A stretch of 64,000 nucleotides of DNA from Oscillospiraceae bacterium (GTDB lineage Bacteria; Bacillota; Clostridia; Oscillospirales; Oscillospiraceae): assembly GCA_015068235.1 (NCBI GenBank), contig SVKY01000002.1:1-64000 (forward strand), in the 5' to 3' direction. Positions 1 through 64,000 of the stretch are shown piece after piece (position 1 is the stretch's first letter; each line of letters opens with the position of its first letter). The notes under the pieces are model-generated. The model was given only the letters and a program-made list of their open reading frames with translations, was not told the DNA's origin and did no database searches. The position numbers were made by a program, and so were the translations under genes.

Positions 1-153
1 TGCCGCTTTCACGGCATATCCCAAAGCCCTTTTCCGCAAATATTCAGAAGTAGAAATCTTACACTTTTTCGCAATGCCGATGATCTTTTCCTTCTCCGCA
101 GGAGAAACCCGAAAATCCATTCGGCAGATTCTTTCATTTTCGTTCTTGTTCAT
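1..153 (-). CDS. MobC/relaxosome-like ribbon-helix-helix protein (partial, runs off left edge)
   Basis: Reverse translation MNKNENERICRMDFRVSPAEKEKIIGIAKKCKISTSEYLRKRALGYAVKA; 'RVSPAEKEKI..AKK..ISTSEYLR..ALG' is typical of mobilisation RHH proteins. Confidence 0.6.
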   Translation of the reverse strand, partial: MNKNENERICRMDFRVSPAEKEKIIGIAKKCKISTSEYLRKRALGYAVKAA

Positions 154-227
154 AAATACCTTCTTTCTTGTTTAGACATGCAAGAAGCCGACGAGATCAC
201 TCCCATCGGCTTCTTGCAGTATTGTTT

Positions 228-941
228 TTATTCTTCGGGAAGTACATCCTTAATAAATGCTTTGACATCCTCGTACACTTCCTCGAAAGGTGGCTTGTTT
301 ACACCGCCTGCAAAACGGAATTTCTCATAGGAGTGTTTCAACTCGTCGCTCTTGTTGAGAAATCCATCAAAGGAATCTAAGACTCTTCCGCAATTTTTAA
401 GAGTTTGCAATACCTCAGTTGCATCGAAAGCAAACACCTTGGAAATGTAATGCAGATCCACTACATCCTTTATTCTGCGGAAAACCTTTGGGGAAGAAAT
501 AGCGGAAACTTTGTCTGCGATCATTTGGGTGGGAGAAACGCCACGGAAGCGGATGCCTTCCATTTCGTAAATCTTTGTAGGCATAGTGGGTCTGTTTACA
601 TCCACATCCATAGTGAACAGCGCTTCCTCGGTAGTAGGCTCCGTCAGTTCAAAACCCGCAGATCTGCCTTCACCATACATTCTGTACAGACCAACCCGAA
701 GATCAATGCCACTTTTATCGAGTGCCTTCTGCAAGGATTCTACCATTTGGTCAGCGGTGGGGAAGGTGTCTGTGTTCCAGTTCCCGTCAATATCTACGGT
801 GTGTCGTGTGTCCTCTGTGTAGCCGGCTTCGTGGAGACAAGCCTTCAAAACCATAGAACCTTTGAAGCTGATAGGGATGCCGCTGTCATATATAGCCTTC
901 ATCACATCGTACATGAGTTTTTCTTCAGCTGTCATATGCAT
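228..941 (-). CDS. AbiEii/nucleotidyltransferase-like toxin
   Basis: FKGSMVLKACL ... TVDIDGNW ... MDVDVNRP ... ADKVSAIS..RRIKDVVDLHYI resembles AbiEii-type nucleotidyltransferases; adjacent HTH partner. Confidence 0.6.
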   Translation of the reverse strand: MHMTAEEKLMYDVMKAIYDSGIPISFKGSMVLKACLHEAGYTEDTRHTVDIDGNWNTDTFPTADQMVESLQKALDKSGIDLRVGLYRMYGEGRSAGFELTEPTTEEALFTMDVDVNRPTMPTKIYEMEGIRFRGVSPTQMIADKVSAISSPKVFRRIKDVVDLHYISKVFAFDATEVLQTLKNCGRVLDSFDGFLNKSDELKHSYEKFRFAGGVNKPPFEEVYEDVKAFIKDVLPEE

Positions 942-952
942 AGGATCACCTC

Positions 953-1603
953 TTAACTGCCGTAATAATCGATGGCTTCTTCTGCCAATTGTTCAAACCG
1001 ATCTTGATATTCAGGGGGAATGAACAGACCTTCAAAGCTGTCTCCGTTGGAATAATAATATCGGCTGACCGCTTCCGTAATGCCTTGCATATCCAAAATG
1101 GATTCATTGGCGAAGGCATCGGAGAGTGTCCGGTTAAAGTCGGTGTAAAGGATCCCGTTTCGGTTCTTCACATTGTAGCGGCTGATATGATTTCCCAGAA
1201 CCACGACTCCATTATATCCCGACAGTGCATCGTCTCCATACACCCAAACGATATATTCATCACTTCGACCGCCAAAGCTCCCCTGACACATGAGTGCCTG
1301 ATCCAAAGCGAAAACAACGGATTCTCCCATGCAATCACGGAGAGCCTTGAGCCAAGACAGAGAGCCAATATAGTCGCTCCGCTTAGGCAGATCCTTCTTC
1401 TGAGGATCGTACTTAGGCAGTACAGCTGTCTTTCGATTTACCAAATCCTCACGGATCCTCTGCTCTAACAGCTTGATCATATACTCCGGTGGCTTCCTCG
1501 TCCCGGACTCCCAATTTTGAATGGTACGGAAAGGAATCTGATATCTTTCTGCAAATTGACTCTGGGTATCTCCCAGCCGAGTTCTCATTTCACGAATATT
1601 CAT
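953..1603 (-). CDS. HTH-containing antitoxin-like partner of the AbiEii-like gene
   Basis: N-terminal XRE-like HTH (MRTRLGDTQSQFAERYQIPFRTIQNWESGTRKPPEYMIKLLEQRI); 11-nt gap to the toxin-like gene. Confidence 0.55.
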   Translation of the reverse strand: MNIREMRTRLGDTQSQFAERYQIPFRTIQNWESGTRKPPEYMIKLLEQRIREDLVNRKTAVLPKYDPQKKDLPKRSDYIGSLSWLKALRDCMGESVVFALDQALMCQGSFGGRSDEYIVWVYGDDALSGYNGVVVLGNHISRYNVKNRNGILYTDFNRTLSDAFANESILDMQGITEAVSRYYYSNGDSFEGLFIPPEYQDRFEQLAEEAIDYYGS

Positions 1604-1920
1604 GGAATCACCTCAATACCATAATACACCCATTGGGTGCATTTGTCAATAGTTTATCCCGAAAACTTCATTCATATGTGTTCTTTCCCAACGGGGTCTT
1701 AGGGGCGTCCCCTAAAGACAAACAGTAGGGAGAATTCCTGCTGTTCTTTGGAACTTGCTGTACAAGTTCCCTGCTTGTTACGGTATGAGACAATTCCCGT
1801 CCTTCCGTAGGACGTTCCCTAAAACCGTTCTCTTCTCGTTCTTTTCCTCATCAGCCTCGAATATCGGAGATCAACCATCTTTGAATCGAATTCCCAAGAA
1901 AGTTCCACTTTCTCGCAATT

Positions 1921-2012
1921 TTGACCCCAACTTTTCTGAATGTGGGGCCTCTTTTCGCAGTATTTGACCCCATCTGATTTTTTGGGGTCAAAATCGGCTC
2001 AAATTGGGGTCA
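1921..2012. repeat. TTGACCCCA / TGGGGTCAA iteron-like repeats, candidate centromere (parC)
   Basis: TTGACCCCA at 1921, TTTGACCCCA at 1963, TTGGGGTCA at 1982 and at 2004, degenerate copy near 1941; abuts the ParR-like gene. Confidence 0.5.
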
Positions 2013-2045
2013 CAGTGGTGCCAAAATCGAGCAAAAGTGTCCCCA

Positions 2046-2387
2046 TCAGAAGTTGTCGAGGAAACCGAGTAGTGCTTCCTCTGTTTCGGCTGCTTCTTCC
2101 TTTTCAACAGTAGGCGGTACGAAGGGCGTTTGTGCAGAAGCTGTCTGCACCATATTCAGTAACCCGGCCAAGGGATTGTGGTTTGCCATCTCTTCCTTAA
2201 TTATAGCAGTGAGCCGAGTTAGAAACATATCCTCTCTTGTTTTCTCGTCGGAACGATCCAAATACTCGCAAAGCGCCGAAACAACCGTCTTGGTGTAGGA
2301 ATCATCTTTGCTTTGCAAAAAATCAAAGACCCGACGATCTTCCGGTCTATCCAGATTCAGACGGAGCTTCACATTTCGGATATTCAT
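2046..2387 (-). CDS. ParR-like partition/DNA-binding protein
   Basis: Small protein (NVKLRLNLDRPEDRRVFDFLQSKDDSYTKTVVSALCEYL) overlapping the ParM-like gene stop/start. Confidence 0.5.
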   Translation of the reverse strand: MNIRNVKLRLNLDRPEDRRVFDFLQSKDDSYTKTVVSALCEYLDRSDEKTREDMFLTRLTAIIKEEMANHNPLAGLLNMVQTASAQTPFVPPTVEKEEAAETEEALLGFLDNF

Positions 2388-3310
2388 ACTCCGCCAGCCT
2401 TTCGATTCAGGGTCAGCATTGCCATATACTCATACCCCTTTGCCGTTGCACAAATATCATCGTTAATGACCACGCGGCTACTGTCATACTCTCCGAAGTT
2501 GCGGATCAGACAGCCACCGCCACCTACTACATACAGCTTCATAAGCTTGGGATTATACTCATGTTCTCGCAGTCGTTGGAAGATTCCGGCTGTGTAGGAC
2601 TTTGCAGTTTTAACTACGGTTTCGAGATATGCCTTGTCAATATCCGCTGTGCCTTTCTTTAGGATTTCTGTAATAATCGCATCGTCCAAAGTTGCATGGT
2701 GCAATCGCATCATTTGTTCCCGGATCAGAATGGTGCATTGATGGACACCATACTTTTCGGTAAACATATGCTGTGTGTCAGGCACTCTGTTCGTGATCTT
2801 CAAAAGATTCATGGTTCCATTTCCAATATCGCAGAGCAGGTTCACTCCTGTGAAAGTCCCAAGCTTTTCTGCAACCGCTGCAAACCCTTGGGGAAAGATC
2901 TCAGCGCCGACGATTTGGAGCCGGTACTCCACATTGCGGAATATATAGGTCACTTCTTTATTCTGCAAAAGGTATTTCTTAAAAGATTCCTTCTGCTCAC
3001 TGACCCAAGTAAGAGGCAAGCCAGCAGCGATAAATACTTTCGCTTCCGCGATCCGTTCCCGTTTCAGTTCCCGTGCAATGGCGGCAAGAGTCAGTACACA
3101 GTAATCCTCGTCCTCAAACTTATCTGCCGTGAATTCCTTGTGACCTGCTCCGATGGAATAATATCTCCCGTTCCACACAAGCAGATCGTTGATAAAGATC
3201 GGCTCCTTGTCGCTTTTCAGCACCCCTGTAGGGAAGCAGCAGTTCGCCGTCTTCATGTTCCCATAGCCGTGATCGATGCCGATCACATACATATCGTTCA
3301 GTTTCTTCAT
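2384..3310 (-). CDS. ParM/StbA-like actin-family plasmid segregation ATPase
   Basis: MYVIGIDHGYGNMKTANCCFPTGV phosphate-1 motif; LCDIGNGTMNLL phosphate-2; YVVGGGGCLI adenosine motif. Confidence 0.75.
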   Translation of the reverse strand: MKKLNDMYVIGIDHGYGNMKTANCCFPTGVLKSDKEPIFINDLLVWNGRYYSIGAGHKEFTADKFEDEDYCVLTLAAIARELKRERIAEAKVFIAAGLPLTWVSEQKESFKKYLLQNKEVTYIFRNVEYRLQIVGAEIFPQGFAAVAEKLGTFTGVNLLCDIGNGTMNLLKITNRVPDTQHMFTEKYGVHQCTILIREQMMRLHHATLDDAIITEILKKGTADIDKAYLETVVKTAKSYTAGIFQRLREHEYNPKLMKLYVVGGGGCLIRNFGEYDSSRVVINDDICATAKGYEYMAMLTLNRKAGGV

Positions 3311-3340
3311 TGTACTTTTCTCCTTTTCGTTGTTTTAGAT

Positions 3341-3571
3341 TTAAATGTTGTGTTCCATGATTTGTGCGAACAGTTCCCGATCCACAGGTAGCACCGCCTC
3401 AAGAAAATATTTGCAGTACACCCCATACCGGGATATTAGTTGCACACAGCGTTGCGTTTCGCCATTCTCCAACAGAAGACAGTTTCTGTCCTCGTCACAG
3501 TTGGCGCATAGCTTCCGAACCATGCGGCGAACACGCACCGTCTGCCCGGATGTTAACCTGATCATAGGCAT
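3341..3571 (-). CDS. Hypothetical protein
   Basis: 76-aa ORF just upstream of parM-like gene, same strand. Confidence 0.4.
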   Translation of the reverse strand: MPMIRLTSGQTVRVRRMVRKLCANCDEDRNCLLLENGETQRCVQLISRYGVYCKYFLEAVLPVDRELFAQIMEHNI

Positions 3572-3912
3572 TCCTCCTTTCCTTGAAAATAAATAATGCC
3601 CTCACCTTTAAAAAGTGGGGGCAGTTATCAAATAAGAAAAACGGCATATCAGCACTTACCGCATTCGCGGATAGATGTAAATATGCCGAAGTATTATCAA
3701 CCCAAAAATCGTTGATCTTTTTAATTTTCTAAAAATTTTCGACACAAAGTCCCAAATATTGGACAGTGTTTTTGATAGAATGTAGATAGACGGGTGGAAA
3801 ATATGTAAAAATTACCCCTCAATAATAGGAGAAATTCGGGGGCTTTAGCGGAACCATTTTTCTCAAGTTTACAAATAATTCATAAATATTTTTTGGAGGG
3901 AGGTTCCCGTCA

Positions 3913-4761
3913 ATGCACAGCAATTTTATACAACAAGAAAATCAATCCCTATTTGCAGATTCCCGGTACGAAGATGACCATAAGCAAAACGATCTCGACC
4001 ACGGTTCAGATAGCGAGTACGATATTGCCTTTTGGAATGATGATTGCACCGACTTCAATGAGGAAGCAGAACAAGAAGAGACACAACGCAGATTTGCAAG
4101 GGAACAAATCTTCATTGACAGTTTGGAGGCCGATGCTAAAGAGCGTCCCATAGATACAGACGAAGAAGAGGAACCGGAACGGAGACAGCTAAAGCGTGAT
4201 TTACAAAAGCAGGCTTTGAAGCGGATAGAGGACGCCGCAAGAACCCAAAGAGATTTTGAAAATGTCATAGCATGGTGGGACAGACTGGATGCCAACCGTC
4301 AACGTAAAGAACGATATCACGAAATATGCCGGAGCGGCGATGATATACCCCTTGATTACAGAGCGTTGGAGGATGCTTTGTACTTTCCCGACACCCTGAA
4401 CAATGCACTACAGCATAAGGAACGGAAAGGCGATTTTACTGATTCAATATTCTATTGTCCTCTCGATATTCATCAGCTCGTAACGGAGGAATATCTGTCG
4501 AAGATCCTCCGTGAACTCCCAGAGGAGCATAAATTTCTCCTATCCTTTTGGGCATTGCGCCAATTAAGTTCTACTCAAATAGCCACAATTCGTGGGCAAT
4601 CTGACCGGAATATCCGCAAGGTTCGCAGATCTATGCTAAAGAAAATCCGCAAAAAGTTACTTTCTGTACTTACTGAAAAGGCGCATCATCAGTCTTTGAC
4701 CCTAACAGAAAAGAGATTCCTTTCGGAAAATGGAGGTGTGGTTTATGAAAACGTTATTTAA
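3913..4761 (+). CDS. Sigma-70 region 4-like regulatory protein
   Basis: C-terminal LPEEHKFLLSFWALRQLSSTQIATIRGQSDRNIRKVRRSMLKKIRKKL (sigma4-like HTH); GGAGGGAGG SD upstream. Confidence 0.5.
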   Translation: MHSNFIQQENQSLFADSRYEDDHKQNDLDHGSDSEYDIAFWNDDCTDFNEEAEQEETQRRFAREQIFIDSLEADAKERPIDTDEEEEPERRQLKRDLQKQALKRIEDAARTQRDFENVIAWWDRLDANRQRKERYHEICRSGDDIPLDYRALEDALYFPDTLNNALQHKERKGDFTDSIFYCPLDIHQLVTEEYLSKILRELPEEHKFLLSFWALRQLSSTQIATIRGQSDRNIRKVRRSMLKKIRKKLLSVLTEKAHHQSLTLTEKRFLSENGGVVYENVI

Positions 4762-5641
4762 GGAATTTGGTTCCTCATGGGTGCGGTTCAGCGAATACGA
4801 ATGGAGATCAACTGCAGACGGCACAATGTTCCTAAAGCCTACTGAAACCGCCCAGCCCAGCATTTATAATCCCATGGACAACTATGAGCAGATCGTCCTG
4901 GATGCCATCACAATCGGAAGGATGGGTGCACAGAAAAAATCTGACTATAAGATTCAAAAAGCGATTCGGAAGTTTGCTGTAAATTATGGTCTGTTGGGCC
5001 TAATGGCAGCTCTACCGACCACCCCCAATTTCATGGATTATAAGGCCGTATATCTTCCCAAAAATCATTTCATCCGGGAAGAAGCCATGTCTACCGAAGA
5101 TTATTTGAATTTGTTCTTCCCTTTTGAAAAACCGGATGTAGTAAAACACGGTACAAACTCCATGTGGAGTGTACATGACGATCGCACTATGATGGCTCTT
5201 GCCATGACTATGGTGGATCAGCCCCTGGCGGTAAACATGAGCTTTCAGCGAGAATATTCCGAACGATACGACTGGCTGAAAGAGCAATTTATCGACATAG
5301 CCTTTACCTACCTAACCTCCGTCCTCTACTATGCAGATTACGACCGTCTTCCTCCGGAGCAGCGCCAGATGCTGCAACAAGGCATAGCCGCCTTCGGTGG
5401 CATTGCGCCTACATACCGCATCGCGCTGCGAGAAAAGCCTACAATCGTTTGGGATTTCCATTCACTGATCCTGATCATCCAAATCATGTTTAGCTTCATG
5501 CTGACAGACGATGAGACTCCCATTACGTATTGCAAAAATTGCCTTACCCCCTTCGTCCCCCAAAAGCCGGGCGAAATCTTCTGCTCTCCCAAGTGTGAGG
5601 AAATGTACAAGTCCAAAAAGAATAATACAAATGATAAATAA
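4745..5641 (+). CDS. DUF6076-like protein with C-terminal zinc ribbon
   Basis: TYCKNCLTPFVPQKPGEIFCSPKCEEMYKSKK (CxxC..CxxxC) at C-terminus; overlaps preceding gene. Confidence 0.45.
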   Translation: MKTLFKEFGSSWVRFSEYEWRSTADGTMFLKPTETAQPSIYNPMDNYEQIVLDAITIGRMGAQKKSDYKIQKAIRKFAVNYGLLGLMAALPTTPNFMDYKAVYLPKNHFIREEAMSTEDYLNLFFPFEKPDVVKHGTNSMWSVHDDRTMMALAMTMVDQPLAVNMSFQREYSERYDWLKEQFIDIAFTYLTSVLYYADYDRLPPEQRQMLQQGIAAFGGIAPTYRIALREKPTIVWDFHSLILIIQIMFSFMLTDDETPITYCKNCLTPFVPQKPGEIFCSPKCEEMYKSKKNNTNDK

Positions 5642-5785
5642 AAAAGTCCCACAATTCTGTATTGATAAGGCAATGTATATCGTTAGCTATTGAAAGGTAA
5701 ACTACGATTACTACGGCTTTTGTTTTCAAAAACATTTAAGCGAGTTTAACAAACGGAACAAAATGTGAAGTTTTGCAAATTCATA

Positions 5786-5814
5786 TTGACATTTTCTGAT
5801 ATAAATGATATTAT
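5786..5814 (+). promoter_or_regulatory. Predicted sigma-A promoter of the AAA/TOPRIM-like operon
   Basis: TTGACA (5786-5791) - 17 nt - TATTAT (5809-5814). Confidence 0.6.
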
Positions 5815-5847
5815 TATGCTGAGGAAAACCACAAGGAGGAACAGGAC

Positions 5848-7272
5848 ATGATGGATACAGTTGTTCGTTTGGAAAGTCTATCCATTGAGAATTTCAAGAA
5901 TGTCAAGAAGGGGCAGTTAAGTTTTACGAATAACAGAAAACCCTACAGAACCAGCATTATGGGTCTTTATGGTCAGAACGGTTCCGGCAAGACCGCTTTG
6001 ATCGATGCAATGGAACTCTTGCATTTAACCTTGACCGGGCAACCTATTCCTGCTAAGTTTGCTGACTACATTCATGTTGAAGCGGACTATGCAATTCTTT
6101 GCTATCAGTTTTCTGTTACACACAAAGATGAACAATACCAGGCTTTCTACGAATTCAAGCTGTGTGCTGAGAAGATGGAAGCTCAGCAGAACATGACGAT
6201 TGGAGAAAGCGAAGAAAACCGTTATAAAGTTGTAATCAAGGATGAAATCCTGAGCTATTCCTATGAAGGTCCGGAAGCCAAGCTTCGCAAGAGTCCTCTG
6301 ATAGACACATCTTCTCAGAGGGTTTTTGCTCCGGTTGGGAAATATTCCTGTCTGGTTGGCAAAGATAAAAAAGCATCCATGGATCTCATGGTCGCCAAGA
6401 AGGTTGCAGAGGGTGCATCCAGATCTTTTGTTTTCTCCAGAGAACTATTGACTGCTATCAAAAATCATCAACAAAGTAAGAGTGATCCGGAATACCGGAG
6501 ACATGTGAACTTGATCAATAGTCTTGTTCACTACGGAAACTTTGAGTTGTTCGTCATTAATACTACTAATTCCGGAATTATCAGCATGAATATGCTCCCT
6601 ATCGCCTTCCAATACGAGGACGAGAATCAAGGTGCCGCCGGCAATATCCTGCTCCCCTTAGAGGACGCTGCACCTATTCCCGAAGAGGCACTCTCCATGG
6701 CAGAACATGTCATCAATAACATGAACATTGTTCTTTCCCAAATCGTCCCGGGACTTACCATCAGCATTGAAAACCTGGGTGAGGTGATTTTCGCAAATGG
6801 GAAAAAGGGCATTAAGATTCAGCTTATGTCCCTGAAAAACGAAAAGCCTATCCCCTTAAAGTATGAATCCGAAGGAATCAAGAAGATTGTTTCCGTATTG
6901 CAGTTGCTGATCGTTGTGTATAATCGTGCATCCATCACTGTAGCTATTGACGAGCTGGACGCCGGAGTGTTTGAATATTTGCTCGGCGAGTTGCTTCGTA
7001 TCATCTCCGAAAAGGGAAAAGGCCAACTGTTGTTTACTTCCCATAATCTTCGCCCGCTGGAAACTCTGGACAGAGGCTTTATTGCATTTACTACTACCAA
7101 TCCTTCTAACAGATATATTCGCATGACCAATATCAAGGATAATAACAATTTGAGAGACTTCTACTTCAGAGACATTATCTTGGGGGAACAGAGCGAGGAG
7201 GTTTACGATCCCACCAATAATGCCGAAATTGCTCTTGCATTCCGAGAGGCGGGTGAATTCAGTGGCTCGTAA
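5848..7272 (+). CDS. AAA15/OLD-like SMC-type ATPase
   Basis: Walker A GLYGQNGSGKTALIDAM; Walker B ITVAIDELDAGVFEYLLGELLRI; LLFTSHNL; N-terminal IENFKNVKKGQL. Confidence 0.7.
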   Translation: MMDTVVRLESLSIENFKNVKKGQLSFTNNRKPYRTSIMGLYGQNGSGKTALIDAMELLHLTLTGQPIPAKFADYIHVEADYAILCYQFSVTHKDEQYQAFYEFKLCAEKMEAQQNMTIGESEENRYKVVIKDEILSYSYEGPEAKLRKSPLIDTSSQRVFAPVGKYSCLVGKDKKASMDLMVAKKVAEGASRSFVFSRELLTAIKNHQQSKSDPEYRRHVNLINSLVHYGNFELFVINTTNSGIISMNMLPIAFQYEDENQGAAGNILLPLEDAAPIPEEALSMAEHVINNMNIVLSQIVPGLTISIENLGEVIFANGKKGIKIQLMSLKNEKPIPLKYESEGIKKIVSVLQLLIVVYNRASITVAIDELDAGVFEYLLGELLRIISEKGKGQLLFTSHNLRPLETLDRGFIAFTTTNPSNRYIRMTNIKDNNNLRDFYFRDIILGEQSEEVYDPTNNAEIALAFREAGEFSGS

Positions 7273-7990
7273 AAAAGTCGTATTTGTTATCGTGGAGGGA
7301 CCCTCCGACGATACTGCCCTTGGTGTTATATTAAACAAGGTTTTCGACAAAAACAAAGTCCACATAGAAATCATGCATGGGGATATTACCTCTGACACAA
7401 CCATTGCGCCGGAAGCAATCGCCGGAGCAATCGGTGATGTGGTAAAAAATTACGCATCTTCCATGCATTTTACCCAAAATAATTTCCAACAGGTTATCCA
7501 TATTGTTGATACAGATGGGGCATATATCCCGGACACAGTCGTGAAAGAGAACCCCACTGCAGAAAAACCTGTATATTCCCTGACCGAAATACAGACCGCA
7601 AAACCTGAGCAATTGATACTCAGGAATCAACATAAGCAACTCAAGCTTGACCGTATTAAGGGCTTGAAAAAAGTATGGTCGTCTATTCCTTATCAAGCCT
7701 ATTACATGTCCTGTAATCTTGACCATGTACTTTACGGAAAGCTGAACAGTTCCGATGAAGAAAAAGAAAATGATGCCTATGCCTTTGCACGGAAATATAA
7801 GGACGATATAGACGGTTTTCTGTCCTACATTTCCGATTCCGACTTTTCAAGAATGGAAGGCTACAAGCAATCTTGGGACTTCATTAAAACCGACCTTCAC
7901 TCCCTTGAACGCCACACCAACCTCGGCCTCTGCTTCGCAGCAATCAGAGAAGAACGCAAACAGAAAATGTCTGAAGATCAACCAAGTTAA
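7262..7990 (+). CDS. TOPRIM-like / RloB-like partner protein
   Basis: N-terminal KKVVFVIVEGPSDDTALGVIL TOPRIM-like glutamate motif, VIHIVDTDGA acidic motif; overlaps the ATPase gene (GTG start at 7253 or 7262). Confidence 0.6.
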   Translation: MARKKVVFVIVEGPSDDTALGVILNKVFDKNKVHIEIMHGDITSDTTIAPEAIAGAIGDVVKNYASSMHFTQNNFQQVIHIVDTDGAYIPDTVVKENPTAEKPVYSLTEIQTAKPEQLILRNQHKQLKLDRIKGLKKVWSSIPYQAYYMSCNLDHVLYGKLNSSDEEKENDAYAFARKYKDDIDGFLSYISDSDFSRMEGYKQSWDFIKTDLHSLERHTNLGLCFAAIREERKQKMSEDQPS

Positions 7991-7996
7991 CACAGG

Positions 7997-8031
7997 CGAG
8001 CAGCAATCTTTTACATGAAGATTGTTGCTCG
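7997..8031 (+). terminator. Intrinsic terminator after AAA/TOPRIM-like operon
   Basis: cgagcagcaatctt-ttacatg-aagattgttgctcg followed by ttttgctt. Confidence 0.6.
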
Positions 8032-8161
8032 TTTTGCTTATCCGACCCACTTAGAGGTTAAAGACAGTACCATCTTTACCACAACGGGGAGCATATTTCA
8101 ATAACTTGATTTTTTCTTGTATTTTCATTCTAAATCTCAAGTGCAACCCACAAAACACCAA

Positions 8162-8176
8162 ATTGAGAAACTCAAT
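8162..8176. promoter_or_regulatory. Candidate operator: ATTGAG-AAA-CTCAAT inverted repeat
   Basis: Perfect 6-3-6 inverted repeat just upstream of the -35 of the BREX-like operon promoter. Confidence 0.4.
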
Positions 8177-8182
8177 ATCAAT

Positions 8183-8211
8183 TTGACTTTTTATACATTT
8201 GATGCTATACT
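8183..8211 (+). promoter_or_regulatory. Predicted sigma-A promoter of the HTH/BREX-like operon
   Basis: TTGACT (8183-8188) - 17 nt - TATACT (8206-8211). Confidence 0.6.
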
Positions 8212-8254
8212 ATATGTTGTATTTTGCCGAATTTTTGATTCTGAGGTGATCGAA

Positions 8255-8500
8255 ATGGCTATGAACTATAATAGACTTTGGAAAATGTTAATTGACCGAA
8301 ACATGATGAAAAAAGACTTAATACAAAAGGCTGGAATTTCCACGAATGCAATGGCCAAGATGGGAAAAGGTGGCGATGTTTCAACGCAGGTGCTCAGAAA
8401 AATTTGCACAGTCCTAGATTGTGGGATAGAAGATATTGTTGAAGTTGTTGCCGATTCTGCGGATAAATGCGAATTCCTTGATGTGCAGGAGCAACGGTAG
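8255..8500 (+). CDS. XRE/Cro-family HTH regulator
   Basis: MAMNYNRLWKMLIDRNMMKKDLIQKAGISTNAMAKMGKGGDVSTQVLRKICTVLDCGIEDIVEV; typical small Cro/C1-type regulator. Confidence 0.75.
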   Translation: MAMNYNRLWKMLIDRNMMKKDLIQKAGISTNAMAKMGKGGDVSTQVLRKICTVLDCGIEDIVEVVADSADKCEFLDVQEQR

Positions 8501-8543
8501 TATATAAATCTCTATACTGCAAAAATAACTTGAGGTGAGTAAC

Positions 8544-10712
8544 ATGGCTATTCGGAAATTTTGGGATAAATATGAAGCTGCTCTTCTGCTTAAGTACGCG
8601 ATTTTAGTTGAAGAGGGCACTGTTTCTCTAACGAGTGCTGTGTCGGAAGTATCAGAGATATTACGCAATCGGGCGGTATCTAGGGGCCTGCTGATTGATG
8701 ATTGTTTTCGTAATGTGAACGGCATCTCAATGCAAATGTCAGCACTCAGAAACTGCTATCAAGGAGGCACGAAGGGCTTAGCTGCCTCAAAGCTCATTAG
8801 AGAGATTGTTTCGCTATACAAGACTGATAAAATTGCTTTTGAGCGTATTCTTCAGGAGGAATCAGTAGAAATAGAAAATTTAAAAGGAACAGCGAATCGA
8901 ATGGTAGACGAGAACAAACTTGTAAATTTCGCAGAAACGCGGAGCTATGCCCATACAAAACCAACAAACTGCACATACAAAGGTACACCAATAGTGTGTG
9001 TTAGCTGGAATGCGCTTTACATTAATCTCGTTAGGGCTTTTTATAAAGATTATGCATTATCATTCCCCGTTGGAAAGCAACTCTCTTCAAGTGAGAGAAT
9101 TGACATTGGCGACTCTAAGGGAATGACCTACCCAAAAGAAATTGCTGACGGAGTTTTTCTTGAATGCAATGTTAGTGCAACAGGCATTATTAATAAGGTC
9201 CGCGCCCTGATGAACGTCTGTAATATATCGCCAGATGATGTTGTGGTACATTATTGCAGATCTGGTCAGAATGCAGATGCAGCAGATAAGAAAAATGCGA
9301 CCCCTAAAGAAAAGGTGCCAGTATGGTCACCTAAGTACACGAAGGAATTATCTGATTTACTACAGGCACACTACCACTATGGTTTCCGGATTGGCTCCCC
9401 AATTGAGATGATGCGCCTGAGAAACTATGCAGATGCGGAAAGTATTGTTGTTCCGGAATCTGATGAAGAACTCGATCGTGAGATTAAAATGGCTGGCGTA
9501 CTTATCGACGGGATGCTGTTCGCATTGAGTGATTCGCTATTGGATGATGTAGGGGCTTTTATTGATAGCATTTTTTCCAGTGGTGCTTGCGTTGTGTTTA
9601 CCGAAGTGTTGATGGAAAAGCACCTTGATTGGTTTGAAGAAAGGCTAATCATATCCGAAGAAATGCTAAAGGAAATCCTGCGTAAGAGTCGACCCGGATA
9701 TTATTTTGGTCATAATATTATTACTGCGGGCAATAAGCTTTCTGAACATGATGCGATTGTTCATGATATTCTTCGGATTGCTGGCAATAGTAGCGTTATT
9801 CTCTTTGATGAGATGGTGCAACAACTGCAGTATATTCCATCGGATAAAATTGCTTGGAGTTTATCCGCAAGCCAAGAGTTTGTTTGGATTAGCGAGGGTA
9901 AATACTTTGTTATGCAGCATTTTCTTGTGGGAAACGAAGACGAGACTGCCATTTTGGACTTCGTTGCAAGAGAGTGCGAAAGAAATGGTTTTGCATCTAT
10001 AACAGATTTACCCTTTGGAAGCATCCCTGATGATAATTACGAACTGTCTGTTACTGCGTTGTATTCGGCGGTATTCACCCGAATCTTGAAAGGTCGATAT
10101 TATCTTCACGGGAAGATTATCACAAAGGAATCAGACGGTGTAGATATTACGGCTCTCTTGAAAGCATTCTGTGTTGGCAGAGATGAATGTTCCGTCTCCG
10201 AGGTTCTTGCTAGAGCGACAGAATTGACGGGTGCTATCAATAAGCAATATTCTATGGAAGCCTTGTATGGAACGATGGTTCGTGTCGATGTAGACCGCTT
10301 TGTATCGGAGAAATATATTTCTTTTGATGTAGAAAGGATCGACCACCTTTTATCTGAGGTTCTTGGAGACAGGTTTACACCGATAAAATCCATTACTACA
10401 TTTGCTTTGTTCCCCGCCTGCGGAATCAGCTGGAACCACTATGTTCTGGAAAGCTTCTGCTATCGATTCAGCAACAAATATCGACTTGTTGTTATGAACT
10501 ATAATGACAAGAATGCAGGTATTATCAAGTTTAAGGACTTACCGCTCGGTTATACAGATATGCTATGTGAGGCTGCGGCAGTTTCAAATATTGAACTTAC
10601 CCAGGATTGTGTTGGGCAATACTTCTTTGACTGCGGTTTGACCGCAAAGAGAAAATACTCCAACCTTTCGGAAATTGTAGAAAGAGCGAGAAACATTAGA
10701 GAGGAGCGCTGA
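8544..10712 (+). CDS. Protein of unknown function, first large gene of the BREX-like operon
   Basis: 725-aa ORF (716 aa from the preferred ATG at 8544; GTG at 8535 also possible). N-terminal FWDKYEAALLLKYAILVEEG..AVSEVSEILRNRAVSRGLLIDDCFRNVNGISMQMSALRNCYQGG module, then a second module (WNALYINLVRAFYKDY..GVFLECNVSATGIINKVRALMNVCNI); no motif assigned in the C-terminal half. Confidence 0.7.
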   Translation: MAIRKFWDKYEAALLLKYAILVEEGTVSLTSAVSEVSEILRNRAVSRGLLIDDCFRNVNGISMQMSALRNCYQGGTKGLAASKLIREIVSLYKTDKIAFERILQEESVEIENLKGTANRMVDENKLVNFAETRSYAHTKPTNCTYKGTPIVCVSWNALYINLVRAFYKDYALSFPVGKQLSSSERIDIGDSKGMTYPKEIADGVFLECNVSATGIINKVRALMNVCNISPDDVVVHYCRSGQNADAADKKNATPKEKVPVWSPKYTKELSDLLQAHYHYGFRIGSPIEMMRLRNYADAESIVVPESDEELDREIKMAGVLIDGMLFALSDSLLDDVGAFIDSIFSSGACVVFTEVLMEKHLDWFEERLIISEEMLKEILRKSRPGYYFGHNIITAGNKLSEHDAIVHDILRIAGNSSVILFDEMVQQLQYIPSDKIAWSLSASQEFVWISEGKYFVMQHFLVGNEDETAILDFVARECERNGFASITDLPFGSIPDDNYELSVTALYSAVFTRILKGRYYLHGKIITKESDGVDITALLKAFCVGRDECSVSEVLARATELTGAINKQYSMEALYGTMVRVDVDRFVSEKYISFDVERIDHLLSEVLGDRFTPIKSITTFALFPACGISWNHYVLESFCYRFSNKYRLVVMNYNDKNAGIIKFKDLPLGYTDMLCEAAAVSNIELTQDCVGQYFFDCGLTAKRKYSNLSEIVERARNIREER

Positions 10713-10717
10713 TTCCG

Positions 10718-13054
10718 TTGTATTCATATACATATGATTCCCTGTCAGGCGGAATAGTGTTAAATTCCACCCCAACCGTTTTTTCCAAGGAACCTAGACC
10801 CGTGTGGGCGCATGAGATGGATCTTCTTGGCTTCAACAACTACTGGAATTATGACAATACGTGTGAAGAACCTTATATGTGGGCCGAGTCTAACATGTAT
10901 TGGTATAGGGGTGTGCTGATTGCCAAGACAAAAGGTGGCGATCTGTACACGGAACCTGAATTGCAGCCGGTAAGACTGGAAGATGGCAGCATTCCTTTTT
11001 CAAAAATCGATGGTGATTCTTTGCACCCGGTTGATCTTTCAGTTATGTGTGAGAAGAACAAAGACCTCCTTGCAATTATCGAAGATACGACAGTAAAAAA
11101 GATTGTAAAAGAATATGAAAAGTTCAAATCAAAGCTGGACATATTCCATGTTGCTTTTTCTGGTGGTAAGGATAGTGCGGTTCTTCTGGATTTGGTAAAG
11201 AAAGCATTGCCTATTGGAAGTTTCGTTGTTATCTTCGGAGATACCGGAATGGAGTTCCCTGACACATATTCCGCAGTGGAACAGACAAAAAAACAGTGTG
11301 AGGAAGATGGGACTCCATTTTACATTTCGAATTCGCACTTTACCCCCGACGAATCCTGGCAGTTATTTGGTCCTCCTGCTCGAGTCTTGCGCTGGTGCTG
11401 TAGTGTTCATAAGAGTACGCCACAGACTTTGAAGATGAGAGAAATTACCGGAAAGGATAATTACATTGGCATGGATTTCGTGGGGGTAAGAGCCCATGAG
11501 AGCCTTACTCGTAGTAAATACGAATACGAGAATTTTGGTAAAAAACAAAAAGGTCAGTATAGCTACAATCCGATTCTCGAATGGACATCTGCTGAGATTT
11601 GGCTCTACATGTTCATGAATGATGTGCCAATAAATGATGCCTACAAAAAAGGCAATTCTAGAGCTGGCTGCTTATTTTGCCCGATGAGTGGTGGCTCCAG
11701 TGATTATTTTAGACGCTGTGCATATCCTTCAGAAGTTGATAGATATGTTGAACGTATTAGGACTTCCTATTCTGCAACAGATGAAAAGGCTGCAGAATCT
11801 TATGTACGCAATGGCGGTTGGAATGCACGCAAAAATGGCCGAGATCTTGTTGACAATCCATTTAGGTGCATTGAATCAACATCCGGCGAACACATCACCA
11901 TTACAGTTGTCAACCCATCCACAGATTGGAAAGAGTGGATCAAAACGATTGGCGATTTCTATGAAACAAGTGATGGATATAGTGTTAGTTGGAAGGGGAC
12001 AACGTATCGGTTTTCCGTAATTGAAAAAGAAAATGGATATGTTGTATATCTGCCACAAGCGATATCCAAAGAGAACCCCCAATTTGTAAAACTATTCCGG
12101 CAGGTCTTTAGAAAAGCATCCTACTGTGCTGGATGTAGGGTATGCGAAACAAACTGTAGGAATGGCAGTATTAAGTTTATTGATGGTAAGCTTCAGATTA
12201 CAAATTGCATTCATTGTCATCAGTGTCATCTTATAGACAGCGGTTGCTTACTGTTCCATTCTTTGAGGCATCCGCAAGGAGGAGGAAAATCCATGAAGAG
12301 CTTAAACTCATTTGCAGATCACGCTCCGAAACGTGATTGGCTGGTTTCGTTCTTTGACCTCAAGGAGGATTTCTTTACTGAACACTCTTTGGGGCCAATG
12401 ATGTACGATATGTTCCGACGCTTTTTGCGGGATGCTGGTCTTAATGAAAAGAACCACTTTACACCCTTTGCTGAGTTGGTGGATATGATCGGCTGGGAGA
12501 GCGAAACGGCACTTGGACTGATGATGGTTAACCTGGCAATGGATAATCCCCAGATTGCATGGTATGTCAAGTCTCTTGATGTCGGTTTCTATTATGAACG
12601 GTCTCAGGTAGAATATATGCTGGTCGCCTTAGATGTAAAACCGAAAGATGCAAAATCTATCGTAAAGTCCTATAAGCGCATCATGAGTACACCTTTTGGT
12701 ACGGCATTAAACTTTGGATATGTTACAGATGAGGACGACATTGTTCGGTTGAAGTGGACAGTGAGCGATAATAGGGTGTTTTTGTACGCCTTGTATCGTT
12801 TTGCGGAAAAATGCAACCTCAGCAAGGAGTTTAATGTAACATATTTGTTTGAGGAAGATACAGATAGAGATGCTGTAAGCCCCGTTCGCTTGATGGGCTT
12901 TTATGATGAAGAAGAATTAAAATCGGTTCTTCTGGGGCTTGCAGCTCGCTACCCTGACTATATCAATGCAACTTACACCAATGATCTGAAAACCATCACT
13001 TTAAGGGACAAGTCCGCCGCGGATGTTCTTAAGCTGTTTGAGGAGGAACTCTGA
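10718..13054 (+). CDS. brxP: BrxP-like PAPS reductase/DndC-like ATP pyrophosphatase with ferredoxin domain (type 4 BREX)
   Basis: PP-loop HVAFSGGKDSAVLLDLV; RWCCSVHKSTPQ; AGCLFCPMSGGSSDYF; CAGCRVCETNCRNGSI...CIHCHQC 4Fe-4S motifs; TTG start. Confidence 0.8.
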   Translation: MYSYTYDSLSGGIVLNSTPTVFSKEPRPVWAHEMDLLGFNNYWNYDNTCEEPYMWAESNMYWYRGVLIAKTKGGDLYTEPELQPVRLEDGSIPFSKIDGDSLHPVDLSVMCEKNKDLLAIIEDTTVKKIVKEYEKFKSKLDIFHVAFSGGKDSAVLLDLVKKALPIGSFVVIFGDTGMEFPDTYSAVEQTKKQCEEDGTPFYISNSHFTPDESWQLFGPPARVLRWCCSVHKSTPQTLKMREITGKDNYIGMDFVGVRAHESLTRSKYEYENFGKKQKGQYSYNPILEWTSAEIWLYMFMNDVPINDAYKKGNSRAGCLFCPMSGGSSDYFRRCAYPSEVDRYVERIRTSYSATDEKAAESYVRNGGWNARKNGRDLVDNPFRCIESTSGEHITITVVNPSTDWKEWIKTIGDFYETSDGYSVSWKGTTYRFSVIEKENGYVVYLPQAISKENPQFVKLFRQVFRKASYCAGCRVCETNCRNGSIKFIDGKLQITNCIHCHQCHLIDSGCLLFHSLRHPQGGGKSMKSLNSFADHAPKRDWLVSFFDLKEDFFTEHSLGPMMYDMFRRFLRDAGLNEKNHFTPFAELVDMIGWESETALGLMMVNLAMDNPQIAWYVKSLDVGFYYERSQVEYMLVALDVKPKDAKSIVKSYKRIMSTPFGTALNFGYVTDEDDIVRLKWTVSDNRVFLYALYRFAEKCNLSKEFNVTYLFEEDTDRDAVSPVRLMGFYDEEELKSVLLGLAARYPDYINATYTNDLKTITLRDKSAADVLKLFEEEL

Positions 13055-13055
13055 T

Positions 13056-16000
13056 ATGGCTACGAGCACGAAATATTGCGAATACTTTGACGTTAATGAG
13101 ACATATTTCCCGTGTATTGATGAATCGGCCATTAATGCAGGAGTACAGTGGGAGACTACTTACCCGCATGAAACATTTATTGAAATGCTGAGCAGTGTCG
13201 ACAAGATGCTTGGTGGCACGACAAATCGGTCTCTGTGGATTCATGGTGCATATGGAACCGGTAAGTCTCAGTGTGCGTATGCATTGAAGCGGATCCTAGA
13301 GGTGCCGGAGTCCGAGGTTCGCGCCTATTGGGATATGTACGAACCGCTCAAAAAGAATGGCGCGCTTCTTGAGAAACTGCTTGGACATAAAGAACATGGT
13401 GTCATCACCGCGTATCGCTATGCTTCTGGAAGTATCACCTCGCCCCAACAGCTCTTTCTCGCAGTGCAAGAAAGCGTTCGTGCCGCATTGGATAAGGTCC
13501 CTGGTTCCTATAAAGGCGAGAACACTCTGAAGGAAAGTGTTATCTCTTGGCTGGAGGATCCTGCCCATAATAGCTTTGTCAACACGCTCCTTGAGAAGCC
13601 TGAATGGATGGCTGAATTTTCACAGTCTTCTGCTGATGAAATTATAAACACGCTGAAGAAAAGCACGGAGATTTCCGGCCTGATGGATAGCATATTCAAG
13701 ATGGCTGCGAAGGAGGGAATTACTGCGCTGTCCCTTACGTCAGATTCCCTTTGCAAATGGATTATTGATGTTGTCACAAAAAATAACACGAAAATTGTGC
13801 TGATTTGGGATGAGTTTAGCGGTTTCTTCCGTCAGAATAAGAACTCATTGGATGAGTTCCAGAAGATTGTCTCAATTTGCGAAGAGGCTCATTTTTACTT
13901 TATCATCGTTACGCACCCGATTTCTTCCATTGCAGGAGCTTCGGTCTCCAAGGATGACCCAATGAGTGTCGTTCAGCAGCGTTTTAATAAGGTTGAAATC
14001 AGCTTGCCTCCGAATATTGCTTTTGACCTTATCGGACATGCGTTCTCTGTTATTCCGGCAGCAAGGAAACAGTGGGATATGATGACTGGGGATCTGAATG
14101 CCAGAGTCTCCTCGTCCAGAAATGCTGTTATGAAGGCAGCCACAGTAACAAATGCATCGGTTATGCAGCGTATGTTGCCGATCCATCCTACGGCCGCTCT
14201 AGTTCTGAAGAATATTGCTTCCGCGTTCCAGTCAAATCAGCGGAGTATGTTTGATTTTATTAAGACTCCAAAGGATTTGGATGTTCAAGCTTTTCAATGG
14301 TTTATTCAAAATAGAAGCCCGATGTCCGATCGGCCCCTTCTTACGGTTGATATGTTGTGGGACTTTTTCTATGAGAAAGGCAAGGACTATTTGTCTTCCG
14401 ATATCAAATTGATCCTTGATACATTCCCTCAGCAGACAAACCTTGTTGAAAAAGAAAAGGTTGTTCTGAAAGCTATCCTGATTATGCAAGCGGTTGATCA
14501 GCGACTGGGCGGTTCTATTCCTCTGCTCAAACCTACAGACCAAAACTTAAGCTATGCATTTGAGGGCGACGCACCTGAGTATGAAAATGGCTGTAAAAAC
14601 ATAGCAAAGGCACTCGTCACCAAAGGAATCCTGATTCCCGCACCGATCGCCGACGGTAAAAAGGCCTATGCTGTGGCCGTTCTTGCTGGAGACGGTGCAA
14701 AAATTGACGGATATAAGGCCGAAGTTCGCAAAAATGGAACAATCAATAAATTGGTCGAAGAAGGCGAACAGCTGGCAACCGCTTTGAGCCTTACCCCTGC
14801 GCTGAAACTGCGGTATGCTTTAAGCGTTGATTCTGGCGCACTTCCCATTGTTACCGTTGCGAATTTCACAAAAACCATGGATGCTCTGAAGGCAAAGGAT
14901 GTAAATTGGCATTTTTATGCCGTACTTGCTCTTGCGAAAAACGACGAGGAAGCACAGAAGTTCCGTGGCATGATTAAGCAAGCGGTGGCAAACGAAGAAT
15001 ACAAAAACATTGCTATTATTGATGCTCTTTCTACTCCGTTGGGCTTAGAAGAGTTCGAACGATATGTGGAATTTTCTGCCATGGCAATGTATTACCAAGG
15101 CAATCAAAATCAGCAGGCCAAAGATAATGCACGAAAGGCAAAAGATGTTCTTAACCGTACGTGGAGAGAACGCATTCACGATGGACATTTTGTCGTGTGG
15201 ACATATGCAAACCAGGATGGAGAAAAGGCTACTGGCGCAACTGCGGTTCACACGATCATGCAAACTATAGTGCGTAGCCGGTTTGTTTATGCGTTTGACT
15301 TCACTAAGGGTCTCTCTGAATCACAGCTAAAACTTACAACAGCAAAACCTATCGCTAGATATGGCATGGGCAATATTGAAATCACGGGTTTGATTAAGGG
15401 ATGTGAGAAAACCGTTCTCGGAAAAGTATGGAATCGTGATAATTATTGGACGGATTCTGATTTGGAAAAAGAGCCGATTTCTGTAATCAAGCGCGCTGTC
15501 ATGAAAATGATTGATGACTCTTTCAAGGCAAATGGAAGAATTGCGATTGATGAGATCTGTGATTTTCTTGAGACTTCGTATGGTTTTTCTCCCTGTAATC
15601 TATCAGTATTTATTACCGGTTTCCTACTGCGGGAGTATAATAGTGATCCTTATCGTTGCCAGGATTCCGAAGGTCATAGAGAGTCGATGACACCAGATAA
15701 GCTCGCAGAAATGATTGCGAACTACATGACCAAAAAATCCAAGACAACGTACATTGTGAGCCTAACAGAAGATGAGAAAGCATTTTATGAAATGACAGAA
15801 GAGGCTTGGGGAATCATGCCAAATACTTGCTCATCTCCGACACAGGCAGGTACCTTGATCCAGGCGAAAATGCGAGAATTTGCATATCCTGTTTGGTGCC
15901 TTGAGGAAGTAGATACACTTGGCGTATTCGACATTGTCAAAAAATACATTCTGCTTGTTCAGAGCGATGGACAGGCCGCACACAGTATCGCCAATGATAT

Positions 16001-17219
16001 CGGAAAAATCGCCCGTCAAAGACCGTCTTGCACCAAGAATCTCACGAGTCTTCTCACAGCGGAGAATTGCCAAAAGGGTATTGAGTTGTTCCTTGAGCAC
16101 TTTGAAAATGGCAGATTGGTATCTTTGGCGGCTGAAATTGGTGCTATGGAGCAAATGCTCGGTGATATCAAGAAGCTGTTCAGTGTAAAACATTCTGCAC
16201 AGTGGGTTTCTACAACTGGTGAGGATGAGATTCGTAAGCTCATTGTGGAATATGAGGTCATCAAGATCACCAATTTGCTCTTAAATGTATCGAATCATAC
16301 AAAGGATGCTACTTTTAAATCCTGGAGGGAGACACTGAAGTTTATCGGCCTATCTTGCGAGGCTATAAGGACTAAGGTGCCTGCCCTCGACAAGGTCTTT
16401 GAGCTGCTTCTAAAACTCGCAAATTATGATGAGATTCTCCCCGAAAATATGCTTCAGCTATTTACTGAACTTTCGACTCATCAGTTAGAACTGAACGACA
16501 TTCTTAGCGATACTCTTGGCGCGTTCATAACACTGTATGAGCCGTATCTTGGTGGATTCTCACGCGCAGAATGCGAGGAAATCAAGAACTCTATCAAAGT
16601 CGATATGTTCATGCTGTCTGCAACTAAGAGCAATGCAGAAGTAAAAAAGGCGGCTGAGGATTATCGAAAGAATCAAATTAAAGTACAGCTTTTCAAGCTC
16701 TGGAGCGATAGAACAGGCGGAACCAAAAATCCGAGGCAGTGGTCTGAAAAATACAAAACTCCGATTCTGTATTGTTTGGAACCTGTAATCTATGGCGAGG
16801 CCAAAAGGGTATTTGCGGTGCTGAATAGCAATGCCCAAACAGAAGCAGAGATTAAGCTTGCTCTTGAATTTCTGCAAAGTGCAACATTCTTTGACACAAT
16901 TGAAGATCCTGCACATCGTGACCGATGCTTTGCGAAACACATTATCGGTGACTACATAAAGCTTCTGCCGGATATCGGTGCGGTTAGAGCAGCTCTGGAA
17001 GTGCTTGCTGTTGATCCTTATGACTGGGGCGATGATCCTACCGTTAAGGCGAAAGTACGGAGCATGGCCAGTGCGGAGTATAATGCCGGCGGCAGTGATG
17101 AAGCTAAAAAGGTCATCGATGACATGGAAGACGTTGAGGAGCTGAAGTCTTGGCTGAAAAAGCTCGTTGCTGGGGACATGGAATTAGGGGTTAAAATTAT
17201 TAGCAACGGAAGGGGGTAA
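13056..17219 (+). CDS. brxC: BrxC/PglY-like large P-loop ATPase
   Basis: Walker A IHGAYGTGKSQCAYAL; Walker B KIVLIWDEFSGFF; length and position between brxP and pglZ. Confidence 0.8.
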   Translation: MATSTKYCEYFDVNETYFPCIDESAINAGVQWETTYPHETFIEMLSSVDKMLGGTTNRSLWIHGAYGTGKSQCAYALKRILEVPESEVRAYWDMYEPLKKNGALLEKLLGHKEHGVITAYRYASGSITSPQQLFLAVQESVRAALDKVPGSYKGENTLKESVISWLEDPAHNSFVNTLLEKPEWMAEFSQSSADEIINTLKKSTEISGLMDSIFKMAAKEGITALSLTSDSLCKWIIDVVTKNNTKIVLIWDEFSGFFRQNKNSLDEFQKIVSICEEAHFYFIIVTHPISSIAGASVSKDDPMSVVQQRFNKVEISLPPNIAFDLIGHAFSVIPAARKQWDMMTGDLNARVSSSRNAVMKAATVTNASVMQRMLPIHPTAALVLKNIASAFQSNQRSMFDFIKTPKDLDVQAFQWFIQNRSPMSDRPLLTVDMLWDFFYEKGKDYLSSDIKLILDTFPQQTNLVEKEKVVLKAILIMQAVDQRLGGSIPLLKPTDQNLSYAFEGDAPEYENGCKNIAKALVTKGILIPAPIADGKKAYAVAVLAGDGAKIDGYKAEVRKNGTINKLVEEGEQLATALSLTPALKLRYALSVDSGALPIVTVANFTKTMDALKAKDVNWHFYAVLALAKNDEEAQKFRGMIKQAVANEEYKNIAIIDALSTPLGLEEFERYVEFSAMAMYYQGNQNQQAKDNARKAKDVLNRTWRERIHDGHFVVWTYANQDGEKATGATAVHTIMQTIVRSRFVYAFDFTKGLSESQLKLTTAKPIARYGMGNIEITGLIKGCEKTVLGKVWNRDNYWTDSDLEKEPISVIKRAVMKMIDDSFKANGRIAIDEICDFLETSYGFSPCNLSVFITGFLLREYNSDPYRCQDSEGHRESMTPDKLAEMIANYMTKKSKTTYIVSLTEDEKAFYEMTEEAWGIMPNTCSSPTQAGTLIQAKMREFAYPVWCLEEVDTLGVFDIVKKYILLVQSDGQAAHSIANDIGKIARQRPSCTKNLTSLLTAENCQKGIELFLEHFENGRLVSLAAEIGAMEQMLGDIKKLFSVKHSAQWVSTTGEDEIRKLIVEYEVIKITNLLLNVSNHTKDATFKSWRETLKFIGLSCEAIRTKVPALDKVFELLLKLANYDEILPENMLQLFTELSTHQLELNDILSDTLGAFITLYEPYLGGFSRAECEEIKNSIKVDMFMLSATKSNAEVKKAAEDYRKNQIKVQLFKLWSDRTGGTKNPRQWSEKYKTPILYCLEPVIYGEAKRVFAVLNSNAQTEAEIKLALEFLQSATFFDTIEDPAHRDRCFAKHIIGDYIKLLPDIGAVRAALEVLAVDPYDWGDDPTVKAKVRSMASAEYNAGGSDEAKKVIDDMEDVEELKSWLKKLVAGDMELGVKIISNGRG

Positions 17220-19498
17220 TGCTTATGCTGTGCAGTGCAGTTCTCAACTATATAGCCACCGCAAGGGGATTACCGTTTTTTTATGTTGTTGGTGATGATA
17301 AATATTCTGCAACGCTGGACGAATTGTCTCAACTTGGGTTAATCATTGATCGCGCAAGCGATTTCTGCCCCAAGGAGGATAAACTCCCCAATGTTGATGA
17401 TATTATCGATCATTTCAGGACCCTTGATGTTGACTATAAGCAGAATAAGCATGTTCTGGTAGGACTTGGAGAGTTTTTGGCGCTAAAAGGAGCTGCCGTA
17501 GCAGAAAAAGAACTTCGTCGACTTAAAAACGCAACCCTTGGTTCTGCCCGTGTCGTTGTATTGCTCCGTTGTGTTATAACACAGGTATTTGACCTTGCAA
17601 ATGAGGATCGACGCCTTGCACAACAAGGTCGTATATACGTTGATGATAGTCCTCTTTCGGGTATAGGCCTAACCTGTATAAAATATGCCGTAGATGATTC
17701 GGTTGTGAGCGGTATTAAGGGATTCTTGCGTTTGTGTGAAGATGGCGCCACGGGAACAATTGGTGTCAATACTGCCATGCAGTTCCCCGCGGCAACGCTT
17801 CCTGTTAGTAGTATTAACTCCGCCTATGCTGCAATCCGAAAAGAGCTTCCAAATTTCGTGACAGATGAGGTCCTTGGCACAGACCAGCAATGGGATCAGT
17901 TGTTTAAGGAATTGGCAAAAGCAAAATGGTCTCTTGTTTCTGTGTTCGGCAAATACGGTTTCGCTTTAGAATTCAATGATGATCTGTATCGTAACTGTGC
18001 AGGTTATGAGTTTAGGAACTGGTTATTCTTCTTGTTCTTGAAGCTTAATGTAGAAGGTATTGGTACAGGATATCTGCGCTTTGTAGTCCAAATGACCGAC
18101 AACTATGAGTATCTTAAAGATAATATCCTGACCGCAATTATCCAGGTTCCAAGAAATGACAGCCGTTTCTATGCGTTCTATAATGAACGCAAAAAACTGA
18201 TTCGTTATTTTCCAGAATCTGAGATTGCTATATTCGTCCATCGGAACAGCATAAACTATGCTGAAAGTTTGTATCGCTATACTGACAACACTCGCATGGA
18301 ACGGGAAGAAGTTATTCGCTGGCTTTCTACATACGGATACTGCCCTGAAATTGAGTATGTTTATCCGGCACTGTATGATTACCTTAGGGATTACACGTTT
18401 GATTGCGGAAAGCTATCTGAAGAGTTGACTTCCTACTTTAGAGAGTACAAGCTTCAGAAACTTACAAATACCATTCACCCTGAATTTCAGGAACGAGTAA
18501 ATGCATATGCATTAAGCCTTCCGTATGTGCATCTGGAAACACGCGATAGTGCTATTCTTCGTATCCCGGACAAGAAGTCTGCCTTCCTGTACTGGATTGA
18601 TGCATTGGGTGTTGAATATCTTTCGTACATAACTGCGCTGGTGAAGAAAAAAGGACTGTCGATGCATATTGATGTCGCATATGCCGAACTACCGACGATC
18701 ACTTCCATCAACCGTGGATTTTACGAAAAATGGTCCGGTCCGCTAAAAGAAAAGTTATCAGATCTTGATGATATCAAACACAAGGAAAAGGGCGGTTATG
18801 TTTTTGACGAAAAACACGAGACCCCCATTCATCTTGCGGCAGAGCTGGAAATTATTGAACGTGCTGTTGACAGAGCGGCAACTGAGCTGGCGATGCATAG
18901 GTGTAAATCGTTTATTATAGCGAGTGATCATGGTGCGTCTAGATTGGCGGTAATTCGAAGGCAGGAAGAAAAGTACGAGACGGACACCAAAGGAGAGCAC
19001 TCCGGTCGCTGCTGTAAGGAGTTTCCTGATGCTGATCTACCTTTTGCTGTAAAAGAGAATGGGTATTATGTTCTTGGAGATTATGGCCGCTTCAAAAAGA
19101 GTAGAGCAGCAAATGTTGAGGTTCATGGTGGTGCCTCACTGGAAGAAGTCTTGGTGCCGGTCATTACACTGACTCTCCGCAAACAGACATCGCTGGTTGT
19201 TCAGTTGGCTGATAAAGATGTTAGAGCTGATCGAAGAACAGGAACAACCTTTGTGATATTTATTTCTGAGGTTGAGCATCCGTACAACATTAGTGTTATT
19301 ATTGATGGAGAACGGCTTAAGGCGAAGCACTTAGATGCAACACACTATGAGGTAAATATGCCTTCGCAAAAACGCTCAAAAAAAGATGTCCGCGCAGATG
19401 TATATGATGGTGATGACCTTGTGGGCAACCTCACATTTGAGATAAAGGGCAAATTTGGTGGTGCTGACAAGAAGGAATTCGATGATCTTACCTTCTAA
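17219..19498 (+). CDS. pglZ: PglZ-domain protein (alkaline phosphatase superfamily)
   Basis: FLYWIDALGVEYLSYI; FIIASDHGASRLAV; VEVHGGASLEEVLVPVITL; start overlaps brxC stop (TAATG). Confidence 0.88.
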   Translation: MLMLCSAVLNYIATARGLPFFYVVGDDKYSATLDELSQLGLIIDRASDFCPKEDKLPNVDDIIDHFRTLDVDYKQNKHVLVGLGEFLALKGAAVAEKELRRLKNATLGSARVVVLLRCVITQVFDLANEDRRLAQQGRIYVDDSPLSGIGLTCIKYAVDDSVVSGIKGFLRLCEDGATGTIGVNTAMQFPAATLPVSSINSAYAAIRKELPNFVTDEVLGTDQQWDQLFKELAKAKWSLVSVFGKYGFALEFNDDLYRNCAGYEFRNWLFFLFLKLNVEGIGTGYLRFVVQMTDNYEYLKDNILTAIIQVPRNDSRFYAFYNERKKLIRYFPESEIAIFVHRNSINYAESLYRYTDNTRMEREEVIRWLSTYGYCPEIEYVYPALYDYLRDYTFDCGKLSEELTSYFREYKLQKLTNTIHPEFQERVNAYALSLPYVHLETRDSAILRIPDKKSAFLYWIDALGVEYLSYITALVKKKGLSMHIDVAYAELPTITSINRGFYEKWSGPLKEKLSDLDDIKHKEKGGYVFDEKHETPIHLAAELEIIERAVDRAATELAMHRCKSFIIASDHGASRLAVIRRQEEKYETDTKGEHSGRCCKEFPDADLPFAVKENGYYVLGDYGRFKKSRAANVEVHGGASLEEVLVPVITLTLRKQTSLVVQLADKDVRADRRTGTTFVIFISEVEHPYNISVIIDGERLKAKHLDATHYEVNMPSQKRSKKDVRADVYDGDDLVGNLTFEIKGKFGGADKKEFDDLTF

Positions 19499-19509
19499 GG
19501 AGAATTTTA

Positions 19510-21000
19510 ATGGACTATACAGAAAAGCTCAGAGACTGTTTCGATGAAATGGTTGTATATAAGGATTTGAAGAAAACCAACTTCTTTTCAGCCCTTAGTC
19601 TGCCTGCGTTTATGAGAGACTGGCTCCTGAAAAAATTCGAAGATGATGATGGGAATTTTGACAAAGATGATATGGCTCGCTTTGTGAAAAAGTTTATTCC
19701 CCGCAAAGATGATTGGACATCAATCAAAAATCGAGTCATTGTAGAGGGTGAAATTGTAAAATTCTTGGCAAAAGTGTCAATCAATATTGATATTAGAACG
19801 GGAGAGGTCTCGTTTGCACTACCTGACTTCGGCTTGGGCTATAAGGAAACTATTATTGAAAGCCATGTTTGGGACGAGTGTAAGGATGATCTTGTTCGAG
19901 GCAGTGATACTTGGGGAATGGTTGAACTTGGTTATCGTTCCCCGGAGGATTTTGACATTGAGTTTGAATATGAGCAGAAACGTTCTCGTGCAAAATCTTC
20001 TCGTGAAGGGAAAATCAAACTGGTTTCGTTTAAGAACTTTTGCCCATACCAGATCGACTTGGATGAGTACAAAGATGCTCGTCGTGATTTTGAGATTGGC
20101 GAGTGGATCGATGTGATTTTGGGTGCAGTGGACTATAACGCAGGTGGGTATTCTTCTGAAGAGGAAAAGTTGACGATGATTACCCGACTACTCCCGTTTG
20201 TTGAGAAACGCCTTAACCTTATTGAGCTTGCTCCAAAGGGAACTGGTAAGTCTTACCTCTTCGGTAATGTTAGCCGTTATGGTTGGCTTTCCAGTGGCGG
20301 CGTGATGAGTAGAGCAAAGATGTTCTATGACCAGACGAAGCGAAGAGAGGGCTTGATTGCAGGTAGCGACTTTGTGACCCTGGATGAAGTTCAAACGATT
20401 TCGTTCACTGATACTGATGAGATGCGAGCAGCACTGAAAGGCTATATGGAGCAAGGCAATTTCACAGTTGGTGACTACAAAGGTGTTGCAGATGCTGGCG
20501 TGATTCTGTGTGGCAACATCCGAAAAGAGATTATGGACGCCGACGGCTATGCTAACATGTTTACAGAGCTTCCGGTTGTCTTCCATGAGTCTGCACTTAT
20601 CGAACGTTTTCATGGATTCATTAAGGGCTGGAATATTCCCAGAATGAACGATGATCTTAAAATTGATGGCTGGGCTCTCAATTCGGAATACTTTTGCTCA
20701 ATCATTCATGAGTTACGCAGTGATATGACCTACAGAAGTTTTGTTGATGAACACGTCGTTGTACCGGAAGGTGCAGACACTCGTGACACGGAAGCAGTAA
20801 AGAGAATAACAACCGCTTATTTGAAGTTGCTATTCCCTCATGTCCAGAGTGCGGCAGATATCTCAGAGAGGGAATTTAGACGTTACTGCCTCGATCGAGC
20901 AAGGAGAATGAGAGACACTATTCGATACCAGCTCGGTTTGCTAGATGAAGAATATGCAGGAAAGGATTTGCCTGCCTTTGGTGTGCAAGGATTGGAATAA
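19510..21000 (+). CDS. brxL: BrxL-like AAA+ protein (short form, no Lon S16 domain seen)
   Basis: LIELAPKGTGKSYLFGNVSRYGWLSSGGVMSRAKMFYD; FVTLDEVQTISF; ends at 496 aa. Confidence 0.82.
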   Translation: MDYTEKLRDCFDEMVVYKDLKKTNFFSALSLPAFMRDWLLKKFEDDDGNFDKDDMARFVKKFIPRKDDWTSIKNRVIVEGEIVKFLAKVSINIDIRTGEVSFALPDFGLGYKETIIESHVWDECKDDLVRGSDTWGMVELGYRSPEDFDIEFEYEQKRSRAKSSREGKIKLVSFKNFCPYQIDLDEYKDARRDFEIGEWIDVILGAVDYNAGGYSSEEEKLTMITRLLPFVEKRLNLIELAPKGTGKSYLFGNVSRYGWLSSGGVMSRAKMFYDQTKRREGLIAGSDFVTLDEVQTISFTDTDEMRAALKGYMEQGNFTVGDYKGVADAGVILCGNIRKEIMDADGYANMFTELPVVFHESALIERFHGFIKGWNIPRMNDDLKIDGWALNSEYFCSIIHELRSDMTYRSFVDEHVVVPEGADTRDTEAVKRITTAYLKLLFPHVQSAADISEREFRRYCLDRARRMRDTIRYQLGLLDEEYAGKDLPAFGVQGLE

Positions 21001-21004
21001 TTGA

Positions 21005-21205
21005 ATGGGAAATAAGAGTTGTTATGTCTGCGGCAAGACTGTGCTTACTAAAGATGAAATTGGCCTTACAAAAAAACTGATTGACAAGAAAAGCTCGGTA
21101 TTCTTCTGTGTCTATTGTCTTGCTGAACAGTTGGAGGTAACAAAAGAAGAACTTCTTGCAAAGATAGAGGAATTCAAAGAAGAAGGTTGTACCCTCTTCA
21201 GGTAG
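21005..21205 (+). CDS. 66-aa double CxxC (zinc-ribbon-like) protein
   Basis: MGNKSCYVCGKTVLTKDEIGLTKKLIDKKSSVFFCVYCLAEQLEVTKEELLAKIEEFKEEGCTLFR; 4-nt gap from brxL, 13-nt gap to the desulfurase gene. Confidence 0.7.
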   Translation: MGNKSCYVCGKTVLTKDEIGLTKKLIDKKSSVFFCVYCLAEQLEVTKEELLAKIEEFKEEGCTLFR

Positions 21206-21218
21206 CGGAGGATTAACC

Positions 21219-22337
21219 ATGATCTATGCTGATAATGCGGCTACAACAAAACTGGATAAAGATGCGTTTGTGGCTATGATTCCTTGGCTTCAAGACGAAT
21301 TTGGAAACGCCTCGCAACCATACTCGTTTGCTCGAAAACCAAAGAAAGCAATAGCAGAAGCTCGAGCTTTGATTGCTAGTTGTATTGGGGCTGAGCCTGG
21401 TGAGATTTTCTTTACCTCTGGTGGCACTGAAAGCGATAACTGGGCAATTATGGGAAGTGCACTTGGCAATCTTGAGAAAAAAACTACCGTTACATCTATG
21501 ATTGAGCATCACGCAGTTCTTAGAACTTGCGAGGCTATTGAAAGATTGGGTTACCCAGTTGCGTATTTGGATGTTACCCAAGATGGTATTGTTACAGCAG
21601 AGGCTCTCGAAAGTATCATTACAAATCGGACGAGACTCGTTTCGGTTATGTATGCCAATAATGAAATAGGATCTATTCAGCCGATAAAAAAATTGGCTGA
21701 AATCGCCCATGTCCATGGAGCAATATTTCATACAGATGCAGTGCAAGCAATCGGTCATGTGCCAATTGATGTCAAGGAACTTGGAATAGATATGTTGTCG
21801 GCATCTGCACACAAGTTCAATGGTCCCAAAGGGATCGGATTTCTCTATATCAGGAAAGGTACATGTATCTCTCCATATGCGAATGGAGGAGCTCAAGAAA
21901 GCGGTTTAAGAGCTGGCACAGAAAATGTGGCAGGAATCGTCGGCATGGCTACTGCACTGAAGAAAAACTGTGATGAAATGAGTGATATTGCTGATCGTTT
22001 GCGAAAAATTGAAGATCATTTTTTAGAAATTCTTGATCAAGCACATATTACCTATATTCGCAATGGGGCTGATAATCGGATACCCGGAAATGTAAGTGTT
22101 TCAATTAAGGATGTGAGTGGAGAGATGCTTCTCCACCGCCTAGATTTGAAGGGAATCGCGATCTCTACTGGCTCTGCTTGTGACTCTGTGGACACACAAA
22201 TTTCTCACGTTATTCAGGCTATTAGAGTTCCGGCTGAATACGCAGAAGGAACAATACGAGTAAGTTTTGGGAGAGAAAATACAGAGACAGATGCCGACAC
22301 GATCGCGAAGGCACTCGTTCAGATTCTTACTAAGTGA
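21219..22337 (+). CDS. Cysteine desulfurase (DndA/IscS/NifS-like)
   Basis: YADNAATTKLD; FTSGGTESDNWAI; HTDAVQAIG; SASAHKFNGPKGIGFLYIR (PLP Lys); STGSACDS (catalytic Cys loop). Confidence 0.9.
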   Translation: MIYADNAATTKLDKDAFVAMIPWLQDEFGNASQPYSFARKPKKAIAEARALIASCIGAEPGEIFFTSGGTESDNWAIMGSALGNLEKKTTVTSMIEHHAVLRTCEAIERLGYPVAYLDVTQDGIVTAEALESIITNRTRLVSVMYANNEIGSIQPIKKLAEIAHVHGAIFHTDAVQAIGHVPIDVKELGIDMLSASAHKFNGPKGIGFLYIRKGTCISPYANGGAQESGLRAGTENVAGIVGMATALKKNCDEMSDIADRLRKIEDHFLEILDQAHITYIRNGADNRIPGNVSVSIKDVSGEMLLHRLDLKGIAISTGSACDSVDTQISHVIQAIRVPAEYAEGTIRVSFGRENTETDADTIAKALVQILTK

Positions 22338-22354
22338 TAAGTAACTGAAAAACA

Positions 22355-22380
22355 CCCTCTGTGGAATTGTCCGCAGAGGG
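22355..22380 (+). terminator. Hairpin after the BREX-like operon
   Basis: CCCTCTGTGG-aattgt-CCGCAGAGGG; no strong U-tract. Confidence 0.5.
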
Positions 22381-22497
22381 CGTCTGTCTTATAGTGTCGG
22401 CACTCCCGTATACTGTTTAGTCACAGTAGATGCAAAGGCTTTAACTTGGTACAATAAGTTTCTGGTATTCTGATTAATATATACTTTCTCAATCGGA

Positions 22498-22869
22498 TTA
22501 TACGAAAATCAAGTCATTGCCTACGATTTCGGTAGCACGGGAATGGATGTTATTCATGCGTGTGACCCATTCCATTTGGTTGGTGGCTTTCAGGTCTTCT
22601 GTGATGCCTTCGGCGGTGGCGAATTGTTTGATCAGGCGGTCGTAGAGTTCAGTGGCTTGGCGGTCAACTTCTTCTAAGTGAGGGGTGAGGGTTTCGTTCA
22701 TTTGCATGATGGAGAAGAGGACTCGGCGGTGGTTTTTGAGGTAGTCGTAGCGGCGGTGGCCCCAGATGCCAATTTTGGGTGGATCGGGGGCTTTGACGAG
22801 GGGAATGTAGTAGTCACCCATGAGCTTGTAGTGCAGACCGGTTTTGGGATCGTAGATGGTGTCTTGCAT
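22498..22869 (-). CDS. TnpV-like transposon-encoded protein
   Basis: YDPKTGLHYKLMGDYYIPL...IGIWGHRRYDYLKNHRRVLFSIMQMNETLTPHLEEVDRQA matches remembered TnpV family pattern. Confidence 0.75.
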   Translation of the reverse strand: MQDTIYDPKTGLHYKLMGDYYIPLVKAPDPPKIGIWGHRRYDYLKNHRRVLFSIMQMNETLTPHLEEVDRQATELYDRLIKQFATAEGITEDLKATNQMEWVTRMNNIHSRATEIVGNDLIFV

Positions 22870-22899
22870 TTTGTGTTCCTCCTTTTTGAATTTAACGGT

Positions 22900-23193
22900 T
22901 TATTCTTCTGACAGGCTTTGAAAGGGAGAGGCGATGGACACGAAGGTGTCATAGGTGAAGCTTGCGCCCAAGCGGAAACCGAGGATGAAGCTGTCCAGAT
23001 TGGATTCTCCGTTGATGATATCCCATGCGTTTGAGAAAGTAACGAAGCTTTTCTTGTGTTCTTCCGGGAGATTCTTTGTCAGAAAATCTTCGCTCTGTGT
23101 CAGAATTTCCATTTGTTTTTGGACTACTTTATTTTGTCTTGTGCTTCGGTCTTGCGGATTGATGTTGCCGTAATACAGTTCTTCAATAAAATT
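22900..23193 (-). CDS. DUF6809-like hypothetical protein
   Basis: MGNFIEELYYGNINPQDRSTRQNKVVQKQMEILTQSEDFL...; internal Met preferred over the 23298 ORF start. Confidence 0.6.
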   Translation of the reverse strand, partial: NFIEELYYGNINPQDRSTRQNKVVQKQMEILTQSEDFLTKNLPEEHKKSFVTFSNAWDIINGESNLDSFILGFRLGASFTYDTFVSIASPFQSLSEE

Positions 23194-23452
23194 TCCCATT
23201 GCGTTTACCTCCTTTGTTTTTACTATCCTCATTGTACACAAAGGCTGGACAATAGTCGAATGTACCGCAAAAAAAGAAAAAGGGCCATGCCGAAGCACAA
23301 CCCTTTGAATGCAAGAATAGACCTACAATGTAATTTATACACCGGTCTTAAAATCCATTTCCTATGTTTATTTATTGCTTTTTAACTAATTGTGTGGTAT
23401 AAGTACAATATATAAAATTGTTTCTATATAAAAAGTATTGGGGGGTGTTTTT

Positions 23453-24073
23453 GTGGCAATCGTTCAAGAAACATTTGATATTCCAGATGATATTGCAACC
23501 AAAATAACAACCGGAGTTTATAAGAGAATTGGTGGTGTTGTTCGTTACGCTGTCGGTCCAAAGAAGGGGCAAATTGTAAAGCTTCTGAAGCCAATTGATC
23601 AAAAAGTAGCAGAGCAAGCACAAGGTTTTGGCGCAAAGGCAATTCAGTTTGTAAAGAATCACAAAAAGGGCGTCGGAATTGCTGTAGCAGGTGCAGCCTT
23701 AGCCGGTGTTGGTACTTGGGGATACAATAAGTGGAAGCAACACGAACCCAAAGTTTCTAAAGAGTTCCATGCTACATTCAGGGTATACATTGATGCAATT
23801 CGCGAGGGTAATATGGATCTTCAAAAAATCACAAACCTGATGGAATCTCTTGAAGCGCTTAAACAGCACAAAAACTACGAAGAAATTCGAATTCAACTAA
23901 CAACCACCGAACTCGAAGTGTTAGTGGGACGAATTTACGAATATACTGTCAAACTGGCAAAGGATAATTCTGTGCAACTTCTTACAGATGAGTTGAGTAG
24001 CGATAAGAGTGCAATCATTAATCTTGAGGCATATCTCAACACTCAAAAGAGAATTTTTGAATCTGTTGCATAA
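23453..24073 (+). CDS. Hypothetical protein with one glycine-rich hydrophobic segment
   Basis: KGVGIAVAGAALAGVGTWGYNKW segment; GTG start preceded by GGGGGGTG. Confidence 0.5.
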   Translation: MAIVQETFDIPDDIATKITTGVYKRIGGVVRYAVGPKKGQIVKLLKPIDQKVAEQAQGFGAKAIQFVKNHKKGVGIAVAGAALAGVGTWGYNKWKQHEPKVSKEFHATFRVYIDAIREGNMDLQKITNLMESLEALKQHKNYEEIRIQLTTTELEVLVGRIYEYTVKLAKDNSVQLLTDELSSDKSAIINLEAYLNTQKRIFESVA

Positions 24074-24307
24074 GAAATATTAAGCTAATGATACCTCGAA
24101 TCAAATTGATCCGGGGCATCATTTTTTATATACTCTATGTTTTTAAGCCAAATCTGCAAAAAAATAAGCATAATTGGCATGATTCGTTGAGCGAGTGGCT
24201 CACTTTTTTCTTGACGTTTGCACGTCGGATACCCAAAATGCAGAAAAGCACTACTCCCCGTCAAGGTGTAGTGCCTTCCTATCGTTAAAAGATTGGTATT
24301 CGTTAAG

Positions 24308-25465
24308 TTACAAAAATGTTATGCTCACACCAGTGTTGTCAATCCTCGGATCGATTTCTAGCAACTGATGCAAATGGCTATTTAGTTCCATGAAATATGA
24401 AATAATGCAATCGAGGTAATCTAAGGCATCCCGTATAGTCGATTCGGAATTCTTAATTAATTCTTCGTATTCATTTGAAGCTTCATCCATTGCTTTTTCG
24501 GCATAATAGTCGAGTTGTTCATCATAAGCTTCCATACCATAATCGTTTACGATTTTCCTACAAGCCTCATCCGAAACATCATACCTAGCCAGGTCTTTAA
24601 GATCTTCAAACAATGACGAGATTGTTTCATAAAAGCTCTCATAGGTACTTTTGTACTCTTCAAACAAGGTTTTCAAAGTTCCAACCGGTTCGGGCAATTC
24701 ATCAAGCTCCCAGTACTCATCTATTATGTCATCTACAACATTAAGTGCGTCTTCAAATTTTGAGAAAAAACGCATAAAGCCTTGTAAAAACTCTATAGTT
24801 GCTCCACTATCAGTGGTACGGTATATCCATTTCTCTTCAAAATTTGTATCATAATCTGCCCACGGCATAAAAGCAGCATCAAACAAATGTTGCCTTGCAA
24901 TTTTACAAGCAGGGATTAAACTGTCTAAATTGGCTATAGCTACGGCGAAGTTGTATTTGTAGTACGGGACAGATTTCTGTTGTACATCAGGAAACAATGA
25001 ATCCTTCAAGTATCCTATAAGTTCCTTGTCCGAGGAAATAGTGCCACATTCAAAATTTCCACTACTTTCATCAGAAAAATTGCTTGATCCCCAATAAACA
25101 ATATTTTCTGTCATAATAATTTTTGCGTGATTTTTAAATGTGAAATACGGATTTAATCTCATTCCGTAGTTTTTCGGATTTAATTGATTCAGATATAACT
25201 CAATTTTGTCCTTTGCGGCTATAGCATATTCTGGCTTATAATAACTCAAATATCTTTGAGGAATATTTGTTATTATTATTGCATTTGTCCCATTTGAGCA
25301 GGCGCTTTTCAAAGCCCCCAGCAAAGTGCTGTCTGCCTGCGGCGATATGTTAAAAGTCATTATTCCTATAAACTTTGCATTTTGAAAGTCATCTAATACG
25401 GGTTGGTATGTAAATTCACCTTTTCCAAATACGGCATGACCACCGTTGATTGAATACTCTTTCAT
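24308..25465 (-). CDS. PLD-superfamily-like protein with C-terminal helical region
   Basis: FKNHAKIIMTENIVYWGSSNFSDESSGNFECGTI (HxKxxxxE variant of HKD motif); preceding IIITNIPQ strand. Confidence 0.6.
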   Translation of the reverse strand: MKEYSINGGHAVFGKGEFTYQPVLDDFQNAKFIGIMTFNISPQADSTLLGALKSACSNGTNAIIITNIPQRYLSYYKPEYAIAAKDKIELYLNQLNPKNYGMRLNPYFTFKNHAKIIMTENIVYWGSSNFSDESSGNFECGTISSDKELIGYLKDSLFPDVQQKSVPYYKYNFAVAIANLDSLIPACKIARQHLFDAAFMPWADYDTNFEEKWIYRTTDSGATIEFLQGFMRFFSKFEDALNVVDDIIDEYWELDELPEPVGTLKTLFEEYKSTYESFYETISSLFEDLKDLARYDVSDEACRKIVNDYGMEAYDEQLDYYAEKAMDEASNEYEELIKNSESTIRDALDYLDCIISYFMELNSHLHQLLEIDPRIDNTGVSITFL

Positions 25466-25761
25466 AATATTCCTCATAAAATAGTTTTTATATTCGTACG
25501 ATGTATACTGTCATACTTTTTATATCATATTTTTATGAATTTTGCAATCGTGTGAATAGCCAAAGCGCGCTGAAAGTGAAAAATCTGCCCGAATCTCTCC
25601 GGGCAGATAGCTTTGTTTCTTGAATTGTAGGCCTTAGATCATCTCGTAATAGTATCTAGGGAAACTTTGAAAGCAGCTCATGCCCAGCGTTCGACTTCGC
25701 TGAGGGAAACAAAAAATCCGAACGCTTTCCCGATAAGGAAAAAGTTCGGATTATTCTTGTA

Positions 25762-25838
25762 TGGTGGACGATATAGGACTCGAACCTATGACCTTCCGCA
25801 CGTCAAGCGGATGCTCTAGCCAGCTGAGCTAATCGTCC
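25762..25838 (-). tRNA. tRNA-Val (GAC anticodon), CCA encoded
   Basis: Reverse strand GGACGATTAGCTCAGCTGGCTAGAGCATCCGCTTGACGTGCGGAAGGTCATAGGTTCGAGTCCTATATCGTCCACCA folds as cloverleaf; anticodon loop TTGACGT. Confidence 0.9.
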
Positions 25839-26102
25839 GTAGCAGGGCTTATTATAGCGGACAAGTTTCGATTTGTCAAGAACTTTTTTTCATTTTCTGA
25901 ATTTTTTTCGAAATGCTTCTATCGGGAACCACAGGTTTGACTTTTTATCGCAGAAATGTTATAATCCAATTGTAGCTGAATGCCGCAAAGCGTTTTCTGC
26001 GATTGGGCGATTGGCGGTATTTCTGCTGCATAATTTTGCCTTGCAGCATTTGCGGCTGAATGGCTGTGGGCAGCAATTTGTGAAAAGAAAGGAAAGACGA
26101 AA

Positions 26103-26822
26103 ATGAAAACAACCAAAATTTTACTCTGCATGCTTCTTTCTCTGTGCCTGATTCTGATCATGTGCGCATGTGCAGGCAGCGAAAAGTCTCCCGCTGCGCA
26201 GAAGGATGACACTCCGTCCACGACCGAAAGAGAGCTTACCCTGGCTGAAAAGCTTGTCGGTGAATGGGCATTGGAGCTGGATGTGACCGACATGATCGTT
26301 GATCAGCTCGAAGAAAGCCTCGAAATGGATCTGAGCGACAAGACTTCGGAGCTGGAGCTGATTTTTGATGTCCGATTTGATTTTGAAGAAAACGGCAACT
26401 GCGAGCTCTATTTTGACGAAGCCTCCATGGAATATTCGATGGGCAACTTCTTTGATGATCTGTGCCCCATTCTGGCTGACGTGACCTATGAAATGTTGGA
26501 AGCCGAGGGTATGAGCAAGGACGAGACAGATGAAATGTTCGAAGTTCAGTTTGGCAGCGGCGTTGAGGAGTATTTCAGAACCTCGATCGAAGAAGGTCTG
26601 TCGATTGCGGATCTCTTCGGAGAACTGCCCAGCATCAGCAGCACCTACAAGCTCGAGGGAGATCAGCTCACGATCGCTGTTGACGGCGTGTATGGCAACG
26701 ATGCGGCAACCATCAGCATTGACGGTGACGTTATGACCGTTGACGGCATTTTGGATGCCGAGCTTCAGGAAACCTTGGATTCCATGGGTCTTTCTCTGCC
26801 GTGGATCATGACCAGAAGATAA
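26103..26822 (+). CDS. Secreted lipoprotein, unknown function
   Basis: MKTTKILLCMLLSLCLILIMCACAGSEKS lipobox-like signal. Confidence 0.75.
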   Translation: MKTTKILLCMLLSLCLILIMCACAGSEKSPAAQKDDTPSTTERELTLAEKLVGEWALELDVTDMIVDQLEESLEMDLSDKTSELELIFDVRFDFEENGNCELYFDEASMEYSMGNFFDDLCPILADVTYEMLEAEGMSKDETDEMFEVQFGSGVEEYFRTSIEEGLSIADLFGELPSISSTYKLEGDQLTIAVDGVYGNDAATISIDGDVMTVDGILDAELQETLDSMGLSLPWIMTRR

Positions 26823-26960
26823 ACCTGCAAACTGCCGGCTTCATGTCGGCAGTTTTTCTTTGAAAGTGAAAAGGTGCCTCTATGGCGCTGCGACGGTGGA
26901 GTTGCAAAGTGAGAAAATGTATGCTATGATAACTTTATATTCAAAGAAAGGGTGAGAGCT

Positions 26961-27971
26961 GTGCCGCTGAGAATCATCAGACAAGATATCACGAAAATGG
27001 ATTGCGATGCGATCGTGAATCCCTCGAACAAAGATCTCCAGCCCGGTGGCGGTACGGATTTGGCAATCCATGCGGCAGCGGGTCCGGCGCTGTATGAGTA
27101 TTGCAAAACGCTTGGCGGCTGCCCGGTTGGTGCGGCGAAGCTCACGCCGGCGTTTGACCTTCCCTGTAAGTATGTCATCCATACCGCAGGTCCGAATTGG
27201 TTTTTGGGAAATCGGGCAAAATCTTTGCTCATTTCCTGCTACAAAGAATGCTTGAAGCTTGCATTGGAAAATCATTGTGAAAGTGTGGCATTTCCGCTGA
27301 TCTCGTCCGGGACCTACGACTATCCGAAGGATCAGGTTTTGAACATTGCCATCCGCACGATCAATGAATTTTTGTTCGAGCATGAGATGATGGTCTATCT
27401 TGTGGTCTACGACAAGAAGGCTTACGAGCTCAGCAAAAAGCTTTTTACCGACATCTCGACCTATATCGATGATCATTATGTTTTGGCACATTCCGATCGA
27501 TCTGATGAAAGTCGCGTCTTGAGACAATGCCTGCCGATGCAGGCGCTAAGCTCCGATTGCCGGCAAAGCACGAAGCAAAGCGCCTATCGTGCGCAACGGA
27601 TTCCCATCGATGCGTATATCAAGCTGGATAAAAGCTTTGCCTATAAGCTCTTCGACCTGATTCAAGCCAAAGGCATTTCTACGGTCGAGTGCTACAAAAA
27701 GGCGAACGTCAGCAAGCAGACATGGCACAAGATCGAAACGGACAAGAATTACAAGCCCAACAAGAAAACGGCGATCTCCTTTGCGATGGCACTGGAGCTG
27801 ACGCTTGAGGAAACACAGATGCTTTTAAGCTCGGTCGGCTTTGTTTTGTCCAACAGCTCCCTGTTTGATGTCATTATTATGTACTGTATTGAAAATCGAA
27901 TCTATGATGTTCTTGAAATCGATGCGATCTTGTTCCAGTACGATCAGGAGACTTTGTATTCCAAGGCGTAG
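26961..27971 (+). CDS. Macro-domain protein with C-terminal HTH-like extension
   Basis: DAIVNPSNKDLQPGGGTDLAIHAAAGPAL; CKYVIHTAGPNW; SVAFPLISSGTYDYP; C-terminal VSKQTWHKIETDKNYKPNKKTAISFAMALELTLEE. Confidence 0.8.
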   Translation: MPLRIIRQDITKMDCDAIVNPSNKDLQPGGGTDLAIHAAAGPALYEYCKTLGGCPVGAAKLTPAFDLPCKYVIHTAGPNWFLGNRAKSLLISCYKECLKLALENHCESVAFPLISSGTYDYPKDQVLNIAIRTINEFLFEHEMMVYLVVYDKKAYELSKKLFTDISTYIDDHYVLAHSDRSDESRVLRQCLPMQALSSDCRQSTKQSAYRAQRIPIDAYIKLDKSFAYKLFDLIQAKGISTVECYKKANVSKQTWHKIETDKNYKPNKKTAISFAMALELTLEETQMLLSSVGFVLSNSSLFDVIIMYCIENRIYDVLEIDAILFQYDQETLYSKA

Positions 27972-28069
27972 GGTCAATCGGCAATTGACCCGAAGAAGAA
28001 AAATATTTGCTATGATGTGGCTGTAAGGAAACCCTTGCAGCTACATTTTTTGTTTAAGGAGTTTTGATC

Positions 28070-28726
28070 ATGGAAAGAAAGAATAACATTACGGAATTGG
28101 TTTTCATTTTGGACAGAAGCGGCTCTATGGCAGGCTTGGAAGCTGACACTATCGGCGGTTTCAATGCGATGATCGAAAAGCAGCGCAAGCAAGATGGCGA
28201 ATGCTATGTATCGACGATCCTTTTTGACAACGAAAGCGAGGTGCTGCATGACAGAGTGAGGCTCTCTGAGATCAAGCCGATGACCGACAGAGACTACACC
28301 GTCAGAGGCTGCACTGCGCTGATCGATGCCATCGGCGGTGCGATCCATCATATCGGCAATGTTCACAAGTACGCCCGTGCGGAGGATGTTCCGGCGCATA
28401 CGATGTTTGTTATCACCACGGACGGGATGGAGAATGCCAGTCACCGTTATACGTCCGAGCGTGTGAAGCAGATGATCGAACACGAAAAGGAAAAATACGG
28501 CTGGGAATTTCTGTTCATCGGCGCGAATATCGATGCGGTCGAAACGGCGGCAAGATATGGCATCGGAAGAGATCGAGCGGTGAATTACAAAGCCGACAGA
28601 CAGGGAACGCAGGTGTTGTATGATTCGGTAGCACAGGCGGTTTGCCAAGTGCGAAGAAATGCACCGCTGAGCGATACTTGGAGCGCAAAAATCGATGAGG
28701 ATTACAAGAAAAGAACCAAAGAATAA
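28070..28726 (+). CDS. von Willebrand factor A domain protein
   Basis: ELVFILDRSGSMAGLEADTIGGFN (MIDAS DxSxS); FVITTDGMENAS. Confidence 0.85.
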   Translation: MERKNNITELVFILDRSGSMAGLEADTIGGFNAMIEKQRKQDGECYVSTILFDNESEVLHDRVRLSEIKPMTDRDYTVRGCTALIDAIGGAIHHIGNVHKYARAEDVPAHTMFVITTDGMENASHRYTSERVKQMIEHEKEKYGWEFLFIGANIDAVETAARYGIGRDRAVNYKADRQGTQVLYDSVAQAVCQVRRNAPLSDTWSAKIDEDYKKRTKE

Positions 28727-28772
28727 AGCATAACAAAACGGAGGGAAAACCTCCGTTTTGTTATGCTTTATT
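28722..28772. terminator. Bidirectional intrinsic terminator between convergent genes
   Basis: Perfect 23-bp stem aataaagcataacaaaacggagg / cctccgttttgttatgctttatt. Confidence 0.85.
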
Positions 28773-29186
28773 TTTTAGCTTTTGGTTGATGCGCTTGGCT
28801 TTCTTTCGGATCGAAAGATAGATGAACAGCCAAATGATCGCATAGCCTATCATATAAATGATCGTGAATATTGCGATCGTATCCCACTGACGGGGGAGCC
28901 AATCGTTGAGCAGATAGATGCCCAGATAATCGGCATACAGCACGCCGGCATGAAGGAAGATCGCCCAAATCAGCGGCAAGTTTTCGATGATATAGACAAC
29001 GCTGACACCTGCTGCGATAAATGCCATCAGGGCAGAGCTGATAATACCCACAGAAACCTCTTTCGGGGTTAAGCTAACAATAACGCCTTCAGAGCCTAAA
29101 ATTGCATAGATGATGGCAACCACGATAGGTCCGCATGCGGATGCGATAAGTCCTCTTTTGAAAAATTCTTTCCAAATTTTTTTCAT
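28761..29186 (-). CDS. DUF3021 membrane protein
   Basis: Four hydrophobic segments; paired with LytTR regulator. Confidence 0.7.
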   Translation of the reverse strand: MKKIWKEFFKRGLIASACGPIVVAIIYAILGSEGVIVSLTPKEVSVGIISSALMAFIAAGVSVVYIIENLPLIWAIFLHAGVLYADYLGIYLLNDWLPRQWDTIAIFTIIYMIGYAIIWLFIYLSIRKKAKRINQKLKNKA

Positions 29187-29626
29187 TTTTTGTCAAACCT
29201 CCTTTTGATTGCTGCGAAGCAGCGCCGTGAAACATAATCCTGATAGCCGCATTTGAAGATCGCATCGACTGCGCCATTGAATGATGCGGAAAAGCGCTCC
29301 AAACTGTTTTCGTTCGCAAAGGTCGATTTATTGATCCTGAAAAAGTAGGTGGGAAGAATCTCCTCAAGCTCATAAAGCCTCTGCTTTAAGCGATATCTCT
29401 CGGCGTGATTGTCAATAGCGTAGATCTTGCCGTCTAAAACGGTGATACATTCGATCTGGGAAAATTTCAGCAGCTTTATCTCGTCCTCCGCAAAGCCGTA
29501 TATACGATCGGTGCCTGCGTAATTCAAAACAAGCGCTTCGATCTGCTCGGTCAAAGAAGATCTTTCATGCACCCTCGCAATGATTTCTTCCTCTTCGGTT
29601 TTATCGATGATCAGACGAAATTTCAT
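29183..29626 (-). CDS. LytTR-family DNA-binding regulator
   Basis: QIECITVLDGKIYAIDNHAERYRLKQRLYELEEILPTYFFRINKSTFAN. Confidence 0.8.
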   Translation of the reverse strand: MKFRLIIDKTEEEEIIARVHERSSLTEQIEALVLNYAGTDRIYGFAEDEIKLLKFSQIECITVLDGKIYAIDNHAERYRLKQRLYELEEILPTYFFRINKSTFANENSLERFSASFNGAVDAIFKCGYQDYVSRRCFAAIKRRFDKK

Positions 29627-29776
29627 TGCCTCACCTCCATTTTGTATTGTATCACAAAAAATTCAACTTGTGTAAAAAAATCGTTCAACGGTCATTTTTG
29701 CGCACTAAGCGGTGTTCGGGTTGAGTTTTTTTCAAAGCTATGGTATGATAAAAGAAAACACTGTATGGAGGGGAAT

Positions 29777-31117
29777 ATGCTTCCGAACGGATTTTTAGAG
29801 CGAATGAAGCGCCTGCTGGGGGAGGATTATGAGGATTTTTTGGCATCATATGAACGCCCGAGGAATACGGGGCTGCGAATGAATCCGCTCAAGGGTGAAG
29901 CGCCGAAGCTTTCTTTTTGCGAAGAGCGTGTAGCTTGGGCAGAAAATGGGTACTATTTACAAGTAGAGGCTCGACCGGGGCTGAATCCGCTGCATGATGC
30001 GGGGGTATACTATTTGCAGGAACCGAGTGCTATGGCACCAGCGACCCTGCTCGACGCACAGCCAGGGGAGATCGTTTTGGACCTGTGCGCTGCCCCCGGA
30101 GGGAAAACCACTCAAATCGCTGCGGCAATGTGTTCCGAAGGCTTGCTGATCTGCAACGAGATCCATCCGAAAAGGGCAAAAATTCTTTCGTCAAATATCG
30201 AGCGTATGGGCATTTCCAATGCACTGGTGCTCAATGAGCATCCTGCGAAGTTAGCTGAGCGGTTTCCTTCGTATTTTGACCGAATTTTGGTCGATGCGCC
30301 CTGTTCGGGCGAGGGAATGTTCCGAAAAGAGGATGCAGCGGTGAATGACTGGTCGGAGGAGACGGTAAAAATGTGCGCCGCACGACAGACGGAGATCTTA
30401 AACTCCGCCGCTCAAATGCTTGCGCCCAACGGCAGGCTGGTTTATTCCACCTGCACCTTTGCGCCGGAGGAAAATGAGGGTGTGATCGCACAATTTTTGG
30501 AACATCATCCGGATTTTATCGTCGAAAGAGTAGAAGCACCGTGGTTTTCCTGCGGAAGACCCGATTGGATCGAAGCATCTGCGCAAGGAATCGAGCATAC
30601 ATTCCGCCTGCTTCCGCATAAGCTTCGTGGCGAAGGACATTTTGCCGCCGTGCTTCGGCGTTCGCAGACAGGGCAGAGGCACGAGCCTGCGTTGCAGGAA
30701 ACGGTGGCGCTTCCGCCTGCGATCCGGGAATTTATGCAGCTGAATCAGATTTTTATGCCACAGCAGGCAGTTGCCTTCGGCGATACCTGTTACCTTGCGC
30801 CGAAGGGACTTCCGAAATTGAACGGCATGAAGGTCCTGCGTGTGGGCTTGGAGCTTGGCGAGGTGCGAAAGGGCAGATTTGTGCCTTCGCATGCGTTGGC
30901 GTTGTGGCTCAAAGAATTTCCTAACATGGCGAATTTTGCATCTGACAGTTATGAGATTTCAGCTTATTTGCAAGGACAGACTTTGAATGCAGATTTCCGT
31001 GGTTGGACCTTAGTTTGTGTGGACGGTTATAGTCTCGGCTGGGCAAAGGGCGCTGACGGCGTGCTCAAAAACCACTACCCCAAGGGACTTCGCAGATCAA
31101 ACGCAAAAAATAATTAA
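29777..31117 (+). CDS. RsmF/RsmB-like 16S rRNA (cytosine-C5) methyltransferase
   Basis: VLDLCAAPGGKTTQIA; ILVDAPCSGEGMFRK; LVYSTCTFAPEENEGV. Confidence 0.9.
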   Translation: MLPNGFLERMKRLLGEDYEDFLASYERPRNTGLRMNPLKGEAPKLSFCEERVAWAENGYYLQVEARPGLNPLHDAGVYYLQEPSAMAPATLLDAQPGEIVLDLCAAPGGKTTQIAAAMCSEGLLICNEIHPKRAKILSSNIERMGISNALVLNEHPAKLAERFPSYFDRILVDAPCSGEGMFRKEDAAVNDWSEETVKMCAARQTEILNSAAQMLAPNGRLVYSTCTFAPEENEGVIAQFLEHHPDFIVERVEAPWFSCGRPDWIEASAQGIEHTFRLLPHKLRGEGHFAAVLRRSQTGQRHEPALQETVALPPAIREFMQLNQIFMPQQAVAFGDTCYLAPKGLPKLNGMKVLRVGLELGEVRKGRFVPSHALALWLKEFPNMANFASDSYEISAYLQGQTLNADFRGWTLVCVDGYSLGWAKGADGVLKNHYPKGLRRSNAKNN

Positions 31118-31124
31118 ATCACTT

Positions 31125-31229
31125 CCAAATCCCGATTTATCGCTGAATTTCAAATTTCGAACTGTAGGGGAGGGTCATGACTCTCCCCTACAGTGGTTGA
31201 TACGTTCTGCCCGACAAATCGGAATTTGG
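31125..31229. repeat. MITE-like repeat copy (TIR CCAAATYCCGATTTRTCG)
   Basis: Left ccaaatcccgatttatcg / right cgacaaatcggaatttgg; inner palindrome ctgtaggggagggtcatgactctcccctacag. Confidence 0.75.
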
Positions 31230-31396
31230 TGATCAGTTGCGCTACGGGGGGCAATATGAATTGAAATTTTTGTGGTATTTCTGTTGCTGATTTGTAGTTT
31301 TCTCTTTACAATTCGCAGATTATGTGCTATACTTATGATGCCTTGTTATGGTCAACCGATACATAAGTTTACACTCTGATTTTGAGAGGTTTCTAT

Positions 31397-32689
31397 ATGA
31401 AGCAATATGTCATTCACGGCGGCAAGCCGCTTTCCGGCACTGTCACCATCAGCGGCGCAAAAAATGCTGCAGTTGCGATTCTGCCTGCAACGCTGTTGGT
31501 TGAGGGTGTATGCCGCATCGAGAATGTTCCTGATATTTCAGATGTTCGCCTGCTGCTGGATATTCTGCGCAGCATGGGTGCGAGTAACCGCCGTTTAAGT
31601 CCGAACACCTTGGAGATCGACTGCACACACGCTCGTGACAGCGAGGCTTCCGATGCGTTGGTGCGCCGTATTCGTGCATCGTATTATTTCATTGGCGCCC
31701 AGCTGGGCAGATTTGGTCACGCCAGAGTTGCACTGCCCGGTGGCTGCAATTTCGGTCCTCGACCCATTGATCAGCATATCAAGGGCTTTGAGGCAATCGG
31801 GGCTACGGTCGATGTTTTGAACGGCTATGTCTGCGCCTCTGCTCCCGAAGATGGCTTGATCGGCTCGAGAGTGAATCTCGATATGGTTTCCGTCGGTGCG
31901 ACGATGAACATTATGATCGGAGCAACCTTGGCGATCGGCACGACGGTTATCGAAAATGCTGCCAAGGAGCCGCATATCGTTGACCTTGCCAACTTCCTCA
32001 ATGCGATGGGAGCGAAGATCTCCGGCGCAGGTACGGATATTATCAAGATTCGTGGCGTGCGTGCATTGCATGGCGGCTTCTATTCTATCATTCCCGATCA
32101 GATCGAAGCCGGAACCTATATGGCTGCTGTTGCTGCCGCAGGCGGCGATGTTTTGATCCAAAACGTGATCCCTAAGCACATGGACTGCATTAGCGCAAAG
32201 CTGCGTGAGATGGGTGCTCGTGTGATTGAATACGATGATGCAATTCGTGTGCAGCGGACAAACCGTTTGCGTAAGGCAAATGTCAAGACACTGCCTTATC
32301 CCGGCTTCCCGACGGATATGCAGCCGCAGATCGCCGTGTGTATGGCGCTTGCCAACGGCGTGAGCATCATCACCGAGAGCATTTATGATACCCGTTTCCG
32401 CTACTGTGCGGAGCTCAACCGCATGGGTGCTTCCATCAAGGTTGATACGAAAGTTGCGGTGATCAGCGGCGTTGAGCAGCTGCATGGTTGCACGCTTCAC
32501 GCTTGCGATCTGCGTGCAGGCGCTGCAATGGTGATTGCGGGACTTGCTGCCGACGGCACGACCGTCATTGAGCAGATCGAGTATATCGAGCGTGGCTATG
32601 AGGATATTATCGGCAAGCTGGTCGGACTTGGCGCTTCGATCAAGCGCGTTGATTCACCGGAAGGGTATTGTGCACCCACTGCCGGTTGA
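31397..32689 (+). CDS. murA: UDP-N-acetylglucosamine 1-carboxyvinyltransferase
   Basis: GGKPLSGTVTISGAKNAAVAILPATLL; LPGGCNFGPRPIDQHIKGFEAIGA. Confidence 0.93.
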   Translation: MKQYVIHGGKPLSGTVTISGAKNAAVAILPATLLVEGVCRIENVPDISDVRLLLDILRSMGASNRRLSPNTLEIDCTHARDSEASDALVRRIRASYYFIGAQLGRFGHARVALPGGCNFGPRPIDQHIKGFEAIGATVDVLNGYVCASAPEDGLIGSRVNLDMVSVGATMNIMIGATLAIGTTVIENAAKEPHIVDLANFLNAMGAKISGAGTDIIKIRGVRALHGGFYSIIPDQIEAGTYMAAVAAAGGDVLIQNVIPKHMDCISAKLREMGARVIEYDDAIRVQRTNRLRKANVKTLPYPGFPTDMQPQIAVCMALANGVSIITESIYDTRFRYCAELNRMGASIKVDTKVAVISGVEQLHGCTLHACDLRAGAAMVIAGLAADGTTVIEQIEYIERGYEDIIGKLVGLGASIKRVDSPEGYCAPTAG

Positions 32690-32700
32690 TTGGTAATTTT

Positions 32701-32730
32701 ATAGGCGCATTGCGTTTGCAATGCGCCTAT
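32701..32730 (+). terminator. Intrinsic terminator downstream of murA
   Basis: ataggcgcattgc-gttt-gcaatgcgcctat. Confidence 0.7.
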
Positions 32731-32747
32731 TTGTTGGAGTGTGAGCT

Positions 32748-33383
32748 ATGGATGTATTTGTAACGATCCTTGAAATGATCGGAATCGTCTCCTTTGCAGC
32801 CTCCGGTGCGCTGACTGCAATGAAAAAGCATATGGATCTGTTCGGCGTGATCGTACTGGGACTTGTGCCCTCGATCGGCGGCGGTATCGTGCGTGATCTG
32901 ATCTTGGGCAACACGCCGCCGCTTGCCTTTAGTAACCCTGCTTATACGATCGTTGCAGTCACTACCTCGATCATCATTTTTATCCCTTGGGTGCGGCATC
33001 ATTTGATGCACAAAGAACGGCTCTTTGAGTACAGCTTGTTCTTCATGGACTCCCTCGGCTTGGGCGTTTTCACCGTTATGGGAATCTGGAATGCTTTGGA
33101 GTTTTTACCCGAAAGTGGAAGCTTCCTTTTGGTGTTTGTCGGCGTGATGACCGGTGTCGGCGGCGGTATGATCCGTGATGTGCTGGCAGGTGATATGCCG
33201 TACATATTGGTCAAGCATATTTATGCCTGTGCCTCCATCGTCGGTGCGGTATGTTGTGTGCTGCTGCGTAAGATCATTCCGTTGTATTTGGCGATGCTGA
33301 TCGGCTGCATTCTCGTTTTGACGGTGCGCCTGCTTGCGGCGCATTACCACTGGAATCTTCCCAAAGCTGACGATATCGAATAG
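32748..33383 (+). CDS. Trimeric intracellular cation channel (UPF0126/YicG-like) family protein
   Basis: SFAASGALTAMKKHMDLFGVIVLGLVPSIGGGIVRDLILG; duplicated GGGMIRDVLAGDMPYIL. Confidence 0.85.
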   Translation: MDVFVTILEMIGIVSFAASGALTAMKKHMDLFGVIVLGLVPSIGGGIVRDLILGNTPPLAFSNPAYTIVAVTTSIIIFIPWVRHHLMHKERLFEYSLFFMDSLGLGVFTVMGIWNALEFLPESGSFLLVFVGVMTGVGGGMIRDVLAGDMPYILVKHIYACASIVGAVCCVLLRKIIPLYLAMLIGCILVLTVRLLAAHYHWNLPKADDIE

Positions 33384-33447
33384 TTGTATATTTCCCTGAC
33401 CCCCTGCATAAGCTGTTTTGGACACACAGCAAAGGGGGTTACTTTTT

Positions 33448-33696
33448 ATGAGGGAAAATATCGAACAACGTGCCTGCGATCTTGCTGTGTACATTATAGA
33501 CAATCAATCAACGGTTCGTGCTGCTGCAAAAGAGTTCGGCGTAAGCAAATCTACGGTACATAAGGATTTATCCGAACGATTGCCGCATTATAACCGTGCG
33601 CTTTATCTGCAGGTCAAGGCGGTCTTGGAGCAGAACAAAGCCGAACGCCATATCCGAGGCGGCATGGCAACCCGAAAAAAATACCGCGGAGAATGA
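33448..33696 (+). CDS. spoIIID: Sporulation transcription regulator SpoIIID
   Basis: STVRAAAKEFGVSKSTVHKDLSERLP; RHIRGGMATRKKY. Confidence 0.9.
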   Translation: MRENIEQRACDLAVYIIDNQSTVRAAAKEFGVSKSTVHKDLSERLPHYNRALYLQVKAVLEQNKAERHIRGGMATRKKYRGE

Positions 33697-33702
33697 AAAT
33701 TA

Positions 33703-33740
33703 GGCTGTAAAAACGCTGTCGATCGAGCGTTTTTACAGCC
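33703..33740. terminator. Terminator hairpin after spoIIID
   Basis: ggctgtaaaaacgct-gtcgatcg-agcgtttttacagcc. Confidence 0.7.
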
Positions 33741-33746
33741 TTAAAA

Positions 33747-34061
33747 TTATTTTTTCCAAGCGTCTAATGCCTGTTGATCCAGCGGCTTGAGGGGAAAATA
33801 AAAATCGGTTCCATCCTTCCAAACCGCCTCACGGTAATTCTCGGGGCCATCCAATTCCGTAAAATCACGGAAAATGCAAGGCGGTACGAATGCGCGACCC
33901 AAGGATTCGGCAGACGGATAGGTCTGCTTCAGTCGAAAAACGTGCTCTCTCGAGCGCCATTTGCGCACAAGATCATAGAATACGCCGTCTTCGCTGACAA
34001 CACGGATAAAGCGGTAATCAGAACATAGATTCAGAGTATCGTAATGTATTTTTTCACTCAT
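33747..34061 (-). CDS. Hypothetical protein
   Basis: ORF MSEKIHYDTLNLCSDYRFIRVVSEDG; no assignable domain. Confidence 0.45.
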   Translation of the reverse strand: MSEKIHYDTLNLCSDYRFIRVVSEDGVFYDLVRKWRSREHVFRLKQTYPSAESLGRAFVPPCIFRDFTELDGPENYREAVWKDGTDFYFPLKPLDQQALDAWKK

Positions 34062-34216
34062 TGCAGAGCCCTCCGTTCTTTCTTTCATAAATTGTAATGT
34101 GAATTTTGGAAAAAGTCAATCTTTTGTCGAATGAAATTTGAAGGTTTTGCAATCTGATTCTTTCTGTGGTGAAATCGTGCGGATAGATCAATTATAATTT
34201 ACGGCATATTAACACG

Positions 34217-34240
34217 TCAAATTCCGATTTGTCGGTGAGT
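34217..34240. repeat. Solo end of the MITE-like repeat
   Basis: tcaaattccgatttgtcggtgagt; no matching partner end nearby. Confidence 0.5.
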
Positions 34241-34341
34241 TTGTATGACACCATAACCATGTGTAAGCACTTACTAAACCTTTTTAACGAGAACTGGTAT
34301 AATATATTTGCTGAGCATGCTCGTTCTGTGTGGTAGGACGA

Positions 34342-35568
34342 CTATAGTGGGAAAGTGGATGTGATGCGCAGGGAGTGATCGTGGTCAACAAAGGCTTGGA
34401 TCTTTCCGTTATGTGCAGAAACGATTGCTTTGGCAACAGACAAGCCAATGCCGTAGCCGCCTGTTTGCGAGCTGTGTGAGGCATCGATGCAATAAAAACG
34501 GTCAAACAGCTTAGGCAGGCAATCCTTTTCGATTTGGCTCTGCGTGGTGTTATAAACGGAAAATTGAATGCTGTTGCCCTGCTTTTGCAAAGTGAGGAGA
34601 ATTTGTCCTTTTTCAGGGGAGTATTTTAAGGCGTTGTCCAATAGCAGGCTTACAAGCTGCCGCAAGGATTTCTCGTTTCCTTCAAGTGTGAGCATAGGCT
34701 CAATCTCAAGCGAAAGCGTTTTATGCTGTGCCTGTGCCAAGGTGATAAAGGATTCTGCCGCCTCACTGATAATATCAGAAAGCGGAATGTCAACCTTTGC
34801 CAGCGTTTCTTCGGCTTCTTCCATGCGAGCAAGCTCGACGAGATGGCTCGTAAGCTCGCTGAGTCGATGCGTTTGCTTTTGAATATCGTCTAACCATTCG
34901 TTCGTGCCGTATTCCATTTCCAACACGTCTGTGTCGGCATGGATGATCGTCAGGGGTGTTTTCAATTCATGTCCTGCATCTGTGATGAAGCGTTTTTGTT
35001 TTTCGTAGCTTTCCACAATCGGACGGATGATACGCCCTGAGAAGAAGGCAATCAGTGCAAAAACGACAACAAAGCCGAGAAGCGAAATGATGAGGCTTGC
35101 AAGCAAGAAACGATAGAACGAATCCAGGCTTCGCCCACAATCGAGAAAAATAATGCGTAAATGATCGCCGTCGGGGTGAACGGAAAATCGGTAGTTGTCA
35201 ATAAAACCGGAAGTATCTTCACTGAGAACGACCTCACGAGCGTATTTGATTGCACGCCCCTGATCTACAGAGAAAATTCTGCTGGTTTCGGTTTGGATCA
35301 CACCATCGCTTTTCGTGTCGAGAACGACGGAGAAAAAACGGCTTTCATACGGTGTTTCGGGAGACATATGCCCGGGAGAGGGCTTTTCACCATTGGGCTC
35401 CTTGGGGAATCTGCCGTGATTGTCAGAAAGAATCGTAAGCAGCTCGTCCGCTTCGTGCACGACCTCGACATAGTTTACAATATTGATCGTTGAAATAATG
35501 ACCAGCAGGACAGAGAAAAATGCTGCCATAGAGATCAGAATAAATTTTTTCCGTAACTTCTGAATCAT
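34342..35568 (-). CDS. Sensor histidine kinase
   Basis: DAGHELKTPLTIIHADTDVLE; LVSLLLDNALKYSPEKG; GGYGIGLSVAKAIV. Confidence 0.92.
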   Translation of the reverse strand: MIQKLRKKFILISMAAFFSVLLVIISTINIVNYVEVVHEADELLTILSDNHGRFPKEPNGEKPSPGHMSPETPYESRFFSVVLDTKSDGVIQTETSRIFSVDQGRAIKYAREVVLSEDTSGFIDNYRFSVHPDGDHLRIIFLDCGRSLDSFYRFLLASLIISLLGFVVVFALIAFFSGRIIRPIVESYEKQKRFITDAGHELKTPLTIIHADTDVLEMEYGTNEWLDDIQKQTHRLSELTSHLVELARMEEAEETLAKVDIPLSDIISEAAESFITLAQAQHKTLSLEIEPMLTLEGNEKSLRQLVSLLLDNALKYSPEKGQILLTLQKQGNSIQFSVYNTTQSQIEKDCLPKLFDRFYCIDASHSSQTGGYGIGLSVAKAIVSAHNGKIQAFVDHDHSLRITSTFPL

Positions 35569-36236
35569 ACGACGATCTCCAAGGAATAGCCGGAATTTCG
35601 AGTGGCTTTGATGTGAATGTCAGCATTTAAGGCGGTCAGCTTTTTGCGAAGATAGGAGATGTAGACCCATACAACATTGATCTCAGCTTCCGCATCATAG
35701 CCCCAAACCATTTCCATAAAGCGTTCGGTGGAGACCAAATTCTGCGGATTGCGCATCAAAATCTGCATGATCTGAAATTCCTTGTTTGCAAGCCGAAAGC
35801 TGCCATAGGGCGAGGAAAGCTCAAATGTAGCTTGATCCAGCGCGATATTTCCAAAAGAGAGCTTTGTCTCGCAGGCACGCTGTGTTCTGGTCATGACACG
35901 CAGACGTGCAAGCAGCTCCTTCGTGTCAAAGGGCTTGGTGAGATAGTCGTTTGCGCCGCTGTCCAAGCCCAAAACTTTGTCATCGATCTCGGCTTTGGCG
36001 GTGAGCATTAAAATGGGAATGCCGATGCCGCTTTGCCGCGCCTGCTTCAAGACGGAGATCCCATCTAATTTTGGCATCATGATGTCCAAAATTGCAGCAT
36101 CATAGCTTCCTGATGTGAGATAGCTCAAAGCATCTTCGCCGTTATAGACAGCATCGACGGCGTAGCAGTTTTTTTCCAAAATTTTGACAAGGGCTTTGGC
36201 AAGCGAAAACTCATCTTCTGCCAATAAGATCCGCAT
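35565..36236 (-). CDS. OmpR-family response regulator
   Basis: MRILLAEDEFSLAKAL; AILDIMMPKLDG; C-terminal winged helix. Confidence 0.92.
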   Translation of the reverse strand: MRILLAEDEFSLAKALVKILEKNCYAVDAVYNGEDALSYLTSGSYDAAILDIMMPKLDGISVLKQARQSGIGIPILMLTAKAEIDDKVLGLDSGANDYLTKPFDTKELLARLRVMTRTQRACETKLSFGNIALDQATFELSSPYGSFRLANKEFQIMQILMRNPQNLVSTERFMEMVWGYDAEAEINVVWVYISYLRKKLTALNADIHIKATRNSGYSLEIVV

Positions 36237-36258
36237 GGGATCGCCTCCTATGGTGGTG

Positions 36259-38499
36259 TTAAATCTCCAGATAGCTGTCGGAATACAGCTCGTTGTTCTT
36301 AAAAATGTCGCAGGATTTGATGGTCTCCATCAGCCGCAGGTCATTGGGATTGACGATGGCGCTGGTCAAACCCTGCATCATTGCCATGGCAACAAGGGCT
36401 GAATCCATGATCGGGCGCAATGCCTTGGGCGCACCGTTGGAATTGTTCGACAGACCGCCTGTGGACTTCAAGCCCTCTTCTGAGAAGAGCCTGATGGCGT
36501 TGAGAACGTCCATCTGCTTGTCCTGCATGCCCTTGACGACCAAGAACAGGGGGTCAAACCACAAATCGTCTGCCTCCATGCCCAAGGAAAGTCCACGGTC
36601 GAGCATCGTGTGGCAATGGTGCATGCGCTCGTCATTGTCCTTGGCAATGCCGTCTGCGGAGCACAGAGCAATGACGATGGCATCATTTGCCGCCGCAAGG
36701 TCAATGTTGGAAATACGAGATCCTGCATCGGCGGAATTGACGATGGGCTTGCCGTTGGTGCGGTTATAGACTCGGATGCCGGCTTCGATCGCTTTTTGGT
36801 TGGCGGTATCAAGGGCGAGCGGAACGTTGTTGAAATTTTCTTGCAGCAGCTTAACTGCCCAAGTCATGAGCTCAGGTCCGTTGCTCTCAGCAGGTCCGAT
36901 ATTGACATCCAAATAGGTTGCGCCTGCCTTGATCTGCTGGGCAGCACGCTCCAAGATGGGATCGGGGTTGAACGTCGCCATCGCCTCACGGATGACGGGG
37001 CTGATGCAGTGGATGCGCTCACCGATGACGGTGAATTTTTTGCTGTGGGGATTGCGAGCCTTATAGCTCACGCCGAGATCACGATGTACGATCTCGGGAA
37101 TGGTAATTTTGTCAAAGCTGACGGCAGGCTTTTTCTCCCCGGCCGGCTTTTTGACCGCCTTGAGATATTCTCCATCCTTGAGATACTTGACGATCTCGAC
37201 CGCCTCACGAGCGCCGACAACGACATTCCATGCAGGCAGCTTTTCCTGAATTTCACCCTTCATCACGGCGACCTTGCCGGGGATGATGAGCGTACGGTTG
37301 CAAATTTTGTTTTCAAGGTCAAATTCATCGAAGAATTTTTTGACCGTGGAAGAAGAAAGCTTGCCGGCTGCCCAGGCTGTCAAAACGGACATGCCGGAGG
37401 CGTCGGTAATGAGTAAATTGATCGGCACACCGGAGCGCTCGACTTCGCCTGAAACCAAGAAATACGTCAGCGCAAAGTCTACCGTCAGCATGCACGGATC
37501 ATCAGGTGTTGCACCGTTCATCGGGTAGATGCCGGGGGCAACCTTCATCGGCTTCTGCGGATCGGTATAAATGTTTTGGCGCAAGCCGTAAAGCGGAAGT
37601 GCCTGTGCATAGGTCATGCTTTCCATAACAATGATGGAGCCGTATTTGACCGTGAAGAGGGAGGCAAGTGCGCTCTGCATTCTTGCATTGCCTTTGGCAA
37701 GCTTCCCAACGTTCACGATGGAGGGATAGCCCAAACTCCGCACGCCGTCCTTGATGGCGCTTCTGCGCACAAGTACCGCATTTGCAAAGGTTTCTTTGAT
37801 GCTTTTTCCTGTCACGTCGAGCAGGAGATTTTTGTTGCCCAAGGCTTCTAACTTGCTCACGGTGTCGTGCAGGTCGGACAAGCTTTCACCCTTTACGCCC
37901 AAAATTACGCCGTATTCCCTGGCAAGGGCGTTGAACGCTTCGTAATTATCGGCATTTGCGCCGTTTAAGATGGGGTTTTTGCCACGTGTCAGCTCCAAAG
38001 CTTTTTTTGCGCAGTTGGGGCAGGTGCAGTCTAAAATCAAGCTTCTTTCTGCCTGCATTGCACGGTTGACCGTGTTTTCCCAATTTTGGGCGCTGTCACG
38101 GTGCCACACGGCGGTGATAAATTCCACATATTCACGCTCTCCGATGCGCTCGTAGTCCACTTTTTTGGCATTTTCGAGTGTTTTTTTCAACATCTCGTCA
38201 TCCATGCAGGAGCAAACGGAGACGGAAAAGCGATTGCGGTTGACAAACGTCTTTTCGTGGCGGAACAAAACCGTCTCGCCGCCGAGCGAAATATCGTCGC
38301 TGATTTTGATCGTCTTCATCGCAGGCGCAGTTGCTTCGGTGAGCTTTTCGATCGCATCGGGCGCAAAATACGGGCATTTGCCCAGCTCCATCGCACCCTG
38401 CGCCACCTTCATGCAAAACGCCATGCAGGTCGGACAGCCGCATTCCTTGCAATTTTTTTTCGGGGATAATTTGAAAATATCCAAGCCCTTCAGTGCCAT
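36259..38499 (-). CDS. acsC: Corrinoid iron-sulfur protein large subunit fused to methyltetrahydrofolate methyltransferase (AcsC-AcsE)
   Basis: N-terminal CKECGCPTCMAFCMKVAQGAMELGKCPYF (4Fe-4S); C-terminal pterin-binding module VIGERIHCISPVIREAM..ATYLDVNIGPAESNGPELMTWAV...ALDTANQKAIEAG. Confidence 0.85.
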   Translation of the reverse strand: MALKGLDIFKLSPKKNCKECGCPTCMAFCMKVAQGAMELGKCPYFAPDAIEKLTEATAPAMKTIKISDDISLGGETVLFRHEKTFVNRNRFSVSVCSCMDDEMLKKTLENAKKVDYERIGEREYVEFITAVWHRDSAQNWENTVNRAMQAERSLILDCTCPNCAKKALELTRGKNPILNGANADNYEAFNALAREYGVILGVKGESLSDLHDTVSKLEALGNKNLLLDVTGKSIKETFANAVLVRRSAIKDGVRSLGYPSIVNVGKLAKGNARMQSALASLFTVKYGSIIVMESMTYAQALPLYGLRQNIYTDPQKPMKVAPGIYPMNGATPDDPCMLTVDFALTYFLVSGEVERSGVPINLLITDASGMSVLTAWAAGKLSSSTVKKFFDEFDLENKICNRTLIIPGKVAVMKGEIQEKLPAWNVVVGAREAVEIVKYLKDGEYLKAVKKPAGEKKPAVSFDKITIPEIVHRDLGVSYKARNPHSKKFTVIGERIHCISPVIREAMATFNPDPILERAAQQIKAGATYLDVNIGPAESNGPELMTWAVKLLQENFNNVPLALDTANQKAIEAGIRVYNRTNGKPIVNSADAGSRISNIDLAAANDAIVIALCSADGIAKDNDERMHHCHTMLDRGLSLGMEADDLWFDPLFLVVKGMQDKQMDVLNAIRLFSEEGLKSTGGLSNNSNGAPKALRPIMDSALVAMAMMQGLTSAIVNPNDLRLMETIKSCDIFKNNELYSDSYLEI

Positions 38500-38512
38500 T
38501 GTCGTTTCCTCC

Positions 38513-39457
38513 TTACACCAATGCGGCGATCATCTCGCCCACGGTCTCAATTGCCGACGGATGCCGCAATATCACCGCATCCGAGCCGCCTGCAAGACAG
38601 GCGCTTGCGGTTGCGATTTCCATATGGATGCCACGTTCTTGAGCATCGCCCCACTCGGGTATATCGCATTCGGGTGCGGTCGCTTCTTTGACAGACCAAC
38701 ACTCTGTCGAAACGGGCGTGATGATGGGCATTTGAAGCTGATCGTCGGATTGACCGAGCGCTGCCAGGCGGATACGGTCAAGGGTGGAGGCGAGATATTC
38801 AAAGCCATAGCCTGCGGCTGCGCTGCCTGCGTTCATCACGATCGATGACGACGGAACGCCAAGCTGCGTGAGCATGACGTTGAGCTGCTTTGCAAGGTTG
38901 ATGTCCACGGAGGATTCAGCGCCGAGCTTTTGCGCATATGCCAAGCCCACGGAGGCGCCGATGTTTTTATAATTCTCCTCACGAGCCGAGAGAAGAAGGA
39001 TATTTTTTCCTTGCAATAATTCAGCAATTTTCGCAAAAATTTCCGCATCCTTTTCCACATGCTTGCAGCCCAAAATGACCAGCGGTAATTGTGTTGATTC
39101 ACTGACCTGCTTTGCAAGCACTGCGCAATCCTCAGCCGAACGATTTTCGCCGTTGGGATCGGCGCTTTCCAAATTCAGGCAGATAAAAGAGACCTGCACA
39201 AGTGTTTCGGCACGCTTTGCCATCTCGGCAGGCGTTTTGCAGCCGTCATAAAATGCCTTCAAGCCACTTTGCGCAAAGGCTTCGATCCCACGGTCGGGAA
39301 TCTCGATGCCGATTTTTGGCGCGTTTTCACACGGCGCATCGAAGGTGTAAAACGGAAGTGTGCGGTTACCGCCAAGGGTGAGCGTTTTTTCGCCCGTGCC
39401 GATGGTGACGGAAGAAACGGATGAGGCAAATGCCTCGGTTTTGGGTTCAAATGCCAT
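38513..39457 (-). CDS. acsD: CODH/ACS corrinoid iron-sulfur protein small (delta) subunit
   Basis: GGNRTLPFYTFDAPCENAPKIGIEIPDR; CWSVKEAT; adjacent to acsC. Confidence 0.85.
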   Translation of the reverse strand: MAFEPKTEAFASSVSSVTIGTGEKTLTLGGNRTLPFYTFDAPCENAPKIGIEIPDRGIEAFAQSGLKAFYDGCKTPAEMAKRAETLVQVSFICLNLESADPNGENRSAEDCAVLAKQVSESTQLPLVILGCKHVEKDAEIFAKIAELLQGKNILLLSAREENYKNIGASVGLAYAQKLGAESSVDINLAKQLNVMLTQLGVPSSSIVMNAGSAAAGYGFEYLASTLDRIRLAALGQSDDQLQMPIITPVSTECWSVKEATAPECDIPEWGDAQERGIHMEIATASACLAGGSDAVILRHPSAIETVGEMIAALV

Positions 39458-39493
39458 ATCAATGCCTCCAAATAAAGGTTATATATCATTGCG

Positions 39494-39516
39494 ATATTCC
39501 GATAAATCGGAATTTG
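39494..39516. repeat. Minimal (end-to-end) version of the MITE-like repeat
   Basis: gatattccgataaatcggaattt: the two ends directly abut. Confidence 0.5.
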
Positions 39517-39531
39517 CAAAAAGGTTTTTGT

Positions 39532-40299
39532 TTAGATTTGCAGTGCTTGCAGAAGCTCACGCAGTGCTTTTTTCATGGGGCTGGAATGGGCAATTTTGCT
39601 GCTGGGTTTGCCCTCGCAATCGGCTTCATACACCGCTTCATCCTGCGGCAAAACGCCCAACAGCTCCAAACCCTGTGCTTCAATCTCAGCCTTCACGCCG
39701 TCATTCAACACGCCGTTTGGCGCACGGTTGACGATTAGCTTCATGACCTTTGGTTCAAGCCTCAGATCCTTGACCATCTCGGCAATACGCCCGACCGCTT
39801 GGATCCCTCGCTTAGAGCAATCCGAAACCAAAAGCAGCGTATCGACCTGCGGCAGGGTGCCTCTGGCAACGTGCTCCAAGCCTGCTTCATTGTCGATGAT
39901 GGTATATTTATATGCGCCGATGTACTTGTCCACCTGCGCTTTCAAAATGCCGTTGACGTAGCAGTAGCAGCCTTTTCCCTGCGTTCTGCCCATCACGAGC
40001 ATATCAAAATCATCCTCTTCGATGAGCGCTTCGGCAAAGCGCATTTCGGCATAATCCGCCTTGGTCATACCCTTGGGAATGGTACCTCCCTTTTGCTCCG
40101 AGCGTGCAATTTCCTCACGGACTGCGCCCAAAGTAGTTTCGACCTCGACGCCCAAAACCTCGTTCAAATTCGAGTTGGCATCGGCATCGACCACGAGCAG
40201 AGGGGTCTTTTTCTGCCCGATGAGATAATCGATCATCATGCCGCAGACGGTGGTCTTGCCGACACCGCCCTTTCCGGCAACTGCTATGGTATGTGGCAT
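39532..40299 (-). CDS. CooC/AcsF-like nickel-insertion/maturation ATPase
   Basis: MPHTIAVAGKGGVGKTTVCGMMIDYL; VVDADANSNLNEVLG; downstream acsD. Confidence 0.85.
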   Translation of the reverse strand: MPHTIAVAGKGGVGKTTVCGMMIDYLIGQKKTPLLVVDADANSNLNEVLGVEVETTLGAVREEIARSEQKGGTIPKGMTKADYAEMRFAEALIEEDDFDMLVMGRTQGKGCYCYVNGILKAQVDKYIGAYKYTIIDNEAGLEHVARGTLPQVDTLLLVSDCSKRGIQAVGRIAEMVKDLRLEPKVMKLIVNRAPNGVLNDGVKAEIEAQGLELLGVLPQDEAVYEADCEGKPSSKIAHSSPMKKALRELLQALQI

Positions 40300-40327
40300 G
40301 GTATCCTCCTATGGGAAATCTAAGGTT

Positions 40328-40410
40328 CGTTCCGATTGATCGAGCTGTATGTTCGCAGTCGTGCGCCACTACGATTTGAAAAACGAAGTTCTCCGATAAA
40401 TCGAAATTTT
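40328..40410. repeat. Degenerate MITE-like repeat copy
   Basis: cgttccgattgatcg ... tccgataaatcgaaattt. Confidence 0.55.
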
Positions 40411-40419
40411 AGGGGCTGT

Positions 40420-41343
40420 TTATGTATTTTCGACGAGTAAGCCGGATTCTTTGGCGATATAGGCTACATCGTCAAATTTGTTGAGCGCATAAAGGTGGAA
40501 GCCGCTAATGTCCATTGACTTGAACTGCTCGATCTGCTTAATGGTATATTCGATCCCGGCTGCTTTGAAAGCTGCCTTTTTGCGCTCGGCATCGGAATCG
40601 TCGCAATCTTTTATAAAAGGATTTGGGAAGATCCAATGCTTGGAAATGATCTCGCAAAGCTTTCTCGGCATAACGCAGGCGTTTCTCGAAAGCGCCATAT
40701 TGATGGTCGCAGCTTGATCCAAGATCGGCATGATGCCGACATCAACGGGCATGGTAATGCCTGCGGCGCGGATCTTGTCCAACCAACGTGCAAACTGATC
40801 CAAATCCCAGCAAAGCTGCGTGAGAATAAAATCAGCGCCCAAGTCCTGCTTCATTTTCAAGTAAGAGATGTCCGCATCCAAGGAGGTGCAGGAGATATGC
40901 CCTTCGGGCGAGCCTGCAACAGCGATAGTAAATTTTTCTCCAAATTCCTTGCGAATGAACTCTACAAGGTCTGTGGCATAATGAAAATCACCGCCTGTGG
41001 AGCTGCTGCCGGAAGGCAGGTCGCCCCGCAGCGCTAAAATATGGTCAATGCCGTGTTCTAAAAAAGTCTTGAGTTGACGTTGAACGGTGTCTTCGGTCTG
41101 CCCGATGCAGGTAAAATGGGTCACACCGACGGTTTGGTTATCGTGTACGATCTGATCTAAAAGCTCCAAATTTTTTCCTACCGTTGTGCCGCCGGCACCG
41201 TAGGTGCAGGAAATATAGTCGGGCTTCAGGGTGTAAAGCTGTTGCAAAACGCCACGAAGCTTGTCCATGCCTGCATCCGTTTTCGGCGGAAACAGCTCGA
41301 ATGACAATGTATTGCGCTGCTTCAAAATATCTATAACGCTCAT
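40420..41343 (-). CDS. metF: Methylenetetrahydrofolate reductase
   Basis: TLSFELFPPKTDAGMDKLRGVLQQLYTLKPDYISCTYGAGG; ADFILTQLCWD. Confidence 0.9.
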   Translation of the reverse strand: MSVIDILKQRNTLSFELFPPKTDAGMDKLRGVLQQLYTLKPDYISCTYGAGGTTVGKNLELLDQIVHDNQTVGVTHFTCIGQTEDTVQRQLKTFLEHGIDHILALRGDLPSGSSSTGGDFHYATDLVEFIRKEFGEKFTIAVAGSPEGHISCTSLDADISYLKMKQDLGADFILTQLCWDLDQFARWLDKIRAAGITMPVDVGIMPILDQAATINMALSRNACVMPRKLCEIISKHWIFPNPFIKDCDDSDAERKKAAFKAAGIEYTIKQIEQFKSMDISGFHLYALNKFDDVAYIAKESGLLVENT

Positions 41344-41506
41344 GGAAACATCCCTCCGTGAATGATGCTGATACATGATTCATCTTACCACACCGCAAGG
41401 CGGATTGCAAGCAAGTTCAGGAAAAATTGAGGTATTCACAATTTGTTCACCCAAAAAACGATTTTCAGGGTATAATGTTTGTAGAGATTTTTGAAAAAGC
41501 ATTTGT

Positions 41507-41714
41507 CAAATTCCGATTTGTCGAGCTGTGGCTGCGTTTTGACACCGTAGGGGCGCACGACTGCGACTCGCTAAGAGCCTCGCTTCGCTCGGTTGCTCGC
41601 ATGCATACCGCTGCGGCGGCATCTGTGCGCCCGTGCAGGCACTTCGTGTGGGCGGACAGAGTCGTCCGCCCCTACAATTTGAAAAACAAAACTCACCGAT
41701 AAATCGGAATTTGG
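41507..41714. repeat. MITE-like repeat copy with long interior
   Basis: caaattccgatttgtcg ... cgataaatcggaatttgg; interior gtaggggcgcacgactgcg...gtcgtccgcccctac. Confidence 0.75.
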
Positions 41715-41755
41715 GGACATATTAGCTTTTAGATTACATAGAAAGGACGAGATTT

Positions 41756-42442
41756 ATGGCACGTACGGTTTTGATCGTTGAGGATGATCGCAATATTGCC
41801 GATCTGCTGCGTCTGTACTTGGAAAAAGAGGGCTACGAAGTGCGCATTGCCTTCGACGGCTTGAAGGGTTTGGAAAAATTCCGTGAATTTAAGCCCGATT
41901 TGGTGCTTTTGGATGTGATGCTTCCGGGGATGGACGGTTGGGGCGTTTGCCGTTCGATCCGTCAGGATTCCAAAACGCCCATCATCATGCTTACCGCCAA
42001 GAGCGAAACTGAGGACAAGGTTTCAGGCTTGAAGCAGGGTGCTGATGACTACATTACCAAGCCCTTTGAAATGCGTGAGGTTTTGGCTCGCATCGAGGCG
42101 GTTTTGCGCCGCAGCGGATTGGAGCCAGAAAGAGCATCACGCCGTTTGGAATTTGATAATTTGATCATCGATATGGATGCCTTCGAGCTGACTGTGGGAG
42201 ATAAAAAGGTCCCCACGCCGCCGAAGGAGATGGAGCTTTTGTTCCATCTTGCCTCCGCACCGAATCGTGTTTTTACGAGAAACCAGCTTTTGGATGAGGT
42301 CTGGGGTTTTGACTATTTCGGCGACACTCGTACTGTCGATGTGCACATCAAGCGTCTGCGTGAAAAATTGGAGGGAGCCTCCGATCAGTGGGAGCTAAAG
42401 ACCGTTTGGTCGGTGGGCTATAAGTTCGAGGTCAACGCATGA
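41756..42442 (+). CDS. OmpR-family response regulator
   Basis: VLIVEDDRNIADLLRLYLEKEGYEV; LLDVMLPGMDGW; C-terminal winged helix. Confidence 0.93.
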   Translation: MARTVLIVEDDRNIADLLRLYLEKEGYEVRIAFDGLKGLEKFREFKPDLVLLDVMLPGMDGWGVCRSIRQDSKTPIIMLTAKSETEDKVSGLKQGADDYITKPFEMREVLARIEAVLRRSGLEPERASRRLEFDNLIIDMDAFELTVGDKKVPTPPKEMELLFHLASAPNRVFTRNQLLDEVWGFDYFGDTRTVDVHIKRLREKLEGASDQWELKTVWSVGYKFEVNA

Positions 42443-43848
42443 GGACAACATTTCGCCGCCAGGTCACGCTCGTTTTGTGCCTGCTGATGATTGCATCACT
42501 GCTGATCGGCGTGTCCTTTGGGGTGCTGTTCGATCGATTTGTGGACACGGAGAAAAATCGCTCAATGAACTCAACGGCAAGCGCCGTCAGCAACATTGTT
42601 ACGGCATATTCCGATACCTACCTTACGGATTGGGATTTCAGAACGAATCTGTCCGTGGCGGCAAATGCCTCACAGAGCGATATTCTCATCTGTTCATCAA
42701 GCGGTGAGGTGCAGATCTGCGCCCGTGAGCTACAAAATTGCAGGCATATCGGAAAACGTTTGAGTGACGCAGAAGTCGCCGCTGTTTTGCAAAAGAATAC
42801 CAATATTTCTGCGGCTGCGATTTACGGCGAGGAGCGTGTTGCCGTTGCGCAGACGGTCAGAAATGCGAAAAATGAGCCGTTTTGCATCGTTTTGGTCTCT
42901 GTTCAGGAGTCTGCGATCTCGAAAATGACGGGTGCTCCCTTGCGCATCTTTTTTATGACAGCGCTTTTGGTCATGGCGTTTGTTTTGCTGATGACACCGT
43001 TTTTGACACGGCGTGAGAGCAAGCCGATTCAGATCATGGCGGCTGCCGCACGTCAAATTGCCCACGGAAACTTGGATGTGCGTGTACCCACGGGTAACCG
43101 AGTTGAAGAGATCGAAGAGTTGGCGATCGCTTTTAATAACATGGCTGCTGCTGTGCAAAATTCCGAGACGGTGCGCAAGGAATTTGTTGCCAACGTCTCC
43201 CACGAGCTGAAAACGCCCATGACCACCATTGCAGGCTATTTGGACGGCATGCTTGACGGTACCATTCCAAAGGAAAAACACAAGGATTATATGGAAATGG
43301 TTGCAAGCGAGGCGCGCAGGCTTTCCCGTTTGGTGCGCAGTATGCTTGATGCCAGCCGTTTGCGAGATCAGGGGATTTTGCCCGAGCAGCGGAAGAATTT
43401 TGATATCTGCGAAGCTGTTGGACAGGCGCTTTTGAGCTTCGAGCAGCGCATCAACCGCAAGGAGCTTGACGTTGAGATCGACATGCCGGAAATGGGGTTG
43501 AATGTCAATGGTGAGCCGGAATCACTCACGCAGGTGCTGTATAATCTTTTGGACAATGCGGTCAAATTTGTCGATCATGGCGGAACACTCTCCATCCGTG
43601 TCAAAAAACAGGCAGAACGAGCTGCTGTGACCGTCGGAAACACAGGTCCGACCATTGCGCAGGAGGAGCTTCCGCTGATTTTTGACCGTTTTCACAAGAC
43701 CGATAAGAGCCGCTCGTCCGATCGTGACGGTGTGGGCTTAGGCTTGTATATTGTAAAAACTACCATTATGGCGCATGGCGAGGATATTTATGTAACCAGC
43801 CGTGACAACAAAACCGAATTTACCTTTACCGTAACACTCAGCAAATGA
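42439..43848 (+). CDS. Sensor histidine kinase (HAMP, HisKA)
   Basis: FVANVSHELKTPMTTIAGYLDGML; VLYNLLDNAVKFVDHGG; GVGLGLYIVKTTI. Confidence 0.93.
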   Translation: MRTTFRRQVTLVLCLLMIASLLIGVSFGVLFDRFVDTEKNRSMNSTASAVSNIVTAYSDTYLTDWDFRTNLSVAANASQSDILICSSSGEVQICARELQNCRHIGKRLSDAEVAAVLQKNTNISAAAIYGEERVAVAQTVRNAKNEPFCIVLVSVQESAISKMTGAPLRIFFMTALLVMAFVLLMTPFLTRRESKPIQIMAAAARQIAHGNLDVRVPTGNRVEEIEELAIAFNNMAAAVQNSETVRKEFVANVSHELKTPMTTIAGYLDGMLDGTIPKEKHKDYMEMVASEARRLSRLVRSMLDASRLRDQGILPEQRKNFDICEAVGQALLSFEQRINRKELDVEIDMPEMGLNVNGEPESLTQVLYNLLDNAVKFVDHGGTLSIRVKKQAERAAVTVGNTGPTIAQEELPLIFDRFHKTDKSRSSDRDGVGLGLYIVKTTIMAHGEDIYVTSRDNKTEFTFTVTLSK

Positions 43849-43862
43849 AAGGAGGGAGCATC

Positions 43863-44798
43863 ATGGACGAATTGACACCACTTGAACCGGAATATCGGGA
43901 AATTCCGCCCGAACAGCCACCGCAAATTCCATATTACTACGGCACCGGCGTGCAGATGCCACAAAGAAAGTCTAAGCTGCCCATGGTTTTGACCCTTCTG
44001 ACGGTGCTAATGGCGCTGAATTTGGTCACTGTTGCGGTTTCTCTGTTTTCGGACAGCGAGCAGAACGAGCAAACACTACCACAGGACGATGTGCTTCTGC
44101 CAATCTATGATGCCGAGGCTTCGTTGAGTGAAAATTCGGACAAAAAAGAGCATACCAAATTAGAACTGGGTGAAAATCTGACCTTAAAGGGCATTTATGA
44201 TCTTTACGCACCGAGTACGGTGATCGTTTCTGCGCAGACGGTGCAAGGCTTTTATACCGCTACGGGCATGGTGCTGACGACAGACGGATATTTGCTGACT
44301 GATGCTGAGATTGCAGCGGCTTTGGGCGATCTGAGCGTCAAGCTGCATGACGGAACCAGCTGTGAAGCGGTCTTTGTCGGTGTGGATGATGCCAGCGAAA
44401 CGGCGATTTTGAAGATCGATCGTGAAAATCTGACGACCGTCAGCCTTACCCCCGAACAGGAGCTGCATACGCAGGAAATTTTGGAAAATATTTTGATGGA
44501 TGTTCGATCGCCTGCCACTTTGCATATGGACATTTCTGAGGTGCCGAACCCCATCCGCATCTATTGGGGCTTGCCTGATGGAGTGATCATCAACCGTCTG
44601 CTCACCAATAGCAATGCTTATTTGGCAGGTCTGCGCCCGGGTGATGTTTTGCTGCAGATCGGAAGAATCGAGATCACCTCCGTCAGCGACTATTTGGAAG
44701 CGCTCAGCCGTCACAGTGCCGGTGAAACCGTGCGCATCTATCTATATCGAGGCGGCAGCACCTATTACACCGATGTCTGCTTAGATGCAGAGTCATGA
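43863..44798 (+). CDS. Membrane-anchored HtrA-like protein with degenerate protease domain and PDZ
   Basis: TGMVLTTDGYLLTDAEIAAALGDLSVKLHDGTSCEAVFVGVDDASETAILKI; C-terminal PDZ SNAYLAGLRPGDVLLQIGRIEITSVSDYLEAL. Confidence 0.75.
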   Translation: MDELTPLEPEYREIPPEQPPQIPYYYGTGVQMPQRKSKLPMVLTLLTVLMALNLVTVAVSLFSDSEQNEQTLPQDDVLLPIYDAEASLSENSDKKEHTKLELGENLTLKGIYDLYAPSTVIVSAQTVQGFYTATGMVLTTDGYLLTDAEIAAALGDLSVKLHDGTSCEAVFVGVDDASETAILKIDRENLTTVSLTPEQELHTQEILENILMDVRSPATLHMDISEVPNPIRIYWGLPDGVIINRLLTNSNAYLAGLRPGDVLLQIGRIEITSVSDYLEALSRHSAGETVRIYLYRGGSTYYTDVCLDAES

Positions 44799-44846
44799 AC
44801 AAAATCTCCTTTTTTCGCATACAATGGCGAAGAAAGGAGGTTTTTT

Positions 44847-45299
44847 ATGAACCCTTATGATTCACAAGCGGTTTCAGCCGTGTGGCAGCGTGTCAGGCAG
44901 GGTAGGGAAGTTGATGCCTTGGAACAGGCGCTTTCCGAGGCAATCGCCTTGGAGCACCGTGCCCAAAATGCCTATCTTGCAATGGCAAGATGCGGTCATG
45001 GTGCATTGTTGCGATCCTTGGCTGCGCAGGAAGCGTGTCATGCCCGCAAGCTCAGTGCACTTTATTACCTTCTTTTTGAATGTCCACCGTGTCCTCAGAG
45101 GCAATGTCCACCGAAAATCGACGATTTTTGCGAGGCGGTGCGCCAAGCCTATCAGGGCGAGCTGATGGCAAGGCAGAGATATGGGCGCCTAGCAAAGAGC
45201 TATCCGGAGCATCGGGAGCTGTTTTGTTGCATTGCAAAGCAGGAAAAACAGCATGCCTGCCGTTTGCAGCAGCTCACAGAACACCTGCTTCGCCGCTGA
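44847..45299 (+). CDS. Ferritin-like/rubrerythrin-like protein
   Basis: Duplicated Glu/His helices: ALEHRAQNAYLAMARCG...AAQEACHARKL and YQGELMARQRYGRLAK...AKQEKQHACRL. Confidence 0.65.
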   Translation: MNPYDSQAVSAVWQRVRQGREVDALEQALSEAIALEHRAQNAYLAMARCGHGALLRSLAAQEACHARKLSALYYLLFECPPCPQRQCPPKIDDFCEAVRQAYQGELMARQRYGRLAKSYPEHRELFCCIAKQEKQHACRLQQLTEHLLRR

Positions 45300-45309
45300 G
45301 TGGACCGAA

Positions 45310-45410
45310 CAATTCCGATTGATCGAACAGAACGTATCAACCACGGTAGGAGAGGGTCATGACCCTCCCCTACAATGCAAAACGAAACTCACCGGCTAAT
45401 CGGAATTTGG
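45310..45410. repeat. MITE-like repeat copy
   Basis: caattccgattgatcg ... ccggctaatcggaatttgg; interior gtaggagagggtcatgaccctcccctac; shares an internal arm with the 31.1-kb copy in inverted orientation. Confidence 0.7.
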
Positions 45411-45592
45411 CGCTATACTGATTTTTACGATCCGGAAACGGTAATATGATGTCACTAACGATTTTGTATATTTTAGCGTATACGATGCTCGGTTTGCGCA
45501 GGGAATATGCAACATATTCATGATTTTTCTTAGAAATACGGGAATACTTGTAATATCAATGCAAAATATACAAACATTTTTTTGAATAGGAC

Positions 45593-45621
45593 TTGTATAT
45601 TTCCTGAAAATATGTTATGAT
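45593..45621 (+). promoter_or_regulatory. Predicted extended -10 sigma-A promoter for OLE RNA
   Basis: TTGTAT (45593-45598) - 17 nt - TATGAT (45616-45621) with upstream TGn. Confidence 0.65.
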
Positions 45622-45627
45622 ACTTTT

Positions 45628-46238
45628 GGTGGCGCTGTATCCTAGTCAAAGGCCGCCGGTATCGAAGAAGGGCCTAAAAATCCTTTTAAGGGCATATCGA
45701 TGAAGTCCCTGGTGCTTGCTTTTTTCGCCCAGATTAGGGTGGGTGCTGGGGGTTAAGGTTTTCGGGCGAGGCGCAATGGCATGTACCGACCGACCCGGAT
45801 TCCGTGGAGACCTGTTATTGTGCGACAGACGCAAAGTATCATGTGTACCCGGACTGCGTACGAAACAGGAGTAGAACCTGCAAGGCGGTGCACAGAATCG
45901 TGTGCTGTGTGCAGTGTAGCCTGCCTTGCGTGGGTATGCGGGGATTGGGGAGTGAGGCGTTCGGGGCTGTGGCCGCAGCCGACGAGCGATATTGCCCCTT
46001 GAAACCATATCTGCAAAAGAGGATAGAACCGGCGTACGATGTTGTGGAAATCACCTAGGCTGTCTTTTTGCAAAGGGCAGGTAAAGGATTGCAGTGCGGA
46101 CTAAGTGGCAATCGGGTAGCGGATGCGGTGACGCTCCGTCGAGGCTTCAAACGGAAACGGCTGCATGGCGACGTGCAGCAGCCGAAGGGGAAATCCAACC
46201 CGACCTAAGCCGTAAGATTAACTTTATCTGCTGCCACC
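45628..46238 (+). ncRNA. OLE RNA (ornate large extremophilic RNA) candidate
   Basis: About 611-nt noncoding, GC-structured block upstream of an OapA-like gene and dxs-tlyA-nadK-argR-recN; ends GGTGGC (45628-45633) and GCCACC (46233-46238) are complementary; promoter immediately upstream. Confidence 0.85.
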
Positions 46239-46266
46239 TTTTTTATAATATTAGGAGGGTCCTGCC

Positions 46267-46854
46267 TTGGCGAAAAACAGTGCCGAGCCACGAAGTAAGA
46301 AGAAAAAGAAAAAGAAGAATGGTAACGTTCGTTGGATCATCACGATATTTTTTGTGGCGGTTTTGATCTCCTCGACAATTTCGTTTTTGTCGTCCAGCTT
46401 GCTGGCTTCATCCGGTCTTGTCGAGGCATTTGTTGTCTTATTGGTCATTGTGATGATCGGTATTATTTTTGATATCATCGGTGTGGCGGTGATGTCCGCA
46501 GGGGAAAAGCCGTTTCATTCCATGGCATCGAAAAAACTGCCCGGCGCCCATGAGGCATTGACACTTTTGCGCAATGCCGAGAAGGTTTCGAGCTTTTGCA
46601 ACGACGTTGTCGGTGATATCTGCGGCGTTGTTTCGGGCTCCGCTTCGGCGGTCATTGCGGTCAAGGCTTTGACGCAGGTGCAATCCGATACGGTCTCTCA
46701 GCTCATCATGTCGGCATTGGTCGCAGGTGTGACCATTGCGGGCAAGGCTTGCGGCAAGAATGTTGCTATGAGCAGGAGTACGCAGATCGTCCTGCTTGTC
46801 TCCAAGCCGATTTATTATATAAAGTCTCTTTTCCGCCGTAAGCGGAAAAAGTGA
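46267..46854 (+). CDS. oapA: OLE-associated protein OapA-like membrane protein
   Basis: Basic N-terminus and multiple hydrophobic segments; IIFDIIGVAVMSAGEKPFHSMASKKLPGAHEAL..NAEKVSSFCNDVVGDICGVVSGSAS; located 28 nt after the OLE 3' end; TTG start with AGGAGGG. Confidence 0.83.
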   Translation: MAKNSAEPRSKKKKKKKNGNVRWIITIFFVAVLISSTISFLSSSLLASSGLVEAFVVLLVIVMIGIIFDIIGVAVMSAGEKPFHSMASKKLPGAHEALTLLRNAEKVSSFCNDVVGDICGVVSGSASAVIAVKALTQVQSDTVSQLIMSALVAGVTIAGKACGKNVAMSRSTQIVLLVSKPIYYIKSLFRRKRKK

Positions 46855-46872
46855 CAGACAGGTTGTGTAAAC

Positions 46873-48714
46873 TTGAGATTATTAGAAACAATCAATTCCA
46901 GAGAGGATCTGCTGGCACTCAAGGACGAGCAGCTGCCACAGCTTTGTGACGAAATTCGACATTTTCTGATCGATCATGTGGCAAAGACCGGTGGGCATTT
47001 GGCATCGAATTTGGGTGTGGTCGAGCTGACGGTGGCTTTGGAGCGTGTGTTTGACACGTCGAAGGACCGACTGCTTTTTGACGTCGGGCATCAATCCTAT
47101 GTGCATAAAATTTTAACAGGACGCCGTGAGGCGTTCGATACACTCAGACAGTTTGAGGGTCTTGCAGGCTTCCCGAAGCCGTCCGAGAGTGATACGGATG
47201 CGTTTGTCGCAGGACATGCTTCCTCGGCGGTTTCCACTGCCTTGGGTATGGCAAGAGCCAGAACGCTCTGCAAGGACGATTATCATGTCATCGCTTTGAT
47301 GGGCGATGGTGCGATGACCGGCGGCTTGGCGTATGAGGGCTTGAACGATGCAGGTGAGAGCAATGAGCCGTTGATTGTGATTATGAACGATAACGGCATG
47401 TCCATCACGCCGAATGTCGGCGGTATTTCCAAGCATATGTCGGTTTTGCGCACCCGACCCGGCTGGTTCAGGATCAAACGAGCGTTCCGTGCGACCTGTG
47501 ATGTGCTTCCGGGCGGCAGAGCGGTTTACCGTTGGTCGCATAAGCTCAAGGAGCGCTGGAAGCAGATGCTTTTGGGCTCGACACTTTTTGAAGAAATGGG
47601 ATTTGACTATTATGGTCCCGTTAACGGTCATGACCTCAAGCGTTTGGATTATATGCTCAGGCTCGTGAAGAAGAGTAAAAAGCCCGTGCTTTTGCACGTG
47701 ATCACGACCAAGGGCAAGGGTTATATCCCCGCAGAGGAGAGCCCCGATGTTTACCATGGAATCGGTGCCTTCGACCCCGATAACGGTATGCCGCTCGGCG
47801 GCGGCAAGGTCGGTTTTTCCGAAACCTTCGGAGAAACCATGTGCGAGCTTGCCGAGGAGGTTCCGAATTTGTGTACCGTCACCGCTGCGATGGTGCATGG
47901 AACGGGACTTGCGAAATTTGCAGAAAAATATTCTGACAGATGCTTCGATGTCGGCATTGCCGAGGGACATGCGGTCAGTATGGCAGGCGGTCTTGCAAAG
48001 CAGGGCGCAGTGCCTGTTGTGGCGATTTATTCAACGTTTTTGCAAAGAGCCTATGACATGATCTTGCAGGATGTCTCTATGCAGAATCTGCATGTGGTCT
48101 TTGCGGTGGATCGGGCAGGGCTTGTCGGCAACGACGGCGAGACCCATCAGGGCGTTTTTGATATCGACTTCTTGCGTTCGGTGCCGAAGCTTCAGATCCT
48201 GTGTCCATCGAATCAGGCAGAATTGCGTCAAATGCTGCGCAAAGCGGTGCTTCACATGGACGGACCTGTTGCGGTGCGTTATCCTCGTGGCGGTGATGGT
48301 GCATTTACGCAGACCACAGAAAAAACAATTCTGCGTAAGGGTAAGGATATCACGCTTGTCGGCTACGGCACACTGATCAACGAGGTTTTGGCAGCTGCAA
48401 GCTTGCTTGAAAAAGAGTGCGTTTCAGCCGAGGTTTTGAAGCTTGGCAGCGTCAAGCCTTTAGATATGAAGGAGATCACTTCTTCTGTCGAAAGAACGAA
48501 GCATTTGCTCGTGGCAGAGGAGTGCGTGGATCATGGCTGCGTGGGACATGAGATCGCAGCAGTTTTGACACAGCAGAAAATTGCTGCGAAAACCTGTTTT
48601 TGCAATCTCGGAAACGACTTTGTTCCCCATGGCAGCGTGAAGGAGCTTTATCGCTTGACCGAAATTGATGCCGAAGCGATCGCAAAGGCAGCACGGGAGG
48701 TGCTCGGAAAATGA
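46873..48714 (+). CDS. dxs: 1-deoxy-D-xylulose-5-phosphate synthase
   Basis: GGHLASNLGVVELTVALERVFD; VALMGDGAMTGGLAYEGLNDAG; AIYSTFLQRAYDMILQDV. Confidence 0.95.
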   Translation: MRLLETINSREDLLALKDEQLPQLCDEIRHFLIDHVAKTGGHLASNLGVVELTVALERVFDTSKDRLLFDVGHQSYVHKILTGRREAFDTLRQFEGLAGFPKPSESDTDAFVAGHASSAVSTALGMARARTLCKDDYHVIALMGDGAMTGGLAYEGLNDAGESNEPLIVIMNDNGMSITPNVGGISKHMSVLRTRPGWFRIKRAFRATCDVLPGGRAVYRWSHKLKERWKQMLLGSTLFEEMGFDYYGPVNGHDLKRLDYMLRLVKKSKKPVLLHVITTKGKGYIPAEESPDVYHGIGAFDPDNGMPLGGGKVGFSETFGETMCELAEEVPNLCTVTAAMVHGTGLAKFAEKYSDRCFDVGIAEGHAVSMAGGLAKQGAVPVVAIYSTFLQRAYDMILQDVSMQNLHVVFAVDRAGLVGNDGETHQGVFDIDFLRSVPKLQILCPSNQAELRQMLRKAVLHMDGPVAVRYPRGGDGAFTQTTEKTILRKGKDITLVGYGTLINEVLAAASLLEKECVSAEVLKLGSVKPLDMKEITSSVERTKHLLVAEECVDHGCVGHEIAAVLTQQKIAAKTCFCNLGNDFVPHGSVKELYRLTEIDAEAIAKAAREVLGK

Positions 48715-49508
48715 AGCATAAGGAACGGCTGGATGTCCTGCTCGTCAGCAAGGGTCTGTGTGATAGCCGTAGCCGTGCGCAAGCGCTGATCATGAGCGGC
48801 GATGTATACGTCGCAGGACAAAAATGCGATAAGGCAGGCACGGCGGTCGATGTCGAGGCTGAAATTGAGGTGCGAGGAAATTCCTGCCCTTACGTCAGCC
48901 GAGGCGGCTTGAAGTTAGAAAAGGCACTGCGTGATTTTGGTGTGGATCCGACAGGCTTCGTCTGCTCGGATTCCGGCGCATCGACCGGCGGCTTTACCGA
49001 TTGCTTGCTGCAAAAGGGTGCGAAAAAGGTCTTTGCCATCGATGTCGGCTACGGACAGCTGGCTTGGAGCATCCGCACCGATCCGAGAGTGGTATGTATG
49101 GAGCGCACCAACATCCGTTACGTTACGCCGGAACAGTTGGGCGAGCCGTTGGATCTTTCCGTTGTGGATGTATCTTTTATTTCGCTGAAGATCGTGCTTC
49201 CAACGATCAAGAATTTGCTAAAGCCGACAGGACAGATCCTGTGCTTGATTAAGCCACAGTTTGAGGCAGGCAAGGACAAGGTCGGCAAGAAGGGTGTCGT
49301 GCGTGATGCAAGCGTGCACGAGGAGGTTTTGCAGAACTTCTTGGCACTATCCGCACAGCTTGGTATGAGTGTACGTAATTTGACCTTTTCTCCGGTCAAG
49401 GGACCGGAAGGGAATATTGAATTTCTGGGGCATCTTTCGATGCTCCCTGAAGGTGCGATCGAGCCAGATGTAAAGGCGTTGGTCGCAGCCGCCCATGAGA
49501 CATTATGA
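48711..49508 (+). CDS. tlyA: TlyA/YqxC-family rRNA methyltransferase
   Basis: S4 domain RLDVLLVSKGLCDSRSRAQALIMSGDVYVAGQ; CSDSGASTGGFTDCLLQKGAKKVFAIDVGYGQL. Confidence 0.92.
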   Translation: MKHKERLDVLLVSKGLCDSRSRAQALIMSGDVYVAGQKCDKAGTAVDVEAEIEVRGNSCPYVSRGGLKLEKALRDFGVDPTGFVCSDSGASTGGFTDCLLQKGAKKVFAIDVGYGQLAWSIRTDPRVVCMERTNIRYVTPEQLGEPLDLSVVDVSFISLKIVLPTIKNLLKPTGQILCLIKPQFEAGKDKVGKKGVVRDASVHEEVLQNFLALSAQLGMSVRNLTFSPVKGPEGNIEFLGHLSMLPEGAIEPDVKALVAAAHETL

Positions 49509-50362
49509 GAAAAGTTGTTATGACCCCGAATCCGTATCGGGACAAGTATTTTAATTTTGCAAAGCAAGCGGAGCAGATCTTGAAAGAAGTCGGCATTGAG
49601 ACAAAAACATGTCTTGCCTTCGATGTGGACAAGGCGTTTCGCCTGCCCGAAAATGTGAAGCTTTATAATTTGCAGGAGGAGATGCGAGATGCTGATCTTC
49701 TGATCTGCTTCGGCGGTGATGGCACGATCCTGCACGCTTCAAAGGCTGCAATGAAGGCAGATATTCCGATCTTGGGCGTCAATATCGGAACGATGGGCTT
49801 TATGGCGGAGCTGGAGAGCGGCGAGCTTGGCGAGCTACGACGTTTGGCAAGCGGTGAGTACACCGTGGAGGAGCGCATGATGCTCCATGTGGTCGCCGAG
49901 CATGAGGGTGAGGTCGTCTTGGTTGACGATGCGCTCAATGATGCGGTCATCACCAAGGGTGCCGTTGCAAGAACGGTGCAGATGTCCGTAGCCTGTGACG
50001 GTGTGGAGATCATGTCCTTCGGCGGTGATGGTCTGATCGTCTGCACACCGACGGGCTCAACAGCCTATTCCATGAGTGCAGGGGGTCCGATCGTTGAGCC
50101 GACGGCGCAGAATATCATCGTCACGCCGATCTGCGCACACGATATGCAGAGTAAGACGGTCGTGACAGCGCCCACACGCACGATCACCGTGGAGGTTGGG
50201 CGTATCGGACGTAAAAATGCGTTTTTGTCCGTTGACGGCGGACGAGCCTTGCGCTTAAATATGGCAGACCGTGTGACGATCACGCAATCGAAGAATACTA
50301 CGAAGCTGATGCATTTGAGTCAGCGCAGCTTCTTTGACGTTATTAAGAATAAATTTAGGTAG
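49505..50362 (+). CDS. nadK: NAD kinase
   Basis: LLICFGGDGTILHASK; ILGVNIGTMGFMAEL; PTGSTAYSMSAGGPIVEP. Confidence 0.94.
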   Translation: MRKVVMTPNPYRDKYFNFAKQAEQILKEVGIETKTCLAFDVDKAFRLPENVKLYNLQEEMRDADLLICFGGDGTILHASKAAMKADIPILGVNIGTMGFMAELESGELGELRRLASGEYTVEERMMLHVVAEHEGEVVLVDDALNDAVITKGAVARTVQMSVACDGVEIMSFGGDGLIVCTPTGSTAYSMSAGGPIVEPTAQNIIVTPICAHDMQSKTVVTAPTRTITVEVGRIGRKNAFLSVDGGRALRLNMADRVTITQSKNTTKLMHLSQRSFFDVIKNKFR

Positions 50363-50371
50363 GTATAGGTT

Positions 50372-50824
50372 ATGAAATCGAATCGACAGAAGAAGATTTT
50401 GGAGCTGATTTCCGAAAAGAGCATTGAAACGCAGGAACAGCTTCTCAAGGAGCTGCAAGACAGTGGCTATAAGAGCACGCAGGCAACGATTTCACGTGAT
50501 ATCAAGGAGCTGCGTATCATCAAAACGCTTGACGGCTTCGGTGGATATCGTTACAGTGCGCCGCAGAACCGTGAGGGTGAAAAATTTGATGCACGCTTCC
50601 GCATCATTTTCCGCGAGTGCGTGACCAGCATGGACTATGCGCAGAATATGGTCGTTATCAAGACCATGCCCGGCTTGGGCGCAGCAGCAGGTGCGAATAT
50701 TGATGCGCTGCATATGCCGTCTGTGGTCGGAACGCTTTCCGGTGACGATACTGCACTCGTGATCATGCGCGATGCCGAGGCTGCAATGGATTTCTGCGAA
50801 GAGATCCGCAAAATGCTGGATTAA
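50372..50824 (+). CDS. argR: Arginine repressor
   Basis: QATISRDIKELRIIKT; C-terminal PGLGAAAGANIDAL..VVGTLSGDDTALVI. Confidence 0.93.
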   Translation: MKSNRQKKILELISEKSIETQEQLLKELQDSGYKSTQATISRDIKELRIIKTLDGFGGYRYSAPQNREGEKFDARFRIIFRECVTSMDYAQNMVVIKTMPGLGAAAGANIDALHMPSVVGTLSGDDTALVIMRDAEAAMDFCEEIRKMLD

Positions 50825-50838
50825 AAGAGGGATAGGCT

Positions 50839-52491
50839 ATGCTGCGTCTGCTCCATATTGAGAATATTGCCGTCATTGAACGAGCAGACATTTCTTTTGA
50901 TGACGGCTTTCATGTGATGACCGGCGAGACCGGTGCAGGTAAAAGTATCGTCATTGATGCCATCAGTGCGATCTTGGGCGAGCGAGCTTACCGTGACATG
51001 ATCCGAACTGGCTGCAACAAGGCTTCGGTGCGTGCAATTTTTGATCAAGTGACGCCGCTTGCGTGGTTTGAGGACAACGGCGTGCCGTTTGAGGAAGAGC
51101 TGACGATTCAGCGTGAGGTCTATCTTGATGGCAAGAATGTATGTCGTGTTAATGCAGTTCCCGTCAGTGTTGGCGCACTGAAAAAGCTGGGTATTCAGCT
51201 GATCAATATCCATGGACAACATGACTCGGCAGCATTGTTTGACGAGAATTATCATTTGTCATTTTTGGACGGCTTTGCCTGCAATGAGGATCTTCTTGCG
51301 CAGTATGGGGAAAAGTATGCCGAAGTGCTGAGACTGCGCCGAGAGATCGAGCATCTTTCCATGGATGAGGGCGAGAAGCTGCGCCGCATGGAAACACTTA
51401 AATATCAAATTGAAGAGATCACCCGAGCCAATTTGAAGGTCGGAGAGGACGAGAAGCTGGAAGCAAAGCGGAAGCTTGTACAAAATTCCGAAAAGCTCTC
51501 TGACGGTTTGCAGGAGGCTGCCTCGGCGCTGGACGGTGATGAGGATACAGAGGGGGCAGCGGCGCTTTTGTCGCAGGCGCAGCGGGCGCTTCAAAGGCTG
51601 ACGAGATTCGATGATCAGTTCTCGGCTTTGAGCGAAACGCTGAATGATTTGATGTATCAGGTGCAGGATGTCAACGAGCAGGTGAAGGATCGATTGTATG
51701 CGCTTTCTTACAGTGCAGATGAATTGGAACAGATCGAAGAACGCTTGGATATTATTCACCGTTTGCGCCGAAAATACGGTGCAACATGCGAGGATATTCT
51801 GCAATACTTACAAAGCGCAAAATCGGAGCTTGACGAGATCGAGTTTGCCGACGAGCGTATGGAGCAGCTCAAGTATCAGCTGAAAAAGGCTGAGCAGGCG
51901 GCTTGGACAGCAGCCGAACAGCTGCGTGAGGTGAGAAAAAAAGCGGCAATTGGCTTGACGAAGCGAATTTTGTCGGAGCTTGCCGATTTGGATATGAACA
52001 AGGTGCAGTTCTCCTGCGAATTTTCCGAAACGGAGCTGACCGCAGTGGGCACCGATGCGGTTGCGTTTTATATGTCCGCTAACGTCGGTGAGGCGCTCAA
52101 GCCCTTGAACAAGGTCGCTTCCGGCGGCGAGTTGGCTCGTATCATGCTTGCGCTCAAGAACGTTTTGGCAGAGAAAGACCGTGTGCCGACATTGATCTTT
52201 GACGAGGTCGATACGGGTGTTTCGGGCAGAGCGGCGCAGAAGGTCGCCGAAAAGCTGCGCAGCGTTTCAAAGCAGAAGCAGGTTCTGTGCGTGACGCATT
52301 TGCCGCAGCTTGCGGCTTTGGCAGACACGCATTTGCTGATCGCCAAGGGAGAAAGTGAAGGAAGAACTTTTACGACCGTGGAGCCTTTGGATTTCGAGGG
52401 CAGAAAGCGAGAACTTGCACGCATCATCGGTGGTGCGAATATTACACAGACAACATTACAAAGTGCTGCAGAAATGCTATTAGAAAGGTAG
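50839..52491 (+). CDS. recN: DNA repair protein RecN
   Basis: MLRLLHIENIAVIERADISFDDGFHVMTGETGAGKSIVIDAI; IFDEVDTGVSGRAAQKVAEKL. Confidence 0.95.
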   Translation: MLRLLHIENIAVIERADISFDDGFHVMTGETGAGKSIVIDAISAILGERAYRDMIRTGCNKASVRAIFDQVTPLAWFEDNGVPFEEELTIQREVYLDGKNVCRVNAVPVSVGALKKLGIQLINIHGQHDSAALFDENYHLSFLDGFACNEDLLAQYGEKYAEVLRLRREIEHLSMDEGEKLRRMETLKYQIEEITRANLKVGEDEKLEAKRKLVQNSEKLSDGLQEAASALDGDEDTEGAAALLSQAQRALQRLTRFDDQFSALSETLNDLMYQVQDVNEQVKDRLYALSYSADELEQIEERLDIIHRLRRKYGATCEDILQYLQSAKSELDEIEFADERMEQLKYQLKKAEQAAWTAAEQLREVRKKAAIGLTKRILSELADLDMNKVQFSCEFSETELTAVGTDAVAFYMSANVGEALKPLNKVASGGELARIMLALKNVLAEKDRVPTLIFDEVDTGVSGRAAQKVAEKLRSVSKQKQVLCVTHLPQLAALADTHLLIAKGESEGRTFTTVEPLDFEGRKRELARIIGGANITQTTLQSAAEMLLER

Positions 52492-52497
52492 ATGTTT

Positions 52498-53244
52498 ATG
52501 AGCCTAAAGGGAAAAAGAATCGTTATAACAGGTGCTTCGAAGGGACTTGGACTTGGCATCGTGAAGCGCCTTTGTGAAGAAGGTGCGAACATCATTGCAC
52601 ATTACAACTCGGGCGATATTTCGCAGGCAAAGGCATTTGCTGAGGCTGCGGGCGTGGAGTTTAGCGCATATCAAGCGGATTTGTCCAAGGAATCCGAGGT
52701 GTTGGCGTTGGCTGAGAAAATCACGGCATTTGACGATGTTTATGGACTTGTCAACAATGCAGGCATTTGTCTGTTCGAGAATTTCTTTGACGTGACGCCG
52801 GAGAGCTATGATACGACATTTAATATCAATATGAAGTCCGTTTTCTTCCTGACGCAGAAAATTACGCAGAAAATGGTCGAAAATAAGATTCGTGGCAGAG
52901 TGGTGAATTTTTCGTCCATCACTGCACTTTCCGGATCTGCAACGCAAGTGCATTACGGCGCTGCCAAGGGTGCGGTCAGCAGCTTTACGCATATGGCTGC
53001 GGAGGCTTTGGGACAGTACGGCATTACCGTCAATGCAATTCTTCCGGGTCCCACGCCGACCAAGCACAACAGCGATTATCTCGCTTTGGAGAATACCAAG
53101 AAGGAACTGTGCGGACGGATGCCGATGCGCTGCTACGGTGATCCTGCTTACATAGCAGATGCGGTGGTCTATTTCTTGGGTGAGAATGCCTGTTGGACGA
53201 CCGGTACGACGTTGCCCGTTGACGGCGGATATTTGGCAAAATAA
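52498..53244 (+). CDS. SDR-family oxidoreductase (FabG-like)
   Basis: RIVITGASKGLGLGIVKRL; GLVNNAGI; YGAAKGAVSSFT. Confidence 0.9.
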   Translation: MSLKGKRIVITGASKGLGLGIVKRLCEEGANIIAHYNSGDISQAKAFAEAAGVEFSAYQADLSKESEVLALAEKITAFDDVYGLVNNAGICLFENFFDVTPESYDTTFNINMKSVFFLTQKITQKMVENKIRGRVVNFSSITALSGSATQVHYGAAKGAVSSFTHMAAEALGQYGITVNAILPGPTPTKHNSDYLALENTKKELCGRMPMRCYGDPAYIADAVVYFLGENACWTTGTTLPVDGGYLAK

Positions 53245-53289
53245 AAGCTTGACAAAATTCGAGCTTTCTGTTACCATAAGCACAATATG

Positions 53290-53545
53290 AAACGCAATGA
53301 TGGGAAGAAGTAGTCGATTTTCTGCTCTCAGAGAGCTGTCAGTTGGTGCAAGACAGTGAGTATATGCGGCGAAATACATCCCGGAGTGGTCTACCTGAAC
53401 GGTTTTCTATTAGGGTAGAACGGGTGCGCCCGTCAAAGCGTGAGAGTCTTTGACTCGCTGAGCCTTTTCCTGCGAGGGAAGGGGAAATCAGAGGTGGTAC
53501 CGCGTAATTTACGCCCTCTGTTCCGAGCGGAACAGGGGGCTTTAT
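53290..53545 (+). promoter_or_regulatory. T-box riboswitch (Tyr), candidate specifier UAC at 53375-53377
   Basis: AGAGGTGGTACCGCG T-box sequence, terminator ccctctgttccgagcggaacaggggg, stem-I motifs (agagagctg, ggtgcaagacag). Confidence 0.88.
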
Positions 53546-53578
53546 TTATTAAAATAATTCCTAAAAGGAGAACGAATA

Positions 53579-54802
53579 ATGAAACTTTATGACGAACTCG
53601 TTGCCCGTGGCTTGATCGCACAGGTGACGAATGAAGAAGAGATCAAGGAAATGATCGATAACGGCAAGGCAACGTTTTATATCGGCTTTGACCCCACGGC
53701 AGATTCTCTGCACGTTGGACATTTTATGGCGCTGTGCCTGATGAAGCGTTTGCAGATGGCAGGCAACAAGCCCATCGCCCTGATCGGCGGCGGTACCGCT
53801 ATGATCGGTGACCCCTCGGGCAGAACTGATATGCGTTCAATGATGACCAAGGAGACCATCGACCATAACTGCGCTTGCTTCAAAAAGCAGATGGAGCGCT
53901 TCATCGAGTTCGGTGAGGATAAAGCACAGATGGTCAACAACGCTGATTGGCTGTTGGATCTGAACTATGTTGACGTTTTGCGTGATGTTGGCGCTTGCTT
54001 CTCGGTCAACAATATGTTGCGTGCTGAGTGCTATAAGCAGCGCATGGAGAAGGGCTTGAGCTTCTTGGAGTTCAATTACATGATCATGCAGTCTTATGAC
54101 TTCTACCATCTGTTCCAAAAGTACGGCTGCAATATGCAGTTTGGTGGTAACGACCAGTGGAGCAATATGCTCGGCGGTACGGAGCTGATCCGTCGCAAGC
54201 TGGGCAAGGATGCCCACGCCATGACGATCACCCTGCTGCTCAACTCCGAGGGCAAGAAGATGGGTAAGACTGCCAAGGGTGCGGTTTGGCTCGATCCTGA
54301 GAAGACCAGCCCGTTTGACTTCTTCCAGTATTGGCGTAATGTTTCGGATGATGACGTGCTCAAGTGCATCCGCATGCTGACCTTCCTGCCGCTCGAGCAG
54401 ATCGATGCCATGGATAGCTGGGAGGGCAGCCAGCTCAATACTGCCAAGGAAATTCTTGCCTATGAGCTGACGAAGCTCGTGCATGGTGAGGAAGAGGCTG
54501 ACAAGGCAAGAACCGCTGCCAAGGCTCTGTTTGCAGGCGGCGCAGACGATGCCAATATGCCCACAACCGAGCTGACAGAGGATCAGCTCAATGAAGGCAA
54601 GATCGCCATTTTGGATCTGATGATGGCTTGCAAGCTCGCACCGAGCAAGTCCGAGGCTCGCCGTTTGGTGCAGCAGGGCGGCGTATTTGCCAATGACGAG
54701 AAGGTTGGCGCCATCGATGTTGCCTTTACCGCTGAGCAGCTTAGGCAGGGTGTGAAGCTGCGCAAGGGCAAGAAGGTTTACCACAAGGCGATTTTGGTGT
54801 AA
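53579..54802 (+). CDS. tyrS: Tyrosyl-tRNA synthetase
   Basis: [51 protein letters not shown]. Confidence 0.95.
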
Positions 54803-54805
54803 GCT

Positions 54806-55399
54806 ATGATGAAAAAGATTTTAACATGGACGCTGCTTGTATGCGTGCTTTTCCTGTGCGCTTGCGGAAGTGACGAAAAGGAAACAACGGAAGCTGCGAC
54901 GGAGGAGCGCTACCCCTCACTGCGCTATGAAGCGATTCCGAGCGATGGCTATACCGAACAGCAAGCATTAGAGGATCAGTGCTTGGTGCTTTCGTTTGTG
55001 GAGGGTGATTTGAAGCCTTCCGTCAGCGGCATGGAAAATTGGACATATTTCTTAGAGGCTGTGGAGAATGATGCCGATGAGGCGAGGATCCGTGCAGTCT
55101 ATTTCCAAAACGGTATCTATTATTACACGGATCTGACCTATCTCAATGGCTACTTCAGCCTGTACACGCTCAACGAGTTCCAAAACTATGAAAATGCCAT
55201 CGGCAGCTATCCTTATATCAAGCGCATCGAGGGTGTTGAGCCGAATACGGGCAATCAGGTTTGCTATTATGTTCTGAGCGAGCTTGAGGAGCTGACAAGC
55301 GAGGATGTGCTTTCCGCCGCACGCATTTGCGATATTGAGTCAGAGCGTGGCGTGCCCTACGAGCCGATTCCCTTTACGCAATATTTGTATCTTGAATGA
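54806..55399 (+). CDS. Lipoprotein, unknown function
   Basis: MMKKILTWTLLVCVLFLCACGSDEK lipobox. Confidence 0.7.
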   Translation: MMKKILTWTLLVCVLFLCACGSDEKETTEAATEERYPSLRYEAIPSDGYTEQQALEDQCLVLSFVEGDLKPSVSGMENWTYFLEAVENDADEARIRAVYFQNGIYYYTDLTYLNGYFSLYTLNEFQNYENAIGSYPYIKRIEGVEPNTGNQVCYYVLSELEELTSEDVLSAARICDIESERGVPYEPIPFTQYLYLE

Positions 55400-55542
55400 T
55401 TTAAGCCCAAAATAAAAGCGGTGAGCTTCACAGAGGAAGCTCACCGTTTTTCTGTGCACACTTGTGTTGCGCAAATATACACGTCTTACGCCAACAAAAA
55501 AACGCAATCAGCCGACCTCGAATGAGTTCGGCTGATTGATCA

Positions 55543-55648
55543 TCAAATTCCGATTCATCGCTGAATTTCAAATTTTGAACTGTAGGGGAGGGTCATGACC
55601 CTCCCCTACAGCGTGAAACGATAATCTCACCGGTAAATCGGAATTTGA
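55543..55648. repeat. MITE-like repeat copy
   Basis: tcaaattccgattcatcg ... ccggtaaatcggaatttga; interior ctgtaggggagggtcatgaccctcccctacag. Confidence 0.75.
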
Positions 55649-55656
55649 AATATTTT

Positions 55657-56760
55657 TTACTTCAAAACAGTGCCTGCGGAATTGAGCAGGGTCGTGCTGT
55701 AGAGGAACAGTACATCCGCATTTTCGAAATCCACAAGCTGATCGATATATTCCAGGGTGATATAGCGCATATCTACCATCGTGATCTTTGCATAGCTTTC
55801 GCAGAGCATGGGGGTCAGTGCGCTTGCGAAGCTGTCCCGGAACATGATCAGATGCTTATCGCTCGTCGCATCGGGATTTTCAATCGTGATCAGGGATTCT
55901 GCACCCGAGAGATAAATATCATAAGGATCCACGCCGTCATATGCCGCAATATCATACATGGACATTTCGACCCACTGACCGCTGTACTCGTCAATGCGCT
56001 TTAAGACAGCATTTTCCGTTGCCGCATTTTGCAAATAAACCAAGCTTTCCGAAATAAACGGATATGCCGTATGATCGGCATAAACCCCGGAAAAGCCCTC
56101 CAGTTCATGCTGCTCGTAGCTGCCAAAATCTACCACCGGAACATTCATCGCCGTATTGAGCGCCGTGACAACCTCCTGCAGCTTCTCTTGCCGCCAATGG
56201 CTGTCTGTGCGATAATAATCTTCAAGGCGCAGTGTCGGTCTGAGGTCGATTTCCTGTGCGTCAACCTCCTCCATCATGCGATAAAGCGCCTCGTAGTCCA
56301 TGGCAGGATAACCGTTTTTTCCGGCGAGGAAATAGTTTTTGTCGGGAATGATCGCATAATAAGCATTTTGGATTTGGGGATGAGTTTCCAAAATTTTGTT
56401 GAGTCTCCTGACGGCGAAGTTGACCTGCTTTTCTTCCAGCGTTTCCCCGATCTCCATCCAATGACCGTCGGCATAGTAATAGTCATTGGTATTCTTCATC
56501 TGCCAAAGGTGCGTATTCATCACGGTCTTGATGCCCCGGAAGCTGTCGCGCAGCGGAAACTGCTCGAGCAAATACGTCTCCAGCTCGGAGGCATAGCTGC
56601 CGTCAAATACTTTTTCGGAAGAAAATTCGGGCTTTTGTGCCAGGGCTCTGCGCTCGGTATCGGAAAGCTTTGCATCGGGCACAAGCCAATGGCTGATCGC
56701 CAAGCCAAAGATCATCAACACAAAGACAGCGACCACTGCAATTTTTTTCGTTTTTTCCAT
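55657..56760 (-). CDS. DHHW/AlgJ-like protein (surface polysaccharide O-acylation partner)
   Basis: Signal anchor, YRTDSHWRQEKLQEV and IMFRDSFASALTPML motifs; adjacent MBOAT. Confidence 0.75.
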   Translation of the reverse strand: MEKTKKIAVVAVFVLMIFGLAISHWLVPDAKLSDTERRALAQKPEFSSEKVFDGSYASELETYLLEQFPLRDSFRGIKTVMNTHLWQMKNTNDYYYADGHWMEIGETLEEKQVNFAVRRLNKILETHPQIQNAYYAIIPDKNYFLAGKNGYPAMDYEALYRMMEEVDAQEIDLRPTLRLEDYYRTDSHWRQEKLQEVVTALNTAMNVPVVDFGSYEQHELEGFSGVYADHTAYPFISESLVYLQNAATENAVLKRIDEYSGQWVEMSMYDIAAYDGVDPYDIYLSGAESLITIENPDATSDKHLIMFRDSFASALTPMLCESYAKITMVDMRYITLEYIDQLVDFENADVLFLYSTTLLNSAGTVLK

Positions 56761-56772
56761 TGCTTACCCTCC

Positions 56773-58167
56773 TTAGAAGCGGAAATAGAGGAAGGGGCTG
56801 AAGCTTCCGTCTACCAAGTAAGCCGTGACCGCTGCCAAAAGAAGGCAGACAGCCAAGGGCTCTGCAAACGTGCTGACCTTTTTGCCGGGTTCGGTCGCAG
56901 CAAAACGATTCCAAAGCTTCTTGCAGATCGGAGTTGCACCAATGATCGCAACGATCAGCAAAACACCGTAGCTGCAAAGATAGTAGCCTGTGTCGCTGCT
57001 CCAAAGCGGAGCGCCGCCAAACATACCCTTCACATCTGAAGCAAGCTGCGTCAGATCCGCTGCATTGAACACCACGAAGCTGAGGGCAACAAGCACAAGC
57101 ACATATAAATGTCTGATAAAAGCGCCTGCCTTTTCCAAGAATTTGAGCAAAAACAGCTTCTCCAAAATCAGCAAAACGCCAAACATCACGCCCCAAAGAA
57201 CAAAGTTCCACGCAGCACCATGCCACAAGCCGGTCGCAGCCCAAACGATGGCAATGTTGACAAACCAACGCAGCTTGCTCACACGATTGCCACCAAGCGG
57301 AATATACAGATAATCTCTGAACCATGTGCCCAAGGTCATATGCCAACGGCGCCAAAATTCGGTGATACTGCGTGAAACGAAGGGATAATTGAAGTTTTCG
57401 GGGAAGGAAAATCCAAAAATCCGTCCCAAGCCGATCGCCATATCCGAATAGCCCGAGAAGTCAAAATAGATCTGCAAGCACAGGGCTACAACATAGAGCC
57501 AGTAGAAGACGACCGAGCTTTCGCTCGTGCGGAAAATGTCGCACAGCTCACCCATCGCATCTGCAATCAGCACCTTTTTCGCCAAGCCGAAAACAAAGCG
57601 GCGAATGCCCAAATAAAGTCCGTCCAAATCATGCTTTCTTGTGCGCAATTCTTCGGCGATGTCGGTATATCTTACGATCGGACCCGCAATGAGCTGTGGG
57701 AACAGGCAGACGAAGGTGGCAAAGGTCGCAAGATTCTTCTCCGCACGAGCCTCCCCACGGTAAACGTCGATCGTGTAGCTCATCGTCTGGAAGGTGAAAA
57801 AGCTGATGCCGATCGGAAGCGCAACACCTGTCAAAGGAATCGTTGTTCCGAGGAGGTCATTGATGCTGCCGATGAAAAAATCGGCGTATTTGAAAAAGCC
57901 AAGCATCGCCAAATTGACGATGATCGACGAGATCAGCGCGATTTTTGCGCCCCTGCTTCCACGATGGCTTTCAATATAAATGCTGTGAAAATAATCAGAG
58001 ATCGACGAGATCACCAATAAAATAACATAAATCGGTTCCCCGACGAAGTAGAAAAACAGACTGCTTGCAAGCAGAATATAGTTTTTCAGCGCCCTCGGCA
58101 CGAGATAATACAGCGCCAGGACGATCGGCAGAAACACAAATAAAAAGCTGATGCTTGAAAAGACCAT
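56773..58167 (-). CDS. MBOAT-family O-acyltransferase (AlgI-like)
   Basis: MVFSSISFLFVFLPIVLALYYLVPR; FWRRWHMTLGTWFRDYLYIPLGGNR; ATGLWHGAAWNFVLWG. Confidence 0.93.
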   Translation of the reverse strand: MVFSSISFLFVFLPIVLALYYLVPRALKNYILLASSLFFYFVGEPIYVILLVISSISDYFHSIYIESHRGSRGAKIALISSIIVNLAMLGFFKYADFFIGSINDLLGTTIPLTGVALPIGISFFTFQTMSYTIDVYRGEARAEKNLATFATFVCLFPQLIAGPIVRYTDIAEELRTRKHDLDGLYLGIRRFVFGLAKKVLIADAMGELCDIFRTSESSVVFYWLYVVALCLQIYFDFSGYSDMAIGLGRIFGFSFPENFNYPFVSRSITEFWRRWHMTLGTWFRDYLYIPLGGNRVSKLRWFVNIAIVWAATGLWHGAAWNFVLWGVMFGVLLILEKLFLLKFLEKAGAFIRHLYVLVLVALSFVVFNAADLTQLASDVKGMFGGAPLWSSDTGYYLCSYGVLLIVAIIGATPICKKLWNRFAATEPGKKVSTFAEPLAVCLLLAAVTAYLVDGSFSPFLYFRF

Positions 58168-58224
58168 AGCGTGCCCTCTCTTTCCTATAAAAAAGGCTTC
58201 CGCATCGGGAAGCCTTTTTCTGAA

Positions 58225-58749
58225 TTATGCCCAAAGAGCGTCAAAATTTGCAACCACAGCGTCTGTCCGATCAGCGGTGGACATGACGAGCATGATGGTA
58301 TTGTTGTGTGCAACAGCCACGATCTTCTCCGGCATAACGCACAGCCACTTGCTCTGCGGATCGGCGTTCTGCTCCATATCGGCACGGACAGCCTCAGCAT
58401 CGGCACCCTCCGGTACACGGACAAGAACCACGCAGTGTGCAACAGAGGTCATGGGCGGCTCGGAGATTGCAGCCTCATAGCCATCGACATAAGAGGTGAA
58501 GGTCTTGAATTCAAAGGTCTCTGCATCGGTGATCTCGGTGGTCACCAGATCAGGCAGCTCTCCGGTATAGCCATCATAGATGCCGTCGAGGATCTCGGTC
58601 AGGCTCATCTCGTCGCCCTTGGCGGTTGCGGGAGCTTCGGTGGTGGCTTCCGTTTCGGGAGCCTCAGTGGCTTCCGTCTCGTCGGATGCGCAGCCAACCA
58701 TGCTGAAAATCATAACGAGGCAAAGTAACAGTGCGAAAAGTTTCTTCAT
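58225..58749 (-). CDS. DUF4358-like lipoprotein
   Basis: MKKLFALLLCLVMIFSMVGCASDETE lipobox; downstream of MBOAT/DHHW pair in typical arrangement. Confidence 0.7.
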   Translation of the reverse strand: MKKLFALLLCLVMIFSMVGCASDETEATEAPETEATTEAPATAKGDEMSLTEILDGIYDGYTGELPDLVTTEITDAETFEFKTFTSYVDGYEAAISEPPMTSVAHCVVLVRVPEGADAEAVRADMEQNADPQSKWLCVMPEKIVAVAHNNTIMLVMSTADRTDAVVANFDALWA

Positions 58750-58973
58750 TTTTTCATTCTCCTTGAATTTCTTATGTTCGGCGATTCACGCCGCAGTTAT
58801 AGACGCCGCTGTTTTGAAAAAGTTCCGTAAAATTATAAAAATTTTTTTCAAAAAAGCAAGCTTGCTTATTATAGCGCAGTTTTCCTGAAAAGCAAGCACT
58901 ATTTTCTTTTTTATCGGACTTCTTAAGCAACCGCAATTGCGTTTCCTGACGGTTCTTGTTGCGGCGCTTTCGC

Positions 58974-59435
58974 TCATGTCGCTTCTTCGGCTTGTTCGTA
59001 TGAAGCGCAGATTCGGTTCAAATTCTCCTGGACAAGCGTAAGCCCCTTATACATGATGGCAAGCTCGTCGTCGCATAGTCCGGCACTCGAAAGGCTTAAG
59101 ACTGCGTCAATCTTTTCGGCAATGCGTGCGCCGATGTCCGCACCCTTTGGTGTTAGCGAAAATGCACTTTGATAGCGCTTTTTTGCGTTGGATTCGCAGG
59201 TGATATAGCCGTTTGCCTCCAAAAACTTGATCGATCGGGAGACATTCGCTTTATCCTCGCCGCATACCTGGCATAGCTGTGTTGCCGTTAAAGAACGATC
59301 CTTATGCAAGTAGTACAGGCACGAAACGTGCGAGCTTTTGAGCGCAAACTCTGCCATTTCCTCTGTTTTGATTTTGTAGATGCAGCGGTTGATCTGCGCA
59401 ATCAGTACGGTAAAGGTTTCAAAACGTCCCGTCAT
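58974..59435 (-). CDS. MarR-family transcriptional regulator
   Basis: LTATQLCQVCGEDKANVSRSIKFLEANGYITCESNAKKRYQSAFSLTPKG. Confidence 0.85.
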   Translation of the reverse strand: MTGRFETFTVLIAQINRCIYKIKTEEMAEFALKSSHVSCLYYLHKDRSLTATQLCQVCGEDKANVSRSIKFLEANGYITCESNAKKRYQSAFSLTPKGADIGARIAEKIDAVLSLSSAGLCDDELAIMYKGLTLVQENLNRICASYEQAEEAT

Positions 59436-59571
59436 AGCAGCCTCCTTATTGTGATTACAACGCTTTGATTATAGCACAGGCTTTTCTAAATAGCAACCGA
59501 TTTTTATCATGCGGAAGGGAAAGCTCTCACCAAACGATGAGAGCCGATTTGCATCGTCAATATGCCGCTTG

Positions 59572-59798
59572 TCAAATTCCGATTTATCGCTGAATTTCGT
59601 ATTTGCGCAGGTCAAAGCCTTCTCCTTGAGGAGAAGGTGCCCCGAAGGGGCGGATGAGGTGGAAAGGTTGCGAATTTGCCGAAAACTATCTTAAAATCCC
59701 AACTTTTTTCTGCACACCTCATCAGTCAGCTGCGCTGCCAGCTTCTCCTCAAGGAGAAGCCTAAGCCTGTGCGAACTGAAAGATAAATCGGAATTTGG
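59572..59798. repeat. MITE-like repeat copy with distinct interior inverted repeat
   Basis: tcaaattccgatttatcg ... agataaatcggaatttgg; interior cttctccttgaggagaaggtgccccgaaggggcggatgagg...cttctcctcaaggagaagcc. Confidence 0.75.
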
Positions 59799-59812
59799 AT
59801 AACAGATCATGC

Positions 59813-60538
59813 TTAGAGCAATTCATTCCAAATTGCAAAGATCTCCCGAAGGAACATATTGCAAAAATAAAGCGGATTGCTTGTGCCTGCAGGATAGCCG
59901 AGCATTTCAAGCCCAAGCTCTTTTGCAATCAAGGAAGCTCTGAGCAGATGATATTCCGAAGAAATGACGGCGATTTTTTCAGGCTTTGCCCCCGTTTTTT
60001 CTTCGATCAGTGCCATGCTGAACAGCAGATTTTCATTCGTTGTGTTCGCCTGCTCCTCTTTCCAGAGGCGATCTGCATCGATGCCTGCATCAACCAAATG
60101 CTCATACATGCACTGCGCCTCGGTTATGCTCTCATTTTTGCCCTGACCGCCCGAAAGGATCAGGACCGTATTCGGATATTCCTGTGCATAGTGCAAAGCG
60201 GCATCGATGCGCTCTTTCAGCGATTGGCTGGGAGCTGTGCCGTTGACACCTGCGCCCAAAACCACGGCATATTCTGCCTGTGGCTGCTCGCTGCCTCCCA
60301 TATTCAAGCCAATCCAAATACCCGTTGCGATCATCAGAATGATTCCGGCGCAGAAGCAGACAGAGAAAATGATGCTGAAAATTTTACGTCTGCAAAGATT
60401 CAAAAGTCCGAATGCAAACCGAACAGCACCCAACGCACAAAGCAGCCCGCCCGTAAACTGATAGCCATAGACGAAGAAATAACAGAACAAGCCTGCACCG
60501 AGCAACATCAGAGCAGGAACCCAATATCTTTTTTTCAT
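59813..60538 (-). CDS. YdcF/DUF218-family protein
   Basis: YAVVLGAGVNGTAPSQSLKERIDAAL; VLILSGGQGKNESITEAQCMYEHLVDAGI; SSEYHLLRA. Confidence 0.88.
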   Translation of the reverse strand: MKKRYWVPALMLLGAGLFCYFFVYGYQFTGGLLCALGAVRFAFGLLNLCRRKIFSIIFSVCFCAGIILMIATGIWIGLNMGGSEQPQAEYAVVLGAGVNGTAPSQSLKERIDAALHYAQEYPNTVLILSGGQGKNESITEAQCMYEHLVDAGIDADRLWKEEQANTTNENLLFSMALIEEKTGAKPEKIAVISSEYHLLRASLIAKELGLEMLGYPAGTSNPLYFCNMFLREIFAIWNELL

Positions 60539-61569
60539 CAGAACAGATATCCCTTCAGAACCCGCAGGGTGTTGAGAACGCCGTCTTTATGGCTGCGCTC
60601 ATAGCCGTGCGAGGCATAGACACCTGCGCCGATCAAGCCGTGACGGATATCATAGCCTGCACTCAACGTTGCCTCAACATCCGAGCCGTAATGCGGATAG
60701 ATGTCCACGGCATAGTCTGCATTTTCCTTCTGCGCCGCTGCAATGAGCTTCTTGACGACCTCGTAGCTATAAGGACCGCCGGAGTCCTTGGCGCAGATGG
60801 AAACCTGACGCTCCGTACACTGCAAGCCGTCTCCCACGCAGCCCATATCTACAGAAATTGCCTCCGTTACGCCTTCGGGAACGCTTGCCGCGCCGCCGTG
60901 ACCGACTTCCTCATAGACCGTGATATGGACATAAACACGGCGTGCAGGTTTTAAGCTATTGTCTGCCAAATATTTGGCAAAGCCAAGCAAAATACCGACC
61001 GAGAGCTTGTCATCCAGGAAACGGCTCTTGATATATCCGCTTTTTGTCACACGGGTGCGAGGCTCAAAGCAGACATAATCGCCCACACTGATGCCTAATT
61101 TTTTGACATCGTCGGCATTTTCCACGCATTCATCCAAAACGACCTCCGTTGTGTCAAAGCTTCTCTTGGCACTGTCATAATCGGAATTGACGTGAATGGA
61201 AGCGTTGCAAAGCTGCAAGGTTCCCTCATACGCACCGTGAAACTTGGTCACAACACGGCAATTTTCCGCCTCGGCATTGTTGGCATTCATGCCGCCGACC
61301 TTGACGATGCGCAATCTGCCGCTGCCCTTGATCTCGGCAACCATGCCGCCGAGCGTATCCGCATGCGCTTCCAAAAGCAGCCCGTCGTTCGCATCCTCAC
61401 CGCCCAAATCGATCAGGATGCCGCCCTTTGTCGTGCGTTTTGCCGCAAAGCCGAGCGCAGAAAATTCCTTCAGCACATATTCCTCCGCCTCGTGCGTATA
61501 CCCCGTGGGGCTGTCGATGGCAAGCAATTCGACTGTTTTTTCCACAGCAAAGTTTACATAATTCTCCAT
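60538..61569 (-). CDS. M42-family metallopeptidase
   Basis: LLLEAHADTLGGMVAEI; RFLDDKLSVGILLGF; YEEVGHGGA; SVDMGCVGD. Confidence 0.9.
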   Translation of the reverse strand: MENYVNFAVEKTVELLAIDSPTGYTHEAEEYVLKEFSALGFAAKRTTKGGILIDLGGEDANDGLLLEAHADTLGGMVAEIKGSGRLRIVKVGGMNANNAEAENCRVVTKFHGAYEGTLQLCNASIHVNSDYDSAKRSFDTTEVVLDECVENADDVKKLGISVGDYVCFEPRTRVTKSGYIKSRFLDDKLSVGILLGFAKYLADNSLKPARRVYVHITVYEEVGHGGAASVPEGVTEAISVDMGCVGDGLQCTERQVSICAKDSGGPYSYEVVKKLIAAAQKENADYAVDIYPHYGSDVEATLSAGYDIRHGLIGAGVYASHGYERSHKDGVLNTLRVLKGYLF

Positions 61570-61680
61570 TGTATATCTCCTTTCAAGCGCTTTTTGGATA
61601 TTATATCATATCTTTTCAAAAAATCATAGCAAAAACCACGAGCCGAGCAATTTCGACCCGTGGTTTGAATTATATTCTGA

Positions 61681-63471
61681 TTAGTCCTTCTTCTTGGCAG
61701 CGATCTCCATCAGGCACTTTGCAATAAAATCATCGGGAGACATTGCGCCCAGATCCTCACCGCCACGGGTGCGGACGGAAACCGTGCCGTTGTCGATATC
61801 ACGGTCACCGACGACCAGCATATACGGGATCTTCTGCAGCTGCGCCTCACGGATCTTGTAGCCGAGCTTTTCGGAGCGATAGTCGCCCTCGGCACGGATG
61901 CCGACGGCGTCCAACTTCTCCACGAGGTTCCTGGTGTACTCATGCGCACGGTCGGTGATCGGAAGAACCTTGACCTGCGTGGGCATCATCCACAGAGGCA
62001 GTGCGCCTGCATAACGCTCGATCAGGTAAGCCAGCGTACGCTCGTAGCAGCCCAGAGAGGTACGGTGAATGATATACGGACGACGCTTCCTGCCATCGAC
62101 ATCGGTATATTCCATGCCGAACTGCTCCGCCAGAAGCTGGTCAACCTGGATGGTGACGATGGTATCCTCTTTGCCGAATACATTCTTATATTGGATATCG
62201 AGCTTCGGACCGTAGAAGGCAGCCTCGTCAATGCCGATGGTGTAGTCGATGCCGAGATCGTCCAGGATCTTGCCCATGGCGGTCTGTGCCTCATCCCACT
62301 GCTCGGGCGTGCCGATATACTTTGCGGTATTGTTCGGATCCCACTGAGAGAAGCGGAAGGTGCAGTTTTCCAGCATGCCGACGGTTTCCAGGCAATACTT
62401 TGCCAGCTCCAGGCAGCCCTTGAACTCCTCCTCCAGCTGCTCCGGACGGAGGATCAGGTGACCTTCGGAAATGGTGAACTGGCGCACACGGATCAAGCCG
62501 TGCATCTCGCCGGAATCCTCGTTGCGGAACAAGGTGGATGTCTCGCCCAGACGCATGGGCAGATCACGGTAGGAGCGTGCCCGGTTCAAAAATACCTGAT
62601 ACTGGAACGGGCAGGTCATCGGACGCATTGCGAAGCACTCCTTGCCGTCCTCGTCGGGATCGCCCATAACGAACATGCCGTTGCGGTAATGGTCCCAGTG
62701 TCCGGAAATTTTATAAAGATCGCTCTTTGCCATCAGCGGCGTTTTGGTCAAAAGATAGCCACGCTTCTGCTCCTCATCCTCAACCCAGCGCTGCAGGAGC
62801 TGAATGACCCTTGCGCCCTTGGGAAGCAGGATCGGCAAGCCCTGACCGATGACATCAACGGTGGTGAAAAATTCCAGCTCACGACCCAGCTTGTTATGAT
62901 CACGCTTGCGTGCTTCCTCCTGCTGCTTGAGGTATTCCTCCAGCTCGTCTTTGCTCGGGAAGGCAACGCCGTAGATTCTTTGCAGCATCTTGCGGTTGGA
63001 ATCGCCTCTCCAATAAGCGCCGCAGCACTGCGTCAGCTTAAAGCCGTTGTGCTTGATTCTGCCGGTCGTATCGACGTGGGGACCTGCGCACAGATCGGTG
63101 AACTCGCCCTGCGTATAGAACGAGATGACGGCATCCTCGGGAAGATCATTGATCAGCTCGACCTTATAAGGCTCGCCCAGCGCTTCCATGTAAGCGATCG
63201 CCTCTGCGCGGGGCTTCTCACTGCGCTCTAAACGCAGACGCTCCTTGCAGATCTTCTTCATCTCAGCCTCGATGGCATCCAGATGCTCCTGCGTGAAGGA
63301 GAAGTCGGAATCGAAGTCGTAGTAGAAGCCGTTGTCAATGGACGGACCGATGGCAAGCTTCACCTGCGGATACAGGCGCTTGACCGCCTGCGCCATGATG
63401 TGAGAGCAGGTATGCCAATAGGTTTTGCGGTAGGCTTCGTTTTCAAAGGTGTACAGATTTTCTTCGGACAT
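61681..63471 (-). CDS. thrS: Threonyl-tRNA synthetase
   Basis: YWHTCSHIMAQAVKRLYPQVKLAIGPSIDNGFYYD; MRPMTCPFQYQVF; RRPYIIHRTSLGCYER. Confidence 0.95.
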   Translation of the reverse strand: MSEENLYTFENEAYRKTYWHTCSHIMAQAVKRLYPQVKLAIGPSIDNGFYYDFDSDFSFTQEHLDAIEAEMKKICKERLRLERSEKPRAEAIAYMEALGEPYKVELINDLPEDAVISFYTQGEFTDLCAGPHVDTTGRIKHNGFKLTQCCGAYWRGDSNRKMLQRIYGVAFPSKDELEEYLKQQEEARKRDHNKLGRELEFFTTVDVIGQGLPILLPKGARVIQLLQRWVEDEEQKRGYLLTKTPLMAKSDLYKISGHWDHYRNGMFVMGDPDEDGKECFAMRPMTCPFQYQVFLNRARSYRDLPMRLGETSTLFRNEDSGEMHGLIRVRQFTISEGHLILRPEQLEEEFKGCLELAKYCLETVGMLENCTFRFSQWDPNNTAKYIGTPEQWDEAQTAMGKILDDLGIDYTIGIDEAAFYGPKLDIQYKNVFGKEDTIVTIQVDQLLAEQFGMEYTDVDGRKRRPYIIHRTSLGCYERTLAYLIERYAGALPLWMMPTQVKVLPITDRAHEYTRNLVEKLDAVGIRAEGDYRSEKLGYKIREAQLQKIPYMLVVGDRDIDNGTVSVRTRGGEDLGAMSPDDFIAKCLMEIAAKKKD

Positions 63472-63504
63472 GATATTTCCTCCTTTTCATGATAAGGGGC
63501 AACA

Positions 63505-63750
63505 AAAAATCACCCCTGAAAAATCAGGGGTGAGAAAAATCCCACGGTTCCACCCTGCTTGCAGTTTGTTCCAACTGCCGCTCGTTGGCGCAATAACGGG
63601 CGCACCCGTCCCTCCCTACTATGTTCAGGAGGGCAGCTCAAAAGCGGTTTTGCACTATACGGATGCAGGAGCTCGCACCAACCGCTCCCTCTCTGTGCAG
63701 CCGAAAAATAGCACAATTCTTTCTCACAGCCATTTTCACACGCCCAATAT
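63505..63750 (-). promoter_or_regulatory. T-box riboswitch (Thr), candidate specifier ACC (plus-strand ggt 63646-63648)
   Basis: Reverse strand AGGGTGGAACCGTGGG T-box followed by terminator hairpin CACCCCTGATTTTTCAGGGGTG; upstream of thrS. Confidence 0.87.
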
Positions 63751-64000
63751 ACCACTTTTTTTGTCGATTGTCAAATGGTTTCTTTTTTACGGAATTATGT
63801 TAACTATTTTGTAACCATTACACAAGATATTGTGATAGAAAATAATTTTTCTGTGGCTATCTTGTTCTGAACTTCGATTCCATAATTTTGAAAAAGTTAG
63901 GTATATTCCTTTTTTTGAATAAAAAGCTTGACAAATCAATAAAAAATGTTATAATTGTTATACCATTACAATAAAGTTACAATGGTTTCAAACTCAAATC

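Follow-up and report, generated by a model that had tools for sequence, protein, structure and literature searches.

The window, a stretch of 64,000 nucleotides from an Oscillospiraceae bacterium, contains eight open reading frames on the + strand that are tightly packed between positions 8255 and 22337. Their order is an HTH gene, a gene here called X, brxP, brxC, pglZ, brxL, a gene for a 66-aa zinc-ribbon-like protein and a dndA/nifS-like cysteine desulfurase gene, and the listing of open reading frames places all eight where the initial annotation had put them. An extended −10 promoter-like site (TTGACT-17-TATACT with TG ahead of the −10; 10/12 matches with TG in a consensus scan) is found at 8183–8211 (+), 44 bases 5′ of the HTH gene, and a terminator-like stem-loop with an 11-pair stem and a T-rich tail follows at 22355–22380 (+), 18 bases 3′ of the desulfurase gene. 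Because these two sites flank the genes, the eight look co-transcribed as a single unit spanning 8183–22380. Since chance promoter matches are frequent in this region, the suggestive value of the 8183–8211 site lies in its position only, and by itself the match is no evidence of function. The first gene (8255–8500, +) encodes an 81-aa Cro/C1-type HTH regulator (HTH_26, 67.5 bits with a cut-off of 22), and HTH genes occupy the equivalent position in five related loci (L038, L066, L071, L076 and L110). X (8544–10712, +) had been described as a 725-aa unknown; it indeed lacks a family match, but its start is probably the ATG at 8544, which is preceded by the Shine–Dalgarno-like sequence AGGTGA and gives a protein of 722 aa. 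Similarly, brxC more likely starts at 13056 than at the open reading frame start at 13023, in agreement with the BrxC model.

The operon is one of several putative defence loci in the window. Just upstream of it, an AbiLi/AriA-like ATPase gene (5848–7272, +; AbiLi, 95 bits) is followed by a gene whose small product matches AriB weakly (about 7259–7990, +), and the two are a probable second defence pair. An AbiEii-like gene and its HTH partner, which has a weak AbiEi match, lie at 228–1603 (−) and are probably an abortive-infection/toxin–antitoxin pair. Downstream of the operon, a 389-aa protein with a weak match to DrmC (PLD-type) is encoded at 24308–25477 (−). A tRNA-Val gene (25762–25838, −) separates this defence-rich region (1–25.5 kb) from mostly housekeeping genes and could mark one boundary of an integrated island, whose left end would lie beyond the start of the contig.

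The families of the operon proteins were assigned with PADLOC, Pfam and NCBIfam profiles, and the scores of the core proteins are far beyond chance. BrxP (10718–13054, +) matches PDLC02510 with 809 bits over residues 1–775 and combines a PAPS-reductase/PP-loop domain (PF01507, 108 bits; SGGKDS motif) with a cysteine-rich 4Fe–4S-like region, and its cysteines include invariant ones in an alignment of the family (A1). A DUF4007/SspB-like component, frequently fused to BrxP, is a trait of type 4 BREX; PDLC02511, a distinct model of the BrxP C-terminus, matches residues 534–772 (33 bits), and Pfam DUF4007 is absent from the matches listed. The 1387-aa BrxC-type AAA+ ATPase (13056–17219, +) scores 1555 bits with PDLC02485 and carries the Walker A motif GAYGTGKS, which was identified by eye. 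PglZ (17219–19498, +) is of the BREX type 4 form with an N-terminal extension (NF033445 BREX_PglZ_4, 511 bits vs. a cut-off of 140; PDLC02554, 655 bits; DUF7862/7863/7864). The Pfam PglZ model PF08665 matches nothing in the genome; the BREX-4 PglZ model does match, pointing to a problem of the Pfam model. BrxL (19510–21000, +) is a 496-aa ATPase of the short form (PDLC02505, 738 bits; TIGR02688, 393 bits vs. a cut-off of 329; PF13337 and PF20442). With brxC, the BREX-4-form pglZ and brxL all present (1555, 511 and 393 bits), none of the four core proteins scoring below noise, the PAPS-reductase-type brxP replacing pglX and, as had been claimed, no methyltransferase among the operon genes, it is close to certain from the profile matches that the locus belongs to type 4 BREX, a type of phage-defence system, as the initial annotation had it.

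Passages of PMC11931770 and PMC12839542 present type 4 BREX as a phosphorothioation system that makes phosphorothioates, and the former, attributing the result to Yuan et al. 2024, counts brxPCZL as one of three phosphorothioate-making gene families. Sulfur-based marking by type 4 BREX is thus not new but published in principle. The initial annotation had proposed sulfur-based self-marking for this locus, and the features that led to it, a PAPS reductase in the place of the methyltransferase and an operon-borne desulfurase, hold, but the idea itself is already in the literature. By analogy with that published work, sulfur marking of its own DNA is likely in this strain.

The operon resembles known type 4 BREX loci in its four core proteins, their identical order and the lack of a methyltransferase, and its desulfurase and small zinc-finger gene are as reported for type 4 BREX in 2026 (PMC12839542). 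In contrast, the window has X upstream of brxP, a gene that the mostly Bacteroidota loci in the comparison lack. With regard to the Ssp system (SspABCD–SspE), BrxP resembles SspD, BrxC resembles SspC and the desulfurase resembles SspA, whereas the operon proteins include no separate SspB or SspE and do include PglZ and BrxL. With Dnd the operon shares a desulfurase near DndA and a PP-loop domain common to BrxP and DndC; however, it has no DndD or DndE, and the match of BrxP to DndC is weak (31 bits). Enzymes of the PP-loop type and desulfurases also serve in tRNA thiolation and iron–sulfur assembly, so the operon might carry out such other sulfur chemistry instead of DNA phosphorothioation. 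This reading is very unlikely in view of the complete BREX set with BrxC, PglZ and BrxL and of the phosphorothioate synthesis by brxPCZL described in the passages of PMC11931770 cited above.

The desulfurase (21219–22337, +) matches both DndA (PDLC02657, 437 bits) and TIGR03402 (448 bits). Three further desulfurase-like genes, the best 38% identical, are present in the same genome, so a sulfur donor need not come from the operon; that the locus provides one for itself, as had been claimed, is plausible. In a desulfurase tree, the BREX-linked copies stand apart from two of the other homologues in the genome, and the placement of the third (L240) is unsure because of long branches. The 66-aa protein (21005–21205, +) has the C-x2-C…C-x2-C pattern noted initially. 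About 20 relatives have the same small gene, flanked by brxL and cysD, and essentially all relatives preserve the C-terminus (E/D)GCxLF. That the cysteine in this C-terminus acts in sulfur transfer is only a suggestion.

The initial annotation had posited at least two components beyond the four core genes, and such extra genes are present in the operon. Their recurrence was followed in a neighbourhood survey in which a BrxP alignment was run against 85,462 species genomes, giving 80 loci that were viewed with flanks of at most 10 kb, and X, the small gene and the desulfurase were found to recur with brxP. The order X–brxP–brxC–pglZ–brxL–small gene–desulfurase is repeated in Bacillota, Mycoplasmatota and Fibrobacterota and nearly so in Spirochaetota, and X–brxP(–brxC) is found on shorter contigs of Desulfobacterota, Synergistota, Planctomycetes and Lentisphaerae. 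A desulfurase accompanies 25 of the 30 X-bearing loci with adequate downstream sequence, together with the strict zinc-ribbon motif in 19 of these 30, vs. a desulfurase in 4/22 and the strict motif in 0/22 of the X-less loci; the motif counts miss some true relatives of the 66-aa protein, the strict motif having been used because a profile had strayed onto the BrxP cysteine region.

Among the 73 loci with sufficient upstream sequence, the X core adjoins brxP in 40, and its presence directly upstream follows the BrxP score (32/32 above 950 bits, 6/22 at 850–950, 2/16 at 600–850 and 0/3 below). In the BrxP tree, the window's clade has 38 visible members, 37 of which carry X, the exception being L119, in which brxP is broken and duplicated; none of the 22 members of the sister, mostly Bacteroidota, clade carries it, and the groups neighbouring the window's clade have weaker X relatives. 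X and this BrxP clade are thus co-inherited. The X-less lineage has the four core genes and evidently works without X. One complete locus of the order HTH–X–brxP–brxC–pglZ–brxL–small gene–desulfurase (L038, MT835511.1, 4659–28543) is labelled "Bacteriophage sp."; it is the sole "phage" match for X, but the scaffold has era-, recO- and ppdK-like bacterial genes (by eye) and looks like a mislabelled piece of a bacterial chromosome, so it does not show X to be phage-borne. In another locus (L053, about 15455–16480), the end of pglZ and the start of brxL lie on the opposite strand, as after inversion of a segment; only an imperfect 26-nt inverted repeat is nearby, so phase variation and misassembly are both conceivable.

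X is apparently an undescribed component and looks to be the most informative part of the locus. At the thresholds used, Pfam, NCBIfam and PADLOC hold no model that matches it, PDB sequences gave nothing meaningful, and the type 4 BREX section of PMC12839542 does not mention it, although it might appear unlabelled in the figures or supplements. An AlphaFold model built from 34 sequences (mean pLDDT 89.2, pTM 0.53) shows a helical module at 1–120 (M1, delimited as residues 1–111), an alpha/beta module M3 at about 127–240 and, over residues 263–722, a chain of winged-helix units with pLDDT mostly above 90. Low Foldseek TM-scores are expected, since the global arrangement is uncertain, and the top matches are mainly tandem winged-helix proteins (UFL1/DDRGK1, the SelB C-terminal domain, ESCRT-II, RPC5 and STK19). 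The C-terminal core of about 460 aa, constant in the family and located upstream of brxP in the window, is therefore predicted by the model to be a tandem winged-helix array without an enzyme fold. No conserved set of catalytic residues was seen in the core across the family, which makes a nuclease unlikely, and kinship of the core with BrxP was rejected by profile comparison. Among the components compared, the core is the least conserved, with a mean pairwise identity of 25% vs. 31% for PglZ, 36% for BrxC, 46% for BrxP and 61% for BrxL. The N-terminal modules of the window protein gave no significant structural match, the best being the Sap1 DNA-binding domain (E 0.47).

Across the family, the length of the N-terminal part varies between 0 and 982 aa. 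Among 34 members, Phage_int_SAM (SAM-like integrase) modules were recognized in 7, HARE-HTH in 2 and an RNA-polymerase alpha-CTD with sigma70 region 4 in one, and unnamed modules recur in various combinations. Four loci from Synergistota, Spirochaetota and Desulfobacterota (L039, L040, L041 and L046) have BrxP proteins that are 77–83% identical and X cores that are 61–75% identical, and their N-terminal parts, of 280, 155, 114 and 120 aa, respectively, show no similarity (best blastp E 0.84). Unrelated front ends on closely related operons are the picture to be expected if a recognition or sensing part were swapped on a fixed frame. The N-terminal part is nearly missing in L045, L049, L053, L054 and L061 and is thus not essential everywhere. 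Separate versions of such parts were also noticed by eye: in L107, an M1-like module is part of a 222-aa protein that is encoded upstream of brxP and has an end resembling HNH, and in a Bacteroidota-type locus (L083) the end of a separate 262-aa open reading frame upstream of brxP resembles module 140–240 of the window protein. A further locus (L055, 4173–9965) has a tandem pair of X genes, encoding 1364 and 564 aa, upstream of brxP.

X relatives also occur outside BREX. An X-core match is present in 24 of 390 genomes of the class, the weaker ones mostly away from brxP, and some distant relatives are lone chromosomal genes with no obvious link to defence. In L233 (5945–18999), a 1334-aa X-like protein is encoded directly upstream of PbeA, PbeC, DndB, DndC and DndD, which is, by gene content, a second phosphorothioation context for an X-like protein. 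In L232 (about 4616–11597) and L236 (about 6862–12791), the X-like protein is found beside two small proteins, one of them DUF6339 in L236, and a gene that by eye is cytosine-methyltransferase-like, possibly a separate modification or defence system, and in L234 an X-like gene lies near PDC-M33A. Because its relatives occur in such varied contexts, the X core seems to be a DNA-binding frame of general use, permanently adopted by one BREX lineage. The same distant relatives, and the habit of defence islands to collect unrelated genes, would also suit a type 4 BREX of the usual kind, to which X is loosely linked as an accessory without a BREX role. This is quite unlikely, since X keeps to one position and accompanies nearly all members of one BrxP clade in different phyla.

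The reading we prefer, to which we give a probability of roughly 0.55, is that the operon is a phosphorothioate-BREX of an X-carrying lineage, in which the desulfurase feeds BrxP marking, PglZ and BrxL act on unmarked DNA and X reads DNA. The desulfurase would take sulfur from cysteine, possibly with the 66-aa zinc-ribbon protein helping to hand it on, and BrxP, on the BrxC ATPase scaffold, would insert it into the backbone of host DNA. PglZ, with its sensor-like N-terminal part, and BrxL would act against DNA without the mark, restriction roles that we infer. X would bind DNA: the constant winged-helix string at its C-terminus would dock onto the BREX complex, and the exchangeable modules at its N-terminus would pick the DNA that the complex engages, via sequence or modification state. 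From the modelled fold, X is proposed to be an exchangeable DNA-reading subunit that may decide which DNA the system reads, although it might just as well serve as a phage sensor, as a scaffold for assembly or as a regulator, and the description of the BrxP C-terminal part in the literature as SspB/BrxA-like and DNA-binding counts against X as the reader. More tentative is the narrower proposal that X is an exchangeable specificity subunit whose N-terminal modules, by being swapped, determine at which DNA sites the sulfur mark is placed and checked. It recalls HsdS of type I restriction–modification, which likewise joins a constant framework to exchangeable DNA-reading parts, but this is an analogy only and implies no kinship in sequence or fold.

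Swapping of N-terminal parts and fast evolution would also suit arms-race sensing, and all four core genes are present in the X-less lineage; X might therefore be a sensor of phage or DNA damage, its modules detecting invader features and its core signalling to PglZ and BrxL, with marking independent of X. The architecture of X would point best to DNA reading or to sensing; of the two, sensing is the less likely, since X is the neighbour of brxP, the gene for modification, and not of the effectors, and the recognizable modules (SAM-like integrase, HARE-HTH, alpha-CTD and sigma r4) are DNA-binding rather than ligand sensors. The alpha-CTD and sigma70_r4 modules, present in one family member and also in distant X-core relatives, raise a link to transcription, whereby X would regulate the operon or tie the system to RNA polymerase. 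PglW of type 2 BREX is described as having an RNA-polymerase alpha-CTD-like domain and three winged-helix modules (PMC12839542), and the PglW model gives a partial, local match with one X relative; X differs from PglW in lacking kinase, nuclease and NTPase domains. A transcriptional role is unlikely, because these modules are missing from most BREX-linked X proteins, the operon already has a separate HTH regulator and X is tied to brxP rather than to the promoter.

Type 4 BREX thus divides into two lineages. One bears X, spans Bacillota and several further phyla and in most cases has the zinc-ribbon/desulfurase pair; the other lacks X and consists mostly of Bacteroidota. The division bears on the transfer of results between the two. 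X is a concrete candidate for how type 4 BREX picks DNA sites and separates self from non-self, and the specificity idea is directly testable on closely related operons that differ naturally in the front end of X. If that idea is true, changing the front end of one protein would re-target the entire system.

Follow-up and report, generated by a model that had tools for sequence, protein, structure and literature searches.

A NifS-related cysteine desulfurase as the last gene of a type 4 BREX operon in an Oscillospiraceae bacterium

Introduction

Phosphorothioation-based defence needs a source of sulfur. In the Dnd and Ssp systems DndA, SspA or IscS hands cysteine sulfur to a PP-loop enzyme. 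The brxPCZL genes are counted among the phosphorothioation gene families and there are reports of DNA phosphorothioate modification in other systems of type 4 BREX (PMC11931770). A stretch of 64,000 nucleotides from an Oscillospiraceae bacterium (the window) carries an operon of this type that ends with a cysteine desulfurase gene, which raises the question whether the enzyme serves BREX or is a housekeeping protein encoded there by chance. A dedicated desulfurase would make the BREX-4 operon less dependent on its host.

Results

An intact desulfurase gene closes a complete type 4 BREX operon

The type 4 BREX set of brxP, brxC, pglZ (type 4) and brxL is complete in a single operon, followed by a gene for a 66-aa protein and, in last position, the desulfurase gene (Table 1). 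Both traits of the published type 4 BREX desulfurases, a desulfurase within the operon and a small zinc-finger gene, are thus present.

Table 1. Features of the BREX operon and its boundaries in the window
Feature	Position	Strand	Evidence
Cro/C1-type HTH regulator heading the operon	8117..8500	+	PF13443; several related loci have one upstream
Fast-evolving protein with a predicted winged-helix array; 722 aa if counted from the likely ATG	8544..10712	+	Nearly always immediately 5′ of brxP in related loci
brxP, PAPS-reductase-like PP-loop (SGGKDS 148-153), DUF4007-like C-terminus	10718..13054	+	PADLOC BrxP 809 bits
brxC / pglY	13023..17219	+	PADLOC BrxC 1555 bits
pglZ, type 4	17219..19498	+	NF033445 BREX_PglZ_4 511 bits, cut-off 140
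brxL	19510..21000	+	PADLOC BrxL 738 bits; TIGR02688 393 bits, above cut-off
66-aa Cys4 zinc-finger-like protein	21005..21205	+	Five invariant cysteines: C6, C9, C35, C38 and, within the C-terminal tail GC-x-(L/Y/F)-F, C62
Cysteine desulfurase, class I (NifS-type)	21219..22337	+	PF00266 266 bits; PADLOC; NCBIfam; BREX clade 100/98
Terminator-like hairpin closing the operon	22355..22380	+	Stem 11 bp, 7 G-C

The product of the last gene, which starts with ATG, is a class I (NifS/IscS-type) cysteine desulfurase of 372 aa, intact and a full-length member of the Aminotran_5 family. It has the entire residue set of the IscS/NifS group, namely the PLP-binding lysine, the stacking histidine, the Asp/Gln pair, the substrate-binding Asn and Arg and the catalytic Cys in an (S/T)GSAC-type loop. 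These residues (H97, N148, D173, Q176, K199, C321 and R347) are invariant across 20 BREX-linked homologues, and the STGSAC loop aligns with SSGSAC in E. coli IscS. The start codon lies exactly 13 nt past the end of the 66-aa ORF, with a GGAGGA Shine–Dalgarno-like site within the gap. A hairpin begins 17 nt 3′ of the stop codon; the region 22335-22400 folds with −25.8 kcal/mol (z = −5.0) and none of 200 shuffled sequences was equally stable. The T-tract that follows is imperfect (CGTCTGTCTT) and 'terminator-like' is therefore the right term. The original prediction had described just this arrangement, a desulfurase with full PLP and catalytic-Cys motifs placed 13 nt after the 66-aa gene, followed by a terminator-like hairpin and closing a BREX-like operon, and all of it was recovered here.

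The gene immediately upstream of brxP encodes a protein without Pfam, PADLOC or NCBIfam match. A homologue occupies the same position in 29 of the 30 related loci with upstream sequence. Its median identity of 34%, compared with 62% for BrxP, marks it as fast-evolving, and an array of winged-helix domains is predicted (Foldseek matches: UFL1, ESCRT-II, SelB). Target recognition in this type 4 BREX is a possible role for it.

TnpV and DUF6809 genes lie directly past the operon (22498-23298, minus strand) and an actin-like gene (ALP_N/ParM-type; 2384-3310, minus strand) lies upstream. With these neighbours the BREX region looks mobile, which fits the absence of brxP from 16 congeners. A search of the region for direct repeats as a sign of an integrative island found none, and a 389-aa ORF near a tRNA-Val gene, considered as an integrase, is a PLD-like protein. 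Between positions 5848 and 7990 (plus strand) an AAA ATPase gene resembling AbiLi/AriA (95 and 48 bits) precedes a 256-aa ORF that matches AriB faintly; the pair is probably another anti-phage system adjoining BREX. Elsewhere the window contains a full-length OLE RNA, a large structured non-coding RNA (RF01071, 443 bits; 45613-46253, plus strand), and two T-box leaders at 53288-53521 (plus strand) and 63523-63736 (minus strand).

The BREX-linked desulfurases form their own clade close to NifS

In a phylogenetic tree, 25 BREX-linked desulfurases, which come from six or more phyla, fall into a single clade (100/98). NifS lies on the nearest branch, with weak support for this join, and the Dnd-linked desulfurases group with E. 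coli IscS. DndA is represented in the tree by three Dnd-linked enzymes from genomes, and SspA has no representative in it. The clade has diagnostic residues: H180 and T317 occur in 26/26 members and 0/29 other sequences (S otherwise at position 317), and N201 in 24/26 versus 1/29 (mostly Y otherwise). When 399 genomes were searched with a profile of the BREX desulfurases, the four top matches all lay beside a 66-aa gene and brxL, after which the scores fell from 535 to 508 bits and the next matches were NifS enzymes. The original prediction had likened the enzyme to DndA and thought a housekeeping IscS role unlikely. The distinct BREX clade agrees with this, but a grouping with IscS/NifS, which would have counted against the prediction, is borne out in part: the nearest outside relatives are the NifS enzymes of NifS-IscU operons and not DndA.

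An alternative origin would be capture of a Dnd module gene by BREX, which would make the enzyme a true DndA. DndA is indeed the top PADLOC match (437 bits), though SspA scores equally (434 bits), and PMC12839542 calls the BREX desulfurase closely similar to DndA. With the NCBIfam DndA model (TIGR03235), however, the enzyme reaches 338.2 bits, under the cut-off of 480 (a value that the three Dnd-linked enzymes tested, with 424-476 bits, do not reach either) and under the 448.1 bits obtained with the NifS model (TIGR03402), itself short of its cut-off of 530.75. The AU test does not reject a clade of the BREX enzymes and two of the Dnd-linked desulfurases (p-AU 0.06), but it rejects one with all three (p-AU 0.0014), and the host genome has no DndC match (TIGR03183) at E ≤ 1e-30. 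We regard capture from a Dnd module as the least probable of the readings considered. The analogy with DndA would be functional rather than genealogical, the enzyme being nearer to NifS in the tree.

The proximity to NifS lends some appeal to a housekeeping NifS that lies beside BREX by chance and serves general Fe-S assembly or tRNA thiolation, the more so as the host genome lacks the NifS-IscU pair present in 10 of 16 congeners. But a near-complete congener also lacks NifS-IscU, though BREX is absent from it, the BREX-specific clade extends across phyla, and brxP is absent from 16 congeners of the host. An IscU scaffold gene adjoins 21 of the 26 closest non-BREX relatives, which are NifS enzymes, and 10/10 NifS-type loci in the congeners; none was found beside the BREX-linked desulfurases checked. 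Nor is the enzyme the only desulfurase of its genome. A family search (Aminotran_5) found four other full-length genes in the host: a divergent class I desulfurase, two TIGR01977-type enzymes and SerC. The class I paralogue is common to 13 of 16 congeners, and the three without it are only 55-76% complete. A chance housekeeping neighbour is thus very improbable, in keeping with the original prediction, and own clade, co-inheritance with brxP, missing IscU partner and other genomic desulfurases all support an enzyme that appears dedicated to the type 4 BREX operon.

Loci with the desulfurase are a subset of those with the 66-aa protein

A BrxP search of 84,980 species genomes, biased to close relatives of the query BrxP, yielded 33 loci. 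The part downstream of brxL is available in 24 of the 33 loci; the 66-aa gene is present in all 24 and the desulfurase in 22, where it comes last in the same gene order. This recurrence, in Bacillota, Verrucomicrobiota, Fibrobacterota, Spirochaetota, Thermotogota and Armatimonadota, is far more than expected by chance and provides the co-occurrence with brxP across phyla that the original prediction called for. In one locus, about 0.8 kb separates the 66-aa gene from the desulfurase. As for the two remaining loci, that of Desulfotruncus arcticus has kept the 66-aa and BREX genes along with a decayed desulfurase remnant in place, and in the other the 66-aa gene is present and no desulfurase was found downstream of brxL. 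Searches of plasmids found no close BrxP, the best having 27% identity.

A less biased sample of 300 Bacillota genomes gives a different picture. BrxP-model matches of 250-336 bits were not counted as BREX here, since they lack the C-terminal part and were assigned to another PAPS-reductase family. Twelve have a full or decayed BrxP; the 66-aa gene is found in 9/12 and the desulfurase was seen in the BREX locus in 2/12, so it is not essential to type 4 BREX as a whole. Within this sample the BREX genes of one genome (G148) lie on two contigs joined by inference, and in another (G272) the contig ends past the 66-aa gene. In a deep-branching locus (G310) the 66-aa gene sits between brxP and brxC. 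Neither gene was found in the BREX loci of two genomes (G259 and G351), and both are absent from an archaeal plasmid BREX-4 (Methanosphaera). Placed on the BrxP tree, 36 loci, which are related and do not count as independent events, comprise 26 with both genes, seven with the 66-aa gene alone, three with neither and none with the desulfurase alone; several deep branches have the 66-aa gene only. The distribution of the desulfurase is nested inside that of the 66-aa protein. On the most parsimonious reading, the 66-aa component would be older and the desulfurase gained later and then lost repeatedly. The desulfurase tree and the BrxP tree do not agree in full, and the gene has therefore probably been exchanged among BREX-4 systems. 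Its repeated absence or loss implies that a housekeeping desulfurase can replace the dedicated one.

The 66-aa protein has seven invariant residues in 35 sequences (C6, C9, C35, C38, G61, C62 and F65), the fifth cysteine, C62, lying in the C-terminal tail as might be expected of a sulfur carrier. Its AF2 model has a mean pLDDT of 87, and Foldseek returned only winged-helix/HTH matches (E about 1) too weak for naming the fold. The protein might be the core partner in the sulfur step, a zinc-stabilised carrier whose Cys62 would take the persulfide from a dedicated or a housekeeping desulfurase and present it to BrxP. Such a role would account for the retention of the 66-aa gene upon desulfurase loss and for its place between brxP and brxC in the deep-branching locus, and a sulfur relay would show how one DNA-sulfur machine can be served by different desulfurases. 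However, four distant homologues (44-56 bits) that adjoin alpha-galactosidase (Melibiase_2) genes in annotated loci have kept all five cysteines. This weakens the carrier idea, which we consider doubtful and have not adopted as the main reading.

Discussion

The reading we favour, with a probability of about 0.78, is that of a NifS-derived PLP-dependent desulfurase dedicated to type 4 BREX, which would feed sulfur to the modification machinery for phosphorothioation of host DNA as a self mark. Sulfur from L-cysteine would form a persulfide on Cys321 of the enzyme and then be passed on, most likely to BrxP. Persulfide transfer to BrxP and a DNA phosphorothioate product are what we infer from the Dnd/Ssp precedent. 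BrxP is the likely candidate for the acceptor: its SGGKDS loop, C227, C318, C321 and eight ferredoxin-type cysteines (470/473/476/480/497/500/503/510) are invariant in 36 sequences.

As the eight ferredoxin-type cysteines make up two cluster sites, selection may instead have acted on cluster maturation and not on direct donation of sulfur. In this case the desulfurase would serve BREX indirectly by building the [4Fe-4S] clusters of BrxP and the DNA sulfur would come from another desulfurase. A title listed in PMC12839542 (You 2007) credits DndA with the assembly of DndC as an Fe-S protein, and a search of the host for NifU_N gave one weak partial match and no clear full-length protein. Against this, no scaffold gene accompanies the BREX desulfurase and the Dnd/Ssp precedent favours the desulfurase as donor of the DNA sulfur. 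We consider the purely indirect role unlikely. Cluster assembly and DNA sulfur donation are not mutually exclusive, and the role of the dedicated desulfurase towards BrxP may be direct donation, cluster maturation or both.

In Vibrio, DndA could not substitute for SspA and dedicated partners can therefore matter; the many BREX-4 loci without a desulfurase in cis suggest that substitution also occurs. The nested distribution, with the 66-aa protein more widespread and the desulfurase never found without it, provides a testable order of importance.

The original prediction took the desulfurase for an unreported addition to type 4 BREX. This did not hold, as Rakesh and Krishnan (NAR 2026, PMC12839542; January 2026) count 255 taxa with such a desulfurase among 457 with type 4 BREX, a small zinc-finger gene often accompanying it, and propose the same role. 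The present locus is a new, clean and well-supported example of a published association, not a discovery. To this we add the NifS-affine clade, the nesting under the 66-aa gene, the in-place decay in one locus, the invariant tail cysteine and the winged-helix-array gene 5′ of brxP. The accessible part of PMC12839542 contains no mention that we could find of the nesting, the invariant fifth cysteine or the winged-helix-array protein.

Comparison with known systems

With its operon type, small zinc-finger neighbour and proposed role, the desulfurase differs in nothing essential from the type 4 BREX desulfurases of PMC12839542; that paper stresses the likeness to DndA, whereas our tree places the enzyme nearer to NifS. 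SspA of the Ssp system is likewise a dedicated desulfurase, encoded beside the PAPS-reductase-like SspD and the BrxC-like SspC, and BrxP and BrxC are distant homologues of SspD and SspC. However, SspA belongs to another operon (sspBCD), and the equal DndA and SspA PADLOC scores do not discriminate. The host genome has no SspD match (PDLC02782) at E ≤ 1e-40, and none of six SspD loci sampled in the phylum has a desulfurase in cis within the stretch fetched. DndA, too, is a desulfurase of class I, provides sulfur to a PP-loop phosphorothioation enzyme, as proposed for the present enzyme, and is itself often absent and replaced by IscS; in contrast, the enzyme described here falls under the DndA cut-off, is not placed as a sister of the Dnd-linked enzymes in the unconstrained tree and belongs to a BREX operon rather than to dndBCDE. 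The closest sequence family and nearest branch remain the NifS enzymes of NifS-IscU operons (TIGR03402), from which the BREX enzyme is set apart by its score (448 against a cut-off of 530.75), by the lack of an IscU neighbour and by a clade of its own with diagnostic residues.
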